Virus record (IMG/VR): IMGVR_UViG_3300047554_000187 | Location: 1-49,037 of that record | Source of the DNA: a virus | DNA length: 49,037 nucleotides | Direction: 5' to 3' (one strand) | Part shown: piece after piece, positions 1-49,037 of the stretch | Layout of the letters: every line of letters begins with the position of its first letter | Numbering within the stretch: position 1 is the stretch's first letter | The notes under the pieces: model-generated | What the model was told of the DNA's origin: nothing | The model's database searches: none | The model's input: the letters and a program-made list of their open reading frames with translations, nothing else | Translations under genes and position numbers: made by a program

Positions 1-175
1 CTGACACCTCGTGTCCTGCTTCTTGCAAGAACTCCTCTAGGATGTTTTTAACGCCAAACTCTAAGTTTCTGTTGCCAGCAAGTGCTCCAATCTGTACATT
101 ATTCTGTACAGATGCTACGGTTATTTCCTGTGGTTTCATAAACCAGAAGAGCAGTATGCTTAACAGTAATCTCAT
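1..175 (-). CDS. N-terminal part of the large polyvalent protein (runs off the left end)
   Basis: The frame starts at ATG 175 and stays open to base 1 (58 codons plus one base). It begins with a hydrophobic stretch (MRLLLSILLFWF), then a second Met at base 139 (MKPQEITVA), then a helical, charged segment. The start lies 2 bases after the stop of the upstream gene, which suggests translational coupling. If the molecule is circular, the frame runs exactly in phase into the open frame at base 49,037 and gives one protein of 1892 residues. Taken alone it could be a short secreted protein, but the in-phase join makes the fusion more likely. Either Met could be the true start. Starting at 139 removes the hydrophobic segment. 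Confidence 0.65.
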   Translation of the reverse strand, partial: MRLLLSILLFWFMKPQEITVASVQNNVQIGALAGNRNLEFGVKNILEEFLQEAGHEVS

Positions 176-177
176 AT

Positions 178-303
178 CTACCCCTGCCCGCGTGATTTCT
201 TCGACGGGCTTTCTTTTGGACCATTTGTCTTTTTGTGCTTGCCGTTACGACGTACACCAAATACAACCTTTTTATTCTCCGATGATGGTTTTTGTTTTGC
301 CAT
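178..303 (-). CDS. Small basic phage protein, 41 aa
   Basis: The frame runs from ATG 303 to TAG 178. The product is Lys/Arg-rich (MAKQKPSSENKKVVFGVRRN, then GKHKKTNGPKES). Its ATG overlaps the TAA of the endolysin by one base (TAATG), a junction used many times in this genome. It resembles the short basic late proteins at 42.8 and 43.4 kb in composition. The function is unknown; a DNA-associated or virion role would fit the charge. Confidence comes from the tight coupling. Confidence 0.65.
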   Translation of the reverse strand: MAKQKPSSENKKVVFGVRRNGKHKKTNGPKESPSKKSRGQG

Positions 304-1145
304 TATGCTAATAAATGATAGAACTCCTTGAAATGCTTTTTACGGTCTTCCAAGCCAATGGTTCCACCGTTTACTCTTTTAGTTACCGATGTAACAGTTG
401 TGTCATCCGCGCCCCTGTCACAGATAGCCCATAAACCATTCTTCTTAAAGAAAAACGCTGCGGAGGCTAATGCATACTTAGTAGCTACTAAATCAGGGTT
501 AGCCATAATGTCTTCAGGAACTGTGGCATCAAATGCTTTGTAATTATCCTTTCCAGTTAATTGGATATAGCCACGCCCACGGTGCTTCCATCCGTCTCCT
601 GATGCTTCGTTACCATTACCCATACGGTTAGCATAAACCTTATTAGCAATCTTCTCTGGCTTACGCTCGTATTGCAAAGCAACAGTTACGCTAGGAAAAT
701 ACTTGCGGAAGATTCCACATAATCCTTTAGCTCGGTAATTCAAGTTTTCCGTAGTCGCCGTAAATCCACCAGATTCGTGAGCTGCCTGTGCTAAGAAGTG
801 AGCAAGGCGTAATGGAGTTGTGATTCCAAAACGAGCTGCTGTATCAGGTATAGCATCAATAACAGCTTGAGGAACGTGTCCTTTAAGAGCATCTAGCTTG
901 AATGTAGGCGTCGTAGTTGGCGCAGGAGCGACGATTGGTTGTGGCGCGGGTACTTCTGCCACTGGAGCAAACATCTTCGCCCACGTTGAATCTCCTACAA
1001 TACCATCAGGTGTTAAACCGTGAGCGGATTGCCAACCTTTAACAGCTGCCTCTGTCTTAGGACCAAACTTGCCAATAGGGTCTACGCCAAGCTTAACTTG
1101 TAGCTTAGTAACGTCTTCCCCAAATGAACCTAGTCTTAATAGCAT
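303..1145 (-). CDS. Endolysin: peptidoglycan-binding domain plus GH19 (chitinase/lysozyme-type) domain
   Basis: This 280-aa protein is expected to cut host peptidoglycan at lysis. Residues 1-58 form a PG_binding_1-type repeat (LGSFGEDVTKLQ, GKFGPKTEAAVKGWQ, DGIVGDSTW). A Pro/Ala/Thr linker follows (about 60-82), then a GH19 lysozyme fold with HESGGF (E124, catalytic acid candidate), TEN (E133), GRGYIQLTG (190-198) and VNGG (258-261). I chose ATG 1145, just after the stop of the preceding gene, because an upstream extension to 1244 would overlap that gene and read through its Lys-rich end. There is no signal peptide, so export should depend on the nearby holin-like proteins. The domain calls are strong; the exact substrate bond is inferred from the family. 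Confidence 0.92.
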   Translation of the reverse strand: MLLRLGSFGEDVTKLQVKLGVDPIGKFGPKTEAAVKGWQSAHGLTPDGIVGDSTWAKMFAPVAEVPAPQPIVAPAPTTTPTFKLDALKGHVPQAVIDAIPDTAARFGITTPLRLAHFLAQAAHESGGFTATTENLNYRAKGLCGIFRKYFPSVTVALQYERKPEKIANKVYANRMGNGNEASGDGWKHRGRGYIQLTGKDNYKAFDATVPEDIMANPDLVATKYALASAAFFFKKNGLWAICDRGADDTTVTSVTKRVNGGTIGLEDRKKHFKEFYHLLA

Positions 1146-1146
1146 A

Positions 1147-1335
1147 TTACTTCTTCTTCTTTGCGTAGTATTTCTTCTTAGGCTTAGTGCCGACAATCTT
1201 TTCTGCAATCTCGATAGCTGCTTTCTCGAACTCTTCGTTGTCAACTGCTGCCTCCTTGATTTCTTCTACGATTTTCTCAATAGCCTTCCTCTTTACAGGA
1301 AAGAAAAACAACTTAATTTTCTTTAATAAGTTCAT
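1147..1335 (-). CDS. Small charged protein in lysis cassette, 62 aa
   Basis: The product has an N-terminal basic/aromatic segment (MNLLKKIKLFFFPVKRKA), a Glu/Lys-rich amphipathic helix in the middle and a Lys-rich tail (KPKKKYYAKKKK). It lies between the anchored lysis protein and the endolysin with 1-base gaps. I do not recognise a family. A membrane-interacting amphipathic helix is possible but is inference. Confidence 0.65.
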   Translation of the reverse strand: MNLLKKIKLFFFPVKRKAIEKIVEEIKEAAVDNEEFEKAAIEIAEKIVGTKPKKKYYAKKKK

Positions 1336-1336
1336 C

Positions 1337-1942
1337 TTATTTTAGTTTATAGTAATAACCAGCACCGTACATAACATTTCCATCAATGTCGACAGAAGCT
1401 TTAATGTTATACAGTTGGTCTTTTTTTGTTTTCAATAATAGTCCCGCTTCAGCACCTCTTACTCCAAGAGCATTGTTAACCAAGACGCCACCTCCAACGA
1501 ATAGATTACGCGTAGGTGGTGAATACTTAGTAATAGTCTTAGTCTCTTTAACAATCGGTATGCTGTAATTGTCACGCGTTCGTCTGTACTTTAATTTGTT
1601 CTCGTTGATTGTATCTAATACAGCAATGTATCCGTAGGTGCCAACTCTGATTGTATCTGAGTAAACTAGCTTATTCATATACAACTGAAGTAAAGCCATA
1701 TATTGCTCTTTTAAGCGAGCATAGTTTGTGTCAGGCAACATCTCAGGCTTAGACATAACGTCTACGCGAATCTCCTTATAGACTACCTTTGTCTTCTCTA
1801 CAATAGAGTCGTGTACTTGCCAAGACGTATCGTGCACAACTAAGGTATCATTAGGACGTGCCTCGCCTGCTTGCATATGCTTAGTATAAGCATAGAAGAT
1901 GGCAATGATACAACAGATAAAAAGGGCTATATTAACCTTCAT
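1337..1942 (-). CDS. Membrane-anchored periplasmic lysis-module protein (spanin-like candidate), 201 aa
   Basis: An N-terminal hydrophobic segment (residues 3-19, IALFICCIIAIFYAYT) would anchor the protein in the inner membrane, leaving about 180 residues outside. The middle is helical (residues about 40-115). The C-terminal third is Gly-rich beta-like sequence (LFVGGGVLVNNALGVRG, VMYGAGYYYKLK). Position between the holin and the endolysin fits an inner-membrane spanin or a lysis regulator, as in many phages of Gram-negative hosts. No lipobox protein was found to act as an outer-membrane partner. It overlaps the holin gene by 11 bases. The spanin role is inferred from topology and context only. 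Confidence 0.6.
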   Translation of the reverse strand: MKVNIALFICCIIAIFYAYTKHMQAGEARPNDTLVVHDTSWQVHDSIVEKTKVVYKEIRVDVMSKPEMLPDTNYARLKEQYMALLQLYMNKLVYSDTIRVGTYGYIAVLDTINENKLKYRRTRDNYSIPIVKETKTITKYSPPTRNLFVGGGVLVNNALGVRGAEAGLLLKTKKDQLYNIKASVDIDGNVMYGAGYYYKLK

Positions 1943-2222
1943 CTTCTGGAAGCGGGTCTAATCCGCCAGGTAAGTTCTTTTCGCGTTCAGCATCAGTCTT
2001 TCTGTTCTGAACTTTCTCATAAGATGAGATACCAAAACAACCAGCTGTTAATGCAGCGAATACTTCTAAGATGATAGGTTCGATAACGAACTGCTGACCA
2101 AAGTAGCCAGTAACGATGTCTACAAATCCGTAAACAAAAAGAACTAAGAAAGATAAGAATCCTAGTACGGATTTCTCGTTGATGTCGTTGTCGTCAGAGA
2201 ACAACTGCTTGATAAATGACAT
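1932..2222 (-). CDS. Holin-like membrane protein, 96 aa
   Basis: The protein has two hydrophobic segments (about residues 18-40, SVLGFLSFLVLFVYGFVDIV, and 48-67, PIILEVFAALTAGCFGISSY) and a charged C-terminus (DPLPEDEG). Size, topology and position upstream of the endolysin match phage holins, which open the inner membrane at a set time. The downstream gene starts inside its last codons (11-base overlap), suggesting coupled translation. The exact holin family cannot be named. Confidence 0.72.
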   Translation of the reverse strand: MSFIKQLFSDDNDINEKSVLGFLSFLVLFVYGFVDIVTGYFGQQFVIEPIILEVFAALTAGCFGISSYEKVQNRKTDAEREKNLPGGLDPLPEDEG

Positions 2223-2256
2223 AATATTAGTGAGTTAGGTATATAAATGCTTGATG

Positions 2257-2538
2257 TTACAGGTAGTATTTCTCGTCGTCTTCGTTTGGTCTGATTGCCA
2301 CTACTTGACGCATATCTACCTGAAGTGGTAGCTTAGAAGGAGGAGTCGGTACGCGTAATCCTGTTTTGTAGACTTGTCTTTCTAGGTTATCTATTCTAGT
2401 CTTGTCTACATTTGATTGAACTATTAGTTGCTTTATGTCCGCTTTCATCTCATTGACATCGTGCCAAATCATTATCGACATAATAGTTATTGCCGTCGGG
2501 AATAAATAAGCCTTTAATTGCTCAATAGGATTTTCCAT
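2257..2538 (-). CDS. Single-TM coiled-coil protein, lysis module, 93 aa
   Basis: One N-terminal hydrophobic segment (LFPTAITIMSIMIW, residues 12-25) is followed by a short coiled coil (MKADIKQLIVQSNVDKTRID) and a Pro-rich, acidic tail. This shape is shared by haemolysin-XhlA-like proteins and pinholin partners, but no family was recognised. It is the first gene after a good promoter at 2557-2587, so it probably opens the lysis transcript. Confidence 0.65.
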   Translation of the reverse strand: MENPIEQLKAYLFPTAITIMSIMIWHDVNEMKADIKQLIVQSNVDKTRIDNLERQVYKTGLRVPTPPSKLPLQVDMRQVVAIRPNEDDEKYYL

Positions 2539-2556
2539 ATTCTAAGATATCTATAA

Positions 2557-2587
2557 CAAAGATAGTAGTCTTTTGCGCTAAGGCAAA
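2557..2587 (-). promoter_or_regulatory. Bacteroidota-type promoter for the lysis genes
   Basis: On the minus strand there is TTTG (2587-2584), 19 bases, then TATCTTTG (2564-2557), an exact match to TAnnTTTG. It lies 19 bases upstream of the ATG at 2538 and overlaps the end of the 41-codon gene 2578-2703. Confidence 0.7.
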
Positions 2588-2703
2588 ACCTTTTTATAGG
2601 TAAAGCGCTCTCCGTCAGGATTCTTAATAATCCGATAAGATAAAAGGGCGACTGCTGTTATGCAAATCGCCCCGTATGTGATTCCTAGAGTTACTAATTC
2701 CAT
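2578..2703 (-). CDS. Small single-TM protein, 41 aa
   Basis: The frame runs ATG 2703 to TAG 2578. The product begins MELVTLGITYGAICITAVAL, a hydrophobic helix, and ends in a polar tail (RIIKNPDGERFTYKKVLP). Its ATG overlaps the preceding TAA by one base (TAATG). Its place before the holin suggests a membrane accessory of the lysis module. No family was recognised. Confidence 0.6.
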   Translation of the reverse strand: MELVTLGITYGAICITAVALLSYRIIKNPDGERFTYKKVLP

Positions 2704-3137
2704 TAGTCTTCTTTGATTAAGCGGAATACTAAGTCGTAACGTGCATCAGATTTGATATCCTCAATATCCTCAATGGATAATGGGTTATATTCAAATTCTT
2801 TTTCTTCTAACAATAAAGCATCGTATTGTTTTTTGAACTCAACAAAATCAGGATGTTCAATTGTTTGTTCTTCATCTTCCCACATAGGAATGGAATATTT
2901 GCCGTCTTCCTCTTCTTTGCTAAATTTCTTAATTAACTCTTGTCTTAAATCCTCAATAGTTTTCTTTTCGGCTGCTAATGCATCAGACAACTTTTTTAAT
3001 CGGTATTTAACGACTAGGCTTAATTTTTCTCCAAATAATCCTTTAGAGATAACTTCTCCATTTTGTTGGTTTACTAAGCCATTTAATTCGGCTTCTAAGC
3101 CAACGATTTCGGCAATAGATAATTTAATTTTTTCCAT
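2703..3137 (-). CDS. Phage protein of unknown function (DUF1617-like composition), 144 aa
   Basis: This is a helical, highly charged protein: the N-terminal half has Lys-rich helices (GEKLSLVVKYRLKKLSDAL, residues about 36-55) and the C-terminal half is acidic. In length and pattern it recalls DUF1617-type proteins found near tail/lysis genes of other phages, but this is a weak impression. It is preceded by an AACCAAACA leader and a TATATTTG promoter element. Confidence 0.6.
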   Translation of the reverse strand: MEKIKLSIAEIVGLEAELNGLVNQQNGEVISKGLFGEKLSLVVKYRLKKLSDALAAEKKTIEDLRQELIKKFSKEEEDGKYSIPMWEDEEQTIEHPDFVEFKKQYDALLLEEKEFEYNPLSIEDIEDIKSDARYDLVFRLIKED

Positions 3138-3159
3138 TTCTATGTTTGGTTATTTTTGA

Positions 3160-3167
3160 CAAATATA
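3160..3167 (-). promoter_or_regulatory. Probable -7 element TATATTTG
   Basis: A minus-strand TATATTTG lies 22 bases upstream of ATG 3137, followed by an AACCAAACA leader. No clear TTTG was seen 19-21 bases upstream, so this is weaker than the promoters at 2557, 21519 and 35378. Confidence 0.4.
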
Positions 3168-3175
3168 ATAAATAA

Positions 3176-3607
3176 TTAGCAGTCTACGATATTCTCTTCG
3201 CCGAACAGGTCTACTAGCTTAGCTTTTAGGTGAGTATAGCCGAATTCAAAGATATCAACACCTTCTGCAGAAGATAAATCTGGTATAGTTTTAGTGATAA
3301 CTTGGTCTACATTGGGTAATGCATTGCCTTCTTCGTCTAATCCTAATTGAGGTACGCTAATAGTTTCTTCTACTTGCTGCGTAAGTGAGATATACAAATT
3401 ATCTCCAATTTGTTGATTTCGAGATTGTGATATCATCATTCCTGGTATGTTAGCCGATGATGTAATTGCATCTTCTTCTGATTGGAATATTTCTATCTGA
3501 AAGCTAGCTGAACCAAACTTAGATAGCTGGTAATTTGAGATACGCACATAAGCCTCTGATGTGATGCCTTTGTCTGTCCCGATTTGGGTGGTGATTTTTA
3601 ATGCCAT
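3176..3607 (-). CDS. Probable virion-associated protein, 143 aa
   Basis: The sequence is mostly beta-like with many Ser, Gln and Ile. The N-terminal part (MALKITTQIGTDKGITSEAY) resembles small tail or baseplate proteins. It stands between the fibre genes and the lysis module. No family was recognised; a fibre-associated or assembly role is inferred from position. Confidence 0.55.
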   Translation of the reverse strand: MALKITTQIGTDKGITSEAYVRISNYQLSKFGSASFQIEIFQSEEDAITSSANIPGMMISQSRNQQIGDNLYISLTQQVEETISVPQLGLDEEGNALPNVDQVITKTIPDLSSAEGVDIFEFGYTHLKAKLVDLFGEENIVDC

Positions 3608-3642
3608 TTTTATTTATTGTTTTAAGTTTAAAATTAATAATA

Positions 3643-4005
3643 TTAACAGGTAGAACCTTGCGTTTTTGTTCCGTTTCCACTTGTAATGGTTACTGTACCA
3701 GATTGAGCACAGACGCTTCCTACTACGCCGCCTGAGCCAGAACTATTATAAAACGAGAATGTAGTATTTGGGACTCCCGCTTTTGTAGTATAAGTGCCTT
3801 GTACGGTAGTATACCCATTATAAGCTACAATACTATATGTGTAGGAAATTGGAGTTGCACTATATCCGTAAAATTCACTAATTGAATGAGGTGCGGTTTT
3901 ACCCGCACTTACACTCATGTCCCTTAATGAAAGAGCATTATCCCATACCAACTCAGTTGCTATCATATTTAAACTTAGCGGTACTCCAAAATTTGGTAAA
4001 GCCAT
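3643..4005 (-). CDS. Small tail/fibre tip protein with ISEFYG motif, 120 aa
   Basis: Residues 1-52 match a recurrent phage pattern: a short helix-forming start (LNMIATELVWDNALSLRDMS) ending in HSISEFYGYS. The motif 'IS-(D/E)-FYG' is common at the N-terminal part of small adhesion proteins in unrelated phages. The remaining 65 residues are Gly/Ser/Thr-rich and beta-like, with two Cys (CAQSG and the terminal C). It directly follows the long fibre gene. It probably belongs to the host-contact apparatus. Confidence 0.6.
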   Translation of the reverse strand: MALPNFGVPLSLNMIATELVWDNALSLRDMSVSAGKTAPHSISEFYGYSATPISYTYSIVAYNGYTTVQGTYTTKAGVPNTTFSFYNSSGSGGVVGSVCAQSGTVTITSGNGTKTQGSTC

Positions 4006-4006
4006 A

Positions 4007-7000
4007 TTACTTTGCTAATAATTGTTTAACTAAGCCTTTTAATTCCTCTATTTCTAATTGCTGAGATTCAATGTGAGACTGCTGCTCTTTTATGGCTTCA
4101 ATAAAAATACCAGCCATATTCCCGTAAGATACAGATAGCATACCATCAGGTTGCTCTTGAACTACTTCTGGTAATACTGCTTGAGTTTCTTGAGCTATCA
4201 CTCCAATTTTTGTAGCAGCATCTCCGTTGTCCGTTCTTTTATAACTTACTCCTCTTAAAGATATTACAGTATTTAGTGCATTAGTCAATGTCTTAATATC
4301 AGTTTTAATACGAACATCTGAATATGCCGTAACATCACCCCCTGCTGTTAATGAGCCTTTTATCCAAGCTGTGCCATCATTCTTTACTTCAAAGGAAGCA
4401 TTACCTGTACCACTCCCCATTACAGCAAAACCTTCATTGGAGCCTCCGCCACAATAAAAGATGTTCTTTAAGGCAGCTCCTAGATTACCAGTATTTGTAG
4501 TGGTTCTAGTTTTGATACCCCAAGCACCTTCTTCGTTATTAAAGACTATCCAGGAATCTCCGTTTACTAAGAACTTACTAGCCTGGATATTGTTAGCAGA
4601 ATAAATTCCTCCATTATTATAAACTATAAAAGGTTGAGCTCCTGTATCTACATCTTTCATTACAATAGCCCTGACTACCTGTCCGCCAACAGGGCGACCA
4701 TCAGTACTTCTAACTTCAAAACCATATGCTGGCGAATAAAGACCATTACCATTATCTTGATAACCTAATATAAGTCTACCACCATTTGATGTAGTTCCTA
4801 TACTATTAGGTGTAGCTGTGCCGCCCCATAAACCATCTGAAGTATAACTAGTATAGAAACCAAAATCACCAGATAAAGTGTAACCACCGTTGTTTCTAAT
4901 TCTTCTTTTAACAAAAAGACCATTACCTGCGACATCTGCGCCAAGTGACATTAAGCAGACTTCTGCGCTATTTTCCCAAATAAAACTATTACTAGCGCCA
5001 AGATATATTCTACTTCTTAGGGAGTGCGAACCAGAGCCATCTAACGCGTTACAAGTAGTTCCTCCTGCAATAGAAGTAGTTCCTCCTGTCGCCATATATA
5101 TAGCCCAGTTAGGGTCTGAAGAAGTCCACATAAATATACCTCGGTCAGAACCTCCATTACTTCCATTCTGTACAACAATCTTAGAACCTCCTGTAGCTGA
5201 TAAAAATCCAGAAGCGGATAATCCAGAGAAGGAACTATAAGATGTATAGTTTCCTGCGTGAAGAGCTACATTGGTTCCATTTATGTATAATGTATTCGAA
5301 ACATAAACCGCCCCAGATGGAGTGGAAAGGTTCATATTGACGTCATCTATAGGCTGAATACTATTTTTGTATGTACCCTGACCAATTAAAAGGTTTCCAA
5401 ATCTTGAAGATGCTGATGTGTTGGTTATAGCTCCACTCATTGTGCCTCCAGAAAGGGGCAGTGCGTAAGACGAATAACTAGCAGTGTCTAAAACATCATA
5501 AAATGTACTTCCTCCTCTACGTTGTTTAAAGGTTCCTTCTGCCCAACCATTGCCGTTAGCATTAAGATACATAGAGCCACTAACTATAAACCTATAGCCT
5601 GTATTTGGGTCTTGACCAACGCCAACATAGTTGTCTAACCTTACATTACCTACGTCGTCTTGATAGTATCCTCTAATGTTTTCGGCATCTGAATTTCTTC
5701 TTGTGTAGATAGCAAACTGCCCTCCAACCCCGTTACTTACTCCTGTTGCTCTAATGACAGCTCTATGATGGTCTCCTCCAGCATTAACAACCGAAAATCC
5801 TATACTAGCCCCAAGTTCTGCTCCGCTATTATTTGCCTTTAAAAATAAAGTGTTGTGGAATAAACTTGTTTGGCTATAAGTATGAGTAATCGTGACACCA
5901 TAAGATGTACCAGTAGATGCAGTGCTGCCTCTTGACACTACTGTTCCAAAGGTATCAGTCTCTGTATATCCTGTAATATAACCAGGTCCATTAGTAAGCT
6001 GGTTAAGGTTAGTAAGACTTACGCTATCCCAAATAGTCCTCCAAGCTACTCCTGAATAACTTGTACTAGAAGATGGTCTCCAGTATGCATTGCCATTGTA
6101 ACTAAAGTATACTTGTGTCGAAATATCTGTATTCCAAAATCCTAATAATGTACCATAAGTAGATGGAGCATTAGTTGCTACTCCTAAATTATATATACCA
6201 GATGTTCCAGATAGTCCAAGTGTATTTACGTCGCCAGTAAATCTAGTTGTTGTGCCATTAAAATTTAATCCGCTCCATTGACCAATAATGTTTCCAACAA
6301 AATTTCCTGAATTCATAGTTAATCCAGAATCATTCATTGTCATTATCTTAGTCCAACCTCCGCCGCCAGTCCCTCCACTATTTCTCCAGAATGCAAATTC
6401 TCCAGCTGTTGCATCAATTGCAGCAAAAGGAATATTTGCTCCATTTGCATCAACACCACCCCACCATACAGATGAATTAGTTGTTGAACCCCTAAACATT
6501 GTGCTTCTATAAGTTGAGGCGGCGCCTAATATATTTCCAAATGTCTCCGAGCTTGCGCCTGAATTAAAAAGAACAGTATTTGATGTAGCTCCAGACGTTC
6601 TTAAAAGTCCAGCTATATTAACTATGCCATCATTCCGAACTCTCATTACTTCAGTAAATGTAGTAGTCGTACTCTTACCAAATGTAATGCCGCCAGACGC
6701 ATCTCCACCAGCTCCTGAATGTATTCTTAATTCAGAATTTTGGACCTGAATACCATATCTGTCTCCAGGTGAAGTAGTAGTATGGTAAAAATCTATTTTG
6801 TTGCCTGTAACATTTGAAAATGCTAACAAGCCAGTCATAGTGCCACCAGCTAATGGTAGCTTAGTGCTGTCTGTTGAAGCAACGCTACCTACTGTAATAA
6901 CATTACCAGAAGAGTCAAATGCCAAGTATCCCGCAGCAGTTCCAGACCAAGAAGTAGCCGTCTGATATGTGTTAAGCTTAAGTTGACCATCACTAGTAAT

Positions 7001-9775
7001 AATAGCTCTAGTAGCAATACCACTTCTTACAAAGCTTAAATTGTTAGATGCATCTACGTTGACATGCCAAATTTGAGTACCTGTTTTTTGTAAACCTATA
7101 CTGCCATTTACAGTTAAAGTTTCTCCTGGACTTGTAGTACCAACACCTACGTTACCAGCAGGAGATAAATACATTGTAGCAGCAGGGGCAGTATTAGCAG
7201 CAGATGTTAAAAATCTAATGGCTCCGCCACCTGTAGCATCTCCACTTGATATAATATCAAATACTCTAGTATAATTATTGCTTGCAGGAAAATTTTGTGC
7301 CTGATAGAAATATGTTATACCCTTATCTTGATTTGAAGTATATGTTACTACAGATGTTTGATTACCTGTGTTAGGGTATTGCATTTGCCCAGTACTAGTA
7401 ATACGCTTACGTTCGTTATTACCAGCAATCATTACCATTGCATTAGTTTCACTTCGTAATCTTACATTCCCTGCAGTTGTATTAGTATCTTTAAGCCATA
7501 TATCTGCTTTTGTTGCTGCACTAGAGAATAGTGCTATATCTCCATTTGCAGAAGAATCATAAACTTCAAGTTTTACAGATGAACTAGGCGAAGTAGTTCC
7601 GATTCCTACGTTGCCACCTTGAATGGTCATTCTGATATTTCCAGTAGTTGACTCCTTAAAATAAAGAGCACTTTCTCCTGATGAAGGAATTATTTGCCAA
7701 GCACCACCACCTCTATTTACATTTAAATCAGTTGCCGTAACACTACTTGAGAACGTGGCTGCTCCTGTGGATGACATTGAAAATACATTAGACCCTCCAC
7801 CATTTACTCTAAAATTAATCCCTTGTCCTGTTGCAGCGTTTAAGTATAATCCATCAGATGCATCATTTGCAGCAAAAATTCTATTATATCCATTTGAATT
7901 GCCACCAAATGCAAATGTTCTATATGCTCCACCAAATGTTGTATCTGTTCCAATTATAGTTCCATTTATTGCAACATTACCTGTAAATCTGCCTGTGCCA
8001 TTTACATCAAGTTTATAGCCTGAGTCTGTGGTAGTACCCAAAAGAGTATTACCTGTAAGAACCATTGTGTTTCCTAAATGGTCAATAAGGAACCTATCAG
8101 CTAGAACGCCAGCAGAGCCTTCTCCTCTAGTTGCAATTCTAAAGTAACCTCTGGCTTCTCCGTCTGGAGAAGAGTTTACTAGACCGTTATAGTACCCTGT
8201 ATAGCCAATTCTAGCGTGAGGGTATGACCCTACTACAGAATTGGCATCTATAGTTACAAAGTCAATGTCTACAGTTCCGTCAACACCTAAGTCTGAACCA
8301 TAATTAGTAAGCAACAAAGCTGTACTCTGAGAATTTCTAGCATCTCCTGGATTAACTGTATTAGTATTAATACGCACAAAACCAGATGGACCTGTGTATA
8401 AACTATTGGCAGCTGTACCAAAAGTTGCTCCTAAGCTAGAGGAATTTCCTCTTGTTAAGATGCTAGATAATGTATCTGTTTCAGTATATGATGTTAAATA
8501 AGTAGAGCTATCTACCGAGCCATCCGCTTTTAAGAATTGCGCTGATGTACCACCTGATTTAATAAAGGATACAGCCGTAACATTGCCAGAACCAGAAAAT
8601 CTAACTCGCTCTACAGGTGCGGCTCCAGCCACATCATTTAATGAGAACACAAGGTCCATATTAGTTGATGTGCGAACAGCATCAATAAATACTTTACCTC
8701 CGTTAGTATTATTAAACGGGTCAGAAGTTGCTGCGGCTACTAAACGAACCGTAGTACCCACTGTAGTATCTAGATTCATTGCACGAATTGCTTCGAATAT
8801 ACCAGCAGCAGATGTTTTCATTAAATGAACAGAACCATCTGCAAGTCTTGCCTCTGATGAAGTATAAGTAGATGTATTAACTGTACCTCCGTTTACTGCT
8901 AAATTGCTAGTAAATTCAGAATTCCCAGTCGTATAAATCTTAAATCTTCCAACAGAGTTTGTTACATCATATACTGTAAACGTGCCATCTGTGTTAGAGA
9001 TGAAATAGTCTGGGTTATTGTCTGTATCTGTAAAGTATAAGCGAGGGTTGGTTCCTGATAGAGTTAAATCTCCTGTAAGTGTACCGCCTACTAAAGGCAA
9101 GTAATTTGCCCCATTAGCTGGAGTATATCCTAATGCCGCTGCAATAGTTTTATTCTTCCAAAGGCTAGTAGCTGATTCCCAGACAAGAGTGTGGTTATTT
9201 GCTAAAGAAGAGATAGATACATCGTGGATTTCATCTAGTTCATATCCATTCTGAATCTTAACCTCAATCTGTCCTAAAGTCGGATGCGAGCGAGTCACAA
9301 TGCCAACGTAAACTAAGTGCGCAGGAGCTAATTGCTTTGTAGAAGTATATGTTCCAGCAGTTGTAGATGAAAGATATAATTGTACACCTTCCGTAAAAGT
9401 AGAAGTATCTAAGCCAGTTATATCGCCTACACAAACTACATTTCCATTTGAGTTATTGGCAATATCAGTTTGACACAAACCAAAAGTTTGAGCAGAAGTA
9501 GAATCTCCTGTCGCAATCGCTTTGGAAACAGTAGCTTTATTGCCAGTAGCTCCAGAGATATATACAACCGTACCTTTTGTTAACGTAGCACCAGTTGTAT
9601 TTCTTACTTCTCTAATTAATGTACCAGCAACAGCAGTTACGTTAGGGGCGTTATAATCAGTACCCGCAACAGCAGCAACCAATTTACCGTTAGCATCAGT
9701 TTTAAGTAAAGAAGAGGTTACACTCGTCTGGGAGATATAACCTGTTACATCTGCGTTTTTTAAAAACTTAGTCAT
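4007..9775 (-). CDS. Giant tail fibre with C-terminal intramolecular chaperone (peptidase S74), 1922 aa
   Basis: This very long Gly/Ser/Thr/Asn-rich protein contains repeated fibre segments such as LPLAGGTMTGLL, LPLVGGTLTGDL and LPLSGGTMSGAI, typical of trimeric phage fibres. The last 104 residues form an S74 chaperone: SDVRIKTDIKTL (S1819 as nucleophile candidate), IGVIAQETQAVLPEVV and a coiled-coil end (QSHIESQQLEIEELKGLVKQ). In known members the domain drives trimerisation and then cuts itself off just before the Ser. The final 24 residues fit the coiled coil. The frame is intact throughout. It should be the main receptor-binding or enzymatic fibre. No depolymerase motif was recognised in the body. 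Confidence 0.92.
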   Translation of the reverse strand: MTKFLKNADVTGYISQTSVTSSLLKTDANGKLVAAVAGTDYNAPNVTAVAGTLIREVRNTTGATLTKGTVVYISGATGNKATVSKAIATGDSTSAQTFGLCQTDIANNSNGNVVCVGDITGLDTSTFTEGVQLYLSSTTAGTYTSTKQLAPAHLVYVGIVTRSHPTLGQIEVKIQNGYELDEIHDVSISSLANNHTLVWESATSLWKNKTIAAALGYTPANGANYLPLVGGTLTGDLTLSGTNPRLYFTDTDNNPDYFISNTDGTFTVYDVTNSVGRFKIYTTGNSEFTSNLAVNGGTVNTSTYTSSEARLADGSVHLMKTSAAGIFEAIRAMNLDTTVGTTVRLVAAATSDPFNNTNGGKVFIDAVRTSTNMDLVFSLNDVAGAAPVERVRFSGSGNVTAVSFIKSGGTSAQFLKADGSVDSSTYLTSYTETDTLSSILTRGNSSSLGATFGTAANSLYTGPSGFVRINTNTVNPGDARNSQSTALLLTNYGSDLGVDGTVDIDFVTIDANSVVGSYPHARIGYTGYYNGLVNSSPDGEARGYFRIATRGEGSAGVLADRFLIDHLGNTMVLTGNTLLGTTTDSGYKLDVNGTGRFTGNVAINGTIIGTDTTFGGAYRTFAFGGNSNGYNRIFAANDASDGLYLNAATGQGINFRVNGGGSNVFSMSSTGAATFSSSVTATDLNVNRGGGAWQIIPSSGESALYFKESTTGNIRMTIQGGNVGIGTTSPSSSVKLEVYDSSANGDIALFSSAATKADIWLKDTNTTAGNVRLRSETNAMVMIAGNNERKRITSTGQMQYPNTGNQTSVVTYTSNQDKGITYFYQAQNFPASNNYTRVFDIISSGDATGGGAIRFLTSAANTAPAATMYLSPAGNVGVGTTSPGETLTVNGSIGLQKTGTQIWHVNVDASNNLSFVRSGIATRAIITSDGQLKLNTYQTATSWSGTAAGYLAFDSSGNVITVGSVASTDSTKLPLAGGTMTGLLAFSNVTGNKIDFYHTTTSPGDRYGIQVQNSELRIHSGAGGDASGGITFGKSTTTTFTEVMRVRNDGIVNIAGLLRTSGATSNTVLFNSGASSETFGNILGAASTYRSTMFRGSTTNSSVWWGGVDANGANIPFAAIDATAGEFAFWRNSGGTGGGGWTKIMTMNDSGLTMNSGNFVGNIIGQWSGLNFNGTTTRFTGDVNTLGLSGTSGIYNLGVATNAPSTYGTLLGFWNTDISTQVYFSYNGNAYWRPSSSTSYSGVAWRTIWDSVSLTNLNQLTNGPGYITGYTETDTFGTVVSRGSTASTGTSYGVTITHTYSQTSLFHNTLFLKANNSGAELGASIGFSVVNAGGDHHRAVIRATGVSNGVGGQFAIYTRRNSDAENIRGYYQDDVGNVRLDNYVGVGQDPNTGYRFIVSGSMYLNANGNGWAEGTFKQRRGGSTFYDVLDTASYSSYALPLSGGTMSGAITNTSASSRFGNLLIGQGTYKNSIQPIDDVNMNLSTPSGAVYVSNTLYINGTNVALHAGNYTSYSSFSGLSASGFLSATGGSKIVVQNGSNGGSDRGIFMWTSSDPNWAIYMATGGTTSIAGGTTCNALDGSGSHSLRSRIYLGASNSFIWENSAEVCLMSLGADVAGNGLFVKRRIRNNGGYTLSGDFGFYTSYTSDGLWGGTATPNSIGTTSNGGRLILGYQDNGNGLYSPAYGFEVRSTDGRPVGGQVVRAIVMKDVDTGAQPFIVYNNGGIYSANNIQASKFLVNGDSWIVFNNEEGAWGIKTRTTTNTGNLGAALKNIFYCGGGSNEGFAVMGSGTGNASFEVKNDGTAWIKGSLTAGGDVTAYSDVRIKTDIKTLTNALNTVISLRGVSYKRTDNGDAATKIGVIAQETQAVLPEVVQEQPDGMLSVSYGNMAGIFIEAIKEQQSHIESQQLEIEELKGLVKQLLAK

Positions 9776-9778
9776 CTA

Positions 9779-10990
9779 TTATTTTTTAATAACTACTCTG
9801 TAAGCGTTTAAAGCTGGAGCTGCTGCAAATGATACAGTAACTACCGAAGTCGAAGTAAGAACCACATCAGTGATTACTTCCTCGTAAGTTGTATTGTCAT
9901 AGATTGAAACTACAACGTCTCTTGTTGCAAGACCGTGAGTCAATGCAAATGAAGTAGCAGAAGCATCTCCTACGTTAGCAGCGTATCCACCTGTGCGGTT
10001 ATCTAATAAGGTCTTTAATTTTAAAGGGGTGACGATTGTAGTATCATCAGTTCCTGTATTAGTCTCTGTTTGCGTTGCAATCTCAGCAATACCAGAACGA
10101 GTCTCAGTAGCAGTGCGACCTGCTAAAGTGGCAGGAGTAACAGCATCTGTTGTGTTAGTTCCTGTGTTAACTTCTGTTTGTGTAGCAAGAGTTACTAAGC
10201 CTAAAGTAGACTCAGTAGCTTGGTCACGATTAACCTCTAAAGACAACCAGTTGCCTGCGTAAGTTGTAGTTGAAGCGGCATCTACTAACGCAACTAAAAC
10301 GTCTCCTACATTGAATGCAACCGAGTTTACTGTACCAGCAACACTAACATACCAATAATCGCCCTTCTTAGTTCCAGCTACAGGAGCAGAGCCAACAGGG
10401 AATGAGCCAGCTGATGCATCCCAAGCGCCTTCAAGGTTTCCTAGTCCACCAGTTGCAGCATCAACATAAGCTTTGATTGCAGCAGTAGAAGGGATATTTG
10501 AATTAGCAGAACCTGTTAAGTCAGTAGCTGTGACAATAGAAATCTCAGCAACGTTAGCAGTTGCTCCAGATACGTTACCTAATACTTTGTTGTTAGCAAC
10601 CTGCTGAATCTTAGCATAAGTAACTTGGTTGTCTCCTAATTTAACTGTAGTTACTGCACCGTTATTAAGCTTTGCGGTAGTAATCCCAAGGTCTTTAACA
10701 CGAATAGCATCGGTGCTAATCTCAATTGTGGCATTATCTACATTAATATCAAGAGTTACAACGTCACTTGCCGTCGAAGCAGTTAAACCCGCTCCGCCTA
10801 TAACGTCCTGGATATCTCCAGACATATCTGTCCAAGCAGAACCGTCCCAGAAATACATTCTAAGGTCAGTAGTATTAAAATACACCTGTCCTGCTACAGG
10901 AGAAGATGGAGCTGATGATAGATTCTGAATCGCGACGTTTAATATCTGATTCTTGGTTAAATCTAAACTGGTTAAAAACTTCTTTGCCAT
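9779..10990 (-). CDS. Tail fibre protein with phage fibre repeats, 403 aa
   Basis: The N-terminus (LPSSP-type segment GQVYFNTTDLRMYFWDGSAW, residues about 35-54) is the short 'product-display' motif seen in many phage fibres. Residues about 265-335 carry two phage_fiber_2-like repeats (ESTLGLVTLATQTEVNTG and TRSGIAEIATQTETNTG, each followed by VTP and LA/LK). The C-terminal 70 residues are a beta domain (SFALTHGLATRDVVVSIYD) also found at the end of the 411-aa neighbour (WTINHDLNKYPAVSIVD). The two proteins thus share a terminal module. Probably a structural fibre joining the tail to the giant fibre. Confidence 0.8.
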   Translation of the reverse strand: MAKKFLTSLDLTKNQILNVAIQNLSSAPSSPVAGQVYFNTTDLRMYFWDGSAWTDMSGDIQDVIGGAGLTASTASDVVTLDINVDNATIEISTDAIRVKDLGITTAKLNNGAVTTVKLGDNQVTYAKIQQVANNKVLGNVSGATANVAEISIVTATDLTGSANSNIPSTAAIKAYVDAATGGLGNLEGAWDASAGSFPVGSAPVAGTKKGDYWYVSVAGTVNSVAFNVGDVLVALVDAASTTTYAGNWLSLEVNRDQATESTLGLVTLATQTEVNTGTNTTDAVTPATLAGRTATETRSGIAEIATQTETNTGTDDTTIVTPLKLKTLLDNRTGGYAANVGDASATSFALTHGLATRDVVVSIYDNTTYEEVITDVVLTSTSVVTVSFAAAPALNAYRVVIKK

Positions 10991-10998
10991 TGCTTATG

Positions 10999-12234
10999 TT
11001 AATTTAAAAATGCCTTGCCGCTAAATGCTGCTGAAAATGTTACTACTACTTGAGTTGTACTTGTATAATGAACCTCCCCGATAACTTCATCATTTGCAGA
11101 ATCAACTATGCTAACGGCAGGATATTTGTTTAAATCGTGATTTATTGTCCAAGTTGAACTTGGCGTGGATTGCGTAAATACATATCCTAATTTCGCTGTA
11201 AAAGTAAGCTTATTATTGCTTACAGCAATGGCTAAACCAGAATTTGCCGACTCGAAAGTTAGAGTTTCACCAGTTACAATATTATCTGTAGTAGTGCCAT
11301 CTGAAATAATAAATACAGTGTTACTTGCTATGTTAAGCGAGAACGGAAGCATTTGAGTTGCCTTGTAAGTATAAGGATTTGTAGGCGGCAATAAGCCAAG
11401 TAATTGGTCTAAAATTGGCTTACATCCGTCAAGTGTACCTGTCTCATAACGAGCTAACAAGTGCGAGTAAAGTCCGACAACTAAGTCGTACTCCTCATTT
11501 CTTCTAGCATACTCATCTGGATTCGTAGTTTTGTACGCCTCAATCTGGTCCTTGTAGGTATTCATTAAAGCAACCAACTCATCTTGAGTAGGAGCCTCTC
11601 TGATATCGTATGTTTCTTCTAATAAGTCAACATAACTAACCGTTAACCAAGACAGAGAAGAGTGCGTATAAGCCACGGAAATATCTGATTTGACCAGATA
11701 TATACCCTCATAGTATTTTGAGCTGTGAGATGGCATTAAAACGTCTCCTACGCTTTGTTTCTTTAACGCTCCAACCTCACTTCCCGCAGGAGTGTAGGTA
11801 AAGAAGTCGCGAGTTAATACGCCAGTAAAGTTTCCAGATGTTTCGTAAGGTGTATAGTCGACAAACTTAATATCAGGCAAGACTACGTCTGATAAGTTCT
11901 GGATGTCTTTAGTTGGCTTCTCCCAGTTAAAGTCAAATGTCTCTAGCTTTGTACGCTCTGTGTCTCCAGAATCTTTTGTTACAAAGTTGATTACATAAGT
12001 CCCTGTAAGAACTGTATTGTCAATATCCGTAATTAACGCAATATCTACACTACCGCCTGGCGCACTAATATCAGGCGAAATAAAGTCTGTGTGCAATACC
12101 TGTGACCCGTCAGGGAATGTAACTGAGAAGTTACCTTTGGCTAAGGTGAAGCCCGTAGACGTATCCGTCAAACGTAAGACCCTACTTGAAGTCTTTTCGT
12201 TTACAATAAATTGGGCTGAAAAATTTATAGCCAT
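10999..12234 (-). CDS. Tail/fibre structural protein, 411 aa
   Basis: The N-terminal 115 residues are beta-sandwich-like (TSSRVLRLTDTSTG, FSVTFPDGSQVLH), followed by a helical middle (PTQDELVALMNTYKDQIEAY, about 225-260) and a C-terminal beta domain (STWTINHDLNKYPAVSIVD) shared with the 403-aa fibre. It is the first gene of the tail block, after a terminator and a TATATTTG element. A role as the adaptor or proximal fibre is inferred. Confidence 0.65.
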   Translation of the reverse strand: MAINFSAQFIVNEKTSSRVLRLTDTSTGFTLAKGNFSVTFPDGSQVLHTDFISPDISAPGGSVDIALITDIDNTVLTGTYVINFVTKDSGDTERTKLETFDFNWEKPTKDIQNLSDVVLPDIKFVDYTPYETSGNFTGVLTRDFFTYTPAGSEVGALKKQSVGDVLMPSHSSKYYEGIYLVKSDISVAYTHSSLSWLTVSYVDLLEETYDIREAPTQDELVALMNTYKDQIEAYKTTNPDEYARRNEEYDLVVGLYSHLLARYETGTLDGCKPILDQLLGLLPPTNPYTYKATQMLPFSLNIASNTVFIISDGTTTDNIVTGETLTFESANSGLAIAVSNNKLTFTAKLGYVFTQSTPSSTWTINHDLNKYPAVSIVDSANDEVIGEVHYTSTTQVVVTFSAAFSGKAFLN

Positions 12235-12256
12235 ATTGAGCCTAGGATAATTTGTT

Positions 12257-12264
12257 CAAATATA
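12257..12264 (-). promoter_or_regulatory. Promoter -7 element TATATTTG for the tail-fibre genes
   Basis: An exact TAnnTTTG match on the minus strand, 23 bases before ATG 12234. At 20 bases upstream there is TTTT rather than TTTG, within the T-tract of the preceding terminator. Confidence 0.5.
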
Positions 12265-12283
12265 CAATAAATAACTTTGCTAT

Positions 12284-12315
12284 GAAAAAAGAAAAGCGCC
12301 ACAATATGCAGCGCT
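12284..12315 (-). terminator. Intrinsic terminator between head and tail-fibre genes
   Basis: On the minus strand AGCGC, an 11-base loop, GCGCT, then TTTTCTTTTTT. It lies after the stop of the 272-aa gene (12358) and directly before the next promoter element. Confidence 0.6.
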
Positions 12316-12357
12316 CTCTTATTAACCCAACCAAACAAATCAATCCTGTTGTCGGAT

Positions 12358-13176
12358 TTAGCCTAAACGGCTCTTGATGGCTTCTAGCTCATCTGGATTT
12401 GTTTCTAATAAATGGTCGGCTAATTCTTTAAAGTAGTTCTTGTCCTTACCCTTAGTGTAAGAGAAGATTACTTTACCTGTTTCAACCCATTTAAAGCAAG
12501 ACGCGTTCACGTCATTCTTAATAATGTTCTTCTTAACAGCATCTTTTAATGCAGTTTCATTAGCTAAAGAAGCTCTTTCAACTACCTCTAAGAACTCTTC
12601 TGGATAGTCACCAGCGTAGTCTTCTAGTTCGTTACGAAGCTCGTCATTACTTTCAGCGTCAATACCTAATGCTAAAGCAACCTCGCGAGCTTTCTTGTCG
12701 TCTAAATCTAACGCTAAGTTAACAGCTTTTACGATTAATTTACGCAAGTTTCTTTCTGTCTTAGCTTCTTTCTGCGCATCAATGCGATAGAATAGCGCCT
12801 CGTAGTCACTTGCATTTCTGTCAGGGTTAGACTCGTTATAGTTACATAACTCTAAATACTGATAGATTTTTTGGTGTACTGGATTATTCCCATTAAGGAA
12901 TAAGTAACCCATATTAGTTGCGTTAAATACAATGTTAATAAACGTTGGGTTTCCGTCAATATCTGTACGCTCAATAGCGGCAATATTAACAAACTCACCT
13001 GTTTCTTTGTCTAATACAGTATCAACTGGTCTAATTTGTAATGCAGATGGCATTAAGAATTTTCCTGCATTATCAGGGTCAGGACGCACATTAATTACGC
13101 GGTAAATAGCTCTCTCGTCTGGTTTGAGCTTTCTAGTCATCTTCGGGGAAAGAAGATTAAAATCTGATGCTTTCAT
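12358..13176 (-). CDS. Virion or head-associated protein of unknown function, 272 aa
   Basis: This soluble, mostly helical acidic protein sits between the major capsid protein and the tail genes. The N-terminal third is mixed (RAIYRVINVRPDPDNAGKFL). The middle has charged helices (EAKTERNLRKLIVKAVNLAL) and the C-terminal 40 residues an aromatic/charged segment (CFKWVETGKVIFSYTKGKDK). It has its own TACATTTG element and AACCAAACA leader, and terminators on both sides, so it is expressed as a separate unit. I do not recognise the family. Position suggests a head-completion, ejection or head-bound role. Confidence 0.6.
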   Translation of the reverse strand: MKASDFNLLSPKMTRKLKPDERAIYRVINVRPDPDNAGKFLMPSALQIRPVDTVLDKETGEFVNIAAIERTDIDGNPTFINIVFNATNMGYLFLNGNNPVHQKIYQYLELCNYNESNPDRNASDYEALFYRIDAQKEAKTERNLRKLIVKAVNLALDLDDKKAREVALALGIDAESNDELRNELEDYAGDYPEEFLEVVERASLANETALKDAVKKNIIKNDVNASCFKWVETGKVIFSYTKGKDKNYFKELADHLLETNPDELEAIKSRLG

Positions 13177-13196
13177 TTTTATTTTGTTTGGTTACG

Positions 13197-13204
13197 CAAA
13201 TGTA
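13197..13204 (-). promoter_or_regulatory. Promoter -7 element TACATTTG
   Basis: An exact TAnnTTTG match on the minus strand, 20 bases before ATG 13176. The leader between contains AACCAAACA. A TTTG lies 16 bases upstream, shorter than the usual spacing. Confidence 0.5.
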
Positions 13205-13221
13205 TCAATTATTCTTAAAAC

Positions 13222-13248
13222 AAAAAAGAGGAGGATTGCTCCCCCTCT
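13222..13248 (-). terminator. Intrinsic terminator after the major capsid gene
   Basis: On the minus strand a 9-bp stem (AGAGGGGGA / TCCTCCTCT, one G-U pair) closes a GCAA tetraloop and is followed by TTTTTTG. It lies 21 bases after the capsid stop codon. Confidence 0.8.
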
Positions 13249-13268
13249 CTTTGCTTGTCAGTCTAAGA

Positions 13269-14600
13269 CTAGACGCTGTACTTAACGAAGTGCTCGTTAC
13301 CAACAGTCTCTAAACCTTCGATAGAGCTGTACACGATATCTAGTGTATCAGTATCTGAAGTTGGAGTTGGAGCTAAGCCACCTAACATTTTCTCACGGAA
13401 ACGAGAGTTAACGCCATCTGGCATCTCTAAGTAACGCATCATCATACGGTCTACTTGACCACCACCTTGCTCAACCTTAATCTTACCAGCAGGAACTAAG
13501 TAAGCTTCTTTAGTGAAAGCTGTAGTACCACCTACTGAAGTGATTTGTGGGTGAGATAAAGCGTTAAGACGCTTCTTGTGGAATGTACGTCCGTAAGCAG
13601 AGATAGAGTTAACGCCTAATGCGATAGCAACATCTTTCTTACCACCGAATGAAGCATAGTTGATTGCTCCGTTAACGAATTGAGTAGCAGCTGTGATAGT
13701 TGTATCAAAAGCGTTATCGAAATCAGCACCAGCCCATAATAAGTACTCAGAAGGGCAACGGTTAGCATCCATCAAACGAGATAATGCAGATAAGTCAGCT
13801 AAAGTAACTGTGCTACCTGTAGCAGTAGAAGAAGAAATACCACCTGCGTTAACAATAGTATCGCGTAAACCACGAGTTGTATTGATAGCGTTACCAGCAG
13901 CATCTGTTAAACCTGCAGACTCACGTCCGAATAAAATAGCATAAAGGATATCCATACGGTGCTTCAAATATGCATCGTGTTGTTGCTTTAAGAAGTAGTA
14001 AGGCTTTCCTTTGAACTCAACCTCAATCTTAGAACCGTAAGCGATATCTGTGATAGAAGTTTTAGTTTTGAAAATCTGTAACTTGTTAGAACGCTTAATC
14101 AAGTCAGACTTACGCATTTGGTTAGAACCAGTTCCTTCCGCGTATGCGTTAGACATAAATGATAACTTAGAACCAGTTGTAGCAGCAGGAATAACATCTG
14201 CAGAGTTAACTGGCTTAACAGTTAATACGAAGTCAGTAGCAGAAGAAATAGCTGATACATAACCTACAACACCGTTAGAGAACAAAATCAATTCACCTAC
14301 TAAAGGCTTAACAGAAGTTGCGCCAACGCAAGTGATATCTACTGATGCACCAGCTGAACCCGCAGAAGTACCTGGAGTTTTAACTGTAGCAGTAGCATAC
14401 AAGAAGTTGTTTTGTACTGTAAAGTATTCAGTTTGAGCAGTAGCTTTTGACTTACCTGTCCAATCTAATACGTCCAACATAGACGCTTCCTCATCATAGA
14501 TGTCTAATACGTCCTTTAAAATTTCACGTTGCTCTAACGTGTTTGTGAATGATACAGTCGACAAGAATGTTCTGTCGATGTTACCTGCTCCAATAGCCAT
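13269..14600 (-). CDS. Major capsid protein (HK97-like fold expected), 443 aa
   Basis: The size, the position after portal and scaffold and the sequence style fit a major head protein: a polar N-terminal arm (FLSTVSFTNTLEQREILKDV), a beta insertion rich in Ala/Thr/Ser (about 75-150), a long charged helix (YYFLKQQHDAYLKHRMDILYA, roughly 205-225, the spine-helix candidate) and a C-terminal P-loop-like region (VEQGGGQVDRMMMRYLEM). A strong terminator directly follows, consistent with high expression. The fold is inferred; no search was possible. Confidence 0.82.
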   Translation of the reverse strand: MAIGAGNIDRTFLSTVSFTNTLEQREILKDVLDIYDEEASMLDVLDWTGKSKATAQTEYFTVQNNFLYATATVKTPGTSAGSAGASVDITCVGATSVKPLVGELILFSNGVVGYVSAISSATDFVLTVKPVNSADVIPAATTGSKLSFMSNAYAEGTGSNQMRKSDLIKRSNKLQIFKTKTSITDIAYGSKIEVEFKGKPYYFLKQQHDAYLKHRMDILYAILFGRESAGLTDAAGNAINTTRGLRDTIVNAGGISSSTATGSTVTLADLSALSRLMDANRCPSEYLLWAGADFDNAFDTTITAATQFVNGAINYASFGGKKDVAIALGVNSISAYGRTFHKKRLNALSHPQITSVGGTTAFTKEAYLVPAGKIKVEQGGGQVDRMMMRYLEMPDGVNSRFREKMLGGLAPTPTSDTDTLDIVYSSIEGLETVGNEHFVKYSV

Positions 14601-14626
14601 TTTTTAAATAATTTAATTGTTAAACA

Positions 14627-15700
14627 CTATTTTTTAGTAATAGTCATACCTTGTAAGAATGCAATTGGGTCATCTGATGGTCTCTCAATACTGTTAGACT
14701 CAACAACCGTCTTGTTAATCGTCGGAGGTACAACGTTCTTTAGCTCCGCTTCCATAGCCTTGCGTCCTAAAGACTTTCCGTGTTTAATTAATTCGCTTAT
14801 AAATTGAGTTGGATTCTGTGCGAATGCAACTGTTTTTGTCCACTTATCCCAGTCAACACTTCCGTCTTTTGCAAAGATAGAAAGGAACTTGTTTGAGTCC
14901 ATTGCATAGTCAACAACAACATTAGGGTCTTGAATCTGGTAATTAATACCTTCTCCGTTAGCTCCCACTTTAATGATGTTATCTTTAATAACAGCGGATA
15001 CTCCTTCACTAATAATTTTTCTGCTCTGTTCTTGTTGAGCAGCAAGCTCTTCTTGCGAAGGACCTGTTGACGCCTGTGGTGATTGAACATTGTTAAGGAA
15101 CTGTTGTTGCTCCTCAATAAAAGTCTTTCTTAGCTTTTGTGCATCTCGCTTTAACAAAGCTTCTCCGACTTCCTTGTCTTCCTCATCATAAGAATCTAAC
15201 CCGTATTTTTCTAGCTCCTTGTCAAACAGTTTCTGTCTTGCTTTTGGACCAAGGTCTGCATTTTCTGCATCGAATTTAACCTTAAGTACCTCTAGGTCAG
15301 ACATTTCTGTGTAGTCGACTTCGGTTGCTCTTAAGAAGGGCTGTAGTGTACCATACGTCTCGTAGTACTGCACAGCTTTCTCAATGAACGGGTCTTTAAA
15401 TTGATACTTCGCAACTGGTTTCTCTTCTGGAGTAGAATCTTCTGTAGTTTCCTGAGTCGTATCAGGTTGTTGAATAACAGTTTCTTCTGCATATCCGTCA
15501 GTATCTTCCGTTTGCGTCGTATTTTCTACTGAATCCTCAACGTTTTGAGGCTCATTATCTTCATTAGAAACATCAACTCCTTGGTCTTCAGTGCTATCAT
15601 CTGCGCTAGAAGTTTCTTCGGAAGCTGCTGTAGTTTCTTCTGTTGTCTCAATTGGTTCGTCTTTAGACAATAATTCGTCTAGGTTAATTGGCTCTGCCAT
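14627..15700 (-). CDS. Head scaffolding protein, 357 aa
   Basis: The N-terminal 95 residues are extremely Glu/Asp/Thr/Gln-rich and probably disordered (EPIETTEETTAASEETSSAD). The rest is helical and charged, with Gln-rich coiled coil (EEQQQFLNNVQ, AAQQEQSRK). Acidic disorder followed by helices, between portal and capsid genes, is the normal pattern of phage scaffolds. The C-terminal 25 residues may bind the capsid protein. There is an AACCAAACA leader and a promoter just upstream. Confidence 0.75.
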   Translation of the reverse strand: MAEPINLDELLSKDEPIETTEETTAASEETSSADDSTEDQGVDVSNEDNEPQNVEDSVENTTQTEDTDGYAEETVIQQPDTTQETTEDSTPEEKPVAKYQFKDPFIEKAVQYYETYGTLQPFLRATEVDYTEMSDLEVLKVKFDAENADLGPKARQKLFDKELEKYGLDSYDEEDKEVGEALLKRDAQKLRKTFIEEQQQFLNNVQSPQASTGPSQEELAAQQEQSRKIISEGVSAVIKDNIIKVGANGEGINYQIQDPNVVVDYAMDSNKFLSIFAKDGSVDWDKWTKTVAFAQNPTQFISELIKHGKSLGRKAMEAELKNVVPPTINKTVVESNSIERPSDDPIAFLQGMTITKK

Positions 15701-15723
15701 ATTATATTTTTTGTTTGGTTATG

Positions 15724-15755
15724 CAAATGTATAAACTATTTCTGTTTACTTCCAA
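15724..15755 (-). promoter_or_regulatory. Promoter before scaffold and capsid genes
   Basis: On the minus strand TTG (15755-15753), 21 bases, then TACATTTG (15731-15724), inside the 3' end of the portal gene and 23 bases before ATG 15700. It would raise scaffold and capsid expression above that of portal and terminase. Confidence 0.6.
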
Positions 15756-18036
15756 GCTCCTTTTCGCTCTTCTTAATCTGGGCAATGTATTCTCGGCTAT
15801 CTGCTTCAATCTTAGCCGTGTTAATCTTGCCCTCAAGCTTACCTTGCTCAATCATTGCCTCGTTTTGTAGCTTCATAGCTAATAATTGAGACTCTAATTG
15901 TTTTTCAAGCTGTAGATATTGAGACTTAAGTTCAATTTCCATCTGAAGAGTCTGTTGCTTAGCAGCCTCTGCAGCTTGAGCGGATTGTTGTTGAATCTGA
16001 CCATTCATCTGCTGCTGCTCCATAGCACGTTTCTGCTTCTCCTCCTCGTTCTGCTTAATCTTGTATGCAAGCATTACCTCAGCATACTTTAAGTTCTCAA
16101 GGTTCTCAAGCATAATAGCGTCAGCTAAAGTAATCTGTCCAGATTGGATAGCCATATTAACTCTTTGAGCTAATTTTTCTTTCTCAAACTCAGTTGGCTT
16201 CTGTGTAATTACCAATCCGCACTCGTGAGCGCTTGTGTTAGGGTCTAACTTGAAGAATTGTACTGATGAGCTACCCAAAGCTCTGATGTATCCTTCGATT
16301 GTTCCGTTTTCAGCAGAATCTTGAATACGAAGTGTTAAGTTGTAGCACAACTTTTCTAATAACTCGCGTTCAGCGCGCTTAATAAAGTCTAATGAGTTGT
16401 TAGTTGATTCAGATGCATACTTCGCCACACCATTTAATGTACGTGGGTCAGGTGTTGAACCATCTGTAATCTCATTAAATCCTAAAATGTCGCGAAGTAA
16501 TTGGATGTTATTTGTAATGATTCCAAAGTACTGAGTTGCCTCGTTACCAATACCATTATCAAGTTCTTCAATAGGCTTGTAGTTACTAGCTGTTCCCTCA
16601 TCAGATAGACGACGATAAACCAAGTTACCCGTTTGATTGTATAAGTCAACAATCTGCATAGGTGTTAACGCCTTTCCACCTTTACCAATAGGGACATTCT
16701 CTAATGCACCAATCTCAATCATAATACCGCGCGGACGTGCGCGTAACATCACGTTCTGTAGCTTGTACCACGCCATCTGAATCTGGTCAGCAATGGCTTT
16801 CATTTGGCTACCTAATGAATAAGTAACCATCTGATAGATATTAGGCGCCACAACGTGGTAAGAAAGCGTAGTATTAGTCAAGTCTGACTTAGCGCGCTTC
16901 ATATTTGTAGCAAGCTTGCAGTCAAAGAAGATATCGCTGTCTACAATCCACTTACCTTGGTAAACAACCTTATAGTCAGTCTTAGAATATTTCTTATCTT
17001 TGCGACCTGGTTTTGCTTTAGCAGCTCTACCTACAACGACGTTACCTTTTGAGTTAACGCGCTCCTCAAGAATCATACTGTTAACAGAGTAGAACTCAAT
17101 ATCTAACACTGAGATACGGAATCCGTCGTAGTTTTTAGTTTGATTAAAGCCTGTGTTCTTAACAAGCGTAGGGTTACCCATCTTGTTAGTGTACTTCTCA
17201 GCAATCTGCTCGTATTGTTCTGCAGTAATCTGGTCTCCAGCTAACTCTTTTAAGTCAGAGATTGTCATCTCCACAACCTCCCCCATATACTGAACGTCCT
17301 TGAATGATGGATTAGTCGTATAAGACATAACCATATTAGAAGGATTAATGCGACGAATCTTAATGTTGCCAGCAGCGTCAAAGTATTCTTTGTATCCTGC
17401 AATACCAAAGTCGTGAAGGTCTTCGATAACTAACGCGCGCTCTTGATTAAAATTGTTCATATTCAACACTAAGTCAATCGCCTGCTCCATCTCAATAGCC
17501 ATTCTATGCTTATATGAATAGTTCATATACATATCAAGCTCTTGTAATGTTGCCGCGTCGATATCAGCGTTAGGGATTAACTCAGGGTCAACACCTTGTT
17601 TCTCAAACTCTTCTTTAAGGATTAACTTAGCAGCGTTATCTGCGTAGAATTTATTCTTGTCGTCTTGAGCAATTGGGTCAATCGCATCTACAGAGATATT
17701 GAAGTCAGACTTCATTAATGTAGCAAGTGCAATACGACGGAACTTAGGGATAATAGGTAAGATGTCCCAGCTTATGTTGGCTGTTGATTGGTCTTCATTA
17801 GCAGTGGAAGATGGATTAACTAACTTCTTATAACGGCTAACTGATTGTTTACCAAGCATATACAACTTAATCTCGTGATAATTTTCACGTCCGTTGTATA
17901 ACTGGTTAGGATAATAGGTTCCAAAATCTCGCCAAGCGGCTTTAATGTATTGTGCAATCCAATTCTTGTCCTTCTTTTCGTTTTCTACTAAGTGACTTGG
18001 AAAGTCCATATTCTTTGGTACATCTTTTTCCATCAT
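15736..18036 (-). CDS. Portal protein, 766 aa
   Basis: The portal forms the DNA channel at one head vertex. The long helical-rich N-terminal part carries conserved-looking aromatic motifs (YIKAAWRDFGTYYPNQLYNG, residues about 30-50; ENYHEIKLYMLGKQ). A central clip/stem region follows. The last 110 residues are a Gln/Glu/Lys-rich coiled coil (KQNEEEKQKRAMEQQQMNGQ onward), like the long C-terminal barrels of podovirus and crAss-like portals. It sits immediately downstream of the large terminase (3-base gap) and upstream of the scaffold. The length favours a short-tailed phage portal. Confidence 0.85.
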   Translation of the reverse strand: MMEKDVPKNMDFPSHLVENEKKDKNWIAQYIKAAWRDFGTYYPNQLYNGRENYHEIKLYMLGKQSVSRYKKLVNPSSTANEDQSTANISWDILPIIPKFRRIALATLMKSDFNISVDAIDPIAQDDKNKFYADNAAKLILKEEFEKQGVDPELIPNADIDAATLQELDMYMNYSYKHRMAIEMEQAIDLVLNMNNFNQERALVIEDLHDFGIAGYKEYFDAAGNIKIRRINPSNMVMSYTTNPSFKDVQYMGEVVEMTISDLKELAGDQITAEQYEQIAEKYTNKMGNPTLVKNTGFNQTKNYDGFRISVLDIEFYSVNSMILEERVNSKGNVVVGRAAKAKPGRKDKKYSKTDYKVVYQGKWIVDSDIFFDCKLATNMKRAKSDLTNTTLSYHVVAPNIYQMVTYSLGSQMKAIADQIQMAWYKLQNVMLRARPRGIMIEIGALENVPIGKGGKALTPMQIVDLYNQTGNLVYRRLSDEGTASNYKPIEELDNGIGNEATQYFGIITNNIQLLRDILGFNEITDGSTPDPRTLNGVAKYASESTNNSLDFIKRAERELLEKLCYNLTLRIQDSAENGTIEGYIRALGSSSVQFFKLDPNTSAHECGLVITQKPTEFEKEKLAQRVNMAIQSGQITLADAIMLENLENLKYAEVMLAYKIKQNEEEKQKRAMEQQQMNGQIQQQSAQAAEAAKQQTLQMEIELKSQYLQLEKQLESQLLAMKLQNEAMIEQGKLEGKINTAKIEADSREYIAQIKKSEKELGSKQK

Positions 18037-18039
18037 AGC

Positions 18040-20049
18040 TTAAAATGGGAATATCTCCCTTATATCGTATATTTTCTGTTTTTGCTCTACTCTTTCACTA
18101 AACTTAGACTTGTTAGCCTGTATTAACGTGTAACCAGATGCCATCGCGGCATCAAACTTGGTTGTCTTGTTAATATCAAACTTTAACCAGTCTTGCAATA
18201 ATCGCATAAAGATAACCTTTTCTACGTTCTCTGTAATATAACTTTCTGTCACTTCTGCAATCTGCTGGTGAGTCTTAACTGTTGCAGAGATTCCATACTT
18301 CGTCGCGCCAGGTAATTTTACTAAAAATTTCTCATAGCCCCTGTACTCAAAGTACTTAATCAATCCAACCTTGTTATCCTCGGACAGTATCTCGCATCCA
18401 AAGAAGTGACAAAGCTTAATCATATCCTCGTAGAATATCTCAGCCTTCTCAGGTCTGTTAAGATACTCAACTAAGAACGTCTCGCTAAACTCATCTAGCG
18501 CATCATATCTTCTGTACACATAACACGCACCATCTGACCGCTCCTTACTTGTCGTAATGCTATGGTCGAAGGGGTCAACTGCTATTGCGTACTTCTTTCC
18601 TTGCTTAGGTACCTTCTTAGTACCGTACTCCTCTACTTGGTTAAAGTTAGCGTAGTCGTAGATGTTAAGTTTCTTATGAACTAAGAACTTTCCATTGGAT
18701 GTCTCGTTAAAGACAACCCTACTGTCACGCTCTGCTTTTTCCCAAACAAATTCTCCACGCAAATATAAATCTTTTTCAGCAATCCACGATATGGATTCCA
18801 TCTGTCTGTTTAATGCCATTGCATCGTACAAACAAGTGTCTGCTTCGCTAAAGAATGCCTCCCCAATAGTAAAAGGGTTCTTACGGATAAAGGAAGCTAA
18901 TGCGCGAGGGTCTGACTCCAAAGCAGCACGTTCTGCCATATAGAATTCTTTTGCCTTCTCTTCGTCGGCTTGACCAAACTTGTCGTAAAACAACGTCTTA
19001 TAAGCAGGCATAAAGTATTGGTATAATCCTGAGCGAGTTCTGCCGTTGGCATTCTTCTCATTCTGGTTAGATGCGTCCCATAACATCTTGAATGACTCGC
19101 CGCCATCCTCCATTTCCTCGACGGTGGTGGTGTATAGTGCCTTACCGATAATGTTCTCTTCTTGTTGAAGACAGAACTGCAAGACCTGATGTCTATCGTA
19201 GACGTCCACGTTCTTAGTCTTACCTGCCTCATCGCCTAGGTAGCGATGTAGCTTCATACCGTCATAAGCAAACTTATCAGCCGATTTAAAAGTAATAGAT
19301 GATTCAAGCTCAATCTTTTCAGCAAAAATGTCGTCAGTTGCACCTCGTTTATTTGTTTTGAAAAATCTTAGTTCTCCTTTAGGGGTCATACCCTTTTCAG
19401 TATCGTATATAGGGACAAAGAAGTCGGGCAAGTACTTGAATGGCATAATAACGCCCTTAGCAAATACGTTCTCTTTTGCGTCCTCAAATGTCTTTGATTG
19501 AATACCTGCATTCTTGTTCTTGCTTCGAGATGTTAACTCGAATAAGAAAGCACCTGCTCGCATAGTCTTTCCCTGACGACGTTTAGTAACCTCAACCATT
19601 CCCAGGCAGTTAGGGTCTTGTACGCAGTACTCCAGGAACATAAAGAAGTCCCTATCTGTCATCCTGAAGGATGGATAGCCCACGTCAAGTTTCCAGTGCA
19701 CTAAATAAAAATAGTGTAGACCAGTAATATATGTCGCGTGACCGTTGTTATAAAACCAGAATCCGTTAAGGCGTCTGTCCCATTCTTGGTTGCGGTATTC
19801 CTGTAGCTCAGGATTGAAGTATCCAGGATTAGTCTTCTGGGTAGCAATCTCTTTCTTGCGCTTTGTCTCGTAGTCTTTAGGAGGTTCTGGTCTTTCCCAG
19901 TATTGGTAGTCCTTCTTAACAGAGCGAGACATTATCTCGCGTTTCTCCCATTGGTTAGTTATAATGTTATAGACGTAACCATTTGGCGGGATGTTAACCG
20001 TTATACCGTTTATCTCGTAGTCTTTTCCTTTAGGATGCTTTCTATACAT
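18040..20049 (-). CDS. terL: Terminase large subunit, 669 aa
   Basis: This is the ATPase-nuclease that packages DNA into the prohead. Walker A candidate TKRRQGKT lies at 155-162, Walker B candidate YLGDE at 270-274, and the RNase H-like nuclease shows AIAVDPFDHS (D492) and EILSEDN (E556, D558 region). The N-terminal 90 residues are a basic, aromatic extension. The variant Walker A with RRQG recalls terminases of crAss-like and related Bacteroidota phages. It overlaps the upstream gene by 8 bases and is followed by portal. Circular permutation of the genome, inferred from the ends, would fit headful packaging by this enzyme. Confidence 0.93.
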   Translation of the reverse strand: MYRKHPKGKDYEINGITVNIPPNGYVYNIITNQWEKREIMSRSVKKDYQYWERPEPPKDYETKRKKEIATQKTNPGYFNPELQEYRNQEWDRRLNGFWFYNNGHATYITGLHYFYLVHWKLDVGYPSFRMTDRDFFMFLEYCVQDPNCLGMVEVTKRRQGKTMRAGAFLFELTSRSKNKNAGIQSKTFEDAKENVFAKGVIMPFKYLPDFFVPIYDTEKGMTPKGELRFFKTNKRGATDDIFAEKIELESSITFKSADKFAYDGMKLHRYLGDEAGKTKNVDVYDRHQVLQFCLQQEENIIGKALYTTTVEEMEDGGESFKMLWDASNQNEKNANGRTRSGLYQYFMPAYKTLFYDKFGQADEEKAKEFYMAERAALESDPRALASFIRKNPFTIGEAFFSEADTCLYDAMALNRQMESISWIAEKDLYLRGEFVWEKAERDSRVVFNETSNGKFLVHKKLNIYDYANFNQVEEYGTKKVPKQGKKYAIAVDPFDHSITTSKERSDGACYVYRRYDALDEFSETFLVEYLNRPEKAEIFYEDMIKLCHFFGCEILSEDNKVGLIKYFEYRGYEKFLVKLPGATKYGISATVKTHQQIAEVTESYITENVEKVIFMRLLQDWLKFDINKTTKFDAAMASGYTLIQANKSKFSERVEQKQKIYDIREIFPF

Positions 20050-20602
20050 TTGCTATTGCTTCGGGCGTTAGGTTTAGAATCTCACTCTTCTTCTCTTTAG
20101 TGTCGCCAAAGAGTTTGTCTTCGTAAGCTTCAATACGTTTAATGATGGCATCGCACTCAGCCATTAGCTTCGACTTAATCTCAAGCGCTTGCAGTTTATC
20201 CTTATCAGTCTTGTATGCTGTGATAGGAGATAGCAACTCGCCTTGATACTGCCACAATACCTCCTCGTTAGCGGCTAGTATTGACCACACCTTAGACGAT
20301 TGATAGCGTAGGTAGGAGTTTATATAGGCAAGGATACTATTGTCCTTTAAATCAAAGATATCAGATGCATCCCAATTGATGCCAGCCATCTCAGCAGCCT
20401 CCTCCTTACGCTCCTGTATATTAGATATCTTTAATCGCAGTGGACTCTTCTGGTCGTATATCAGTGCAACGTAAATAAGAATCGGGATTTCCGAAGCGGG
20501 TACGTTCCCAAATACCTGTTTGATAATTGGATTTTTTGCAAGGTTGCTATCATAGATAGGTATTGCTAAGTCTGCGAAATCTTCTTTGTTGAATAATGCC
20601 AT
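20042..20602 (-). CDS. Protein upstream of terL, possible small terminase, 186 aa
   Basis: I start this at ATG 20602 (MALFNKEDFADLAIPIYDS). An upstream TTG at 20653 would add an Arg-rich stretch and is less likely. The protein is soluble and helical, with a C-terminal charged coiled coil (ECDAIIKRIEAYEDKLFGDT). Its place directly before terL, with 8-base overlap, is where the small terminase normally lies, but no helix-turn-helix motif is clear. Families with this layout are common in Bacteroidota phages. Function remains a guess from position. Confidence 0.65.
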   Translation of the reverse strand: MALFNKEDFADLAIPIYDSNLAKNPIIKQVFGNVPASEIPILIYVALIYDQKSPLRLKISNIQERKEEAAEMAGINWDASDIFDLKDNSILAYINSYLRYQSSKVWSILAANEEVLWQYQGELLSPITAYKTDKDKLQALEIKSKLMAECDAIIKRIEAYEDKLFGDTKEKKSEILNLTPEAIANV

Positions 20603-20720
20603 AATATCTTGGCGGGCGGCGCGGCGTCCCAACCTTTTTTCTTTTTGTATCAATTAAGAGAAGCAAGCTTCTTCTTTTTGTTGCAATATTGGATAGCCTT
20701 TAGGCTCCGCAAAATAGTAT

Positions 20721-20843
20721 TTATTAAATCTATTTATTATACTATATATTATACTGCTACTGTAGTAGCATACCCCTGCCCCTGTAGTAGCATACCCCCT
20801 GCTACCAGAGTAGCATACCCCCTGCCCCTACAGTAGCATAGGG
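20721..20843. repeat. Iteron-like array with adjacent AT-rich stretch (candidate origin or initiator-binding site)
   Basis: GTAGCATA starts at 20765, 20787, 20810 and 20833, a spacing of 22-23 bases (about two helix turns). The first three copies continue as GTAGCATACCCC. Two palindromes TGCTAC-N4-GTAGCA lie at 20755-20770 and 20800-20815. Immediately left is a run of almost pure A/T (about 20715-20753). Repeats spaced by whole helix turns beside an AT-rich stretch are the usual form of a replication origin. The same palindrome (N4 = CACA) occurs inside the initiator gene at 29673-29688. It falls between the GroES-like gene and the terL upstream gene, where no gene is seen. Confidence 0.7.
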
Positions 20844-20846
20844 TAC

Positions 20847-21491
20847 CTAGTATTTTGTAGATAAAATGTCGCTTTGACGCACTGTATAGTACTCTTTGCC
20901 TTCAATCTTGTTTACAAAATTTGAGTTTTTGTTCAACAAAACCAATGAGCCAGTGCTTACCTCCAACTCATTTTCCCCTACTAACGGTTTACCAATATGT
21001 GAAAGTCTAGCAAACTTAGTTGATGGCTTCTTGTTGATACCAATTACTAGTCCTGACGCTGATGTTATAGCTTCAATCTTTTGACCATTAACTTCAACGT
21101 GATTAAACTCTTCTTCAACCACCGTTTCACACAAAGTCCAGCCGCCAACAGGCAATATATTACCACTCCTAACGACACAAAATACCCAATAATAAGGTAC
21201 TTTATAATAGTTCCCGTAGATACAGTTCGTTTCATCAGATGTAGTTAAGTAATGGAAGTATACAAGGTCACCTACCTGCACGTCTTTCTCTATCTCAGCA
21301 CCTTCTTCGTTGTAAGCCTTTCCGTCTGGTACAGCTATTACACGACCATAAATTCTAGCGTAATGTGTAGGATTAAATTCTGGGTCTATGTGGAGCTTTA
21401 AATTACCGTATTCAACAGTGTCATCCATTGTAGCACCGACCTCAATCACAACCGTGTTTGGTGGCGATTTCTTAATATCGTAAGTAAGCAT
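20847..21491 (-). CDS. GroES-like (chaperonin-10 fold) protein, 214 aa
   Basis: The C-terminal 50 residues match the GroES pattern: GKPLVGENELEVSTGSLVLL, then NKIEGKEYYTVRQSDIL, the usual end 'K...G.EY.xVR..DIL'. The N-terminal half has a second, related-looking part (ARIYGRVIAVPDGKAYNEEG, then VQVGDLVYFHYLTT), giving a protein about twice as long as a bacterial GroES (near 97 aa). Phage co-chaperonins (for example T4 gp31) work with host GroEL to fold the capsid protein. As the first late gene, right after the main late promoter, it is well placed for that. The match was read by eye. Confidence 0.7.
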   Translation of the reverse strand: MLTYDIKKSPPNTVVIEVGATMDDTVEYGNLKLHIDPEFNPTHYARIYGRVIAVPDGKAYNEEGAEIEKDVQVGDLVYFHYLTTSDETNCIYGNYYKVPYYWVFCVVRSGNILPVGGWTLCETVVEEEFNHVEVNGQKIEAITSASGLVIGINKKPSTKFARLSHIGKPLVGENELEVSTGSLVLLNKNSNFVNKIEGKEYYTVRQSDILSTKY

Positions 21492-21518
21492 TAATAATGT
21501 TTGTTTGGTTTGTAAAGG

Positions 21519-21549
21519 TAAAGATAGATAGATATTACCATATTGTCAA
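21519..21549 (-). promoter_or_regulatory. Main late promoter (minus strand)
   Basis: On the minus strand TTG (21549-21547), 20 bases, then TATCTTTA (21526-21519), one base from TAnnTTTG. The leader that follows has AACCAAACA and reaches ATG 21491. The spacer holds GGTAATAT (21539-21532), a half-site of the palindromes at 21747 and 22107, so a repressor could cover this promoter. Confidence 0.65.
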
Positions 21550-21746
21550 TTTTATGCAGCGCGTAGTTGTTTGTAGAGGGTTATATATATCAGCGGCGGG
21601 GTCAGCGAGTCAAGCGACAAACGCCTTTTTTGAAGCGGGTGGGGTCATTTTGCTGAATTAGAAATCCAAAAATAGGGTCGCAGAGAGTCATTCTTATAGT
21701 ATAGGTTTCCAAAGGTTACCTTACCCATAGTATCCCTGTTAGCATC

Positions 21747-21760
21747 GGTAATATGTTACC
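21747..21760. promoter_or_regulatory. Operator-like palindrome GGTAATATGTTACC
   Basis: A perfect 5-bp inverted repeat (GGTAA / TTACC) with a 4-base centre. Related sites occur at 22107-22120 (GGCAATATATTACC), as an incomplete copy at 22064-22075, and as a half-site inside the late promoter. All are preceded by or near TATCGG/ATCGG. A shared binding protein is inferred. Confidence 0.45.
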
Positions 21761-22063
21761 TATCTATTCCTATAGTAGGGAGGAATGCACAAGCAGTCAC
21801 ACCAAGGAAGGGAAACCCCGCAGAACAGAACATCGACAACAGGATATAATGCGGAAACAGGGTGAACGGGCGCGGGTTTGGATGAGGTGAGTTATCCCCT
21901 TGCGACTGACTCCTAGAGAAAAACCTCCCATTTTACTAGCATTCAATTTAAGGGGTCAAATCTTTGATTTAAGACATTTTCTCTTTCAGATGTCCATTCT
22001 ATAAGCCTAGAGCGAGATAATGCAACAGGCGCAAAATGGGGGTATTTGATGGCGTATTATATC

Positions 22064-22120
22064 GGTAATATAATGCTGAAAATAGGGGTTTTTTGGGTGT
22101 TTTATCGGCAATATATTACC
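22064..22120. promoter_or_regulatory. Second pair of GGTAATAT-type operator-like sites
   Basis: ATCGGTAATATAATG at 22061-22075 and ATCGGCAATATATTACC at 22104-22120 share the ATCGG-(T/C)-AATAT core with the palindrome at 21747. The spacing of 43 bases is about four helix turns, compatible with cooperative binding. Confidence 0.4.
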
Positions 22121-22478
22121 TGTTAAAAAAAACTTTTTTTCATCATTTTTTGCCATTTTTGGGCATTTTTGAAAAATAAATCTGCGCGATTCCTAGAAAC
22201 CATTGTACTTTACGAGGAAATATTGGGGGTAAGTCTTGACTCGTATTTCATTAAAGTATTATAATTGCCCATCGGTTCGCCAAACGAGGCACACCACTCA
22301 GTCCTGAGAATTTTAATGAGCCAATCGGCTTCGCCCCAATGCGAGGGCAGAACAAGAGGGCATCGAAGCCCGCGTTCTTTGACATAATGGAATAAGCAGT
22401 GTGACACCTTCAATGGTGCGAGGTTCGAGAGACCCCATTGCGACACACTCAGTGAGACGGGTGTTAATGTAATCAAAT

Positions 22479-22533
22479 GACTAGCCCAAGCGTAAGGGAT
22501 GTGGCAGAGGCTCGCAACCTCTCCTAGTCACCA
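22479..22533 (+). ncRNA. Truncated tRNA-like element with ACCA end, 55 nt
   Basis: The 5' strand GACTAGC (22479-22485) pairs with CCTAGTC (22523-22529) except at the seventh position (C/C). A T arm with 5-bp stem AGAGG/CCTCT and 7-base loop CTCGCAA fits the tRNA geometry exactly, with the acceptor strand starting right after it. A discriminator A and encoded CCA follow (22530-22533). Only 20 bases lie between the acceptor 5' strand and the T arm, too few for D plus anticodon arms. It lies directly before a repeated hairpin leader and the gene at 22591. Confidence 0.5.
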
Positions 22534-22549
22534 AATCAAATCAATTTCT

Positions 22550-22582
22550 AACTTTCCCTTCCTGTGTAGGTCAACAGGCTTG
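22550..22582 (+). promoter_or_regulatory. Repeated hairpin leader, copy A1 (33 nt)
   Basis: A 33-base sequence identical to 23185-23217. It contains the hairpin CCTGT-GTAGGTCA-ACAGG (22561-22578), ending 12 bases before ATG 22591. Both copies follow a tRNA-like element and precede a start codon, so it is probably a 5' untranslated control element. Confidence 0.6.
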
Positions 22583-22590
22583 AAAACAAA

Positions 22591-23130
22591 ATGACAACAT
22601 TCAAACAAACAAGAAAAGTAGGTGTAGCGGGTGGATTTTTCAATCAGTTAATGGGCAACAACTCAAGCGTACCTGTAGTAGGCAAGGGGGCAACAATCCT
22701 GATGTATTCTGACCGCGATGCATACCAAGTCACTTGGGTTTCTGACTGCGGTACGAAGTGTCACATCAACCCTGCGATTATGAAGTATACAGGAACAGGA
22801 TATGGTGATGAGCGGTACGAGTATCAAGGCTACAGAGAAGATTGCTACCAAGAAATAGTTTGGCATAAAGGCGCTTGGTGTCAGGTAGAAAATCACATCA
22901 AATATGAGCCTAAGTTTGAGCGTATGATGAACGAAAAATTCCACGACAAGGGCAAGTATTGGTTCGGGTCTAACGCAGACGATGAGGCGAAAGCGATGGG
23001 TATCAATAACTTGTTCAATGAGGACTGCAGACTTAACTTGGTGGCAGGTATCACAAAAATGATTAAGCGCTACCACAAGGTGTCTATTTTATTCGGGTCA
23101 ATTGATAAGTATCGTGACCCATCATTCTAA
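22591..23130 (+). CDS. Conserved-type phage/plasmid protein of unknown function, 179 aa
   Basis: First gene of the plus-strand programme. The segment VGKGATILMYSDRDAYQVTW (residues about 30-49) recalls a family in phages and mobile elements, with '(G)KGAT.LMYSDR.AY' followed by a conserved Lys-rich region, but no function is known to me. There are several Cys (SDCGTKC, REDCYQ, AWCQ) and many aromatic residues. The ATG follows the hairpin leader A1. Early expression suggests a role in host take-over or defence evasion (inference). Confidence 0.7.
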   Translation: MTTFKQTRKVGVAGGFFNQLMGNNSSVPVVGKGATILMYSDRDAYQVTWVSDCGTKCHINPAIMKYTGTGYGDERYEYQGYREDCYQEIVWHKGAWCQVENHIKYEPKFERMMNEKFHDKGKYWFGSNADDEAKAMGINNLFNEDCRLNLVAGITKMIKRYHKVSILFGSIDKYRDPSF

Positions 23131-23172
23131 TCTAGCTTGGAGCAGGCAGGGGTTCGATTCCCCTGCTAGATT
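23130..23172 (+). ncRNA. Minimal tRNA-like element: acceptor stem plus T arm only, 43 nt
   Basis: ATCTAGC (23130-23136) pairs perfectly with GCTAGAT (23165-23171). The T arm is canonical: AGGGG, loop TTCGATT, CCCCT (23148-23164), joined directly to the 3' acceptor strand, with T23172 in the discriminator position. Only 11 bases separate the two parts, so D and anticodon arms are absent. A competing stem GCAGGGG/CCCCTGC is possible. It starts on the last base of the preceding stop codon and leads into leader copy A2. No CCA is encoded. Confidence 0.55.
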
Positions 23173-23184
23173 CTTTTAATTTTC

Positions 23185-23217
23185 AACTTTCCCTTCCTGT
23201 GTAGGTCAACAGGCTTG
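23185..23217 (+). promoter_or_regulatory. Repeated hairpin leader, copy A2 (33 nt)
   Basis: Exact repeat of 22550-22582. The hairpin CCTGT / ACAGG ends at 23213, 14 bases before ATG 23228. Confidence 0.6.
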
Positions 23218-23227
23218 TTAATTACTT

Positions 23228-23815
23228 ATGTTACAATCAGCAAAAAACCTAGTAAAGTTTGTTCAAAAGTTCAACCCATCTGATGAAGCGGTGATTTCAT
23301 TAGGTATCAATCGCTTTGAAGAAGTGGAGGCGTTCTTACACCTTAACAAGGGTAATGGTGGTAAGATATTCTCTCAAATTATGCCGACACTAGGCATCGA
23401 ATTTGACGCAAGATTATCTAGCGATAAATGCTCACAATATCTTGATTTAGTAGGCGAGGTTGATGGCTACAAGGTTAAGCTAACATTCCTTAAGGAGATT
23501 GAGTTTGTTGACATCACGAGGGGTAAGAAAATCCTTCCTGATTCTGACGATGAAATCATTTCAAATTATGTAGCTACATCTTCACCTCTATTTGACGCAG
23601 TATTAAAGAAAGATTACGCGTTGAGAATGAACGTTGAAGAGTGGATAAAATTCGAAAAGGCATTCGAAAAAGAAAACTTTGAAGCAATCGATACATTCAT
23701 TAACAGATTCGATGATTTTAATATGTTAATGGGTTGCGCTTTTTCTTGGAGCAGAACTGAAGAAGGCACTGATTATTGGAGCAAAATAGCCAATAGAACG
23801 AAAAACGTATTATAA
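23228..23815 (+). CDS. Early protein of unknown function, 195 aa
   Basis: Soluble, charged protein with mixed helices. It begins MLQSAKNLVKFVQKFNPSDE, has a beta-like centre (YLDLVGEVDGYKVKLTFLKE) and an acidic/aromatic C-terminal helix region (EEWIKFEKAFEKENFEAID). No family was recognised. It is preceded by leader A2 and followed after one base by a 28-codon membrane peptide gene. Confidence 0.65.
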   Translation: MLQSAKNLVKFVQKFNPSDEAVISLGINRFEEVEAFLHLNKGNGGKIFSQIMPTLGIEFDARLSSDKCSQYLDLVGEVDGYKVKLTFLKEIEFVDITRGKKILPDSDDEIISNYVATSSPLFDAVLKKDYALRMNVEEWIKFEKAFEKENFEAIDTFINRFDDFNMLMGCAFSWSRTEEGTDYWSKIANRTKNVL

Positions 23816-23816
23816 T

Positions 23817-23903
23817 ATGAAATTCTTAATCTCATCATTCTTCGCACTAGCTATCTATATGGTGGCTAGTGCTTTAATTCAAATCATTCACATCTTATTC
23901 TAA
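23817..23903 (+). CDS. Membrane peptide, 28 aa
   Basis: ATG lies one base after the preceding stop. Almost the whole product is one hydrophobic helix (FLISSFFALAIYMVASALIQ). Frame and spacing suggest a real small gene; the function is unknown. Confidence 0.5.
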   Translation: MKFLISSFFALAIYMVASALIQIIHILF

Positions 23904-23908
23904 TTTTT

Positions 23909-24097
23909 ATGAAACCATTTATCATTGTAATCATCAGTACATTCCTAGGTCTTTACGCTATCTGCGCATTCGTTTCTTGGGACATAGCAGTTATGGCACA
24001 CGCTACCGAGAATGGTCGTTTAGCCTATATATTTGGAGGCTTTTTTCTTAGTGGTATTGCTTCTTGTATTGTAGCACACATCCAATCAGAGGAATAA
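23909..24097 (+). CDS. Two-TM membrane protein, 62 aa
   Basis: Two hydrophobic stretches (residues 4-24, FIIVIISTFLGLYAICAFVS, and 38-57, LAYIFGGFFLSGIASCIVAH) and a short acidic end. The stop codon overlaps the next ATG by one base (TAATG). Function unknown; early membrane proteins often act on the host envelope or on superinfection. Confidence 0.65.
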   Translation: MKPFIIVIISTFLGLYAICAFVSWDIAVMAHATENGRLAYIFGGFFLSGIASCIVAHIQSEE

Positions 24098-24219
24098 TGA
24101 AGACCTTCAACAAAGTAGTTGTCTTCTTCCTAGGGGAAGAGGCATCACAAGACAAGGGTGAGTTAATCACCGCTTTAGTAATCGCAACCTTATGCGCATT
24201 CCTTTTACCATTACTTTAA
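24097..24219 (+). CDS. Small single-TM protein, 40 aa
   Basis: The frame starts on the last base of the preceding stop (TAATG). A polar N-terminal half (FLGEEASQDKGELITA) is followed by a hydrophobic end (LVIATLCAFLLPLL). Function unknown. Confidence 0.55.
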   Translation: MKTFNKVVVFFLGEEASQDKGELITALVIATLCAFLLPLL

Positions 24220-24251
24220 TCTATCACGCTCAACTTTAGCACACAAATCTT

Positions 24252-25169
24252 ATGGCAACTCAAGCAGAATTAATCGACCAAATCAACGACACTATTATCG
24301 CAGGCTTACAATCTAAAGGCTTGCAATGGTTTAAACCTTTCAAGGATAGCGTAACCAATCAATGGAGCGCGTTACGCTCAAATGGAGCGCCTTACAAGGG
24401 TATTAATCAGTTCATCCTATCAGCCAAGGCAATCGATAAGGGGTGGGTTAATAAGTGGTTCACCTTCGCTCAAGTGAGCAAGCTAGATGGGCGAGTTAAC
24501 AAGGGCGAGAAGTCTACGGATGTATACCTTTGGAAGGTCAACTTTGCGGTAGAGATAGCGGGTAAAGTTCAGTATTTCGATAAGCTAGAAAAAGTACCCG
24601 CACACCTACAAAAAGATGCTAAGAAAACGTTCTACCTACAGACATTCAAGGTGTTCTCTATCTCTCAGACGAGCCTGCCCATCGACACGCCTTCGCAACC
24701 TATCGAGGTAACAGAACTAGAGGCGGACGCAAACGCTGAGGCTATCCTAGAGGCTTGGACAAAGGAGGTAACCCTTAAGCATAGCGGACAAGGTCGCGCT
24801 TACTATTCGCCTAGCGGTGACTACATCCATATGCCCGCAAAGACAACGGAGCAATGGAAATCGAACGGGGATTACTACAAGGTATTCTTTCACGAAGCTA
24901 TCCACTCTACGGGTCACGAGTCTAGACTTAATCGCTTAGACAAGACGGCAAACTTTGGCTCTGACGAGTATTCTAAGGAGGAGTTGGTAGCTGAGTTAGG
25001 CGCGCTATATTTAGAGGCTATCACGGGCATTCAAGCAATCGTTGACGATGTCAAGAATTCGCAAGCATACATCAACGGATGGATTAGCAAATTGAAGTCT
25101 GACCCTAAGTTAATTATGAGTGCATCTACCAAGGCTCACGAAGCGGTAGAGTTAATCTTATCAAAGTAA
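24252..25169 (+). CDS. ardC: ArdC-like anti-restriction protein: ssDNA-binding domain plus zinc metallopeptidase, 305 aa
   Basis: The N-terminal 140 residues match the ArdC/DUF1738 domain (WFKPFKDSVTNQWSALRSNG, PYKGINQFILS, LYLW-type KSTDVYLWKV). The C-terminal domain has a zincin motif HEAIHSTGH (H214, E215, H218) with the acidic helix EELVAELGALYLE (about 243-255) as likely third ligand. ArdC-type proteins bind single-stranded DNA and protect incoming DNA from restriction. Full length and intact motifs suggest an active protein. As an early gene it fits protection of entering phage DNA. Confidence 0.88.
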   Translation: MATQAELIDQINDTIIAGLQSKGLQWFKPFKDSVTNQWSALRSNGAPYKGINQFILSAKAIDKGWVNKWFTFAQVSKLDGRVNKGEKSTDVYLWKVNFAVEIAGKVQYFDKLEKVPAHLQKDAKKTFYLQTFKVFSISQTSLPIDTPSQPIEVTELEADANAEAILEAWTKEVTLKHSGQGRAYYSPSGDYIHMPAKTTEQWKSNGDYYKVFFHEAIHSTGHESRLNRLDKTANFGSDEYSKEELVAELGALYLEAITGIQAIVDDVKNSQAYINGWISKLKSDPKLIMSASTKAHEAVELILSK

Positions 25170-25176
25170 TTCCACT

Positions 25177-25206
25177 ATCACGACCTTGCGGTGTATAGGC
25201 AACCGC
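25177..25206 (+). promoter_or_regulatory. Repeated hairpin leader, copy B1 (30 nt)
   Basis: A 30-base sequence identical to 25631-25660. Hairpin GCGGT-GTATAGGCA-ACCGC (25188-25206) ends 8 bases before ATG 25215. An alternative stem is TTGC/GCAA. It shares the shape, and a similar loop (GTA-AGG-CA), with the 33-base leader family. Confidence 0.6.
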
Positions 25207-25214
25207 TAACTATT

Positions 25215-25631
25215 ATGAGAATCTCAATATCAAATCCCCCAATAACAGGCGTATTAAATGAAGAGTGCTTACAAAATTGGAATATCAACGACCATCAACA
25301 AGACTTATTTGTCCCCATAATTATAGAGGGATGCATTGTTCAATTTACTGACACGATGGTTACGTCGACATCAAGTGGTGATGAGTTCTATTTTGTCAAG
25401 ATGAAAGAAGTATATTCTAGCGAAGAGATGCGATACGGATTTTTAACTTGGAGTTATGAGCCTGATTGCGATGGCGCATATCATAGTTTTAGCTTAATTA
25501 ATTTCGACCAATATTACTATGCAAATTCGCCCGTAGAGGATTTTAAATACGATAAGCAAGTAATTTCATTGATTGACGAGGAAGAAGTACTAGACCTCTT
25601 AACTACTTACGATAGAACTAGAAAATATTAA
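25215..25631 (+). CDS. Early protein of unknown function, 138 aa
   Basis: I start at ATG 25215; a GTG start at 25191 would lie inside the repeated hairpin leader and add residues (MYRQP) shared only because of that repeat. The protein is acidic, aromatic and beta-like (FVPIIIEGCIVQFTDTMVT, FLTWSYEPDCDGAYHSFSLI). No family was recognised. Its last base is the first of leader copy B2. Confidence 0.65.
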   Translation: MRISISNPPITGVLNEECLQNWNINDHQQDLFVPIIIEGCIVQFTDTMVTSTSSGDEFYFVKMKEVYSSEEMRYGFLTWSYEPDCDGAYHSFSLINFDQYYYANSPVEDFKYDKQVISLIDEEEVLDLLTTYDRTRKY

Positions 25632-25660
25632 TCACGACCTTGCGGTGTATAGGCAACCGC
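25631..25660 (+). promoter_or_regulatory. Repeated hairpin leader, copy B2 (30 nt)
   Basis: Exact repeat of 25177-25206, again ending 8 bases before an ATG (25669). The fixed distance to the start codon in both copies argues for a translation-level role. Confidence 0.6.
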
Positions 25661-25668
25661 ACAATCTT

Positions 25669-25929
25669 ATGAATGTCAGAGAAATTTTAGAAACCAACAA
25701 CGACTTGCGCTCACGCTATGCTGAGGCAATCAGAAACTTTTGCAAGGAACGTATGTATTCTAATTCGGGGGACAAAGAAGCACCCGCTATCAGAAACATT
25801 ATGGACATCTTCTTTTGGATGGGCGAAATCTCAGAGAAGCAGATGGATTGGGTAGTACGCTACGCTACCAAGAATAGAATTACCGAGGCAACAACAAATT
25901 CCACAAGCAACATTTTAACCGAGCAATAA
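25669..25929 (+). CDS. Early protein of unknown function, 86 aa
   Basis: ATG 25669 follows leader B2; the GTG frame from 25645 is rejected for the same reason as above. A helical protein (VREILETNNDLRSRYAEAIR, IMDIFFWMGEISEKQMDWVV) with a Thr/Ser-rich tail. The segment 'SEKQ..W..RYA' resembles small helical motifs in phage replication-associated proteins, but no family can be named. Confidence 0.65.
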   Translation: MNVREILETNNDLRSRYAEAIRNFCKERMYSNSGDKEAPAIRNIMDIFFWMGEISEKQMDWVVRYATKNRITEATTNSTSNILTEQ

Positions 25930-25931
25930 TT

Positions 25932-26129
25932 ATGGAAGATGTTAAGGTAAATATCCTAGAACTTGCAAGCGAACTTGCTCATTTAGAACTAATTAGTTGG
26001 GTGTCTAATGAAAGCGAATTGTATGAAGACCCCGAAGCGGGCGTCACAAATTATACAGACTATTATCAAGATATTTTTAACGACTTGTATGATAAATATT
26101 ATACAATCATAGACCGAATAAAAAGATGA
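25932..26129 (+). CDS. Small acidic protein, 65 aa
   Basis: Acidic, Tyr/Asp-rich (NILELASELAHLELISWVSN, TDYYQDIFNDLYDKYYTIID). The stop overlaps the next ATG (ATGA). Acidic small early proteins are often DNA mimics or protein inhibitors; that is only a possibility here. Confidence 0.6.
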   Translation: MEDVKVNILELASELAHLELISWVSNESELYEDPEAGVTNYTDYYQDIFNDLYDKYYTIIDRIKR

Positions 26130-26323
26130 GAGCGAACGAACTATTGACCTATCTATTAGAACTAGATAAGTCCCACGATTTATCAAAAGTAGAGGTGTTC
26201 TATCGTACTGACAGAGACTCAAACGAAGAGCGTGTATGGCACGTCGAGGAGGACTTGTACGACGAAGAGAATAACTCAGAATTAATATCAATAATGTTTT
26301 TAAACGACGACTCAGAAATATAA
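26126..26323 (+). CDS. Small acidic protein, 65 aa
   Basis: Strongly acidic (about a third Asp/Glu: DSNEERVWHVEEDLYDEENN), starting in an ATGA overlap. The pattern 'L.LL..LDKSHDLSKVEVFYR' resembles small phage proteins with a beta-hairpin core. Function unknown. Confidence 0.6.
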   Translation: MRANELLTYLLELDKSHDLSKVEVFYRTDRDSNEERVWHVEEDLYDEENNSELISIMFLNDDSEI

Positions 26324-26327
26324 TATT

Positions 26328-26552
26328 ATGACACAATCAGATAAACTTAAGCACTACCTATCTCAGTATATGGCTGAGGTAGATTTCCAGAACTTTGGAC
26401 AAATGACATACGAAGAGCATTATAATCAAAAGATGAATATGCGAGACTTCGACTTACTAGCATATTGGCTAGACTACAATGGAGTATTTGACGGAGGCGA
26501 GGATATGATATCTAAATTGAAAATCTTAACGAATAAAACAACAATCATATGA
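26328..26552 (+). CDS. Small protein of unknown function, 74 aa
   Basis: Helical, Met/Tyr/Asp-rich (KHYLSQYMAEVDFQNFGQMT, YNGVFDGGEDMIS). It overlaps the next gene by 4 bases (ATGA). No family was recognised. Confidence 0.6.
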   Translation: MTQSDKLKHYLSQYMAEVDFQNFGQMTYEEHYNQKMNMRDFDLLAYWLDYNGVFDGGEDMISKLKILTNKTTII

Positions 26553-26962
26553 CAAAGGCAGAAGATATTTGGCAATGTTTTAATTGCGGAGAAGACCAAG
26601 GTCGACACGACTTATGGTTTGAGGGGGGATTTTGCGAGTCCTGTAATAGAAAAATAAACTATGCGATTATTGACTATAATAGGATGGAACTTACACTATG
26701 GTTTAAAGGCGAGGCATTTAACTTTGACTTAACTAGCGGTGATATTGGTGATTTTTGGCACGGATTTGAATTGTCTTGTGGAGAAGTATTTGATGTTAAT
26801 TATTATATAGATTCAGATGAATTAGTCAACGTTGTATCAGTATATGGGACAAAGATTGATGACTCGGGTCATATAATTATTAATATGGATAATTCTTATG
26901 AATTAGAAATATTAGGCACAATAGGCGAATTAAATAATTACTTAAACTTTTATAATAAATGA
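26549..26962 (+). CDS. Zinc-ribbon-like early protein, 137 aa
   Basis: The N-terminal CFNC (C10, C13) and CESC (C30, C33) form a treble-clef or ribbon-type four-Cys site. The rest is acidic and beta-like (LTLWFKGEAFNFDLTSGDIG, VNVVSVYGTKIDDSGHIII). Such proteins often bind nucleic acid or a protein partner. The 3' end overlaps the next ATG (ATGA). Confidence 0.65.
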   Translation: MTKAEDIWQCFNCGEDQGRHDLWFEGGFCESCNRKINYAIIDYNRMELTLWFKGEAFNFDLTSGDIGDFWHGFELSCGEVFDVNYYIDSDELVNVVSVYGTKIDDSGHIIINMDNSYELEILGTIGELNNYLNFYNK

Positions 26963-27111
26963 CAAAGCACGAAGCAACCTTAGCTCTTATCCGTACTTAC
27001 TTAGATGACTTGCGGACAAAATTAGATGACAGACAATACGTTGACGGAGATTTCAACGTAGAGGAATGCATCATTAATGATATCGAAATTCTTATTAATT
27101 CCTTAGACTAA
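26959..27111 (+). CDS. Small helical protein, 50 aa
   Basis: The frame starts within the preceding TGA (ATGA) and ends at 27111. Product is acidic and helical (LALIRTYLDDLRTKLDDRQY). The tight coupling supports it. Confidence 0.55.
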   Translation: MTKHEATLALIRTYLDDLRTKLDDRQYVDGDFNVEECIINDIEILINSLD

Positions 27112-27117
27112 ACACAT

Positions 27118-27171
27118 ATGAATCACGAAGACTTAGCCCATTTAATGTGGCTACTAAACAACAACAAATAA
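27118..27171 (+). CDS. Possible 17-aa peptide
   Basis: MNHEDLAHLMWLLNNNK, ATG 6 bases after the preceding stop; its TAA overlaps the next ATG (TAATG). It may only be a translational bridge. Confidence 0.35.
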   Translation: MNHEDLAHLMWLLNNNK

Positions 27172-27365
27172 TGATAAACAGAGAAAAGAAAAATTTCTGC
27201 TATTTATTAATAGACTTAATGGGAGCAGAGAAAGCAAAAGAAGCATTGCTTACAAAAATTAATCAATTGTCTGACACAGATAATCCAGTGAAATTTAGAA
27301 TGTTTTATGACATAATTGCATATGCCGAAATGCTAAGGTTTGTAAATGATATTGGTAATGAGTAA
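27171..27365 (+). CDS. Small protein of unknown function, 64 aa
   Basis: ATG 27171 is preferred to a GTG at 27147. Helical and hydrophobic in the first third (FCYLLIDLMGAEKAKEALLT), followed by charged helices. The stop lies within the next gene's start region (8-base overlap). Confidence 0.6.
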   Translation: MINREKKNFCYLLIDLMGAEKAKEALLTKINQLSDTDNPVKFRMFYDIIAYAEMLRFVNDIGNE

Positions 27366-27585
27366 TCAACGCGAAAAAATTATCAATGCGATATTAGATT
27401 GTCGCATTAGTCCCGTGGAATATCGGGAGATGGAACACTTAGCAAAGTTGTACACGGACGACTTAGTCGACGTGTTGATTAATGAATTGTATGAACTGCA
27501 TAAATCCCTTGATGATAATATTACCAAGGCTAATGTAGAGAATCTTAAACTCCTAGAAATTATAGAGAATGGCAACAAAGTTTAA
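27358..27585 (+). CDS. Small helical protein, 75 aa
   Basis: Started at ATG 27358, overlapping the upstream gene by 8 bases. A Leu/Glu-rich helical protein (YREMEHLAKLYTDDLVDVLI, ANVENLKLLEIIENGN) with coiled-coil character. Function unknown. Confidence 0.6.
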   Translation: MSNQREKIINAILDCRISPVEYREMEHLAKLYTDDLVDVLINELYELHKSLDDNITKANVENLKLLEIIENGNKV

Positions 27586-27817
27586 TGTAATTATCAACCC
27601 ATTCACACATAAAATGTGCGTATCAGCGAGGGTTAACGGATTAGATAGCGAAATCGTTCTTGAGTACGATGAACTACCACTTTGGGAAATGATTGTCCTA
27701 AATGACTCAACTTTTGAGGTGATTATGGAATACGACCAAGAACTTGAATTGCGCGTATCAGACGTGAGAGGTTCGCTACCCGTTAAAATAACTATCACTA
27801 CTAAAGATGAATTCTAA
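27569..27817 (+). CDS. Small beta-rich protein, 82 aa
   Basis: Beta-like (FNVIINPFTHKMCVSARVNG, STFEVIMEYDQELELRVSDV). Starts 17 bases before the end of the preceding gene and overlaps the next by 11. No family was recognised. Confidence 0.6.
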   Translation: MATKFNVIINPFTHKMCVSARVNGLDSEIVLEYDELPLWEMIVLNDSTFEVIMEYDQELELRVSDVRGSLPVKITITTKDEF

Positions 27818-27896
27818 GAACACCTACGTTGACCTAATAGAGGTCATTATAATTATCGCATCTATATGCTTAGCTTATTATTTAATTGTATTATAA
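27807..27896 (+). CDS. Membrane peptide, 29 aa
   Basis: A short polar start and one hydrophobic helix (LIEVIIIIASICLAYYLIVL). Starts inside the 3' end of the preceding gene. Size and topology only. Confidence 0.5.
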   Translation: MNSKNTYVDLIEVIIIIASICLAYYLIVL

Positions 27897-27910
27897 AACC
27901 AAACAAAAAA

Positions 27911-28222
27911 ATGAAAAATCAAGAAAAAATTGAATTCGATTACGCGTTGTATCTTAATGGATTATATGACGCATACATAAATTATCACGGAGACCCTTTC
28001 GAAATCACCTCTATAAGAAATGGTATGGCTATCGGATGGATAGGAGATGTGGCGTTCAATTCTAGTGTAGATAAAATCTACCTAAAGAAACGCCCGCGCA
28101 AGGTATGGGTACACATTATCGAATCACCCGACGGAATCTTAAACGCTCGCGTAACAGACTACAAGGATGTATCGACTTACAAGAACAACACATTGGTTAA
28201 ACAAATCGAGGTAGAGATATGA
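27911..28222 (+). CDS. Protein of unknown function, 103 aa
   Basis: ATG 27911 directly follows an AACCAAACA leader (27897-27910) and is preferred to the frame start at 27866. Mixed alpha/beta, basic near residues 57-64 (LKKRPRKVW). The stop overlaps the next ATG by 4 bases. Confidence 0.65.
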   Translation: MKNQEKIEFDYALYLNGLYDAYINYHGDPFEITSIRNGMAIGWIGDVAFNSSVDKIYLKKRPRKVWVHIIESPDGILNARVTDYKDVSTYKNNTLVKQIEVEI

Positions 28223-28455
28223 GAAGATTATCGAATGAACTAGTAGTAATCCTTATTGGATTTGTATGTTTGGTGGGTGTAGCGACAACGCTATACCTAT
28301 CACGCTCAACTGGCAAGTATACCATCAAGACAGAGTTTAGCACATATTGTGCAGACACCTTTAGGGTATACGGACACGGCGTAACCTTCACATCAACAGA
28401 TGGCAAGGTGGTTGTAACACAAGGAAATTTCGAAATCATATTAAACAAGAAATAA
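28219..28455 (+). CDS. Membrane-anchored small protein, 78 aa
   Basis: A basic N-terminus and one hydrophobic segment (residues 9-27, VVILIGFVCLVGVATTLYL) precede a beta-like domain expected outside the inner membrane (GVTFTSTDGKVVVTQGNFEI). Could modify the host envelope or block superinfection; this is inferred from topology. Confidence 0.6.
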   Translation: MRRLSNELVVILIGFVCLVGVATTLYLSRSTGKYTIKTEFSTYCADTFRVYGHGVTFTSTDGKVVVTQGNFEIILNKK

Positions 28456-28456
28456 G

Positions 28457-28735
28457 ATGCCAGAATTTACTGCAGAGGTAGAGATATCCGAATGGGAGTA
28501 TGTGCGGGAATGCACGACATCCGAAGTAACAAGGCTAATCAAAGAGATACAAGAGCAACACGAAGAAGTTTGGGAGTATGAAGTAAACAAATGGGGTGCT
28601 GAATTCAATGCACCCGACACGAGTTCGCTTGCCACAACAGATTTCTTTGAAGCACTACAAAAGATTAGTAAGAATCACTTAAGATTATCACTAGAACAAG
28701 AAGAACAAATTTTAAACATAGCTAAAACATTATAA
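28457..28735 (+). CDS. Small acidic protein, 92 aa
   Basis: Glu-rich, helical (EVTRLIKEIQEQHEEVWEYE, HLRLSLEQEEQILNIAKTL). The start MPEFTAEVEISEWEYVREC resembles small phage proteins with the pattern 'VEVDVDEFLW.C...E', but function is unknown to me. Confidence 0.6.
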   Translation: MPEFTAEVEISEWEYVRECTTSEVTRLIKEIQEQHEEVWEYEVNKWGAEFNAPDTSSLATTDFFEALQKISKNHLRLSLEQEEQILNIAKTL

Positions 28736-28739
28736 CATT

Positions 28740-29012
28740 ATGAGAAAAGTAGTAGGAACATATTTAACATCATCGGGAGTAAAGAAAGATATTTATGAGG
28801 TAAACAATCCCAATGTAGATACAAGCAAGCTAATCCAAGGTCAGCGATACCTTGTGGAGTATCGACTAATGAACAGATTAGTATCAGACTTTGGCGTATT
28901 CCTTGAGGGAACGCCAGACTTTAGAACACTAATCTTTACACACCCGCGAGAGATGTTTAGGACTATTGGGATTCCGACAATGAATATAAATAATCTAACA
29001 TTAGTTGACTAA
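28740..29012 (+). CDS. Small protein of unknown function, 90 aa
   Basis: Beta-like sequence (KVVGTYLTSSGVKKDIYEVN, QRYLVEYRLMNRLVSDFGVF). Its last codons overlap the inverted repeat and promoter that control the replication genes. No family was recognised. Confidence 0.6.
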   Translation: MRKVVGTYLTSSGVKKDIYEVNNPNVDTSKLIQGQRYLVEYRLMNRLVSDFGVFLEGTPDFRTLIFTHPREMFRTIGIPTMNINNLTLVD

Positions 29013-29035
29013 TTAAAACTAATGTTGTACATTTG
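28997..29035 (+). promoter_or_regulatory. Replication-gene promoter with overlapping inverted repeat (operator)
   Basis: TTG (29005-29007), 20 bases, TACATTTG (29028-29035) matches the Bacteroidota promoter. A perfect 9-bp inverted repeat AACATTAGT (28997-29005) / ACTAATGTT (29018-29026) covers the -33 box and the spacer, the usual place for a repressor site. Downstream are the attenuator-like leader and the genes for a 72-aa protein, initiator and helicase. Confidence 0.65.
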
Positions 29036-29041
29036 AATCGT

Positions 29042-29140
29042 ACAATCGGATGAGGTGAAGTTGCGGTCATCTCATTCGGTATTCAAGGCAACTTGAACCG
29101 CCCCCTTACCTACGCAACAAGGTTTGGGGGTTTATTTTTT
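29042..29140 (+). promoter_or_regulatory. Attenuator-like leader before the replication operon
   Basis: Expected start of transcription is near 29042. The leader can form AAGTTGC (29059-29065) / GCAACTT (29088-29094). Then comes a terminator-like hairpin, CCCCC-tt-ACC (29101-29110) with GGT-tt-GGGGG (29121-29130), followed by TTTATTTTTT and at once ATG 29141. TTGCGGT, GGCAAC and ACCGC, the paired parts of the 30-base leader family, recur here in the same order with longer spacing. A conditional terminator is likely. Confidence 0.6.
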
Positions 29141-29359
29141 ATGGACACACAACCAACAAGCGAGGAACTAGAGTTGATGTGCTATCGGGCGATACTTGAC
29201 CTCAGAAAGGTACGGCTTCAACAAGAGATTAAAGATTATTCTCAGTTGTTTAAGTACGCTTCGCCTGAGATGTCATCATACCCTAAGCTAGTTAAGATAG
29301 TAGATGGGATGGTGCGCGACCTAAGCGCAATAAACGAAGAGTTAACAAAGGCAATATGA
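29141..29359 (+). CDS. Small protein upstream of the initiator, 72 aa
   Basis: Helical, charged (LDLRKVRLQQEIKDYSQLFK, ELELMCYRAI). ATG 29141 lies directly after the T-tract of the attenuator; a frame start at 29093 would be inside the hairpin. The stop overlaps the initiator ATG by 4 bases, so the two are probably translated together. It could be a regulator or replication accessory. Confidence 0.65.
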   Translation: MDTQPTSEELELMCYRAILDLRKVRLQQEIKDYSQLFKYASPEMSSYPKLVKIVDGMVRDLSAINEELTKAI

Positions 29360-30003
29360 ATTTTATAATAATCCCTTATGATTTATTGGCGCGAACAGAC
29401 TTGACCGCATCAGAAAAAAATCTGATGGGATTAATTCATAGTTTGTCGGCTAAGGAGGGATACTGCTTTGCAAGCAATACCTACCTAGCAAGCGTGTTAG
29501 GATTAACTGCATCGGGAATAAGAAAGTGTTTACATAACCTTGAATCACTTAATCTTATTACAAGAACTTTAAAGTATAAGAGCAACAATGAGGTTGAATC
29601 TAGAGAGATAAAGCTAGTAACCCCTATGCTACTAGAGGGGCATACCCCTATGCTACTACAAGGGCATACCTCTGCTACCACAGTAGCACATAATAAAGAG
29701 ATTAATAAAAAAGAAAACAATAACTCTATTGAACGCTTCGAAGAGTTTTGGAATATCTACAACAAGAAGGTAGGTAAAGAGAAGACAAAAGCTAAGTGGG
29801 CTAAGCTAAAGGATAAGGAGGTAGATGCTATATTTAAGGCGCTACCTAGTTACATAGCTAGTAGAGAGGTGAAGTATAGAAAAGACCCCGAAAGATACCT
29901 TACTCATAGGGTGTGGGAGGATGAAATGCCGAGCGAAACTCCTTTAACAATTCCACTATCAGCAACCAAGATTACCGAAATCATTATCCCAGACAATTTT
30001 TAA
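29356..30003 (+). CDS. Replication initiator, lambda-O/DnaD-like, with iterons inside the gene, 215 aa
   Basis: Residues 1-85 form a winged-helix DNA-binding domain of the replication-protein type (IIPYDLLARTDLTASEKNLM, then NTYLASVLGLTASGIRKCLH as the recognition region). A low-complexity linker follows (about 88-120), including octapeptide repeats TPMLLEGH and TPMLLQGH encoded by 24-bp repeats. The C-terminal part (RFEEFWNIYNKKVGKEKTKA, onward to YLTHRVWEDE) is the common phage domain that recruits helicase or loader. The DnaB gene follows after 2 bases. Layout and internal repeats are the same as in lambda O, whose gene contains the origin. Confidence 0.85.
   Translation: MNFIIIPYDLLARTDLTASEKNLMGLIHSLSAKEGYCFASNTYLASVLGLTASGIRKCLHNLESLNLITRTLKYKSNNEVESREIKLVTPMLLEGHTPMLLQGHTSATTVAHNKEINKKENNNSIERFEEFWNIYNKKVGKEKTKAKWAKLKDKEVDAIFKALPSYIASREVKYRKDPERYLTHRVWEDEMPSETPLTIPLSATKITEIIIPDNF
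29621..29690. repeat. Intragenic iteron-like repeats (candidate replication origin)
   Basis: A 24-bp unit containing CCCCTATGCTACTA and GGGCATACC occurs at 29621 and again at 29645, with a partial third unit at 29662. It ends in the palindrome TGCTAC-CACA-GTAGCA (29673-29688). Eight bases, TATGCTAC, are the reverse complement of the GTAGCATA core at 20.76-20.84 kb; 17 of 19 bases match between 29672-29690 and 20799-20817. A/T-rich sequence follows (29691-29735), as in the lambda origin. Being 24 bp long, the repeats keep the reading frame. Confidence 0.7.
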
Positions 30004-30005
30004 AA

Positions 30006-31427
30006 ATGGCAAGAATATACGACCAACTATTAGAGGCTGACATCATTGCCTATCTTTTAGACAAACCACACTTAGTTAAGGATGCGGTCAAAATTATTAG
30101 TGAGACGGCGTTTACTTATGACCTCCACAAAGACGCATACTTAACGATGAGAGAGTTTTATTTAAACAATAAGTCATACACTCGTTTTGATATTTTTAAG
30201 CCCATTAGCGATAGTTCTCGCTTCTTAGCGGATGAGCCTCCTAAGCTACTTACAATGACACCTAAGACGACAATTGAGTTGACCTCAGCGTGTCAAGAAC
30301 TAAAGAGCCTTGAGCAAAAGAGGATTTATCAGTCGATTGCGAATGAATTAGATAAAGCAATAACGCACGACGAAGACGTAACAATTCTTCAGAGCATCAT
30401 TGAGCAAGGGTCAACCTTAATTGAGACAAATTCGAATAGTTCAGAAATCTATTCCCTATCAGATGTCTATGACAATGTAATGAACAAGCTAGAAGTCAAC
30501 GCGGGCAACGTAAAGTTTTCAGGTATTGACACTGGCTCTCGTAAGTTAAACTATGCACTAGGTGGATGGCAAGAAGGAATGATTGTCGTGGCGGCTAGAC
30601 CATCAATGGGTAAGACTATTGTCGGCTTAGACTTTGCGAAGTCATCTGCCAAGTCAGGCAAACGTGTGCTATTCTTATCCTTAGAGATGCCGAAGGAATC
30701 TTTATTGTATCGTTATATTTCATCTGAAGCCCCTGAGTATAAGTATTCAGACATCAAAGCTAATCGCATCACCCAAGAAGACGTAGCTAAGATTAGAATA
30801 TCTAACGCAAGAGAACTTAAGCGGTTGCCTATATTCTTTTATGACTCTGACAATCGGGATATCAACTACCTATCAATGGTGCTGACAACTGAGTGTCGTA
30901 AGAACAAGATAGACATTGTGGTAATTGACTATATGCAATTAATTAGAGACAATCAGATGCGAGGTCAAGATGATTTCTCTCAAGTATCATCTGTATCCAA
31001 CAAGATACAAAAGCTAACAAGGAAGTTAAACATTCCAATCATTTGCCTTAGCCAGTTATCGCGTGGTGCTGAGGGTAGGAGTGACAAGCGTCCTCAGTTA
31101 TCTGATATCAGAAGTTCGGGTAATATCGAGCAAGATGCCTCTGTTGTTATTGGATTGTATAGACCATACTACTATGCACAAGCGGATGCTAGGGCTAACA
31201 ACTTGCCAGTACCCGATAACGACTACACGCTAGAGTTTATATTACTAAAGAATAGAGATGGTATGACGGGTGGTATCGTTAGATACTGCGACGTGACTAC
31301 GAATAGAATCGCTGATGAGGAGGAGGAATTGTTTAGATTCACGGCTATTGAGCCAGCCTACAAGAACTCTGTATTATCTAAGATGGAAGTTGATTTTGAT
31401 AACGATGTAAAAATAGACCCTTTTTAA
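30006..31427 (+). CDS. dnaB: Replicative DNA helicase (DnaB family), 473 aa
   Basis: The N-terminal domain (1-110) is helical as in DnaB. The RecA-like motor has Walker A ARPSMGKT (197-204), the LSLEMPKE motif (about 225-232), Walker B IDIVVIDYMQL, LSQLSRGAEGR and the Arg-finger region (LLKNRDGMTGG). It moves 5' to 3' on the lagging strand as a hexamer and unwinds the fork. Length is normal. It forms an operon with the initiator and follows it by 2 bases. No separate primase gene was recognised in the window, so the phage may use host primase. Confidence 0.93.
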   Translation: MARIYDQLLEADIIAYLLDKPHLVKDAVKIISETAFTYDLHKDAYLTMREFYLNNKSYTRFDIFKPISDSSRFLADEPPKLLTMTPKTTIELTSACQELKSLEQKRIYQSIANELDKAITHDEDVTILQSIIEQGSTLIETNSNSSEIYSLSDVYDNVMNKLEVNAGNVKFSGIDTGSRKLNYALGGWQEGMIVVAARPSMGKTIVGLDFAKSSAKSGKRVLFLSLEMPKESLLYRYISSEAPEYKYSDIKANRITQEDVAKIRISNARELKRLPIFFYDSDNRDINYLSMVLTTECRKNKIDIVVIDYMQLIRDNQMRGQDDFSQVSSVSNKIQKLTRKLNIPIICLSQLSRGAEGRSDKRPQLSDIRSSGNIEQDASVVIGLYRPYYYAQADARANNLPVPDNDYTLEFILLKNRDGMTGGIVRYCDVTTNRIADEEEELFRFTAIEPAYKNSVLSKMEVDFDNDVKIDPF

Positions 31428-31428
31428 T

Positions 31429-31824
31429 ATGGCTTGGATAGAAATTAAAACTAAAGAAGATGTACTCCCTATTATTGCAGAGTACAAAGAATACAGGATG
31501 GAAATGAGAGAAGAGATAAAGGAATTAGAAGATGATGATTCTAAGTACGCAGACAATAGAACGGGAAGGCTTCACTCTAATACGTTTAGGCTAAATAAAA
31601 TGAGTGGATTTCTAAAGAGCAATAAAATAGATGCTTTATTGGATAAAGGATTTGCCCTTAAGTTCAATGGAGTTATGCTAAACATTGACACTAAAAATGA
31701 TTTTTGGGGAGATTTTAATTATTACCCTAAGTCAGGTAAAATGTATGCAAAAAATTGGAAGATGTGGTACAATAATTCTTGGTTTTGGATACAAAAAAAA
31801 TTAATCAACAACGACAGGTTATGA
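31429..31824 (+). CDS. Protein of unknown function in replication operon, 131 aa
   Basis: A charged, helical N-terminal half (EYKEYRMEMREEIKELEDDD) and an aromatic Lys-rich C-terminal half (FNYYPKSGKMYAKNWKMWYN). It lies one base after the helicase gene and overlaps the nuclease gene by 4 bases (ATGA). No family was recognised. Confidence 0.6.
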   Translation: MAWIEIKTKEDVLPIIAEYKEYRMEMREEIKELEDDDSKYADNRTGRLHSNTFRLNKMSGFLKSNKIDALLDKGFALKFNGVMLNIDTKNDFWGDFNYYPKSGKMYAKNWKMWYNNSWFWIQKKLINNDRL

Positions 31825-32585
31825 ATATATACCAAGAACTTAAGAAGTTTTCACATATCAAATACTACGATGAGCCTCATAAGTATTTCATAGGAGAGCA
31901 AGAGTTAGTATCAGGTACGGGATTCCTCAAGCTATTTAAGCCTGAGTTTAATGCTAAGGTAATGGCTGAGAAATCAGCTAAGAAGTTAGGTGTTCCTGTT
32001 GAGGACGTCCTTTCCGATTGGGATTACAAACGAGAGTTCGCGGGGATGAAGGGAACATTAGTCCACAACTTCGCGGAGAACTACTGGTTCAATAAGATAT
32101 TCCCTTACAATTCACAAATTGTAATAGATAAGTTCGGCGAAGACCATATCAAAGAGCGATACGATGTATGCGTTCAGATGTTCCTTGACTTCTATCGTGA
32201 CGCCTCCCCCGCCCTAACGCCTATCACAATGGAGTTAGTTATTGGGGATGCGGAACTCGGGGTAGGGGGTATGGTGGATTGTTTGTTCTATAATGAGAAA
32301 CTTCAGGAGTATCAGATATGGGACTACAAGACCAACAAACAGATACGAATGAAGTCGGAGTATCGCAAGCGTTTCAAAGCACCTATCTCTTTTATAGAGG
32401 AGTGTGAGTACGAGTTGTATTCGCTTCAGTTAAACCTATACAAGTACATCATAGAAAAGAATACCAATATCAAGATTGGTAGATTGTACTTAGTGTGGTT
32501 GTTCGAAGAGAATGAATCGTATCAAGTAATTGAATGTAAGGATTACCAATCAACAATAGAGTTAATGTTTAAACACAAGAAATAA
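31821..32585 (+). CDS. PD-(D/E)XK nuclease, RecB/Cas4-like exonuclease, 254 aa
   Basis: The core motifs are GMKGTLVHNFAENYW (about 75-89, helix with H), GGMVDCLFYN (D near 155), IWDYKTNK (the (D/E)XK Lys) and a QLNLYKY helix (YSLQLNLYKYIIE), which together are typical of RecB-type phage exonucleases. It should trim or degrade double-stranded DNA and often works with a recombinase. No obvious RecT or Erf homologue was seen. ATG 31821 gives an ATGA overlap and is preferred to a start at 31779. Confidence 0.82.
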   Translation: MNIYQELKKFSHIKYYDEPHKYFIGEQELVSGTGFLKLFKPEFNAKVMAEKSAKKLGVPVEDVLSDWDYKREFAGMKGTLVHNFAENYWFNKIFPYNSQIVIDKFGEDHIKERYDVCVQMFLDFYRDASPALTPITMELVIGDAELGVGGMVDCLFYNEKLQEYQIWDYKTNKQIRMKSEYRKRFKAPISFIEECEYELYSLQLNLYKYIIEKNTNIKIGRLYLVWLFEENESYQVIECKDYQSTIELMFKHKK

Positions 32586-32986
32586 TGAAACAGATATTTA
32601 AAAAAGGAGATAAAGTCTTTTGCCATTACTTTGGAGGTTGGGGTGTGGTTGAAAATATATATTTAAAAAATATCGTATTCCCTATTAGATGTTCTTTCCC
32701 ATTAGGCAATGGTTCGTTTACTGAAGATGGTAGATTTTATTCAGAAGGTCCACCAATGCTATCCTTCACCGAATACACGCTTGAAGGATTCAGCCAAGAG
32801 CGACCTGAAGAATTACCTAAACGCGGAGATGTTGTTTGGGTTAGAGATAATGACAATGAGCCTTGGTTTATTTCTCATTTTATATCCAAAGAGAATGAAT
32901 GGCATCTTACATCATTCATAATGAATGATAAGAAATACCTGAAATGGAGGCAATTAACAACCAAAAACCCATACGAAAACAATTAA
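32585..32986 (+). CDS. SH3/KOW-like small protein, 133 aa
   Basis: Begins FKKGDKVFCHYFGGWGVVEN, a pattern common to small beta-barrel (SH3-, KOW- or CarD-like) domains. A second such part may lie at residues 75-95 (PKRGDVVWVRDNDNEPWFIS). The ATG overlaps the preceding TAA (TAATG). Related small beta proteins are frequent in Bacteroides phages; role unknown. Confidence 0.65.
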   Translation: MKQIFKKGDKVFCHYFGGWGVVENIYLKNIVFPIRCSFPLGNGSFTEDGRFYSEGPPMLSFTEYTLEGFSQERPEELPKRGDVVWVRDNDNEPWFISHFISKENEWHLTSFIMNDKKYLKWRQLTTKNPYENN

Positions 32987-32998
32987 CCCAACCAAACA

Positions 32999-33280
32999 AT
33001 GGCACAATACAGAAAGAAACCAGTAGTTATTGAAGCTGTACAATACGATGGAAACTTCAGATGCTTAGATGTTTTCTCAATTAATGAGGTCTCTCATTTT
33101 ATTATTGGTACCGACGATACAGGTAGCCCATGCCTTAAAATTCCTACTTTGGAAGGAGTGATGATAGCATCTAAAGGAGATTATATTATTAGAGGAGTTC
33201 AAGGTGAATATTATCCTTGCAAACCCGACATTTTTGAAATGACTTACGAATTAGTAACCGAAAACCCAACCAAACAATGA
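32999..33280 (+). CDS. Conserved phage protein (YRKKPVVIEA family), 93 aa
   Basis: N-terminus MAQYRKKPVVIEAVQYDG and C-terminus KGDYIIRGVQGEYYPCKPDI, then FEMTYE, match a family present in very many phages and prophages. Its function is not established, to my knowledge. The start codon follows AACCAAACA directly. Confidence 0.8.
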   Translation: MAQYRKKPVVIEAVQYDGNFRCLDVFSINEVSHFIIGTDDTGSPCLKIPTLEGVMIASKGDYIIRGVQGEYYPCKPDIFEMTYELVTENPTKQ

Positions 33281-33564
33281 AAGACATACTAAAAAATGAG
33301 ATAGAAGACATCAAAGAAGGTGTCGGAATCTACCTGAGAGATGCCTATATGAGAGGCTACGAACACGGCGAACAAAGTCAGTTCCTGATTAATCAGAAGC
33401 TATCTAATCCCAAGTTAATCCTTGGCGATTTCATCAAGTTCATTAAGAAGTACAAGATGACATCACTTGACGGAGAGATTAAGTTCTCTGACAACGAATA
33501 CGTTTATATGGATGAAAATGTAATATCAAGATTCTTATTACTATACGACTATGACGCGGAGTAA
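33277..33564 (+). CDS. Small protein of unknown function, 95 aa
   Basis: Helical, charged (EIEDIKEGVGIYLRDAYMRG, GDFIKFIKKYKMTSLDGEIK). The ATG follows AACCAAACA and overlaps the preceding stop (ATGA). No family was recognised. Confidence 0.6.
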   Translation: MKDILKNEIEDIKEGVGIYLRDAYMRGYEHGEQSQFLINQKLSNPKLILGDFIKFIKKYKMTSLDGEIKFSDNEYVYMDENVISRFLLLYDYDAE

Positions 33565-33811
33565 ACTAATCCTACTTAACAAGACTAAGAGGTATATCAC
33601 TGAGCTTGGGTATCTTTACTATATGGTTCCTGATGCGGGCAGTGTAATGTTATTGAAAGATGGTGGAGATAATAACCACTACCTGATGATTGTAATCACA
33701 GGACGCAACAGACTATGGGAATACGAGCGACGTCATTTCAGTATGGCTACGTTATATCCTGAGAAGTTTGAAGATGTGCAAAAAGGAATCGCTAAATACT
33801 TAGGCAAATGA
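33551..33811 (+). CDS. Small protein of unknown function, 86 aa
   Basis: Beta-like centre (MLLKDGGDNNHYLMIVITGR) with basic N-terminus. Overlaps the preceding gene by 14 bases and the next by 4. No family was recognised. Confidence 0.6.
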   Translation: MTRSKLILLNKTKRYITELGYLYYMVPDAGSVMLLKDGGDNNHYLMIVITGRNRLWEYERRHFSMATLYPEKFEDVQKGIAKYLGK

Positions 33812-34080
33812 AACTATATACAGAAGAGCAAGTAAAACACGCAATGATTGAAGCAAGGCTTTCTCCTTGGCTAAAAACAGATTTTTTATTACAAGATTAT
33901 ACGCCTATTGAACTACCAAGTGATGATGACATTTGTGATGAAGCGGAAAGTATTGCTCACAATTACTTTGTAATGCAACGTAATCATTATCAGGGATTAG
34001 AAGAAGGCGCTAAGAGAATGGCATATTGGTTTGTGAAAATCTTTAAACCACAAGACAATGGGGTGGAAATCAACAATTGA
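33808..34080 (+). CDS. Small protein of unknown function, 90 aa
   Basis: Starts MKLYTEEQVKHAMIEARLSP, an opening seen in small phage proteins, and contains the acidic segment PSDDDICDEAESIAHNYF. Overlaps neighbours by 4 and 23 bases. Confidence 0.6.
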   Translation: MKLYTEEQVKHAMIEARLSPWLKTDFLLQDYTPIELPSDDDICDEAESIAHNYFVMQRNHYQGLEEGAKRMAYWFVKIFKPQDNGVEINN

Positions 34081-34252
34081 TATAACAAGAATGCAGGCAC
34101 TTGCACTTGTTATGGATTACGCATTACAATGCGGAACTCTATCGGACTCAGAGCTAGAGGATTTATTAGAGACTCTTGGCTACGGAGACAATCAGAAGCT
34201 ACCTTATTTTGGATATAATTTTAACATAAATAGACAACAAGACAATGCCTGA
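34058..34252 (+). CDS. Small helical protein, 64 aa
   Basis: Contains MQALALVMDYALQCGTLSDS, then ELEDLLETLGYGDNQKLPYF, a helical pattern recurring in small Bacteroidota phage proteins. The ATG at 34058 overlaps the upstream gene by 23 bases. Confidence 0.6.
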   Translation: MGWKSTIDITRMQALALVMDYALQCGTLSDSELEDLLETLGYGDNQKLPYFGYNFNINRQQDNA

Positions 34253-34430
34253 TATAGCAATGTGCTGGGGAGATAATTGCCCCATTAAAGAAACGTGTTA
34301 TCGTTTTACTGCCACCCCAAGCAAGTGGAGGCAGCCGTATTTCGCAGAGACTCCTATTAAAGAGGATAATACTTGCGAGCATTTTATGGAGATTTGGAAT
34401 AAACCTAAACAGGAAGATGATGGAGAATAA
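34245..34430 (+). CDS. Four-Cys small protein, 61 aa
   Basis: Cys at CWGDNCPIKETCYRF and CEHF form a probable metal site. The pattern 'C.G..CP.K..CYR....P..W.Q.YF' is one I know from short phage proteins of Bacteroidota, without known function. Overlaps both neighbours. Confidence 0.7.
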   Translation: MPDIAMCWGDNCPIKETCYRFTATPSKWRQPYFAETPIKEDNTCEHFMEIWNKPKQEDDGE

Positions 34431-34608
34431 ACAAACAGCAGTAGAATTTCTTATTTATTTATTTTCTGAAACAATTGATGAAGAATTTTATAAAAAGGAA
34501 ATTGAAGTAGCAAAACAAATGGAGAAAGAGCAGATAATAGATGCAGTTGAATGGAATTATAAATCAAATATGGGCGAAGTTTATTATAAAGCAACCTATG
34601 GAAAATAA
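34417..34608 (+). CDS. Small helical protein, 63 aa
   Basis: The pattern TAVEFLIYLF, then EIEVAKQMEKEQIIDAVEWN, is common among short phage proteins of this host group (TAVEWL...AK.MEK.QI). Two ATG codons in tandem (34417, 34420) could start it. Confidence 0.7.
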   Translation: MMENKQTAVEFLIYLFSETIDEEFYKKEIEVAKQMEKEQIIDAVEWNYKSNMGEVYYKATYGK

Positions 34609-34786
34609 ATCAATCTTTATTTACCCTTATGTGTTCTGGTACAATGGATACGAAGGATTATGGTACGCTATCCCTCGCGAGCATTACTCCGAGTTTTGGA
34701 ATGGCAACAAAGACGTCGCTATGAAGGCGCGTTATATGGAATACTTAGTTAAACAATTAACCTACGACGAAGATGAAGAAGATTAA
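34598..34786 (+). CDS. Small aromatic protein, 62 aa
   Basis: ATG 34598 is preferred to 34541 (that extension would overlap the previous gene by 68 bases). Tyr/Trp-rich (IYPYVFWYNGYEGLWYAIPR). Overlaps neighbours by 11 and 14 bases. Confidence 0.6.
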   Translation: MENKSIFIYPYVFWYNGYEGLWYAIPREHYSEFWNGNKDVAMKARYMEYLVKQLTYDEDEED

Positions 34787-35015
34787 ATTAATGTACTACA
34801 AGTCAGCAGATGCAAGCGAGGTTTGCATTGTCGACTACAACGAACTTAAAGTAAATTTTTATGACAAAGCGGGCAACCATCGCTACCGATTACTTGGAGC
34901 GGTCAACGACAGAATTGAAGCTAACCTGTCCTATAACGGATGGACTAAAACGAATGCCTCCACTATCAGCAAATTCAGAGATGCAGTTCAAGAGATACAA
35001 CTTCAGGAGAGTTAG
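34773..35015 (+). CDS. Small protein of unknown function, 80 aa
   Basis: Beta-rich first half (KLMYYKSADASEVCIVDYNE), helical second half. Begins in a 14-base overlap. No family was recognised. Confidence 0.6.
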   Translation: MKKIKLMYYKSADASEVCIVDYNELKVNFYDKAGNHRYRLLGAVNDRIEANLSYNGWTKTNASTISKFRDAVQEIQLQES

Positions 35016-35238
35016 AGGTTACTACCTTAAACTCGGGGGAATCATATACCGCGCAGAGAAATATCAGGATGTTCCTAGAGAACTGCGCTATAACGTTGTC
35101 CCCCATATTAGATTATTTGAATGGTATTTTTATAAGGTAGATGTACGATGGCAGACAATGCAAAGAATGAAAACTATGAAAAAGCAATCCAGTGGGCTAC
35201 TAAGTACCTTGAAAAGAATACTGAACCTAGGGAAGTAA
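34981..35238 (+). CDS. Small basic protein with long overlap, 85 aa
   Basis: ATG 34981 (MQFKRYNFRRVRGYYLKLGG) lies inside the preceding gene. Basic, aromatic first half; the last 30 residues are read from DNA that also encodes the next gene (91-base overlap). A longer start at 34861 is unlikely. The overlap is unusual here, so the C-terminal end or the whole gene is less certain. Confidence 0.45.
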   Translation: MQFKRYNFRRVRGYYLKLGGIIYRAEKYQDVPRELRYNVVPHIRLFEWYFYKVDVRWQTMQRMKTMKKQSSGLLSTLKRILNLGK

Positions 35239-35387
35239 GGTATAAGCAAGGTGTGATTTGTCATAGCGACATTGATATGGTTAAGACTAATCTTAATAGA
35301 TTAATTCACGCCAAAGGACGTGCGCAACAGGCATCTTATAGAGCAATAAGAGAATTTAAAATTTATTTGTCTCAAAATTTGACTTAA
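35148..35387 (+). CDS. Small protein of unknown function, 79 aa
   Basis: Charged, helical (NENYEKAIQWATKYLEKNTE, INRLIHAKGRAQQ-like end). Last gene before the structured RNA region; the promoter for that region overlaps its stop codon. Confidence 0.6.
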   Translation: MADNAKNENYEKAIQWATKYLEKNTEPREVRYKQGVICHSDIDMVKTNLNRLIHAKGRAQQASYRAIREFKIYLSQNLT

Positions 35388-35409
35388 CAAAAACGTTTAC
35401 CTATCTTTG
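35378..35409 (+). promoter_or_regulatory. Promoter of the structured RNA region
   Basis: TTTG (35378-35381), exactly 20 bases, TATCTTTG (35402-35409). This is one of the best matches to the Bacteroidota consensus in the window, and no coding sequence begins within 540 bases downstream. Expected transcription start is close to 35415. Confidence 0.7.
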
Positions 35410-35519
35410 AGTCAGGTTGAAGGAAGTTAGTCACCATATTACCGAATAACACGAAGTCTCGGTGTGAGTAGGGAGGGAGCAAAACATAGTTATCTGAGTT
35501 GGTGTGAGGATAGCTATAT

Positions 35520-35612
35520 AGTCAGGTAGCTTAAAGGTCATAAGGAAATTGACCCTTGAGGATTAGAGCACTCGAAAGAGATGAGGTGCGGGTTCGATTC
35601 CTGTCCTGACTA
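35520..35612 (+). ncRNA. tRNA-like element 3, 93 nt, non-standard body
   Basis: AGTCAGG (35520-35526) pairs perfectly with CCTGACT (35605-35611), followed by A as discriminator. T arm: GCGGG, loop TTCGATT, CCTGT (35588-35604), with two G-U pairs. The body does not give a normal D and anticodon arm. Its strongest helix is GGTCA / TGACC around a 9-base loop, and there is a CTC-GAAA-GAG tetraloop hairpin. A serine- or leucine-type long variable arm was considered, but no plausible anticodon loop was found. No CCA is encoded (ACTA follows). Confidence 0.5.
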
Positions 35613-35673
35613 CTAGAGAGAACCGTTAGTTTTCGGCTGTTTACAACTGGAAAACTAGCAGACGTCATACTCT

Positions 35674-35697
35674 ATGACTGCTGGAAAGACAGCATTT
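35674..35697 (+). repeat. 24-bp direct repeat with GCTG-GAAAGA-CAGC hairpin, copy 1
   Basis: 23 of 24 bases match 35791-35814. Each copy forms a 4-bp stem around GAAAGA and is followed by a short T/A run. They lie between the two tRNA-like elements and could be processing or protein-binding sites. Confidence 0.6.
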
Positions 35698-35790
35698 TAC
35701 TTGTTTAAATATACGACTATAAATATTGGCAATGAGGTTCTCAGTCGTATAACCCTCGATACACGGTTTGCCACTGCAAGGTCGCAAGTA

Positions 35791-35814
35791 ATGACAGCTG
35801 GAAAGACAGCATTT
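35791..35814 (+). repeat. 24-bp direct repeat, copy 2
   Basis: Second copy, ending 2 bases before tRNA-like element 4. It differs from copy 1 only at the sixth base (A for T). Confidence 0.6.
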
Positions 35815-35816
35815 AT

Positions 35817-35937
35817 AGACAATAGGCGGGGGAGGAACACGCACTGAAAGTATGCAAACCTAGAGATTGAAGTCAGGATGAGCTGTCGCATACTACTGAA
35901 GGCTCACATTTCACAGGTTCGAATCCTGTATTGTCTA
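35817..35937 (+). ncRNA. tRNA-like element 4, 121 nt, with large insertion
   Basis: AGACAAT (35817-35823) pairs perfectly with ATTGTCT (35930-35936); A follows. T arm is perfect: ACAGG, loop TTCGAAT, CCTGT (35913-35929). A D-like arm is possible just after the acceptor (GCG ... CGC with a G-rich loop). In place of an anticodon arm there is a long segment closed by AGTATGC (35849-35855) / GCATACT (35888-35894). Too short for a group I intron, too long for a normal tRNA. The 3' flank ACTA is the same as in element 3. Confidence 0.5.
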
Positions 35938-35957
35938 CTAACTAAATAAATAATAAA

Positions 35958-36149
35958 ATGGAAGAGTTCGAATTAAGATTACAAATTGAATATTCAGAGT
36001 TAACAGAGAGAATATCAAAACTAGAAGATTTTATTAACTCTACTCATAGAGCGAAATTATCTAAATCGCACGAAGATTTATTAATGATTCAGTATATGAC
36101 TATGCAATCTTATGCGCAAATTCTGCATACGAGATTACTAGATTTATAA
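35958..36149 (+). CDS. crAss001_48-related small protein, 63 aa
   Basis: The pattern EYSELTERISKLEDFINS, then DLLMIQYMTMQSYAQILHTR, is that of the short helical 'crAss001_48-related' family found in many phages: an amphipathic helix with 'L..RI.KLE.F', then 'Q...M..Y..IL..R'. Function unknown. First gene after the RNA region. Confidence 0.75.
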   Translation: MEEFELRLQIEYSELTERISKLEDFINSTHRAKLSKSHEDLLMIQYMTMQSYAQILHTRLLDL

Positions 36150-36150
36150 T

Positions 36151-36420
36151 ATGATAAAGAAAATAATACTAGACCGTATGAACAATATGCGGGCTAAACT
36201 CAAAGAAGCTCAGCACGAGAAGTTAACTAAGTACGTTAGCGAAGAACGTTGCGACGAGTACAAGACTCGATTAGATGAGTTGCAATGGTTACTTAAGAAG
36301 GTAAGTCTAGCTGAAAAGAACAAGTTAGCAAACTTCTCGCAAGATAAAGACATTGACCACGAACCCCTAACACGGGAGATACTAGAAGAAGTTATTGGAC
36401 GCTTATCCTCTAAGATGTGA
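36151..36420 (+). CDS. Small helical protein, 89 aa
   Basis: Lys/Glu-rich coiled-coil-like sequence (NNMRAKLKEAQHEKLTKYVS, ILEEVIGRLSSKM). One base after the preceding stop. No family was recognised. Confidence 0.6.
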   Translation: MIKKIILDRMNNMRAKLKEAQHEKLTKYVSEERCDEYKTRLDELQWLLKKVSLAEKNKLANFSQDKDIDHEPLTREILEEVIGRLSSKM

Positions 36421-36422
36421 TT

Positions 36423-36668
36423 ATGATAGATAAAATACTAGAATACTTTAACGACGAGACTGAGTTGATTAAAGCGGATGGATTTGATGATGCTATCATT
36501 GGACTAGAGCAACAACATATGAAGTTAGTGTACTCAGTGCCATTGTGTATTGAGGTACTAGTTAAAGACGGGATGTCGGTAGATGACGCTATAGACTACT
36601 TCGAATACAACGTAAGAGGCAGTTTAGGTGCAGATTCCCCCTTGTTTGTTGACACTGACTGGGACTAA
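36423..36668 (+). CDS. Conserved phage protein (DGMS / EYNVRGS family), 81 aa
   Basis: The motif VYSVPLCIEVLVKDGMSVDD, then AIDYFEYNVRGSLGADSPLF, belongs to a small family found in very many phages, including enterobacterial ones. Its function is not known to me. ATG 36423 preferred to a GTG at 36417. The stop overlaps the next ATG. Confidence 0.8.
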   Translation: MIDKILEYFNDETELIKADGFDDAIIGLEQQHMKLVYSVPLCIEVLVKDGMSVDDAIDYFEYNVRGSLGADSPLFVDTDWD

Positions 36669-37129
36669 TGCCTAAAATAGATTTCCACAGAACAGACTGC
36701 AGAGAATGCCACAATCCACACGAGTTAAGACTTGTAAGGAGATGCTTGGACAAGACATTCCGTTGCCAGAAGTGCGGATATCCACACCTAGTTGAGATGA
36801 CAACTAATGGATTCTTTCACCTACATAAACGAAATGAACGAAACAAGATTTACCTACGCAAGAAGGAGATGTGGGATAACGAAGCATACTTGAATGAGTT
36901 GATTCGAAAGAAGATTAAACGCTTCTCAGGTAAGTATAACAAGGAGCTACTGGATAAGTTCTACAAAGAAGGCAAGTGGCTCTGGGTATTAAAAGCCCGC
37001 AAGATGTTTATCGAGGAGGCGCATATGCTAGGGATATCCGCTTGGAATATCTTCAAGTTCTTTAGAAACAACGGCGGTATAATTGACCTACGAACTATAC
37101 AATCATACATAAACCAAACAACAACCTAA
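36668..37129 (+). CDS. Zinc-finger protein, 153 aa
   Basis: Two CxxC pairs (CREC at 11-14, CQKC at 33-36) plus His residues form a treble-clef-like site in the first 45 residues. The remainder is basic and helical (LIRKKIKRFSGKYNKELLDK) and ends in a possible helix-turn-helix (MLGISAWNIFKFFRNNGGII). It may bind DNA as a late-gene or replication regulator (inference). Confidence 0.65.
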   Translation: MPKIDFHRTDCRECHNPHELRLVRRCLDKTFRCQKCGYPHLVEMTTNGFFHLHKRNERNKIYLRKKEMWDNEAYLNELIRKKIKRFSGKYNKELLDKFYKEGKWLWVLKARKMFIEEAHMLGISAWNIFKFFRNNGGIIDLRTIQSYINQTTT

Positions 37130-37491
37130 TGAAAAAGAAAAGAGCCTTGGATGACCAAGAGATTCGGGATATGATTTGCTACTACGCAAAATGCCAATCT
37201 TTAAGAGACTTTATAGACGAAAAAGTTGCTCCATCTAACTTCCATTACCAAAGAATCAAGCAGTATACAAACCTGCTAGTTAAAGAATTAGAGTCGCAAG
37301 TAGATGCACTGATTAAGGCAGGAGATGCAAACGATTCAATATCAGTAGTTGAGCAGTTTGTCGACGCATCTCAGCAGGCAGACCATCTATTCGAGATAGC
37401 ATTAAGACTAGAGTTATTAGAAGAGGACAAGAAAATAGAATGTGCAACCAGAGTATCAGCAATTTTTAAAGAATATGGAGTTGAAAAATAG
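37129..37491 (+). CDS. Protein of unknown function, 120 aa
   Basis: Helical and acidic (LEIALRLELLEEDKKIECAT region at the end). Starts on the stop of the preceding gene (TAATG) and overlaps the next by 17 bases. No family was recognised. Confidence 0.6.
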   Translation: MKKKRALDDQEIRDMICYYAKCQSLRDFIDEKVAPSNFHYQRIKQYTNLLVKELESQVDALIKAGDANDSISVVEQFVDASQQADHLFEIALRLELLEEDKKIECATRVSAIFKEYGVEK

Positions 37492-37825
37492 CGAAGTAGA
37501 ACAGACTACTATCTTTACAGATAGCGTGGTATTTGAAATCATCAAAGAGTTTGGTGAGAGAGCCGAGAAGGGTTACAATAAGTACGGAACTGATATGGAT
37601 AGAACAGACCTATCCGTAGCCGACTGGGCACAACATTTAAGAGAAGAATTGATGGATGGATTAGTCTATCTTACAAGATTAAAGAAAGATATTATTAAGT
37701 TAGAAGAAGAGTTAAAAGCCCGTCGGAATGACACTAAGTCAGAAGGTGAGCTTAGATTCTACGATGGCGCGGAATTTGTATCATATAAATACGTTACCCA
37801 ACCAAGCAAACAAAATAAAGATTAG
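37475..37825 (+). CDS. MazG-like / conserved phage protein (KYG...HxxEExxD), 116 aa
   Basis: Residues about 25-65 read ERAEKGYNKYGTDMDRTDLS, then WAQHLREELMDGLVYLTRLK. This 'KYG..(x)DR.DL....W..H..EE.MD...YL' pattern is shared by many small phage proteins that look like all-alpha NTP pyrophosphohydrolase (MazG-type) folds. Nucleotide-pool function is possible but unproven. ATG 37475 chosen over a GTG at 37442. Confidence 0.7.
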   Translation: MELKNSEVEQTTIFTDSVVFEIIKEFGERAEKGYNKYGTDMDRTDLSVADWAQHLREELMDGLVYLTRLKKDIIKLEEELKARRNDTKSEGELRFYDGAEFVSYKYVTQPSKQNKD

Positions 37826-37861
37826 TTGTTGATTTGATTTTCATAAGTGTGTGTGCGAAAA

Positions 37862-37890
37862 GGTAGCCTGTTATGCGGGCTATCTTTTTT
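37862..37890 (+). terminator. Intrinsic terminator
   Basis: GGTAGCC (37862-37868) / GGCTATC (37878-37884) with one G-U pair and a 9-base loop, then TTTTTT. It ends the operon of 35.9-37.8 kb. Confidence 0.8.
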
Positions 37891-37902
37891 TATTGTAAAC
37901 TA

Positions 37903-37934
37903 TTTGTTTTATAAAAATCAATAACTTATCTTTG
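37903..37934 (+). promoter_or_regulatory. Promoter of the SSB/recombination operon
   Basis: TTTG (37903-37906), 20 bases, TATCTTTG (37927-37934): perfect consensus, 13 bases after the terminator and 20 bases before ATG 37955. Confidence 0.75.
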
Positions 37935-37954
37935 TCAAAGAAATCAATCAAACA

Positions 37955-38134
37955 ATGAGAAAAACAAGATACAGCGATGTAGTCAGCAAGGCTGAGGTAC
38001 TCGCAAATGACCCAAACAGCTACACCAGAAGAGGTGCGCTAAAGTCCAAAGTACAGAGAAGATTAAGTAGAATGACTACTCGGATAGTATTCCTTACTCA
38101 GTTCGAACAACCTGAAGAAATTATTAACTATTAA
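37955..38134 (+). CDS. Small basic protein, 59 aa
   Basis: Arg/Lys-rich (RKTRYSDVVSKAEVLANDPN, TRRGALKSKVQRRLSRMTTR). First gene after a consensus promoter, followed by SSB. It may bind DNA or serve as a regulator. No family was recognised. Confidence 0.65.
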   Translation: MRKTRYSDVVSKAEVLANDPNSYTRRGALKSKVQRRLSRMTTRIVFLTQFEQPEEIINY

Positions 38135-38151
38135 ACCAAACAAATAAAAAT

Positions 38152-38859
38152 ATGGCACGTTCAGATGCTTACGCAAACACAGTACAATCACCAGTTAAGA
38201 AGTACCTTTCTTGGTCTTCTAATGAGAAATGTTTCACTTACTGGGACAAAGAGGCAAAGGAGAATAAGAAACTCCCATTACCTATCAAGTTTATTCACTA
38301 CGATGAGATGTCTACTATCAAGGGATGGCACGATGCATCTGGTTCAGGTATTTACTCTAATGAAGTAAAGAATACTAAGGCAGAACCTCTATCGGTTCGT
38401 GCGTTTAAGGGAGGCGAAATCGCTTCAGGCTTATACCAAGATATCAAAGGTAAAGTTAACTCAGCAGGAGGCGACTATTACGTTAGCTTGTACGCTGAAT
38501 TAGGTGGTGAAGTAGTTAACTTCTCATTCAAAGGCGCGGCTTTAATGAAATGGTCTGAGTTCTCTAAGGAGAATCGCAAGCAGTTCTTAGGTAACTACAT
38601 CAATGTTCTTTCAGCATCAGATGAGAAGAAAGGTTCTGTTAAGTATAGCGTACCTGTATTCACTATTGGAAACAACATTGATGCTTCTGTTAGCGAATTG
38701 TCTGATAAGAATTACGACAACTTAGTTGACTACTTTAAATCGCGCAAGGCAAACTCAGCTTCTTCTGCTGAAGAGGTTCAGAGCCACACCGCTGAGGCTA
38801 TCTTTGCGCCACAAGAACCAGTAGCTACATTTGATACATCAAGCGACTTACCTTTCTAA
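38152..38859 (+). CDS. ssb: Single-stranded DNA-binding protein, 235 aa
   Basis: An OB-fold-like beta region covers residues about 70-175 (SGLYQDIKGKVNSAGGDYYV, FKGAALMKWSEFSKENRKQF). A low-complexity linker (SASSAEEVQSHTAEA) leads to the acidic tip DTSSDLPF, the hallmark of proteins that use the SSB tail to recruit partners. It coats single-stranded phage DNA during replication and recombination. Longer than a bacterial SSB (about 178 aa), as in several Bacteroidota phages. The leader has AACCAAACA. Confidence 0.8.
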   Translation: MARSDAYANTVQSPVKKYLSWSSNEKCFTYWDKEAKENKKLPLPIKFIHYDEMSTIKGWHDASGSGIYSNEVKNTKAEPLSVRAFKGGEIASGLYQDIKGKVNSAGGDYYVSLYAELGGEVVNFSFKGAALMKWSEFSKENRKQFLGNYINVLSASDEKKGSVKYSVPVFTIGNNIDASVSELSDKNYDNLVDYFKSRKANSASSAEEVQSHTAEAIFAPQEPVATFDTSSDLPF

Positions 38860-38860
38860 G

Positions 38861-39331
38861 ATGAGCGAATTAGCAACACTAAAGAAAAGTACGATTGTCT
38901 CCGCTGATAAACGAGAAATGACAAACATTGTGAGCCAATATCTTGAGGATATGGCTTACAATGGCGGAGAACCTCTAAAAGACCTAGCGTTATGTAGAAA
39001 GTACATATTCTTGCTAGAGGAGTTAGAGAAGGGTCTTAAGGACTTTGCTATTAAGGAACTAGAAACATACGACAGAAATGAAACTGACGTACTAGGTACA
39101 ACTGTGAAGGCAGTAGAAGGTGGTGTTAGATGGGATTTTTCTGAGTCATCTGCTTGGGCTAGTCAAAAAGCTAAAGTAGACGCTGAGACTAAAAGACTTA
39201 AAGACATCGAAGCGTTCGCTAAGACGCTTAAGTCTAAGACTACAGTGGTAGACGAAGAAACAGGAGAGGCAGTAGAGTACTTTCCTCCAGCTAAAACAAG
39301 TTCAACATCAATCAGAGTAACCTTATCGTAA
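38861..39331 (+). CDS. Recombination/replication-associated protein, 156 aa
   Basis: ATG 38861 is 1 base after the ssb stop. Helical with a coiled coil (EELEKGLKDFAIKELETYDR, KAKVDAETKRLKDIEAFAKT) and a Ser/Thr-rich end (SSTSIRVTLS). Architecture resembles Siphovirus Gp157-like or Gam-like small phage proteins, but neither can be asserted. The operon suggests a DNA metabolism role. Confidence 0.6.
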   Translation: MSELATLKKSTIVSADKREMTNIVSQYLEDMAYNGGEPLKDLALCRKYIFLLEELEKGLKDFAIKELETYDRNETDVLGTTVKAVEGGVRWDFSESSAWASQKAKVDAETKRLKDIEAFAKTLKSKTTVVDEETGEAVEYFPPAKTSSTSIRVTLS

Positions 39332-39465
39332 TGGAAAGAACATTTAATGAGGTGTGGGACAATATAGGACAACAACTCTATAACCTACACCGCCAAAAGA
39401 TAGACTCAGCTAAGGCTAAGTTCGCCAAAGAGAAAGAAGATGATAAACATAATAAAAGAGATTAG
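39331..39465 (+). CDS. Small helical protein, 44 aa
   Basis: TAATG start, ends inside the next gene (26-base overlap). Lys-rich helix (RQKIDSAKAKFAKEKEDDKH). Position and coupling support a real gene. Confidence 0.55.
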   Translation: MERTFNEVWDNIGQQLYNLHRQKIDSAKAKFAKEKEDDKHNKRD

Positions 39466-39670
39466 GACTGAACTGGGTATGACTCAGGCAGTATTTGCTA
39501 GAGAGGCGGGATTCAATACCGTCCAGCAGATATCAGGACTAGAAAATAACCAACGAGGCATAGGATTCAATCTCCTAGGTAAGATGGTTAGAAACTTGTC
39601 CGCCAATGGTCACCCAATTAATCTCGACGTCAACTTAACCGTTGGAGAGAAGACACTAAGAATCCACTAA
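39440..39670 (+). CDS. Helix-turn-helix (XRE-like) regulator, 76 aa
   Basis: Residues 8-60 form a classic HTH_3 domain: IRTELGMTQAVFAREAGFNT, then VQQISGLENNQRGIGFNLLG. It probably represses or activates phage genes. Candidate sites are the inverted repeats at 28997 and 21747, but no direct link is visible. The short C-terminal tail (LDVNLTVGEKTL) could dimerise. Confidence 0.8.
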   Translation: MINIIKEIRTELGMTQAVFAREAGFNTVQQISGLENNQRGIGFNLLGKMVRNLSANGHPINLDVNLTVGEKTLRIH

Positions 39671-40071
39671 TGGTAATAGACGAAGAGATTGCAACAATTC
39701 AAATAGAATGGGAAGGGGTTGACCTGTCTCTTAACAAATGGTACGCGAACAGACACTGGTCGTTCCGTAACAAAGAGAAAGAGTTCTGGGCTAACCTCTT
39801 CCTTAAATTGCTTCCTAAGCGCACAAAAAAGATAGACAAGTATATTATCACAATGTACTTCAATAGTCGCTTAGACGCCAGCAATACCGTGCCTATGATT
39901 AAGATTCTAGAGGATACTATGAAGAAAGCTCACTACATTGTAGATGACTCCAAAAAATTCTGCAAAGGTATCCAAATTTACCCAGATGAAAGCCTAGGTA
40001 AGAAGCATTACAAGTTAACAGTTCACATCCTATCCTATGCAACCAAAGAAACTAAAGCTTATCGCGCCTGA
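39670..40071 (+). CDS. RusA-like Holliday junction resolvase, 133 aa
   Basis: The pattern LSLNKWYANRHWSFRNKEKE (substrate loop), SRLDASNTVPMIKILEDTMK (the D-x-x-N region) and HYIVDDSKKFCKGIQIY (the DD of the active site) follows RusA-type endodeoxyribonucleases, which cut branched phage DNA. The usual 'D.DN' reads 'D.SN' here, a conservative variation. Starts TAATG and overlaps the next gene by 35 bases. Confidence 0.65.
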   Translation: MVIDEEIATIQIEWEGVDLSLNKWYANRHWSFRNKEKEFWANLFLKLLPKRTKKIDKYIITMYFNSRLDASNTVPMIKILEDTMKKAHYIVDDSKKFCKGIQIYPDESLGKKHYKLTVHILSYATKETKAYRA

Positions 40072-40561
40072 CTCCTATCAAGAGAAGTTGGCGGATATGT
40101 TCTCTAAAGAAGTATTTAACACAAACATTGAAAAGTACATTGAACGCAAGCAGTCAGACGTTAAAAAGATTATAGCAGATATTTATATAGGTAAGATGGC
40201 GGAGTATGCGGTGTGGAATTACCTACAACGTGATGGTAAGGATGCTACGTTTCCCGACATAGCAATCTATCCTGCTAAGAAGAAATCTTACGACGCAGAT
40301 ATAACCTGCGGGGATATTAAGATTCACGTCAAGTCTTGTGTTGCAATGGGAGTTTATCCTATTAGTTGGGTGTTCCAACCTAACGACCCTGTTACAATTA
40401 ACCCGTCAAACAAAGACTTCCTAGCGCTTGTTTCCATTGAGGCAGATAATTCCTTTAACGCGTATTTTGTTAAGGCGGTAGATGTGCTAGAAATATACGA
40501 AGAGCCTAAGAAAGAAGGATTAGATAAAAAAGTTATTTACGAATCAACGTTATTACAATGA
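40037..40561 (+). CDS. PD-(D/E)XK endonuclease-like protein, 174 aa
   Basis: GKMAEYAVWNYLQRDG (about 52-67, helix with E), PDIAIYPAKKKSYDADITC (D near 84-88) and IKIHVKSC (HVKS as the xK site, near 98) make a restriction-endonuclease-like core. It may be a host-DNA-degrading nuclease or a recombination enzyme. It forms a pair with the RusA-like gene. Function inferred from the fold only. Confidence 0.65.
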   Translation: MQPKKLKLIAPDSYQEKLADMFSKEVFNTNIEKYIERKQSDVKKIIADIYIGKMAEYAVWNYLQRDGKDATFPDIAIYPAKKKSYDADITCGDIKIHVKSCVAMGVYPISWVFQPNDPVTINPSNKDFLALVSIEADNSFNAYFVKAVDVLEIYEEPKKEGLDKKVIYESTLLQ

Positions 40562-40707
40562 GCATACTTAAGAAAATGCATAAACAATGGTATCGACTTA
40601 ATAAAGATAACATCGACTATATCAAGCAGAAAAGAGATATACAGCAGCTATTAAAAATTGTAGAGTCTGTTGGTAAAATTTACAGTATTAAACCAGATAA
40701 GCAATGA
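40558..40707 (+). CDS. Small basic protein, 49 aa
   Basis: ATGA overlap at both ends; product is basic and helical (KKMHKQWYRLNKDNIDYIKQ). No family was recognised. Confidence 0.6.
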   Translation: MSILKKMHKQWYRLNKDNIDYIKQKRDIQQLLKIVESVGKIYSIKPDKQ

Positions 40708-40859
40708 AAATACAATTTATTAAGCTAGACGTAATCGTTGAATTTATACCAGCTATTACTTGGTATAGATGGGGTTATAGTCAAAAATGGCACGAGGGAA
40801 GCTTAACTCTTGCTTGGCTAATTTTTGCAATCAAAATTTATTATCATCCGAAAAAATGA
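40704..40859 (+). CDS. Small aromatic protein, 51 aa
   Basis: Contains WYRWGYSQKWHEGSLTLAWL and a short hydrophobic C-terminal part (AWLIFAIKIYY). ATGA overlaps with both neighbours. Possibly membrane associated. Confidence 0.6.
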   Translation: MKIQFIKLDVIVEFIPAITWYRWGYSQKWHEGSLTLAWLIFAIKIYYHPKK

Positions 40860-41101
40860 CAGACAGATACAAAGACGGCGAGCTATGGGAGCTAGAGAAT
40901 AGAATTTATAAATTAGATTTACCAGCAAGCGTAAAGACAGATACTATAGCATTATTTGTTGCCGAAGAAATTAAAAGAGAGGTTTACCATAACAAAGATA
41001 GGATGGATAGCTATAGATTCTGGGATGAAATTCAGAATCACATCTTTGAGAAACGAGCTGACTTAGAAAGAAGATTACAACAATTAAGAGATAAAAAATG
41101 A
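40856..41101 (+). CDS. Small helical protein, 81 aa
   Basis: ATG 40856 fits the ATGA coupling, so the frame start at 40787 is rejected. Charged coiled coil (FWDEIQNHIFEKRADLERRL). No family was recognised. Confidence 0.6.
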   Translation: MTDRYKDGELWELENRIYKLDLPASVKTDTIALFVAEEIKREVYHNKDRMDSYRFWDEIQNHIFEKRADLERRLQQLRDKK

Positions 41102-41244
41102 CAGCACTATTTACATTTTTGATTCCATTTGCAATAGCAATGGTCATTACCTACAACTGGGTTAAAGGCATAGAACATATGCAGAATAACCATCCTGATT
41201 ATAAGGGAGAAGATTTGTTTGATGAAGACGTAGATACAAAGTAA
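41098..41244 (+). CDS. Small single-TM phage protein (NHPDYKGED family), 48 aa
   Basis: One N-terminal helix (LFTFLIPFAIAMVITYNW) and the end HMQNNHPDYKGEDLF. This 'M..NHPDYKGEDF' tail recurs in short membrane proteins of many phages, including ones of enterobacteria. The stop codon abuts the stop of the opposing gene with no spacer. Confidence 0.75.
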   Translation: MTALFTFLIPFAIAMVITYNWVKGIEHMQNNHPDYKGEDLFDEDVDTK

Positions 41245-41514
41245 TTACTTCTTGCCTCCGCGCGCGCGTCTGTCGCCTGCAGTATCTGTCTTAGATGCTC
41301 TGTTAACAGATGCCTTCTTCATTACGATACCTTTCTTAGTGTGAGATGCGTCTAAGCCATCGCCATTACCATAAGTACCTCTATCGCGATTAACCTTAAC
41401 AAGTTCCGCTCTCTTAGCGCGTTGTTCTGGTTTAGCATTATGCTTTTTATCATACGCTAATTTTTTAGCATAGCTTTCAGGATTCTTCTTGTAGTACTCA
41501 GCTGATTTCTTCAT
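41245..41514 (-). CDS. Small basic late protein (NRDRGTYGNGDG family), 89 aa
   Basis: Contains KKHNAKPEQRAKRAELVKVN, RDRGTYGNGDGLDASHTKKG and ASVNRASKTDTAGDRRARGG. This composition (basic repeats, D-x-S-H, NR...GDRRARG) is that of a family of small late proteins in cyanophages and Bacteroidota phages, sometimes described as degenerate HNH-like. It probably binds DNA in the virion (inference). Start at ATG 41514 (MKKSAEYY) or 41526. Confidence 0.65.
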   Translation of the reverse strand: MKKSAEYYKKNPESYAKKLAYDKKHNAKPEQRAKRAELVKVNRDRGTYGNGDGLDASHTKKGIVMKKASVNRASKTDTAGDRRARGGKK

Positions 41515-41980
41515 CACGCTCAACATTATGTTTTGAAGCCACTAAGTTACACATTTTTATGAAGTAATCCTGAGAATAGGTGTACTTCATATAGTTAACG
41601 TCTTTGTGGACTATCTGTATATTGCTCTTAATGTATCCGATTGCGTTGTCTATTCTGTCAAGAGACGCAGTATCGTTAAACGAAATTGGGACACCTGTCA
41701 AGGCACAGACTTTATCCTGCGCGATGTAGATATCCCAAATTTCTTCTATTGTAATTGTAAACTCGTAGCCTCTCTGTGTTGCCCTTCTAACCTTCCCATT
41801 ATACCAAGCTGAAGGAATACCTTCGTGGTAATTATTAAGCCCTCTGAGGCGGTTAGAACAAGTCCTACAAGGAGTCTTTCTTTTTAATCCCCTGTTCCTT
41901 TCAGACAACTCTTTGTATGCCAGTTCTTTTTGGCATATTGGACATTGTCTTGTATATGGTTTATCAACCAGTATATCCAA
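41498..41980 (-). CDS. HNH endonuclease (homing type), 160 aa
   Basis: An N-terminal zinc finger has CPIC (C13, C16) and CRTC (C38, C41). The HNH region is VCALTGVPISF, SLDRIDNAIGYIKSN (D108, D111, N120) and IQIVHKDVNYMK (H125). It is typical of free-standing homing endonucleases that insert between phage genes. It overlaps both neighbouring late genes, 17 bases at each end, so it is translated as part of their operon. Confidence 0.88.
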   Translation of the reverse strand: MDILVDKPYTRQCPICQKELAYKELSERNRGLKRKTPCRTCSNRLRGLNNYHEGIPSAWYNGKVRRATQRGYEFTITIEEIWDIYIAQDKVCALTGVPISFNDTASLDRIDNAIGYIKSNIQIVHKDVNYMKYTYSQDYFIKMCNLVASKHNVERDEEIS

Positions 41981-42464
41981 GAGATTTGATGTGTGCTAAC
42001 ACTTTTTCATCAATTTGCTTTCTCGAAAGATTACCTGACTTTAAAAGCTCAGCTCTCTTCTCGTCTGCTTGCTCTCTAAAATAGAGCATCTTATTCAGTT
42101 CTGGCTCTGAGATATTTGGTCTCATTCTTGAGCGCTTAAACTTCATCATATCAGACTCAGCTTCAAATGCTTTCTCGGATGAGCCACCAAAGTCTTTAGG
42201 ATTTAATGCGGTATAGTCTCCTTTTAATAGAGCCTTATACGGGTCTTCTCCAGTTACTCCCGTAGGATTACCTGCGCTCATATTAGCTGTCATAGCGTTG
42301 AATTGCTTAACAGGTTGTCCTGCCTGCAGGTATTTAGCCTGAGCTGGAATTTGTGATGTAGCCTGAGCTTGTGACTGAGGTGACATTGCCACCATTGAGG
42401 ATTGAGACTGAACTGGGTCAGGGTCTACCCTGCTGAATAATAAATCTGATAGATTAGATAACAT
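41964..42464 (-). CDS. Late virion-associated protein candidate, 166 aa
   Basis: A Gln/Ser/Ala-rich, probably disordered first half (QSQSSMVAMSPQSQAQATSQ) precedes a charged helical second half (YFREQADEKRAELLKSGNLS). Such composition suits an internal virion or scaffolding-like protein. No family was recognised. Confidence 0.55.
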   Translation of the reverse strand: MLSNLSDLLFSRVDPDPVQSQSSMVAMSPQSQAQATSQIPAQAKYLQAGQPVKQFNAMTANMSAGNPTGVTGEDPYKALLKGDYTALNPKDFGGSSEKAFEAESDMMKFKRSRMRPNISEPELNKMLYFREQADEKRAELLKSGNLSRKQIDEKVLAHIKSLGYTG

Positions 42465-42465
42465 A

Positions 42466-42777
42466 TTATGAACCTTTAACCCACTTCTTAGAAGGGGATG
42501 CTGTTTTACTTGGAGACCATTTTACTTTGTTTGCCCAATAAGCGGCACTCATTTTTCCTTTAGCAATGTTCTTTGCGTGACGAGATTTAAACGCCTCACG
42601 CTGACCTGCAGTTTGGTTAGTCTTAACACCTGCTTGACCAAAGCGAATAAGTTTAACACGGTCTCCTTCTTTAGCTAAGACAATGTGAGACTTACCATTA
42701 TGAGTACTTCTCTTGGGCTTATTAACACCCGAGAGACCGTACTTTTCTAGTTTGTTTTTTATTGAATCGTTAATCAT
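42466..42777 (-). CDS. Small basic phage protein (RFGQ...HAKNIAKG...YWANKVKW family), 103 aa
   Basis: RVKLIRFGQAGVKT, SRHAKNIAKGKMSAAYWANK and VKW are characteristic of a small basic late protein present in many phages (seen in T4-like cyanophages and crAss-like phages), and possibly packaged with DNA. Function unproven. Its start codon overlaps the stop of the upstream 48-aa gene. Confidence 0.75.
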   Translation of the reverse strand: MINDSIKNKLEKYGLSGVNKPKRSTHNGKSHIVLAKEGDRVKLIRFGQAGVKTNQTAGQREAFKSRHAKNIAKGKMSAAYWANKVKWSPSKTASPSKKWVKGS

Positions 42778-42920
42778 TTCTTCTTAGCGGTTTTAGCGGC
42801 TTGCTTAAATTGCTTAGCTGTCGGAGCTCCCTTAGTGCCAGGAGTTCTCATTTTTTCTCCAGAACCAGCTTCAATTCGTTTCCGCTTAGCGAGAATATTA
42901 GCGTATAACCCATTCTTCAT
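42774..42920 (-). CDS. Small basic late protein (KRKRIEAGSGEKMRTPGTKGAP), 48 aa
   Basis: Contains ANILAKRKRIEAGSGEKM, RTPGTKGAPTAKQFKQAAKT. The pattern 'KRKRI..GSGE.MR.PG.KGAP' is common in short phage proteins and recurs in many environmental phage genomes. It overlaps the next ATG (ATGA). Probably virion- or DNA-associated. Confidence 0.75.
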   Translation of the reverse strand: MKNGLYANILAKRKRIEAGSGEKMRTPGTKGAPTAKQFKQAAKTAKKK

Positions 42921-42921
42921 A

Positions 42922-43389
42922 TTACTTAAAAGTTAAGCGGTATAGTGTTTGCTCCGTTAATGCTTTAATCTCATCTAAGATGTTTAATAAAGCAGTGTTG
43001 CCCATTACTAACATTCTAGCTTCTCCAGAGATGTATCCCTTAAATGAAGTTAAGAATGCTACAGGAGCGTCCATTGTATATGGCTTAACCTCAAGCTCGC
43101 AACCTAACATAATACGACCATAACAACCTTGGTATGCCTCAATGAATTTATCCATTAAGTCATTGAATCCTTCGTAGAACTCACCCATTGCCTCGTGCTC
43201 TGCGAAAGAAGAAGTTTGCCAATGGAAAACTTTTGCCTGCGCCGACGCTTCTAACATCTCACATAATAACTCTTCTTGAGGCGATTCGCCTGATTCAGAT
43301 TCGCCTGCAGGTTGTGAGTAATCACTCATTAATTTTGAGAATGCTTGCTTCTGAGCACCCATCTTCTGCATTTCTATTAAACTTGCCAT
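42922..43389 (-). CDS. Ferritin-like/Dps-like phage protein (DUF5856-type), 155 aa
   Basis: ATG 43389 (MASLIEMQKMGAQKQAFSKL) follows a purine-rich GAAGAAGAAGTAAT leader. The region AQAKVFHWQTSSFAEHEAMG, FYEGFNDLMDKFIEAYQGCY reads as a four-helix bundle. HWQ...EH.A...FY (H, E and D residues) resembles Dps/ferritin ligands; T4-like and crAss-like phages have such DUF5856 proteins. An iron-oxidising role for phage DNA protection is possible; function not proven. Confidence 0.7.
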   Translation of the reverse strand: MASLIEMQKMGAQKQAFSKLMSDYSQPAGESESGESPQEELLCEMLEASAQAKVFHWQTSSFAEHEAMGEFYEGFNDLMDKFIEAYQGCYGRIMLGCELEVKPYTMDAPVAFLTSFKGYISGEARMLVMGNTALLNILDEIKALTEQTLYRLTFK

Positions 43390-43390
43390 A

Positions 43391-43537
43391 TTACTTCTTC
43401 TTTTTCGATGCAAGATACTTAAAATAATTCACTTGTTTTTCACGCTTTTCTATACCTGCTTTAGTCTTAGCAGTTCCAAGGTTCTTGCCAGTTGTTTTGG
43501 ATACTAACTTGTAGCCTCCAGCGGTTTTCTTTATCAT
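43391..43537 (-). CDS. Small basic late protein, 48 aa
   Basis: MIKKTAGGYKLVSKTTGKNL, GTAKTKAGIEKREKQVNYFK, ending in a Lys run. The pattern 'K..GGY.LVSK..GKNLG...TK..A..R..QV.YFK' is common in phage proteins of this size. The ATG overlaps the stop of the large polyvalent gene (ATGA). Confidence 0.75.
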   Translation of the reverse strand: MIKKTAGGYKLVSKTTGKNLGTAKTKAGIEKREKQVNYFKYLASKKKK

Positions 43538-46500
43538 TTCTTCTTTATCGTTTTTGCTTTTAATTCTTGCAATTTTTTAATCATTTCTTGAGGCTCTTGT
43601 GATTCTCCAACGATTTCCAACATACGACCCTGTAATTCGATTGCTAAATCAGAATACTCATCTTGAATTTCTTTAATTCTAGCGTCCTTGTTAGCTTCAC
43701 TTTTTATCTTACCTGTGTCATAAAGATATCTTGTGTTATCAATTTCTTGCAATGATTTCTTCTCTTTTGCTTTCCAGCTGTTTATAATATCTCCTACCTC
43801 ATAATCCATAGTATTTAAATATCTAGAATACTTATCTACTAAAATATCTGGATTAATCTCCTCATTCTTAACCGCAATACTTAACATTGCGTTTAATGGA
43901 TTATTTATCTGCCCTTTGTAATTAGATTTCTCATTAAAGGCATCCATCATTGATTCTGCCCAAGCAGCGTATGGAGTTCCCCAAGAACGCATAACGTGAT
44001 TGACTGAGTTAAACCATCTTTGTTTACTAGAAACTGTTTGAGAGTTAAATCTACTAGCTCTTGGGTCATCTATTCGAAGACCACTATTATCAATATTAAA
44101 TGCTGCTTGAGCAATTGGTCCTGATAATGGGTCAGAAAACTTAGGCATATAACCTGAGCCAAATACTCCATTCCCTTTTCCTAAGTATTGAACTTGTAAT
44201 GGAGTATATTCAGACATATCTGAAATCAAGTTGCCTTTATAACCCTTATCATACATACTATATGGAGAAAGATATCTAGCAACGTTGTATTCATTATTAC
44301 CAATCTTCCATCCAAATGAAACATCTAAATCTCCTACTTTTAATTTTGTAGTATATGGTCTATTTTCGCGCGCTTCTCTTTCTTCATCTGATTCTCCAGA
44401 AGCTTTAGAGAATGCTCGTGCTAATCCAGCCATCATTGCAACAGACATCACGCCCCATATAGGTCTTTCCTTAAATGAGTTATACAATATCCTCATTGAG
44501 TCAGGCTTAAATTTGATGAATGCATTACCTATTATTGGTAATTTAGCAGCAAGCTTGAATCCATTAGGAACTGTATTATAGTTCTGCATTTGTTTAGCAG
44601 TCATATCTATGGCTTCCTCTTTTGTTAATCCATAGTTCTCAACTAATGTTCTATAATATGCAATCTTTGTAATATCGTCAACCTTACCATATGTGTCAGA
44701 TAACAATTTATCAACCGTCTCATAAGCTTGAGCACCCTTATCTCCAATTACCCCTCTGATAATATTAAGACCTTGCGATTCTTTGCTTGCCTTTTTAATA
44801 TCTAATCCAGAAAGTTGTCCACCTAAAAGACCCGCCTTACTCAATTCTTGAGCCCAAGTATCGTATGTATCTAACGACTTTCTTGCATCTGGCTTTCTAG
44901 TAAATAATGTAATAGGGTCAACGCCTCCCATCATACTAAAGAAGTATCCTGAAATTACGTTGGCTGCTCTTGTTAATGGGCTACCTACAGTTTTAAGCTT
45001 CTTAGTAAATTGTCTAAGGAACATATTATCATACTTAGTACTTATGTCATCAACTCTAGACATAAATTCTGTGACAAACTGTGTTCCATACAGTTGCTCA
45101 TAAATCTGCAATGGTACATACTTATTTGTTAAGTCCCCAAATCTCTTAGGATTGCCGTTACCGTTTAATTTCTTATAATACTTTTGATTTTTTTCTGGAA
45201 CCTCCGAAAGCTTGCTATATGACTTATAGTTAGGGTCATTGCTAACCTTTTGCGCAAAGTCAAATATAGCCTTGTTATGAGCCATCATTCCCATCCTTTT
45301 TATTGTAATGTAGATAGGGTCTGATAAACTTAAGCTATCGTGTATCTTATCAAAGTCTTTTCTTTTTCTGAACATATTAAATTCAGCTCCAGCCTTAGAC
45401 TTCTTTATTGCATCATATATATCTCCGTATTGCTTCTCTTCTATTTGTCTGTATGTACGAGCAAAGTACTTCCCTTTATTTTTCTCGTATGTATTTTGGT
45501 CTAAGAATCCATTTCTATAGTGCCACTCGTGAATAAAATCATTGGTAGCTCGTAAGTAATTAAATAAACGTAGTTCATTAAATGAAAGGTCTTCTACATT
45601 CTTAGGCAATCCCTCTTGTGGTTCCTTTGCGAAAGCTTCAGGGTCTAAAAGGGAGTGAACTCTATATAGTGCACGAGTATCGTTTCCTATCATATTGTTC
45701 ATTCTTTCGCCAATCTGAGTAAGTAAATTATTAGAGTTATTCTTGCCTCCAAATAATTCTCTTCTCGCTTTTTGAAACTCTTCACTTGTTGTAAGGTTTG
45801 TAACAAAAGTCTCAGTAAAATGCTGCAATTCTTTTGCGGCAACATTATTTGAATTCTGAGCCTTAACAAATAATCCTTTTATAGCATCCTCAGTATAACC
45901 AATAGCATCCTTCCATACACTATTCAAAGACAGTTCTTTAGATATAGGATTACCATTTTTGTCTTTAGTGTTTACCTTAACAAGCGTCGCGTTACCGACC
46001 TTTCTTATGCCACCAAATCCAGCGCCTAACCCTTTTGCAAGGCTTCTAGTAATCATATTATCTGCGATTGCTTCGCTTGCATTTCGATAGCCTTTCATCA
46101 CAAATCCCATTTCCTTTGCAGTCTTCTCATCGCTTAATTGGTCAGCTAAATGTGAGAACATTTCATCGGGATTTTCAAACATAGTATCCATCTTATATGG
46201 ATTAGATGTCTGAGACTTAGACTTAGTTCCAGTTGTCTTTGTAATAATTACTCCAGCGGCTCCAAAGGAATTATTCTTTTCTACGGTAGCATTATCGCCT
46301 AATATTCCTTTTACATATTCAACAAGCTCATTCCCGTCATAACCTTTTTGGAATACATCAATGATTTTACCATCTTGCTTTCTTTTAATAATGTAGCTCT
46401 TAGGCTCAGGACCTAATTCAAAGTTCTTTGCGCCATCAATATCTCCAGCAAATTTTCTTGAACTAATTACGGCTGTACCATTTTCGTTTAAGTGAGCAAA

Positions 46501-49037
46501 AATGTCGGCAACAATGAAATCTCTGACATCCTTTGGAACTACGTTCAATACGTTTAAAGAAACGATTCCGTCAAACATCCCTTTGATATCCTCCGACTTA
46601 GTATAGTTAACTTCTTTTCTACCCTTCCATCTTTCTGGATTAATCTCATATGACTCAACATCCTTAGTAAGAACGTCGCTCATCGCATCCGTACCCAATC
46701 CAAGTCCAGCACCATAGTCTAAAATTCTGCCACCAACATTTAATCCCTTTAAGATATTAGCAGCCTTAGCATAACTTCCTACAGTAGTAGCAACTTGTGT
46801 AGTTCCTGATGCCTTAGAAAGCTCCTTATCAATAGCCTGAGACTTAGACTTAGTAGCGCTAATCTTGCCAGACGCGCTGCTTAATTTAGCAGTTCTGTTG
46901 TATTGCGCAACGGCAATAGTTTCTTTTTTATGCTTATCTAAGTAGTCATTCCAAGTAAACTCTTTTCCACTTGACTGAGTAAGAGTAGGCACAACGTCTT
47001 TCATTGCGTAAGCTCCGTCTAATATAGCAACCTCTATCTTAGCAGGACTTCCATCTGGATTTACCGCATATATTTCTACAGGATAAGACTTGTGATAGAA
47101 GCTGTCATCTGGGCTAGTTGTCTTATATTTAAGCTCACCCTTTGTTCTCATTACTGTAACAAGGTCTCCGATATTTTCTGCCTTACTAGTAATTGGCTCT
47201 TCAAATCTTTTAGCTGTTTCAGTGATAGAGCCAGCTGAAGGAAACCTTCTTTCTTTTACTTTAGGGTCTCCAAGCAATGTTTCTACAATAGTTTTTCTCT
47301 CTTCAAATGAAAAGTTAGATATAGGCTTCTTGTCTGCGCCTAATATAGGATTACCATTGTTGTCTAAAACATTGTTTCCTTCTTGGAATAAAATATACTC
47401 AAGCTCATTAAACAGCGTTGTTATACTGTTCGACTTATTTAATACATTTTTTAATACAGGCTTTTTATTCTTAACTCCTTCGCGGTCAAATGCTTTATTT
47501 AAAGAGTCAATAATGTCTTGCTTTTTAACTTTTGAAGAACGGCTGTTAGCATCTGACTTCATTAATTCAACAGTAACTGCAAGCATATCAGTGTTACTCA
47601 TATGTTGCTTATCTGAACCAACCATAGGTGCAGAATAAACATATCCGTCAGCATCTCTATTTTTATTTGCACTTTCTGCAATAGACTTTGCCTTAGACTC
47701 ATTTCTTGAAGCCCACCACTTACCAGTAATTATTGGGAAATAAACTCCTCCATAAAACTTATATAATGGATTGCCTTCAGTGTTCTCAATGTATCCTCCA
47801 ATCATTCTATCGGATTCCATTAAGTTTACTGTTTTATTATTAAATTCAGAAAGAGGCACATTCTCTATAACAGATGCATTTTCGTTTACAGGGAATCTCT
47901 TAATTTCCCCTGAGCTAATTGAGCTTTTTGAACGAGTTGCATTTTCAGCATTTATGTTTCCAGATAAACCTAATGAGTTTATTCCTGCTGTTTCTTGAAT
48001 TTTAGAGATAGTCTCTTCGCTCACACCAGTTCCTTGTCTTATCGACTCAGAAATAGTGTTCATAAAGTCTATAATATCCTTTGTATCCTTAGTGTCTTGG
48101 AATACAGTTATAGCACCATTTGTAAGATTAGAAACAACCTCGTTAATCACAGAAGCTATTCTTTGTATTGTAGTTGGCGCTATGCTTTTTTCTTGTTGCT
48201 CTAATATACCTGTTAACTCAGTAACATATTCTTCATAAGAAGCTTCTTCACTGTATTGTTGTATAAAATCAGACAACTCCTTATTAGTGTCTCCGTCTAC
48301 AGCCTTAGCAAGCTTATCTTTGAAGCTTTTAAACACAGCTGGATTATCACCAAATGCTCTTAACAATATAGCGTGAGCCACCTCGTGAGCGACTGTTCTT
48401 CCATTAGCTTTTGTAAGGTTTATATCAATCTTACCTGAATAGCTCCCATCTTCATTTTGGTCATAAGAAAAATTACCTCGGCTTCCTTCAATCCCGTTAA
48501 CATTCTTCATCTCCTCATTATAACTAGCTTCGTCATTATGAATAACGATGTCAAAATTAGGAAGGACAGATTTTAATGTTTGCAATGCTGCTTTCGCAGA
48601 TTTAAGTATTTTTATCTTATTGTTACTTTCATTATCTATAACTTGAGCATTCTCATCTAGAGAAGGCAAAGGAATATCCATTGTAGATATTGATTGACCT
48701 TTTGAAGGTTGCTGATTTTGTTGTTCAGCCTGCGGAGCTTGTTCTGGAGCTACCTCTCTTGTATAAGTTTCTCCTTGACCAAAGTCATTGTCAAAAGCGT
48801 TTTCAATTAAAGATAATGCCTCATTCTTTGTCGATGCTGGTAATATTCTATCAGTTACCTTATTTCTAACGTACCACCTTCCATCTGTTCCATTCTGTTC
48901 TAATCCAGCCTTTCCGCCCCTATTGTCGACTACTTCAAAGTCTCCCTTCCATTCCTTTTTGTTTTCAGGAGCTGTTTCATAAACAAACTCTTCTGTTTTA
49001 TTAGGAGCTTTTGCAGGAGATGGCTGTGGCGCAGGAG
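43534..49037 (-). CDS. Large polyvalent protein: zinc metallopeptidase, methyltransferase and C-terminal phage domain (runs off the right end)
   Basis: The frame stays open to base 49,037, and on a circular molecule it continues in phase from base 1, giving 1892 residues. In that numbering, zincin motif VAHEVAHAILL has HEVAH at 276-280. An uncharacterised part (about 440-680) follows. A Rossmann-type methyltransferase occupies about 817-992, with GGRILDYGAGLGLGTD (motif I, from 827), ESYEINPER (acidic loop) and FDGIVSLNVLNVVP (motif IV-like). The C-terminal third is helical, with a hydrophobic stretch (WGVMSVAMMAGLARAF), similar in style to LPD38-type ends of large polyvalent proteins. Such proteins are thought to be ejected with DNA to counter host defences. 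Its late position agrees with packaging into the virion. Confidence 0.75.
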   Translation of the reverse strand, partial: PAPQPSPAKAPNKTEEFVYETAPENKKEWKGDFEVVDNRGGKAGLEQNGTDGRWYVRNKVTDRILPASTKNEALSLIENAFDNDFGQGETYTREVAPEQAPQAEQQNQQPSKGQSISTMDIPLPSLDENAQVIDNESNNKIKILKSAKAALQTLKSVLPNFDIVIHNDEASYNEEMKNVNGIEGSRGNFSYDQNEDGSYSGKIDINLTKANGRTVAHEVAHAILLRAFGDNPAVFKSFKDKLAKAVDGDTNKELSDFIQQYSEEASYEEYVTELTGILEQQEKSIAPTTIQRIASVINEVVSNLTNGAITVFQDTKDTKDIIDFMNTISESIRQGTGVSEETISKIQETAGINSLGLSGNINAENATRSKSSISSGEIKRFPVNENASVIENVPLSEFNNKTVNLMESDRMIGGYIENTEGNPLYKFYGGVYFPIITGKWWASRNESKAKSIAESANKNRDADGYVYSAPMVGSDKQHMSNTDMLAVTVELMKSDANSRSSKVKKQDIIDSLNKAFDREGVKNKKPVLKNVLNKSNSITTLFNELEYILFQEGNNVLDNNGNPILGADKKPISNFSFEERKTIVETLLGDPKVKERRFPSAGSITETAKRFEEPITSKAENIGDLVTVMRTKGELKYKTTSPDDSFYHKSYPVEIYAVNPDGSPAKIEVAILDGAYAMKDVVPTLTQSSGKEFTWNDYLDKHKKETIAVAQYNRTAKLSSASGKISATKSKSQAIDKELSKASGTTQVATTVGSYAKAANILKGLNVGGRILDYGAGLGLGTDAMSDVLTKDVESYEINPERWKGRKEVNYTKSEDIKGMFDGIVSLNVLNVVPKDVRDFIVADIFAHLNENGTAVISSRKFAGDIDGAKNFELGPEPKSYIIKRKQDGKIIDVFQKGYDGNELVEYVKGILGDNATVEKNNSFGAAGVIITKTTGTKSKSQTSNPYKMDTMFENPDEMFSHLADQLSDEKTAKEMGFVMKGYRNASEAIADNMITRSLAKGLGAGFGGIRKVGNATLVKVNTKDKNGNPISKELSLNSVWKDAIGYTEDAIKGLFVKAQNSNNVAAKELQHFTETFVTNLTTSEEFQKARRELFGGKNNSNNLLTQIGERMNNMIGNDTRALYRVHSLLDPEAFAKEPQEGLPKNVEDLSFNELRLFNYLRATNDFIHEWHYRNGFLDQNTYEKNKGKYFARTYRQIEEKQYGDIYDAIKKSKAGAEFNMFRKRKDFDKIHDSLSLSDPIYITIKRMGMMAHNKAIFDFAQKVSNDPNYKSYSKLSEVPEKNQKYYKKLNGNGNPKRFGDLTNKYVPLQIYEQLYGTQFVTEFMSRVDDISTKYDNMFLRQFTKKLKTVGSPLTRAANVISGYFFSMMGGVDPITLFTRKPDARKSLDTYDTWAQELSKAGLLGGQLSGLDIKKASKESQGLNIIRGVIGDKGAQAYETVDKLLSDTYGKVDDITKIAYYRTLVENYGLTKEEAIDMTAKQMQNYNTVPNGFKLAAKLPIIGNAFIKFKPDSMRILYNSFKERPIWGVMSVAMMAGLARAFSKASGESDEEREARENRPYTTKLKVGDLDVSFGWKIGNNEYNVARYLSPYSMYDKGYKGNLISDMSEYTPLQVQYLGKGNGVFGSGYMPKFSDPLSGPIAQAAFNIDNSGLRIDDPRASRFNSQTVSSKQRWFNSVNHVMRSWGTPYAAWAESMMDAFNEKSNYKGQINNPLNAMLSIAVKNEEINPDILVDKYSRYLNTMDYEVGDIINSWKAKEKKSLQEIDNTRYLYDTGKIKSEANKDARIKEIQDEYSDLAIELQGRMLEIVGESQEPQEMIKKLQELKAKTIKKK

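Follow-up and report, generated by a model that had tools for sequence, protein, structure and literature searches.

Upstream of the early genes of a virus, a short stretch folds into the acceptor stem and T arm of a tRNA, with a mere linker in place of the D and anticodon arms. The questions raised by this locus are whether such a truncated structure is real and what purpose it could serve ahead of a protein gene. The window, by which the whole stretch of DNA analysed is meant, is a virus record of 49,037 bp whose early genes begin at position 22591. Its terminase is akin to those of Flavobacterium, Cellulophaga and, more distantly, human-gut 'cr' phages, with identities of at most 32% among the matches listed, and its other genes include those for an SU10-like capsid protein and ArdC. 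Comparison with named phages gave no DNA similarity for positions 20500-26500 of the window.

The two tRNA-like elements of the window

Two tRNA-like elements, W1 and W2, were delimited in the early region together with the hairpin leaders and genes that follow them (Table 1). The acceptor strands of W1, GACTAGC (22479-22485) and CCTAGTC (22523-22529), pair in 6 of 7 positions, the mismatch being the inner C.C, and form a 6-bp helix (22479-22484/22524-22529). Its T arm (22506-22522) comprises a stem paired in all five positions (AGAGG 22506-22510, CCTCT 22518-22522) and the 7-nt loop CTCGCAA (22511-22517), a linker of 20 nt (22486-22505) replaces the D and anticodon arms, and ACCA is encoded at 22530-22533. 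This anatomy is, in every part and coordinate, the one described in the initial annotation. Compared with the acceptor and T arm architecture of RNase P substrates, W1 has 11 of 12 pairs plus ACCA. Its T loop is non-canonical, with C54 and C58 deviating from the tRNA consensus, a point absent from the initial annotation. W2 is composed of an acceptor (23130-23135/23166-23171), a T stem (23147-23152/23160-23165), the T loop TTCGATT (23153-23159), a D-like loop containing TTGG and the trailer TCTT. The tRNA-like traits sought (an acceptor/T helix of about 12 bp, a TTCRA T loop and the GG of a D loop) are found in W2 and in the class described below; W1 is without the canonical T loop.

Table 1. 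Features of the early-gene region (positions in the window)
Feature	Position	Strand	Remarks
W1, mini-tRNA of the first-gene type	22479..22533	+	stem and loop parts; pair changes in 11 position-homologous sequences
Hairpin leader, copy 1	22552..22582	+	CCTT 22557-22560; stem 22561-22565/22574-22578
First early gene, 179 aa	22591..23130	+	without Pfam or PHROG match
W2, mini-tRNA of the short-linker type	23130..23171	+	covariance model E 5e-16 (W2 among the 6 model-building sequences)
Hairpin leader, copy 2	23187..23217	+	31 nt identical to copy 1
Second early gene, 195 aa	23228..23815	+	homologues downstream of a mini-tRNA in L133, L135, L164, L167
Variant hairpin leader, GCGGT/ACCGC stem	25184..25209	+	no cleavage device upstream
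Variant hairpin leader	25638..25663	+	no cleavage device upstream

Neither ARAGORN nor Rfam called a tRNA at W1 or W2, no Rfam family reached its threshold on either of them, and Rfam at E up to 5 gave no tRNA match in positions 21500-26000. A full or split tRNA was ruled out by these misses and by the lack of a cloverleaf with an anticodon arm, and a tmRNA, whose tRNA-like halves are separated by a tag reading frame and pseudoknots, was discarded on account of a linker of just 11-20 nt and of the lack of any ARAGORN or Rfam match.

Single-sequence folding gives no proof for the two elements: the z-score of W1 is -0.50, with 58 of 200 shuffles folding equally well, and that of W2 is -1.52, which is little support. 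The evidence for the reality of W1 is comparative instead of energetic. It is found again in L167 and L139 with identical stems and an altered linker, and in an alignment of 11 sequences of the first-gene type, W1 included, these three have common stems and the CTCGCAA loop, the remaining 8 having TTCGATT or TTCGACT. Acceptor pair 3 is C-G in 8 sequences and U-A in 3, pair 5 is A-U in 10 and G-C in 1, pair 6 is G-C in 10 and C-G in 1, and T-stem pair 3 appears as C-G (4), A-U (3), G-C (3) or U-G (1); compensatory changes affect pairs 3, 5 and 6 of the acceptor and the first three pairs of the T stem. In L139 and L143 the next genes are orthologous (87% identity), and the acceptors are GACTAG/CTAGTC versus GATTAG/CTAATC. 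Judged from these alignments, W1 is a real element: relatives have it at the same place and retain its paired helix through changes on both sides. Directly upstream of the first-gene mini-tRNA in L133, L136, L143, L132 and L142 there is a small hairpin of constant loop and varying stem (AAGC-AAGGGTTAT-GCTT, GTGC-AAGGGTTAT-GCAC, ATAC-AAGGGTTAT-GTAT, ATTC-AAGGCTTAT-GAAT), which was not seen upstream of W1.

The succession of tRNA-like helix, hairpin leader and gene noted earlier at W1 and at the 23130 element was confirmed, and comparison of both modules in relatives revealed that both types are conserved with their pairing kept. As to the proposal that the module had been duplicated, it holds for the leader, copied letter for letter, and was abandoned in its strict sense: W1 belongs to the type of the first gene of an early operon, with a longer linker, and W2 to the short-linker type, which is found at numerous gene junctions and also in phages unrelated to this one, so that the two do not stem from one recent duplication. 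The parts of the module mix freely. Mini-tRNAs without a leader of the window type are present in L136 and L150, and the leaders at 25184 and 25638 lack a mini-tRNA.

As regards the genes, the stop codon of the 179-aa gene (TAA, 23128-23130) shares one nucleotide with W2, namely its first. A protein search with this gene found 4 loci, and none of its homologues in L122-L125 has a mini-tRNA upstream; the corresponding search with the 195-aa gene gave no relatives in viral contigs and none in phages. Other signals are present elsewhere in the window. The stretch GTTCTTTGACATA (22374-22390), overlapped by a weak Rfam match to DUF2693 RNA (E 2.3), resembles a boxA-type antitermination signal and may be part of the early-operon leader RNA. 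At 20751-20843 and 29620-29690, near a GroES-like gene and inside the gene 29356-30003, a sequence of some 22 nt, CTGCTACTGTAGTAGCATACCC, is repeated in direct or reverse-complement form; these repeats are possibly iterons or operator sites. The region 35380-35960 is non-coding and contains a tRNA-like gene of ambiguous anticodon (35520-35612; Rfam tRNA 35.2 bits, ARAGORN 'tRNA-???'), the direct repeat ATGAC(T/A)GCTGGAAAGACAGCATTT at 35674 and 35791, and a second T-arm end at about 35914-35936, which is resembled in L129 and L130 by one lying directly ahead of a hairpin leader.

A class of mini-tRNAs at gene junctions

The general form of the class is a 12-bp acceptor/T helix with a TTCRA T loop, a YGG 'D loop', no anticodon arm and a pyrimidine at position 74, in 41-57 nt. 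The best fit for 45 elements of equal length, a set pre-selected for pairing, has six pairs in the acceptor, stacked on another six in the T stem: positions 18 and 36 pair in all 45, and 7-36 fails in 29. A pyrimidine precedes the linker GG in 96 of 101 elements (TTGG in 58; the GG itself was required), which is reminiscent of Y17 G18 G19 in the D loop of tRNAs. Position 74, the second base past the helix, is a pyrimidine in 96 of the 101 (C in 67, T in 29); A occupies position -1 in 57/101 and a full CCA is rare. The architecture of an RNase P substrate, with stacked 12-bp helix and T loop, 5' leader and tRNA-like trailer, is found in the class. In L193 and L229, each with 4 mini-tRNAs, the acceptor is constant within the locus (ACCCAC/GTGGGT and ACCCTA/TAGGGT, respectively) and the linker varies; the array of 10 elements in L211 has mostly different helices.

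A covariance model was built from 6 short-linker elements, W2 being included and W1 left out, and nothing in the window other than W2 scored below E 0.8. In its 19 matches from 19 sources, 39 pair cells are changed on both sides versus 1 on one side only, and 93.1% of the cells are paired versus 73.4% in shuffles; slid versions of the alignment collapse, none coming near the true register. Because such an alignment is fitted to structure, a test blind to the acceptor was made. For this purpose 77 IMG/VR stretches were picked by TTGGAGC, a gap of 3-9 nt and GGTTCGATTCC, and 50 items were obtained by leaving out 15 that overlap a called tRNA and 19 that are duplicates. A perfect in-register 6-bp acceptor is present in 39 of the 50, compared with a mean of 3.0 and a maximum of 8 when partners were re-dealt (400 shuffles), and the 39 contain 33 kinds of acceptor 3' strand. 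In an 80-row survey, whose selection was slightly unlike that of the 50 items, 47 of the 56 non-tRNA and non-redundant rows have at least 6 acceptor positions paired. A strict finder demanding at least 11 of 12 pairs plus GG, whose pair counts are therefore biased upward and are less impartial than the acceptor-blind test, gave 149 matches (tRNAs and duplicates included) on the forward sequence of 2.33 Mb of loci and 0 on the reversed one.

Simpler searches were less specific. Many of the matches listed by a first broad pattern were due to chance; a tighter one returned 17 stretches, 6 of them true mini-tRNAs with leader (L067, L068, L083, L164, L167, L170) and 11 chance matches or ordinary tRNA ends; and a 116-nt query found short, chance-like matches only. 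Two implausible finder hits (window 46382; L133 2831, the latter within a gene) score below 19, as do the 2 opposite-strand hits and the single reversed-control hit in 15 relative loci.

Once called tRNAs and duplicates were removed, 109 elements remained in 61 loci, which had mostly been fetched for carrying such elements. The upstream stop codon lies between -7 and +15 nt in 84 of these 109 (10% for random positions), with a peak at -1 (27 of 109), where that of W2 is also located. The placement is that of tRNA punctuation, exactly between genes and abutting the stop codon. In 36/109 the helix overlaps the stop codon, as it does at 23128-23130 of the window, so that cleavage at the 5' edge would cut into the codon; 15 elements were flagged as being inside a long ORF of the same strand. 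In the 15 loci of window relatives the devices head early genes and are encoded on the strand of these genes. L136 alone has 8 elements, at gene junctions and ahead of the first gene, most of them followed by a short hairpin and by a start codon 14-41 nt on.

The distribution is wide. The Streptomyces phage Joe has 8 hits, all of them on the leftward strand between 43.0 and 47.7 kb (record positions 43056-47675; reversed control 0); 7 are clear of annotated genes and 1 lies over a doubtful opposite-strand gene. There are 25 same-strand gaps that measure 60 nt or more, 7 of them filled by mini-tRNAs. In the Gordonia phage Morgana, 42.5 kb or half of the genome contain 9 (reversed control 0), and PSonyx and Caudovirus D_HF2_7 have one each at a gap, as judged by eye. 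None was found in phiC31 or in the 30-kb part of elemoA that was scanned. With the model R1, terminase-related isolates (elemoA, Cellulophaga phi18:3 and phi19:3, Calle_2, phi40:1 and Tenacibaculum Gundel_1) gave no hit in 3 cases and weak ones in 3 (E 0.007-0.5), and two sets of bacterial genomes gave 0/296 and 0/299, at most 21 candidates being scored per genome, too few for these zeros to indicate absence.

The hairpin leader and the hammerhead exchange

The leader consists of CCTT and a stem of varying pairs (NNGGT/ACCNN, CCTGT/ACAGG) around GTA(NA)GG(T)(C)A, and it stands a few nucleotides before the start codon. An identity such as that of its two copies in Table 1 has an expectation of 0 in 100 shuffles. 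Forty copies were counted in 20 phage records chosen for having one (reversed pattern 0) and 17 more in 6 further records; the motif is absent from all 6 isolates listed above. Five copies are located in bacterial genome contigs, four of which are labelled as members of Bacteroidota and one as Lachnospiraceae. The leader should not be seen as a mere partner of the mini-tRNA, since the majority of its copies have no device upstream, and it would rather be a 5' hairpin for stability or start. In L128 (1857-1960) a CCTT leader lies between tRNA-Ser and tRNA-Lys genes with no protein gene after it; owing to this location, its function may not be limited to that of a translation leader.

In several relatives a hammerhead ribozyme replaces the mini-tRNA, directly ahead of the leader or start of the next gene (L132/L083, L133/L067, L137, L142, L143 and L144). 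The hammerhead of L083 (11746-11794) reaches 34.4 bits against an Rfam threshold of 34; the others fit the core CUGANGA...GAAA...GUC by pattern and are below the threshold in the 14 sources scanned. That of L137 displays a compensatory change in stem I, from TGTAA/TTACA to TGTGA/TCACA. The exchange takes place before the same genes: a 310-aa gene is preceded by a hammerhead in L133, L137 and L144 and by a mini-tRNA in L135 (84-91% identity), and a 136-aa gene by a hammerhead in L142 and L143 and by a mini-tRNA in L167 (L142-L167, 90%). Rfam (E up to 5) detects no hammerhead in positions 21500-26000 of the window. According to an excerpt of PMC3088659, clustered phage hammerheads, some of which have been shown to cleave, are proposed to cut transcripts into mRNAs of operon or gene length. 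Taken together with that proposal, the exchange is the strongest hint that the mini-tRNA may be a cutting site. Covarying structure, placement at junctions, hammerhead exchange, multiplicity and spread are established for the class.

Putative function, rival explanations and known systems

Cleavage by RNase P is the natural hypothesis for the modules of W1 and W2, and it is quite probable that these elements and their class are natural minimal substrates of this enzyme, at which polycistronic phage mRNA would be cut just upstream of the hairpin leader; cleavage, the enzyme responsible and the role of the leader are all putative. In the mini-tRNA, acceptor helix and T arm are stacked and span about 12 bp between the T loop and the 5' end, YGG stands in for the D loop, and the trailer is tRNA-like. 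Such molecules cannot decode and would mimic what tRNA-processing enzymes measure. Host RNase P most likely cuts the 5' edges, near 22478/22479 and 23129/23130, which is favoured because, as an excerpt of PMC11143913 states, it cleaves hairpins that consist of an acceptor stem, a T stem and a T loop; the studies cited there include ones in which the enzyme acts on mRNAs of polycistronic operons or on the C4 antisense RNA of phages P1 and P7, and its contact with RCCA is also named. The 3' side is probably cut or trimmed by a nuclease that processes tRNA 3' ends. The polycistronic early mRNA would be converted into single-gene mRNAs, each beginning near a hairpin leader, which may protect the new 5' end, and in related phages the hammerhead ribozyme would do the same job in the same place.

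Several observations count against the RNase P reading: the A-rich position -1, the rarity of CCA, helices overlapping stop codons, weak folding, the T loop of W1, the homologues of the 179-aa gene that have no mini-tRNA and the leaders that mostly have no device. RNase P prefers U at position -1. The prevalence of A there and the few encoded CCA ends would suit another enzyme, the mini-tRNA being primarily a site for tRNase Z (3' edge) or for an RNase III/E-type nuclease, with RNase P unneeded; tRNase Z likewise reads acceptor and T arm, and the 3' edge is the one nearest to the leader or hairpin that would form the new 5' end. Nevertheless, this is improbable: placement is locked to the 5' edge, as the stop codon peak at -1 indicates, and that fits the ruler of RNase P, and the pyrimidine at 74 is kept. 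The latter is in agreement with the RCCA contact in the excerpt of PMC11143913.

Somewhat less doubtful, albeit unlikely, is an uncleaved cis element, in which the tRNA-elbow module would bind the ribosome, or else a protein of host or phage, and alter the stability or translation of the flanking cistrons. Its location, which is always intergenic or ahead of the first gene and near starts, and its link to leaders among the window relatives would suit such a function, stop codons overlapping the helix would be harmless, and the SAS/ESAS of mycobacteriophages are read as translation elements (excerpt of PMC3203893). However, what mini-tRNA and hammerhead share in the two gene groups where they are exchanged is cutting and not protein binding, and the 12-bp ruler and Y74 are features of tRNA processing. 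That the elements act as a tRNA mimic, charged or bound, or as a decoy against tRNA-attacking defences is very improbable, although EF-Tu and some nucleases bind acceptor and T arm and phages carry tRNAs against such defences: 33 kinds of acceptor in 39 elements imply no synthetase identity, the anticodon is absent, and a decoy would not need strict placement at gene junctions. Least credible of all are decayed tRNA genes, attachment sites or chance hairpins, to which the mismatch and odd T loop of W1 and the weak folding z-scores would lend themselves; for the class they are already refuted by both-sided changes with nearly no one-sided ones, by arrays at many junctions and by the empty reversed control over 2.33 Mb.

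On balance we lean towards the view that tailed phages of several bacterial phyla carry these anticodon-less mini-tRNAs, a class absent from Rfam and up to ten in a row, as a general punctuation for the host RNase P that is interchangeable with self-cleaving ribozymes; where the stop codon lies within the helix, cutting may also end translation of the upstream message. If RNase P does cut at the mini-tRNAs, they would constitute a general phage way of dividing mRNA, clustered phage hammerheads would gain a likely job and many short 'empty' gaps between phage genes would be explained. The mini-tRNA family could be added to annotation pipelines.

In mitochondria, RNase P and a 3' nuclease are guided by the tRNAs that separate genes, and mRNAs are released in this way; this punctuation is textbook knowledge, and minimal tRNA hairpins are a long-standing bench tool for RNase P. 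The phage elements are likewise tRNA structures between genes, with mRNA release being putative here, but mitochondrial tRNAs are working ones, whereas those of the phages are mimics of 41-57 nt that lack the anticodon and can be exchanged with ribozymes. Plant mitochondrial t-elements, the tRNA-like domain of tmRNA and mascRNA are also tRNA-like folds that serve RNA processing or have no anticodon arm; they differ in hosts, sizes and context, and none is an intercistronic phage element. The minimal RNase P substrates in the excerpt of PMC11143913 have the same architecture and helix length, and some mini-tRNAs an RCCA-like trailer, but those substrates are laboratory-made and the phage ones are natural, have a D-loop-like YGG and are embedded in mRNA. 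The clustered prophage hammerheads of Perreault et al. (2011; excerpt of PMC3088659) are similarly devices before single phage genes, at the same place in sister phages; they have another fold and cleave themselves, whereas mini-tRNAs would need an enzyme. Theta ribozymes, in the excerpt of PMC10879173, are also phage RNA-processing devices tied to tRNA structure in phages of Bacteroidota, but they are HDV-like, adjoin phage tRNAs and are proposed to trim the 3' ends of real (suppressor) tRNAs. The SAS/ESAS of cluster K mycobacteriophages and relatives are repeated, intergenic, near start codons and partly inverted repeats; in the excerpts of PMC3203893 and PMC7302621 a translation role is proposed and no T loop or acceptor is described. 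No report of elements like the present ones was found in the open-access papers searched, a scope outside which older phiC31 transcript work lies. Hence tRNA punctuation, minimal RNase P substrates and phage hammerheads are known, and the element and its use described here appear to be new.

Follow-up and report, generated by a model that had tools for sequence, protein, structure and literature searches.

Minimal tRNA-like helices at gene junctions of uncultured phages and their probable role in message processing

What purpose might be served by an RNA segment that keeps the acceptor stem and T arm of a tRNA, dispenses with everything else, and stands at the junction of two phage genes? The question is raised by the window, the whole stretch of 49,037 nucleotides analysed here, which is the 49-kb record of an uncultured phage whose terminase large subunit matches PHROG 6681 and is ~32% identical to those of Flavobacterium, Cellulophaga and related phages. 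We describe the element, follow it through close relatives and more distant virus records, and weigh the functions that its structure and surroundings suggest.

The element and its register

A first-pass annotation of the locus had proposed two helices, a 7-bp acceptor and a T arm, and both are present on the plus strand. The feature, referred to here as element b, spans 23129-23175 and reads on the RNA strand AATCTAG CTTGGAGCAGG CAGGGG TTCGATT CCCCTG CTAGATT CTT, its 44-base core (23129-23172) holding the tRNA acceptor stem and T arm only. In the register consistent with the wider family, the acceptor pairs 23129-23135 (AATCTAG) with 23166-23172 (CTAGATT) over 7 bp, the T stem pairs 23147-23152 (CAGGGG) with 23160-23165 (CCCCTG) over 6 bp, the loop at 23153-23159 is the canonical TTCGATT, and a CTT tail ends at 23175; the register given earlier, a 5-bp T stem with ATCTAGC/GCTAGAT, describes the same structure and assigns one pair to the other helix. 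D and anticodon arms are absent, as had been said, but the arms are not directly joined: acceptor and T arm are separated by an 11-nt linker (23136-23146, CTTGGAGCAGG) with a conserved TTGG that had been overlooked and that could stand in for the D-loop GG. Nor does the helix begin right after the upstream stop codon, whose TAA (23128-23130) shares two bases with the acceptor.

A strict scan of both strands (seven Watson-Crick acceptor pairs, a linker of 8-14 nt, five Watson-Crick T-stem pairs and a TTCRANN loop) finds element b, in its two registers, as the sole match in the window, and 200 dinucleotide-preserving shuffles of the window yield none, in agreement with the earlier judgement that chance formation is very unlikely. 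Positions 23129-23172 are reported neither as tRNA nor as tmRNA by ARAGORN, nor by Rfam at its gathering threshold with the tRNA model included, and a permissive Rfam search returned chance-level matches only, except for a tRNA-like one at 35520. Two familiar identities were rejected on architecture: a canonical tRNA gene would have D and anticodon arms in place of the family's 9-13-nt linker, and that linker leaves no room for the tag ORF or pseudoknots of a tmRNA, of which ARAGORN reports none.

Longer tRNA-like elements with a tRNA acceptor and T arm and no usable anticodon arm are a separate observation. They occur in the window at 35520-35613 and 35817-35937 and form clusters in relatives (L110, L112, L116, L121, L122 and L123), often sharing an AGTCAGG/CCTGACT acceptor and an ACAGG TTCGAAT CCTGT arm around interiors of 33 to 130 nt. 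An unannotated tRNA-like sequence ending in ACCA also lies inside the tRNA cluster of Pseudomonas phage vB_PseuGesM_254 (OR575930.1, ~25763-25836).

Thermodynamic prediction gives a divided picture. The T-arm hairpin is stable in every predicted fold, while RNAfold makes the acceptor pairs only ~2% likely in context and scores element b at -14.2 kcal/mol vs. -16.8 for an alternative fold with a longer T stem, a calculation that treats the linker as a large bulge and ignores coaxial stacking over it as well as any T-loop/GG contact. Because folding energy alone is unconvincing, the case for the element rests on comparison, and the acceptor, as judged from sequence, rests on covariation and not on folding energy.

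Covariation in relatives and the wider family

The terminase search supplied 79 loci, 27 of which are 73-99% identical to the window over the matched part. Strict elements are found in ten of these close loci (L006, L007, L009, L010, L011, L016, L017, L026, L027 and L028), in each case at the matching site ahead of the terminase operon and on the strand of the divergent operon. A slightly weaker element occupies the corresponding place in L022, further weak covariance-model matches do so in L013 and L032, and 15 of the 19 records searched have a model match at E <= 0.1; in L018 and L019, more distant terminase relatives read by eye, there is no element. Element b itself scores 53.4 bits with model R1 and 64.1 bits with model R2, both of which were built from elements chosen partly for pairing, so that their E-values are rough. 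MAFFT misaligned the acceptor of copies with long linkers, and R1 rests on edited linkers because the helices were realigned with linkers trimmed.

Across 14 distinct elements from close relatives, both sides change in 10 of 12 pairs and 98% of cells are paired, compared with 38-51% when the partners are slid against one another. In a second alignment, A4, which gathers 29 elements from many phages, compensatory changes affect 10 of 13 pairs. Both sets were collected with some demand for pairing, and the invariant TTGG, GG/CC and TTCGATT columns of A4 were mostly demanded by the search pattern and prove nothing; the C that directly follows the helix in 29/29 rows was not so demanded. Compensating changes in both stems, the evidence that the first-pass annotation had called decisive, are thus present among relatives.

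The element can also be separated from the genes beside it. A related structure with a longer linker, element a, lies on the same strand at 22478-22533 (R1 28.4 bits, E 1.9e-4), with a TGACTAG/CTAGTCA acceptor, the T arm AGAGG CTCGCAA CCTCT and a following CCA, and L006, L011 and L022 have homologues of it in that position. Between elements a and b runs a plus-strand ORF of 179 aa (22591-23130), the one whose TAA overlaps element b. In the window, L006, L007 and L011 the intervening ORFs are unrelated to one another and the flanks are kept. Homologues of the 179-aa ORF in distant, unrelated phages (L001-L004) lack the element, which therefore belongs to the locus, and its interpretation as part of the 179-aa gene is ruled out. 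As an aside, the gene at 22591-23130 resembles an exchangeable cassette.

Beyond the window's own phage group, a search with the pattern CTAGCTTGGAGC...GGTTCGATTCC led to a 23-kb virus record (G019, locus L187) in which short ORFs follow one another in a run with minihelices of differing stems (AACCTAG, AATCTAG) between them. Behind each minihelix there comes a small hairpin (GCCAC..GTGGC, GCCC..GGGC) and then the next ATG, and the array comprises seven strong matches and one partial, most of them between a gene's stop and the next start. Another record, G025, likewise has seven, one locus of it (L327) placing the element after a gene several times within 6 kb, and G023, G024, G026, G027 and G029 have four to five each.

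A looser sequence pattern, demanding no pairing outside GG...CC, gives 113 matches in viral contigs, 82 of them distinct. In this covariation test, free of the pairing demand made of the two alignments, a full T stem together with a full acceptor is found in 26 of the 82, vs. 1.25 expected if the 3' flanks are redistributed. Run against 84,980 bacterial and archaeal species genomes of GTDB, this pattern returned 52 matches (43 distinct), none of the 43 fully paired. All carriers found are uncultured; six chosen annotated genomes (the crAss-like cr126_1, cr106_1 and PhiCrAssBcn1, together with Lak-B5, elemoA and P1) contain no element, and BLAST of single elements against annotated phages was discarded, everything it returned being either a T-arm match within a genuine tRNA region or short and due to chance. 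That the structural family is real we regard as close to certain. Its members combine linkers of 9-13 nt with an acceptor/T-stem stack of 12-13 bp and a T loop; most carry C(T/A)N at the position of the tRNA CCA, an encoded CCA being found only after element a of the window, L006 and L007 and the other copies having CTA, CAA, CAG or CTT. In a further record (G020, locus L329) we observed an array of longer elements with a short D-stem-like GCTTGGTAGC and a following hairpin; this virus may have a quite different host.

Gene junctions and exchange with hammerhead ribozymes

Family members sit at junctions between genes. Among 57 model matches, 46 have a stop codon within -9 to 40 nt and an ATG-initiated ORF within 75 nt, a combination shown by 8% of positions drawn at random on the same strand of those loci, with the reservation that some matches were found by pattern and some loci are close relatives, so that the counts are not independent. 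Orientation is equally constrained: for 42 elements from virus records outside the window's own group, flanking by an ORF end and an ORF start is seen on the element's own strand in 38 and on the opposite strand in one. U occupies position -1 in 24 of 50 copies, a preference explained in part by overlapping TAA stops; elsewhere in the family the stop is found either outside the helix or within the acceptor. A transcription-terminator reading was rejected, since across the family no conserved U run follows the helix on its 3' side, although the copies of L327 do lead into CTAAATTTTTT.

What follows the element is also regular. A hairpin of at least 5 bp comes after 28 of 50 elements, compared with 13% of other windows upstream of ORFs, and in many copies this leader hairpin begins 2-3 nt past the helix. 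In the window, a leader hairpin CCTG TGTAGGTCAA CAGG (23196-23213, plus strand) stands between element b and the ATG at 23228 that opens a 195-aa ORF (23228-23815, plus strand), and a second copy (22561-22578, plus strand) stands between element a and the ATG at 22591. Similar hairpins, with the loop TGTA(TA)GGNNAA, were noticed at 25188-25206 and 25642-25660 and in many relatives, shortly upstream of many early-gene ATGs; their stems vary with pairing kept (GCGG/CCGC, TCGG/CCGA, CCTG/CAGG, ACGA/TCGT, TTGG/CCAA, TCCG/CGGA), and they are possibly a translation or stability signal.

Two other stretches of the region deserve mention in their own right. The first tRNA-like element is separated from a promoter-like site by 200-400 nt of apparently non-coding and probably structured RNA (~22265-22477 in the window, ~7700-7424 in L007, ~7690-7295 in L016), unrelated in sequence across relatives. 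Farther along the window, at ~29030-29140, a promoter-like TACATTTG, ~100 nt without an ORF and a terminator-like CCCCCTTACC..GGTTTGGGGG TTTATTTTTT succeed one another, an arrangement that possibly encodes a small RNA.

The same kind of junction is occupied in other members of the phage group by type I hammerhead ribozymes with the TAA stop in stem I (two in L009, and others in L010, L014, L017, L022 and L026). A motif scan places these locus hammerheads always on the gene strand, and Rfam Hammerhead_1 scores two of the records above its cut-off and others just below. In L112 (phage G003), the first gene past the tRNA-like element ends in a TAA within the type I hammerhead sequence GTGTAACTGATGAG...GAAAC...GTCTTACAC, which is succeeded by a leader hairpin and the next ATG, and the following junction has another hammerhead. 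Hammerhead and minihelix junctions thus have a common layout of stop, element, leader hairpin and ATG. The exchange is most direct between G001 and G004: their downstream proteins share 90% identity over 136 aa and their leaders are identical from the hairpin to the start codon, but ahead of the leader G001 has a minihelix where G004 has a hammerhead. G009, with a downstream protein of 52% identity, likewise has a hammerhead. The minihelix is not itself a hammerhead, an identity rejected because the catalytic core (CUGANGA...GAAA with three stems) is absent from it and from the whole window. Prophage hammerheads are known to flank single genes or short gene blocks, several have been shown to cut, and a role in processing long transcripts has been proposed for them (Perreault et al. 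2011, PMC3088659). Because the minihelix stands in for a self-cleaving ribozyme, the simplest view is that it does the ribozyme's job.

Proposed punctuation of phage messages, its alternatives and known systems

In light of these observations we consider it likely that the element acts as RNA punctuation, whereby polycistronic phage mRNA is cut by the host's own enzymes of tRNA processing, RNase P or RNase Z or the two together, and a processing function is probable for the family as a whole. A processing site was among the roles raised by the first-pass annotation, and this one is backed by the intergenic place, the tandem arrays, the hammerhead exchange at homologous junctions and the compensating changes. 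Under this proposal the nascent RNA would fold into a stack of 12-13 bp, the acceptor resting on the T stem, with a tRNA T loop at its end and possibly with the linker GG mimicking the D-loop contact, and host tRNA-processing enzymes would mistake it for a precursor tRNA. RNase P would cut on the 5' side, at or beside the stop codon of the upstream gene, and RNase Z, instead or alongside, on the 3' side. The downstream gene, in the window the 195-aa ORF, is predicted to be freed as an mRNA of its own with a small leader hairpin near its 5' end and then its start codon, and the gain would be separate control or stability of single-gene messages; a hairpin at the 5' end of a bacterial mRNA could slow decay.

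Which enzyme would act is suggested differently by different features. The hairpin made of acceptor stem and T-stem-loop is a classic model substrate of RNase P (PMC11143913), which measures the acceptor/T-stem stack (PMC4919913), and the human RNase Z, ELAC2, clamps a minihelix of acceptor and T arm (PMC11996679). A length of 12-13 bp, the T loop and a possible GG at the elbow fit RNase P and are compatible with RNase Z too, and the mostly absent CCA and the likeness to the hammerhead 3' cut site fit RNase Z; C(T/A)N in place of CCA would weaken the usual contact of RNase P with the 3' end. In the window, moreover, RNase P cutting at the 12-bp position would split the TAA and deprive the message of the upstream gene of its stop codon, an outcome that would either be costly or serve to restrain that gene.

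A form of the same proposal in which only the 3' side is cut, by RNase Z or another tRNA 3' endonuclease, is a possibility that we hold tentatively. The upstream message would keep the minihelix as a 3' cap and the downstream one would start with C(T/A)N and the hairpin. Junction hammerheads would likewise cut at their 3' side, stop codon and ribozyme staying on the upstream message, and the frequent start of the leader hairpin 2-3 nt past the helix agrees with such a cut. CCA is described as an inhibitor of bacterial RNase Z, and its rarity in the family points the same way. The C found after the helix in every A4 row sits less comfortably with this form, as we know of no requirement of RNase Z for it. 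A role free of cleavage, in which the element would form a stable 3' or 5' structure and so protect messages or insulate the translation of neighbouring genes, seems unlikely: the persistence of the T-arm hairpin in all predicted folds and the simple GGGCGG..CCGCCC hairpins at some other L327 junctions are in its favour, but a stability hairpin needs no invariant loop of TTCGATT type, two-part stack of 12-13 bp, TTGG linker or C past the helix, and the exchange with self-cleaving ribozymes would be left unexplained.

The decoy, primer and recombination-site readings rank low. That the freed RNA of 43-44 nt is the end product, serving to decoy or inhibit RNase P, the CCA-adding enzyme, EF-Tu or a tRNA-targeting host defence, is improbable in our judgement. 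Tandem arrays would provide many copies per transcript, and tRNA-like clusters with variable interiors do occur at other places in these genomes; a decoy, however, would not be expected to be tied strictly to gene junctions and stop codons or to be exchanged with hammerheads, and nothing was found in favour of the decoy or primer envisaged in the first-pass annotation. Least probable of all is a function at the DNA level, as a recombination or attachment site for cassette exchange or as relics of tRNA genes, notwithstanding that the window, L006, L007 and L011 differ in the ORF enclosed by the two elements and that early phage regions are mosaic: covariation keeps the pairs while the letters change, as it would not in relics, orientation is locked to transcription (38 vs. 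1), and a ribozyme can replace the element.

Returning to punctuation by host tRNA enzymes, we think it on balance probable that dedicated minimal tRNA mimics form a widespread, undescribed phage RNA family that turns those enzymes into mRNA processors and is freely exchanged with ribozymes. If so, the smallest substrate of RNase P or RNase Z, long a laboratory model, is also a natural gene-punctuation device, and one and the same junction in phages can bear either a cut mark that depends on protein or a ribozyme that cleaves itself. This opens to testing how single-gene output is set within operons, in phages of hosts that rarely use Shine-Dalgarno sequences. A covariance model now exists for an RNA missed by current tRNA finders and Rfam, and the elements may offer compact parts for multi-gene expression.

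We liken the element to tRNA punctuation and to the RNase P model substrate, cleavage, which defines both, being what we infer here; on the sequence evidence it has the acceptor/T-stem stack and T loop of an RNase P substrate and the placement of a punctuation mark, between upstream stop and downstream start, on the transcribed strand and repeated along the operon. In the open full-text literature (subscription journals and preprints lay mostly outside the search) we found no earlier description of minimal tRNA-like punctuation in phage mRNA, nor of tRNA punctuation in phage messages, the papers there concerning mitochondria and plastids. AT1, the acceptor stem and T stem-loop of tRNAPhe (PMC11143913), has the same stacked helices and T loop and also lacks D and anticodon arms, but it is a laboratory construct, whereas the phage element is natural, lies inside mRNA, has a conserved TTGG linker and is mostly without CCA. 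Natural non-tRNA substrates of RNase P, namely T4 gene 32 mRNA, P1/P7 C4 RNA, M3 RNA, tmRNA and the tRNA-like ends of plant viruses, resemble the minihelix in being tRNA-like structures within other RNAs, yet none is reported in that source (PMC11143913) as a dedicated intergenic element repeated in arrays. In organelles, too, tRNA shapes between coding regions mark the cuts and stop codons abut or overlap them; those marks are working tRNAs, whereas the phage minihelices cannot decode. The hammerheads of phages and prophages (PMC3088659) share the position and presumed job of the minihelix and interchange with it in the window's phage group, but they cut themselves, whereas the minihelix, without a catalytic core, would need a host enzyme. 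Engineered tRNA-gRNA arrays, finally, would have in these phage tRNA mimics their natural counterpart.

Follow-up and report, generated by a model that had tools for sequence, protein, structure and literature searches.

Two arrays of matching palindromic repeats, one inside the gene for an O-like replication initiator and the other beside the terminase genes, are best read as two origin-like sites bound by that initiator, in a layout like oriL and oriR of phage SPP1 and with an in-gene site that resembles the lambda origin. The probability given to this reading is about 0.78, and both binding and origin activity are inferred. The repeats at the two sites match, they switch together from phage to phage, the distal array depends on the initiator and not on the TerS-like or GroES-like neighbours, and the AT-rich tracts and the orientation are conserved. 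The window, meaning the whole stretch of DNA analysed, is the entire IMG/VR virus record IMGVR_UViG_3300047554_000187 (49,037 bases).

Iteron arrays of the window phage

The in-gene array has three units of 22-24 bp (29620-29689), each with a 16-bp palindrome (29627-29688). The palindromes are TGCTACTAGAGGGGCA (29627-29642), TGCTACTACAAGGGCA (29651-29666) and TGCTACCACAGTAGCA (29673-29688). The distal array has four units of 22-23 bp (20754-20844) with the same palindrome arms (20755-20838), namely TGCTACTGTAGTAGCA (20755-20770), TGCCCCTGTAGTAGCA (20777-20792), TGCTACCAGAGTAGCA (20800-20815) and TGCCCCTACAGTAGCA (20823-20838). It lies 8.9 kb from the in-gene array and is inverted relative to the initiator gene. 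The sequence-only reading of this DNA had picked out TGCTAC-CACA-GTAGCA inside the initiator gene, which occurs exactly at 29673-29688, and a match of 17/19 bases between 29672-29690 (CTGCTACCACAGTAGCACA) and 20799-20817 (CTGCTACCAGAGTAGCATA), which is real. Its remark that one array is coding and the other is not also holds, as the distal array is non-coding and falls between the GroES-like and TerS-like genes.

Exact TGCTACNNNNGTAGCA has three copies in the window (20755, 20800 and 29673), with about 0.002 expected from base composition. GTAGCATA has seven copies against 2.0 expected, a number reached in none of 100 shuffles, and six of the seven are inside the two arrays. A spacing variant of the palindrome with a 3-base loop is present in the window at chance level only. 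A lone one-mismatch copy, TCCTACAGTAGTAGCA, is found at 46777-46792 inside a gene for a 1715-aa protein, with no surrounding array.

AT-rich sequence adjoins both arrays, and there are no data on unwinding itself. The tract beside the in-gene iterons (29690-29725) is strand-asymmetric and is a candidate unwinding element; it is only moderately AT-extreme (rank 332). The tract beside the distal iterons (20715-20754) is conserved among phages with differing iterons and contains the 19th-lowest-GC 50-mer of the window, counted in overlapping windows. The G/C run between iterons is flipped in the window phage (20754-20844) and in phage R021 (L037 distal array, 9719-10001) relative to the rest of the clade, reading GGGG and not CCCC on the strand toward the AT tract, and the side of the AT tract is unchanged.

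Gene context and the predicted initiator

Leftward late genes start from about 21.5 kb of the window and rightward early genes from about 22.6 kb. The GC skew is lowest near 21-22 kb; the reversal there coincides with the gene-strand switch and is therefore given no weight as an origin indicator. The distal array is flanked on one side by the TerS-like gene (20042-20602, minus strand), which is directly upstream of the large terminase gene and is named by position only, as family searches (Pfam, PHROG) gave no match for it. The other flank is the GroES-like gene (20847-21491, minus strand), which encodes a 214-aa protein with the GroES (Cpn10) domain confined to its C-terminal third; this gene adjoins the distal array in all 30 phages compared below.

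The O-like initiator (29356-30003, plus strand, 215 aa) has PHROG 270 (replication initiation protein) as its best family (E 2e-25) and also matches Pfam HTH_36. PHROG 678, annotated as "replication initiation O-like", is a weaker match (E 2.7e-9). The gene for the DnaB-type replicative helicase, identified by family matches, follows directly on the same strand (30006-31427), with no separate helicase-loader gene between the two. The phage also encodes an exonuclease-family protein (31818-32585), a RusA-like resolvase (39670-40071) and a 235-aa protein of the unknown family PHROG 6706 (38152-38859) that ends in DLPF, like the tail of a single-strand-binding protein. It is possible that these three constitute a set for recombination-dependent replication.

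The AlphaFold2 model of the initiator has moderate confidence (pLDDT 68). It predicts a winged helix at about residues 8-87 with the wing at 68-87, a disordered linker at about 92-122, and a C-terminal helical domain at 124-190. The linker is encoded by the iterons and the AT-rich tract. The predicted recognition helix, residues 52-64 (29509-29547, plus strand), varies with the iteron class. The nearest solved folds include chains described as an initiator, a Rep-DNA complex and a DnaD N-terminal domain, and a profile search of solved structures gave no significant match.

Among cultured phages, those with the most similar large terminase are phages of Flavobacterium and Cellulophaga, all below 60% identity and the best at about 32%. 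A search of genome contigs with the initiator profile returned no relatives, so no host can be assigned from prophages. No DnaB-type helicase is listed in elemoA (NC_055852, positions 14000-61691), and the elemo phages were left out of later comparisons.

Matched arrays in 30 related phages

IMG/VR was scanned with the initiator, an initiator profile and the TerS-like protein, giving loci L001-L018 and L020-L065. The comparison set is the 30 IMG/VR phages in which both sites are visible, and an R name, such as R007, denotes the phage whose initiator or distal site sits in the locus of that number. An iteron array is present inside the initiator gene in all 30, and the in-gene and distal arrays are 7-9 kb apart. 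Arm sequence varies widely among the phages, and the two arrays match within each, with R021 as a partial exception. The iterons are TGATGC in L003, TGGTGT in L004, L007, L008, L010 and L011, TGGTAA in L015 and L017, GTCCC/GGGAC in L020, and GTGAGA/TCTCAC in L048-L051. The other repeats are TTCGAAAATCGAACG in L053, CTGACAGTCAG in L055, TTGGAAAATCCAA in L058 and L047, ATGCAAATGC in L052, and a tandem GTTCAACGACC in L044 and L045. Unit number, AT tract and orientation are conserved across the phages. The distal site repeats the full origin arrangement of iterons, CACATAAT-type junction and AT tract, with the tract on the matching side; the in-gene and distal sites have different loops and spacers. 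The distal array of R008 is one iteron shorter than that of R007.

When the initiator gene is locally aligned to the distal site, pairs from one phage score 32.4 and cross pairs 12.3, and the observed sum is not reached in any of 100,000 permutations. Own pairs still score higher once the initiators are dereplicated at identity thresholds of 95, 85 and 70% (leaving 24, 23 and 15 initiators, respectively), and also within the window's own clade. Searching the remainder of the locus for the initiator gene's best match leads to the distal array in 29 of the 30 phages. The sole exception, R015, arises because its AT-rich arms are hidden by the AT mask, and its match is not significant under AT-masked scoring. 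The in-gene match also beats synonymous-codon shuffles of the initiator (p<0.01 in 27/30); since synonymous reshuffling destroys the match, it is held at the DNA level. As grounds for excluding chance, the relatives far outweigh the counts in the window.

The initiators of the set include PHROG 270 and 2562 types, and array matching persists with initiators of other families in R044, R045 and R052 (Lin1244_N in R044). The GroES-like and TerS-like genes are separated by 0.5-1.1 kb in three more distant relatives by TerS (44-46%; L063, L064 and L065). In these three records a DnaB-type helicase was not matched, and an array between the two genes was not recognised by eye.

In R021 the recognition helix is of the R020 type, and the in-gene iterons are TGTCCC/GGGGCA against TGCTAC/GGGGCA at the distal site, so that one half-site is shared. 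This phage may have recombined recently, and it is possibly in transition from one specificity to another. An ORF that by eye resembles an HNH-type homing endonuclease lies between the initiator and helicase genes of this phage (L037/L021).

Switching of the distal array with the initiator

The window phage and L007 have TerS proteins that are 98% identical, GroES-like proteins at 93% and DnaB-type helicases at 94%; both arrays and initiator codons 31-120 differ. The difference is cassette-like at each site. The distal cassette (20753-20840) fails to align with L007, and its flanks (20611-20752 and 20841-21555) align at 86-89%, with a range of 86-93% given for the aligned DNA on the two sides overall. 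In the initiator gene the cassette spans about codons 31-120 (29446-29715, plus strand), which encode the recognition helix, the wing and the iteron-coded linker, with 56-80% nucleotide identity to L007. Identity to L007 is 98% over codons 1-30, 56-71% over codons 46-105, and 84-91% from codon 121 onward. Between the two sites, this pair has a patchwork of small genes, some shared and some not; exchange of the entire 9 kb in one linked event is therefore not the simple explanation, although not every pair was compared. The sister phages R015 and R020 have different arrays and TerS proteins that are 99% identical.

Across the set, distal-array similarity correlates with initiator identity (0.70), and the partial correlation with the initiator remains 0.63 after TerS and GroES similarity are removed (0/2000 permutations). 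For TerS, given the initiator, the partial correlation is only 0.16. On the GroES and TerS tree, at least 14 changes are required to explain the 13 iteron classes. Leaving the linker aside, initiator variation that goes with iteron class has a mean of 0.38 for residues 41-64, against 0.08 for residues 1-40 and 0.10 for residues 124-215; a small sample inflates these values, and the contrast is still clear.

The sequence-only reading had proposed a common DNA-binding protein for the two sites, most likely the 215-aa O-like protein. This is strongly supported at the sequence level, as the two sites change their arms together across the 30 phages and these changes go with changes in the recognition helix, and the matched switching is strong natural evidence that one protein must read both sites. 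The same reading held that a match lost in close relatives with a conserved protein would refute it. The literal TGCTAC is indeed lost in relatives with initiators 75-80% identical, but both sites move to the same new sequence, so that check would have misled.

Alternative explanations

The possibility that the palindromes are RNA hairpins, such as terminators or structured mRNA kept for their structure, is the least credible of those considered. Arms that stay complementary while their sequence changes would suit it, but nothing in a hairpin requires two far-apart sites of one phage to share their arm sequence, one copy is within a coding region, and the GTTCAACGACC repeats of R044 and R045 are tandem and not clean hairpins. 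A distal array that serves as a packaging-initiation site (cosB/pac-like) for the small terminase, its likeness to the initiator gene having some other cause, is also very improbable. The array does adjoin the terminase genes, and lambda cosB likewise adjoins the small terminase gene and carries repeats. Repeat specificity, however, follows the initiator and not the TerS-like gene, contrary to what such a site would predict, and the wholly different arrays beside near-identical TerS proteins, in the window and L007 and in R015 and R020, exclude TerS as the reader in practice.

Only slightly better placed, and still improbable, is a mobile or spreading repeat, either MITE-like or copied between the sites without selection. 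On one contig (L018, 4560-4800) the GroES-like gene is followed by an iteron array and then by the C-terminal half of the initiator gene, so that GroES-side sequence joins the in-gene array exactly at the repeats. This could be an inversion of the 9-kb segment between the inverted arrays or an assembly chimera at the repeats; the junction thus indicates that recombination between arrays, or chimeric assembly, does occur. Against a mobile element, each genome has the repeats at no more than two positions, which never vary, unit number and AT tract are conserved, and the arrays are not fresh copies, because loops and spacers differ between the sites. Spread is disfavoured as the sole cause, and copying may be the route by which the second site is updated.

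The main rival is that the distal array is an operator and not an origin. Binding of the initiator there would switch transcription of the late genes (terminase and structural) on or off, linking replication to late expression. The array is directly upstream of the TerS-like gene and the leftward late block, and its covariation with the in-gene array fits this as well, since shared iterons need only a shared binder. This explanation remains a real minority possibility and is not excluded. The conserved AT tract argues for replication, as does the repetition of the whole origin layout at the distal site, with iterons, junction and AT tract on the matching side, which is beyond what an operator needs, and the equivalent site in SPP1 has been described as a replication origin (PMC6316719).

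Proposed mechanism

If the two arrays are origin-like sites read by the initiator, its winged helix, probably dimeric, would bind the palindromic iterons of about 16 bp spaced at 22-24 bp; both binding and dimerisation are inferred. A cluster of three or four bound iterons may then strain the adjoining AT-rich tract, an inferred melting step, and the phage's own DnaB-type helicase would be loaded there. The first such site would be in the linker-coding part of the initiator gene and the second, inverted, beside the terminase genes. It is proposed that theta replication begins at one of the sites. The other would serve either as a second origin or as an initiator-bound barrier, as proposed for SPP1 oriR, that would provoke a switch to recombination-dependent concatemer synthesis for packaging. 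This division of labour is inferred, as are origin activity and any barrier function.

The second site has been kept matched at a distance of 7-9 kb through at least 14 specificity changes in about 30 phages, and must therefore matter to the phage. One tentative extension, held with well under even confidence, is that selection on the match is so strong that a change of specificity survives only when the distant array is rewritten as well, perhaps with one of the inverted arrays serving as template for the other. In that case the phages would be an evolving set of replication specificities that exclude one another, under pressure from competing phages, satellites or nucleases that target origins, and with a fixed two-site requirement for packageable DNA. 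The phage set is also a natural catalogue that links recognition-helix residues to iteron sequence, and a search of the rest of a genome for initiator-gene repeats offers a simple origin finder for uncultured phages.

Comparison with known systems

The two-site layout is already known from SPP1, the in-gene origin from lambda, and the swapping of initiator/origin modules from PLE satellites. In the open-licence literature searched, no account was found of phages that repeatedly switch a distant second site in step with their initiators, which here belong to several families. SPP1 has so far been the model for an origin within the initiator gene combined with a far second origin, and the role of the second rests on models.

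In SPP1, gp38 (G38P) binds repeats in its own gene (oriL) and intergenic repeats in the late region (oriR). Each of these sites has an AT-rich unwinding element, and sigma replication is proposed to be triggered by stalling at oriR (PMC6316719, PMC3485210). Like SPP1, the window phage has one site in the initiator gene and a second between genes of the late region (in SPP1 the two are about 12-13 kb apart), repeats with an AT-rich element at both, a DnaB-type helicase gene nearby, and exonuclease and resolvase genes, the kinds of enzyme used in the SPP1 sigma switch. A single initiator for both sites has been shown in SPP1 only. As a positive control, the same blind search for initiator-gene repeats was run on SPP1-like genomes. 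It returned late-region sites in three phages, with the best windows covering or adjoining intergenic gaps near 4.5-4.8, 5.3-5.5 and 40.9-41.0 kb; that these are oriR is inferred from the map of SPP1. In Geobacillus phage GBK2 the blind search gave no convincing second site.

The differences from SPP1 are several. Iterons in the window group are palindromic and mostly 22-24 bp apart, and the two sites are mutually inverted, whereas they are direct in the SPP1-like phages 049ML001 and 000TH010. The initiators are of PHROG 270 or 2562 types, with no helicase-loader gene between initiator and helicase. Pairwise BLASTP finds no similarity between the window initiator and G38P; PHROG 428 is matched by both (3e-12 and 1e-48, respectively). 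Repeated iteron switching in the window group is not seen among the aligned SPP1-like phages.

The four inverted-repeat iterons of lambda lie inside the O gene; dimers of the O protein bind them and open a 40-bp AT tract next to them (PMC5043065). The sequence-only reading had called the arrangement lambda-style. This fits the in-gene site, where near-palindromic iterons suited to initiator dimers stand beside an AT-rich, strand-asymmetric tract in the initiator gene, between the parts encoding two protein domains, as in lambda (PMC5043065, PMC4488673). It does not fit two sites with one initiator, which is the oriL/oriR layout of SPP1; the lambda ori as described is single and within O, whereas the window phage has the second array at 20755-20838. 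Lambda iterons are also 19 bp, and the O-like family is the weaker match of the window initiator, after PHROG 270.

The RepA_N initiators, including RepA of the V. cholerae PLE, share with the window group a winged-helix fold that is among the nearest solved structures, semi-palindromic iterons, and covariation of initiator and origin (PMC7145576, PMC8263062). In PLE satellites the initiator/origin modules covary and swap, and an origin-directed nuclease is thought to drive this (PMC8263062); in lambda, ectopic copies of the origin block the phage (PMC4488673). From these two cases it is inferred that competition is a plausible driver of switching here as well. A difference from the window group is that PLEs are described in that study with a single origin each, and no distant second site has to switch along with it.

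Follow-up and report, generated by a model that had tools for sequence, protein, structure and literature searches.

An apparent modular non-coding RNA locus of tRNA-like elements and GAC hairpins in a phage of a probable Bacteroidota host

The DNA analysed here (the window), a virus record from IMG/VR with a length of 49,037 bases, carries a terminase and a portal of phage type. Its host is probably a member of the Bacteroidota, because the nearest cultured relatives by terminase, at 32% identity, are the elemo-group phages of Flavobacterium; a megablast search of annotated phage collections found no near DNA relative of the window, and relatives in IMG/VR were recovered through the DnaB-like helicase (29 loci) and a second protein (8 loci). 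One ORF (35148-35387) terminates within a promoter and the next begins at 35958, and the 570 bases between them (35388-35957) contain, among ORFs of at least 45 aa, only ones of 45-64 aa, in agreement with the initial annotation, which had seen no gene in about 0.55 kb. In relatives of one part of this stretch (module B, below) an indel disrupts the reading frame, which counts against a gene there.

The promoter is of the Bacteroidota type, TTTG-N20-TATCTTTG, and lies on the plus strand at 35378-35409, where it overlaps the last codons of the upstream ORF. Its TTTG (35378-35381), 20-base spacer and TATCTTTG (35402-35409) match the consensus exactly, so it was rightly called perfect before. The consensus occurs four times in the window (0.86 expected from shuffles). 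The -7 box, TA[T/C]CTTTG, is kept in 12/12 aligned related loci, and TTTG is present at -33 in 9 of the 12 with CTTG in the remaining ones. A second non-coding gap in the window (37826-37954) also has an exact TTTG-N20-TATCTTTG promoter (37903-37934), directly before ORF 37955. The 5' RNA module (35410-35517, plus strand) is invariably the first element after the promoter, and it closes on the 3' side with a stem, ATAGTTATC/GATAGCTAT, which in relatives abuts either a tRNA-like element (TLE) or the GAC hairpin. The earlier count of at least six hairpins in the region is fair, but the gene-free stretch as a whole folds no better than its shuffles (z -0.55); it is not unusually stable, and the argument for RNA therefore rests on comparison and not on energetics.

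The remaining elements are all on the plus strand and follow one another as TLE1 (35520-35612; acceptor AGTCAGG/CCTGACT and a T arm), RNA module A (35614-35675; closing stem TAGAG/CTCTA), a GAC hairpin (35676-35694; GACT-GCTG-GAAAGA-CAGC-A), RNA module B (35697-35792; end stem TTACTTG/CAAGTAA), a second GAC hairpin (35793-35811; GACA-GCTG-GAAAGA-CAGC-A) and TLE2 (35817-35937; acceptor AGACAAT/ATTGTCT, a T arm and a middle of ~90 bases without an anticodon arm). The two hairpins are carried by the 24-base repeat that had been noticed before, whose copies at 35674 and 35791 are 96% identical. The closing stem of module A covaries, being TGGAG/CTCCA in a distant relative (L403), and module B recurs at 93-97% identity in phage contigs that are unrelated apart from it, one of them 104 kb long. 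Fourteen related contigs have the same two flanking genes (where both are present) and begin with the shared promoter and 5' module, after which come 1-10 cassettes in combinations that differ among contigs: the hairpin only (L015), the hairpin and TLE2 (L006), TLE1 only (L025), or long arrays, the longest being those of L004/L005/L022. Array junctions coincide with element ends, and 1-5 bases separate abutting cassettes. By sequence, then, this is a promoter-led, modular non-coding RNA locus built as an array of cassettes, in which the TLEs are the main cargo and stand apart from one another through the RNA modules and the hairpin. The prior suggestion that selection maintains a dense RNA locus here is supported, since the promoter, the 5' module, the RNA modules and the hairpin are all conserved in relatives and beyond.

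How much of a tRNA is present in the two elements that the initial annotation called tRNA-like? TLE1 scores 35.2 bits with the Rfam tRNA model at 35520-35612, with inserts present and a normal anticodon absent; there is a hairpin insert in the D region and no 7-base anticodon loop, the discriminator position is A, and CCA is not encoded. The Rfam score of TLE2 comes from the T arm alone (14 bits), yet its 7-bp acceptor is perfect, and the name tRNA-like is apt for both. ARAGORN and inspection found no anticodon arm in TLE1 or TLE2, and the G3-U70 alanine pair is missing from them, the third acceptor pair being U-A in TLE1 and A-U in TLE2. That they are tmRNAs was rejected, there being no Rfam or ARAGORN tmRNA match in the window.

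Pieces like those of the window occur in hundreds of other phages, cultured Flavobacterium phages among them, and the two TLEs belong to a large family. At least 120 IMG/VR stretches contain the 25-base 3' half that TLE1's relatives have, its core in up to nine copies per record, and its absence from 395 Bacteroidota genomes led us to reject a host origin. When 180 non-redundant 3' halves were examined, a pairing 5' acceptor lay within 250 bases of 172 (random DNA gives 4.7%), and a leucine-tRNA-like D arm, which was not a selection criterion, accompanied 128. Among 162 full TLEs the acceptor folds in 161 (a count that is partly so by construction because the elements were chosen by their acceptors), the T arm in 140, and the D-loop GG is present in 150. 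The family layout is thus one of constant acceptor ends, a D arm of leucine-tRNA type and a T arm, with a hypervariable middle of 20-150 bases that replaces the anticodon arm; the middles fall into 176 sequence groups among 214 elements. Only four of the 162 have a canonical anticodon arm (5-bp stem, 7-base loop and U33).

This last number bears on the idea, raised in the initial annotation, that the locus is a cluster of tRNA decoys against anticodon nucleases. The elements are real tRNA-like ones and occur in multiple copies, as decoys might, but the arm that such nucleases would attack is in its canonical place in so few of them, ARAGORN calls are hardly more frequent than when the middles are shuffled (60/211 TLEs versus 43-49), and intron-tolerant calls do no better. 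Because the anticodon arm is absent, we consider that idea very improbable indeed. The intron-tolerant calls, which are no more frequent than in shuffled middles, also caused us to reject an intron-containing tRNA.

Could the TLEs instead be decaying phage tRNA genes with degenerating anticodon domains? The loss of the anticodon arm would fit, as would the fact that an occasional genuine tRNA has the same acceptor as the TLEs (the Lys-UUU tRNA of L390) and that a tRNA and a TLE share a slot in the elemo phages (below). Decay should, however, affect the acceptor, D and T arms equally, and unrelated phages have almost the same ends where their middles differ nearly every time; within one lineage the data lean toward lower substitution in the arms than in the middles. 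We judge decay to be improbable. Since the decoding arm is systematically replaced and the ends stay constant, selection appears to act on the non-decoding face of the tRNA. The TLEs retain the parts that are read by enzymes that bind the acceptor and elbow (the 7-bp acceptor, the T arm, the D-loop GG and A73) and lack the decoding part. Bacterial LeuRS is known to dispense with the anticodon, and with the leucine-type D arm and A73 this makes LeuRS a plausible partner for the TLEs.

The middles themselves are less informative. Their folding is only a little more stable than that of control DNA, with a mean z of -0.44 versus -0.21 (p 0.055), and they may therefore be unconstrained. Their great length and hypervariability, and compensatory changes in a few subfamilies (four pairs in the L356/L382/L425 group), would be expected if the tRNA frame were a stable handle and the middle a guide, aptamer or protein-binding domain that diversifies against varying hosts. 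The weak folding signal speaks against such variable-domain RNAs, as does the lack of any excess of antisense matches between the middles and the surrounding phage DNA, and we give them a low probability; the particular case of an antisense guide to the phage's own DNA we reject, as there is no match excess.

The GAC hairpin is much more widespread than the window's relatives. The sequence GCTGGAAAGACAGCAT is found in 117 IMG/VR stretches, and in degenerate scans that left two stem pairs free, these pairs are complementary in 144/152 and 146/149 distinct contexts among the matches listed, the latter pair with all four Watson-Crick types among those matches. A covarying hairpin (U)GAC-N-[4-5 bp]-GAAAGA thus occurs in at least ~290 distinct contexts, with the consensus U GAC N [4-5 bp closed by G-C] GAAAGA [...] A, in which position -1 is U in ~80%. 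In 1.56 Mb of loci that were not retrieved by the hairpin, perfect hairpins with 4- or 5-bp stems number 25 and those with five permuted loops 0. The loop with its flank, GGAAAGAC, is identical to segment 2056-2063 of 23S rRNA, possibly by chance.

The hairpin is found ~20-30 bases upstream of many start codons and 2-5 bases before many tRNAs and TLEs; in the phage contig L102 (793-1257, minus strand) it directly precedes a tmRNA that scores 70 bits with Rfam and begins ~3 bases further on. In L101:4769-5056 (minus strand) it stands downstream of a HEARO (IscB-type omega) RNA and upstream of iscB, and L158 and L164 appear by their sequences to be arranged likewise; the hairpin is therefore used outside phage tRNA loci too. 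In Pseudomonas-type phage contigs (L264, L275, L285, L190 and L212) Proteo-phage-1 RNA lies ~100 bases upstream of it and a terminator-like stem 3' of it, and the curated Rfam family of that RNA may lack its 3' part. In the phage contig L301 (1983-6120) small structured inserts, the GAC hairpin being one, lie between the members of a set of more than 30 tRNA genes. In Bacteroidota-type phage contigs such as L031, L036 and L136 a ~55-base RNA (ACTTGGTTTTGGTAGTTCCAGAAAGGCAAGCCGCTGAACAAAAAC...) lies between a stop codon and the hairpin; it recurs before different genes and could form a pseudoknot, though weakly. The hairpin needs no upstream partner, since its flanks do not covary with it and some copies directly follow a stop codon (L080, L093 and L107).

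Two functions were considered for the hairpin and rejected. It is not likely to be a self-cleaving ribozyme: some copies need no upstream partner, flanking covariation is absent, and the Rfam self-cleaving ribozyme models (HDV-like, hammerhead and others) have no match at or near it. A phage promoter does not fit either, as the covariation of the stem is that of an RNA and terminators follow the copies in prophage-like contigs. As an intrinsic terminator the hairpin would be a weak one: its stem is 4-5 bp long, and outside AT-rich phages T runs are missing after many copies; eight Ts follow it in elemo phages and shorter T runs in the window.

These positions raise the question of whether TLEs and hairpins are mere punctuation, that is, processing signals at which nucleases such as RNase P or RNase Z cleave to separate RNA modules and neighbouring messages, as at the tRNAs of mitochondrial transcripts, with a functionless middle. 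The close abutment of cassettes, the location of hairpins just before tRNAs or TLEs and at a short distance from start codons, and the weak structure of the middles are all as such signals would have it. Against this, many arrays consist of TLEs and RNA modules alone, with nothing else that needs separating, and unconstrained middles would be expected to shrink, when they are in fact as long as given above. We regard pure punctuation as rather unlikely.

Cultured phages bring the locus within reach of experiment. Phage elemoA_7-9A, which infects Flavobacterium sp. BAL314, shows the same locus organisation as the window, in the order -7 box, RNA segment, TLE, RNA module, hairpin GACTGATGGAAAGACATC with T8, and promoter-like box; its TLE is annotated as tRNA-Ala and folds with a 4-base GCAA loop that replaces the anticodon loop. 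Among 68 elemo records with a match, identity over the aligned part is 99% or higher in 59, and only four contain the whole elemoA_7-9A stretch, the others matching from the exact 3' end of the TLE onward. Four of these others were inspected; they have a different 5' segment and, in the slot of the TLE, a tRNA whose anticodon is CAT and whose annotation is tRNA-Met. The allele annotated tRNA-Met is carried by elemoA_15-9B. As judged from these alignments, the slot is a natural cassette swap with TLE and genuine tRNA alleles on one host. In some pairs of elemo phages similarity falls off right after the hairpin and T8, an indication that a transcript ends at the hairpin in these phages. The cultured jumbo phage pT24 of Tenacibaculum (L466) has two 'tRNA-Undet' genes at 191520-192477 that are almost identical to each other and abnormal in the anticodon region, and the unannotated sequence between them may be a further tRNA-like RNA. 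With such phages the TLEs and the hairpin become testable.

We are highly confident of the anatomy taken by itself, namely the promoter, the modularity, the constant tRNA-like ends, the missing anticodon arm and the covarying hairpin. As to function, we propose that a transcript begins near 35,415, that host RNase P and the 3' tRNA enzymes would cut it at the TLEs, and that the GAC hairpin would mark RNA ends, serving as a weak terminator or protective 3' end if a T run comes after it, so that several small RNAs would result. The TLE RNAs would act as tRNA mimics, tying up or diverting a host factor that recognises the acceptor and elbow end of tRNAs, possibly an enzyme or defence effector that works on tRNA 3' ends, and recombination in the constant ends would drive the gain, loss and swapping of cassettes. 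The whole of this proposal, from modular locus, transcription and processing through the hairpin as end mark and tRNA mimicry to cassette recombination, we put forward tentatively, with our doubts outweighing our confidence. We hold with a little less reserve, though still short of an even chance, that phages share a class of RNAs that had gone unrecognised, hypervariable, anticodon-less and tRNA-framed, which are transcribed in cassettes, are bounded by a universal GAC-GAAAGA hairpin and mimic tRNAs so as to counter or stand in for host tRNA-handling functions. The GAC hairpin was not reported by Rfam 15, and the open-access literature on phage tRNA-like RNAs, on Proteo-phage-1 and on the hairpin sequence yielded no description of such elements; our claim of novelty for the TLE family and the hairpin is made relative to Rfam 15 and that literature. 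Lying beside such varied phage RNAs and genes, the hairpin would be a general phage RNA element.

Several known systems resemble parts of this locus. The Bacillus cereus pseudo-tRNA is a non-decoding tRNA-like RNA from a single chromosomal gene, whereas the TLEs are a hypervariable phage family. The promoter early stem-loop cassettes of T4-like phages are small regulatory cassettes for module shuffling; they differ from the present locus in sequence and promoter type, and the latter has tRNA-like cargo. Known Rfam families other than tRNA were rejected, as none matched the locus. Proteo-phage-1 RNA (RF03044) is also a phage RNA associated with the GAC hairpin, which lies ~100 bases downstream, but the Rfam model excludes the hairpin, and its covariance model has no match within the window. 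Theta ribozymes, which are HDV-like and found at tRNA 3' ends mostly in Bacteroidota phages (PMC10879173), are likewise RNA elements that adjoin phage tRNAs; the GAC hairpin differs in being a single hairpin that precedes the tRNA 5' end. Like tmRNA (RF00023), the TLEs have a tRNA-like end domain with a larger insert in place of the anticodon arm, but they are too short for a message domain. Phage tRNA arrays resemble the TLEs in their acceptor, D and T arms of tRNA type, their clustering, their mobility between phages and the elemo slot that either a tRNA or a TLE can occupy; the TLEs depart from them in the missing anticodon arm, the hypervariable middle and the mixing with RNA modules and the GAC hairpin. 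Phage tRNA genes are commonly seen as aids to codon usage, and odd ones are labelled 'undetermined' or dubiously (the elemoA 'tRNA-Ala' and the pT24 'tRNA-Undet'). Selection on the non-decoding face of tRNA, as the TLE family implies it, bears directly on the purpose of phage tRNA clusters.

What the first reader, a model, noticed from the sequence alone, without database searches (positions are those of the whole stretch)
43534..49037. 1.9-kaa late protein combining a HExxH metallopeptidase and an in-line methyltransferase
HEVAH (276-280 in the joined protein) lies upstream of a clear class I methyltransferase core (GGRILDYGAGLGLG, EINPE, NVLNVV), with a long uncharacterised linker and C-terminal helical domain. 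Polyvalent proteins of phages carry varied enzyme domains. A protease plus methyltransferase in one late gene suggests an ejected anti-defence protein able both to cleave a host target and to methylate DNA or protein.
Basis: partly seen in the sequence, partly recalled or inferred. Interest (0 to 1): 0.72.

Follow-up and report, generated by a model that had tools for sequence, protein, structure and literature searches.

The report
Phage cargo protein with protease and methyltransferase
The sequence holds most of one very large late phage protein that joins a predicted self-cutting zinc protease to a methyltransferase of a type found almost only in phages; such proteins are probably packed into the virus particle and delivered into the host, which extends a known class ('polyvalent proteins') with a cargo enzyme not described for it in the paper consulted.

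Summary
The minus-strand frame 43534-49035 encodes a zincin domain (HEVAH, aa 217-221 of 1833) and, about 510 residues later, a class I SAM methyltransferase. The '1.9-kaa joined protein' is an artefact: relatives carry the left-edge piece in a separate gene about 16 kb away and have 62-66 kb records, so the window is a fragment and the gene continues past its right end. The zincin model is confident (pLDDT 85); HExxH and a glutamate pair are invariant in 17 aligned homologues. The methyltransferase lacks NPPY-type DNA-methylase motifs and belongs to a phage family (313 viral matches, 3 in bacterial bins). Twenty-seven giant phage proteins carry both domains, zincin always first. A close relative (terminase 97%) lacks the whole zincin-methyltransferase block; others carry ART-PolyVal, LPD38 or LPD23 at the same locus. 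It is thus a polyvalent protein (Iyer 2017) with a cargo that paper does not describe. Most likely mechanism, inferred: packaged, ejected, cut by its own zincin, the methyltransferase then modifying a target other than a DNA base. Virion presence, catalysis and target are untested.

The parts
43534..49035 (-). Giant late gene, 5' end missing (open at the window edge); 1833 aa present of probably about 2600
48757..48993 (-). N-terminal piece (aa 15-93) shared at 62% with residues 783-861 of the 1758-aa protein of G025
48001..48648 (-). Zincin-like metallopeptidase domain, about aa 130-345
   Evidence: conserved in 39 giant proteins; AF2 pLDDT 85
48373..48387 (-). HEVAH zinc-binding motif (aa 217-221)
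   Evidence: H, E, H invariant in 17 aligned homologues
48229..48234 (-). Invariant EE pair (aa 268-269), candidate third zinc ligand
46861..48003 (-). Middle region (about aa 345-725), shared with L003 at 57-60%, function unknown
46210..46848 (-). Class I SAM methyltransferase domain (aa 730-942)
   Evidence: Pfam Methyltransf_23; fold match Z 14.6
46693..46734 (-). SAM-binding motif I GGRILDYGAGLGLG (aa 768-781)
43537..46203 (-). C-terminal region (aa 945-1833), conserved in alleles without the enzymes and similar at 28% to phi38:1 gp101, annotated structural protein

Best explanation
This is most of a phage-type polyvalent protein: a very large late-gene product built from an N-terminal region (outside the window), a zincin-like peptidase, exchangeable enzyme cargo (here a class I SAM methyltransferase) and a C-terminal region. 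SHOWN by sequence and models: both domains with conserved key residues; the late-gene position; swapping of the enzyme block between close relatives; zincin before methyltransferase in all 27 proteins that have both. INFERRED: the protein is packed in the particle and enters the host with the DNA; the zincin cuts the polyprotein in cis so that the methyltransferase is released; the freed methyltransferase modifies a host or phage target other than a DNA base (protein, tRNA or small molecule) early in infection. The target is not known. Membership of the polyvalent class is the strong part (about 0.85); the whole chain of steps is weaker, hence the overall figure.
For: Zincin profile, invariants and confident model. 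Methyltransferase by Pfam, PDB profile and fold. Late cluster: the giant gene follows tail-region genes in relatives; relatives are annotated as structural proteins. Polyvalent domains ART-PolyVal, LPD38, LPD23 at the same locus in relatives. Cassette behaviour: G025 (terminase 97%) lacks aa 107-942 with both flanks adjacent. Alleles without cargo (G025, phi38:1) also lack the zincin, as expected if it serves the cargo. The published model for this class is self-processing by the zincin (PMC5512222). No DNA-methylase motif.
Against: No direct proof of packaging, ejection, cleavage or methylation. The window gene is incomplete. Zincin matches to solved folds are weak (Z 6.2 at best). The C-terminal region is not recognisably a known polyvalent domain. 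Stand-alone methyltransferase genes show that the domain does not need release from a polyprotein.
Confidence: 0.6

Rival explanations
1. One reading: an ejected anti-defence protein whose protease cleaves a host target and whose methyltransferase methylates phage DNA against restriction.
For: Zincins of this class may act as effectors in some cases, and the DarB-type DNA methylases of polyvalent proteins are antirestriction factors (PMC5512222). The genome also encodes an ArdC homologue, so antirestriction matters to this phage.
Against: No NPPY-type motif in 45 homologues, no helicase or LPD36 partner seen, nearest folds are small-molecule and N-methyltransferases.
Confidence: 0.15
2. The methyltransferase acts during assembly, modifying capsid, portal or packaged proteins, and the zincin matures the virion protein before packaging; nothing enzymatic need happen in the next host.
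For: Stand-alone or short copies lie next to portal and head genes in MJing1, CRP-738 and Myrna. P1 DdrB is cut before packaging (PMC5512222). Methylated virion proteins exist in Cellulophaga phages, though these phages are said to encode no methyltransferase (PMC13288928).
Against: Fusion to exchangeable giant cargo and presence/absence between near-identical phages do not suggest an assembly step that all need.
Confidence: 0.18
3. The domains are decayed passengers in a structural protein, without catalytic activity.
For: Some relatives (G025, phi38:1) have neither domain.
Against: Catalytic-type residues are kept at 95-100% across diverse homologues, and the methyltransferase also persists as a separate gene.
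Confidence: 0.05

Closest known systems
Phage-type polyvalent proteins (Iyer et al. 2017, PMC5512222)
   Same: Giant late-gene protein, zincin-like peptidase plus an unrelated enzyme in one chain, relatives with ART-PolyVal, LPD38 and LPD23.
   Different: The methyltransferase is not the EcoKI/TaqI-type DNA adenine methylase with LPD36 and SNF2 helicase described there.
Phage P1 DarB / DdrB
   Same: Head-associated multidomain proteins with methylase (DarB) or C-terminal zincin (DdrB), by the cited paper.
   Different: DarB's methylase is a DNA adenine methylase with a helicase; no sequence relation shown here.
Cellulophaga phage phi38:1 gp101 (Pervagoviridae) and Flavobacterium elemo structural protein
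   Same: phi38:1 gp101 shares the C-terminal 700 aa (28%); the elemo protein shares the zincin and part of the middle region.
   Different: phi38:1 gp101 has no zincin or methyltransferase; the elemo protein has no methyltransferase of this family.
Class I N-methyltransferases such as CalS10, TylM1, glycine N-methyltransferase (PDB)
   Same: Class I fold (VIA Z 12-14.6).
   Different: 8-18% identity; fold similarity only, no shared substrate implied.
TIGR04096 DNA phosphorothioation-associated putative methyltransferase
   Same: 4 of 11 homologues match weakly, best 6e-8.
   Different: The window copy itself does not match at E 0.1; a lead only.

Membership tests
Phage-type polyvalent protein | Two or more domains of unrelated activity in one polypeptide | tested here: met
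   Zincin and class I methyltransferase in one frame
Phage-type polyvalent protein | Located among late/virion genes | tested here: met
   Gene order in relatives and in the window; relatives annotated structural
Phage-type polyvalent protein | Company of known polyvalent domains | tested here: met
   ART-PolyVal, LPD38, LPD23 in relatives at the same locus; none by Pfam in the window copy itself
Phage-type polyvalent protein | Packaged and delivered with the DNA | not testable with these tools
   Needs virion proteomics
Zincin-like metallopeptidase (polyvalent type) | HExxH plus glutamate on a later helix | tested here: met
   Invariant in 17 aligned sequences
Zincin-like metallopeptidase (polyvalent type) | N-terminal helix, three strands, HExxH helix, later helix | tested here: met
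   AF2 model pLDDT 85; topology as described in PMC5512222
Zincin-like metallopeptidase (polyvalent type) | Match to a solved zincin fold or one of the 12 published clades | tested here: inconclusive
   Best rows are zincin-fold domains of lethal-factor-like proteins at Z 5.2-6.2; clades not available here
Class I SAM-dependent methyltransferase | Motif I GxGxG, acidic residue after strand 2, Rossmann-type fold | tested here: met
Polyvalent DNA adenine methylase (DarB type) | NPP(Y/F) active-site motif | tested here: not met
   Absent in 45 non-redundant homologues, which have S/N-LNVLNVV at that place
LPD38 (C-terminal region) | Profile similarity to LPD38 | tested here: inconclusive
   hhalign against LPD38-bearing relatives E 0.73; no Pfam hit

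The most novel reading that the evidence does not exclude
A phage-specific family of virion-delivered class I methyltransferases, exchanged as cassettes between giant proteins of phages of several bacterial phyla, modifies a host protein, RNA or metabolite in the first minutes of infection: a counter-defence or takeover enzyme unlike the known antirestriction DNA methylases.
Probability: 0.35. Interest if true: 0.7.

Novelty: new variant of a known kind. Interest (0 to 1): 0.47.

Why it matters
It points to a widespread, nearly phage-only methyltransferase family in probable virion-delivered proteins, with a ready natural comparison: closely related phages with and without the zincin-methyltransferase block. 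It makes testable whether a methylation other than DNA methylation is part of early infection.

Tried and rejected
Circular join of the window ends: rejected. DNA-methylase reading: no motif. Direct similarity of the zincin to the ArdC peptidase in the same window: hhalign not significant. C-terminal region as LPD38: not significant. A viral-collection scan with the C-terminal region alone found no confirmed relative; relatives came from whole-record searches. PHROGs gives no family for the window protein. The first multi-domain AF2 model is poor overall (pLDDT 56); only its methyltransferase part was used for fold matching, and the zincin was refolded alone. Foldseek of the zincin against the PDB had no match with E <= 0.001; the best BFVD matches are large phage proteins, including a Flavobacterium elemo structural protein. 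Globin rows match only the helical half and were set aside. PADLOC was not scanned. Paper searches for virion-associated methyltransferases of this kind gave nothing specific, within an open-access library only.

Full report
WHAT IS THERE. The minus-strand frame 43534-49035 is open at the right end of the window and gives 1833 aa. HEVAH is at aa 217-221, the methyltransferase motif I at 768, EINPE at 797 and NVLNVV at 828.

THE JOIN IS AN ARTEFACT. The window has no terminal repeat. Phages with terminases 94-99% identical to the window's have records of up to 62-66 kb. The 58-aa left-edge piece matches eight relatives at 89-98%, always inside a separate frame of 157-179 codons; where read in L107 and L109, this is a 152-aa gene starting with the same methionine. 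In G025 it lies about 16 kb from the giant gene. In relatives the giant gene follows genes of about 1230, 325 and 500 aa that are missing from the window. Window aa 15-93 match residues 783-861 of the 1758-aa G025 protein at 62%, so about 770 N-terminal residues probably lie outside the window.

ZINCIN. Profiles built from the domain find it in 39 of the large proteins examined. H, E, H and a following EE pair are invariant in 17 aligned sequences; a second alignment of 23 gives the same core. AlphaFold2 with that alignment gives pLDDT 85 and pTM 0.80, with the order helix, three strands, HExxH helix, later helix with the glutamates. This is the core described for the zincins of polyvalent proteins (PMC5512222). 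The nearest solved folds are zincin-fold domains of lethal-factor-like proteins, but only at Z 5.2-6.2; sequence profiles find nothing convincing. The fold assignment therefore rests on motif conservation and predicted topology.

METHYLTRANSFERASE. Pfam Methyltransf_23 matches at 2.8e-6, above its cutoff, and matches 10 of 11 homologues. The profile reaches phosphoethanolamine and type 11 methyltransferases in the PDB at about 1e-4. The model aligns with sugar and glycine N-methyltransferases, best Z 14.6 over 167 residues at 4.3 A. Across 45 non-redundant homologues T746, T751, Y755, G775, G777, E797, N828, N831, R838, R860, D865, Q896-K-G and E903 are kept at 95-100%, and no NPPY-type motif occurs. 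A scan of viral contigs gave 313 relatives; a scan of 84,980 bacterial and archaeal species genomes gave 3, all on short metagenome-bin contigs. The two scans used slightly different patterns and collections, so the ratio is a guide, but the family is clearly one of phages. It also occurs as separate genes of about 190-230 aa, directly after the portal gene in Microcystis phage MJing1, and inside proteins next to portal or head genes in CRP-738 and Myrna.

MODULAR SWAPPING. The window protein is a mosaic. Its zincin and middle region are closest to L003 (57-60% over aa 133-738), whose protein has no methyltransferase; its methyltransferase is closest to L115, L007 and others (about 70%); its C-terminal region is closest to G025 and G032 (49-50%) and reaches phi38:1 gp101 at 28%. 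G025, with 97% terminase identity, lacks aa 107-942: the flanking parts are adjacent. Other relatives of the same phage group carry ART-PolyVal, LPD38 or LPD23. Twenty-seven proteins, some closely related to each other, have both zincin and methyltransferase, and the zincin is always upstream. In these the methyltransferase is 54-72% and the zincin 24-54% identical to the window's copies, as expected if the domains move separately; unequal constraint may contribute.

HOW IT PROBABLY WORKS. Iyer et al. propose that such proteins are delivered with the DNA and that the zincin cuts them into working units (PMC5512222). The present data fit this: the zincin is the recurrent element, the cargo changes, and alleles without cargo lack the zincin too (G025, phi38:1). 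Inferred steps are packaging, ejection, self-cleavage and methylation of a target other than a DNA base. The mass-spectrometry study of Cellulophaga phages (PMC13288928) reports more protein methylation in infected cells, but those phages are said to encode no methyltransferase, so it is background only.

COMPARISON AND NOVELTY. Membership of the polyvalent class is met on composition, gene position and domain company; packaging could not be tested. The methyltransferases described in that paper are EcoKI/TaqI-type DNA adenine methylases, a membership that this domain fails. I therefore call it a new variant of a known kind. The paper's supplementary domain lists were not available here, so an earlier mention of this methyltransferase cannot be excluded.

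LIMITS. All functional steps are predictions. The window gene is incomplete. 'Structural protein' labels in relatives are annotations, in phi38:1 by similarity. Counts of loci include close relatives.

Noticed in passing
24252-25169 (+): Homologue of the antirestriction protein ArdC over its full length (PDB ArdC, E 6e-42), itself with an HExxH peptidase; a second probable anti-defence gene in the same phage.
   Followed up: partly
1-174 (-): Left-edge frame is the start of a separate 152-aa gene conserved in relatives, not the start of the giant gene.
   Followed up: yes
42922-43413 (-): Small gene of about 155 aa always directly after the giant gene in relatives; no PDB match; function unknown.
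   Followed up: no
4007-9775 (-): 1922-aa tail fibre protein by PHROGs.
   Followed up: no
L105:6888-14276: A relative's giant protein carries ART-PolyVal (2e-19) and LPD23 at the same locus, so the locus exchanges several effector types.
   Followed up: partly
35520-35613 (+): ARAGORN reports one tRNA-like gene with an unassigned anticodon.
   Followed up: no
L193:382-984: A 3.3-kb contig filed in a Sphingomonadaceae bin carries the methyltransferase at 65% within a long open frame; probably a misbinned phage contig.
   Followed up: no
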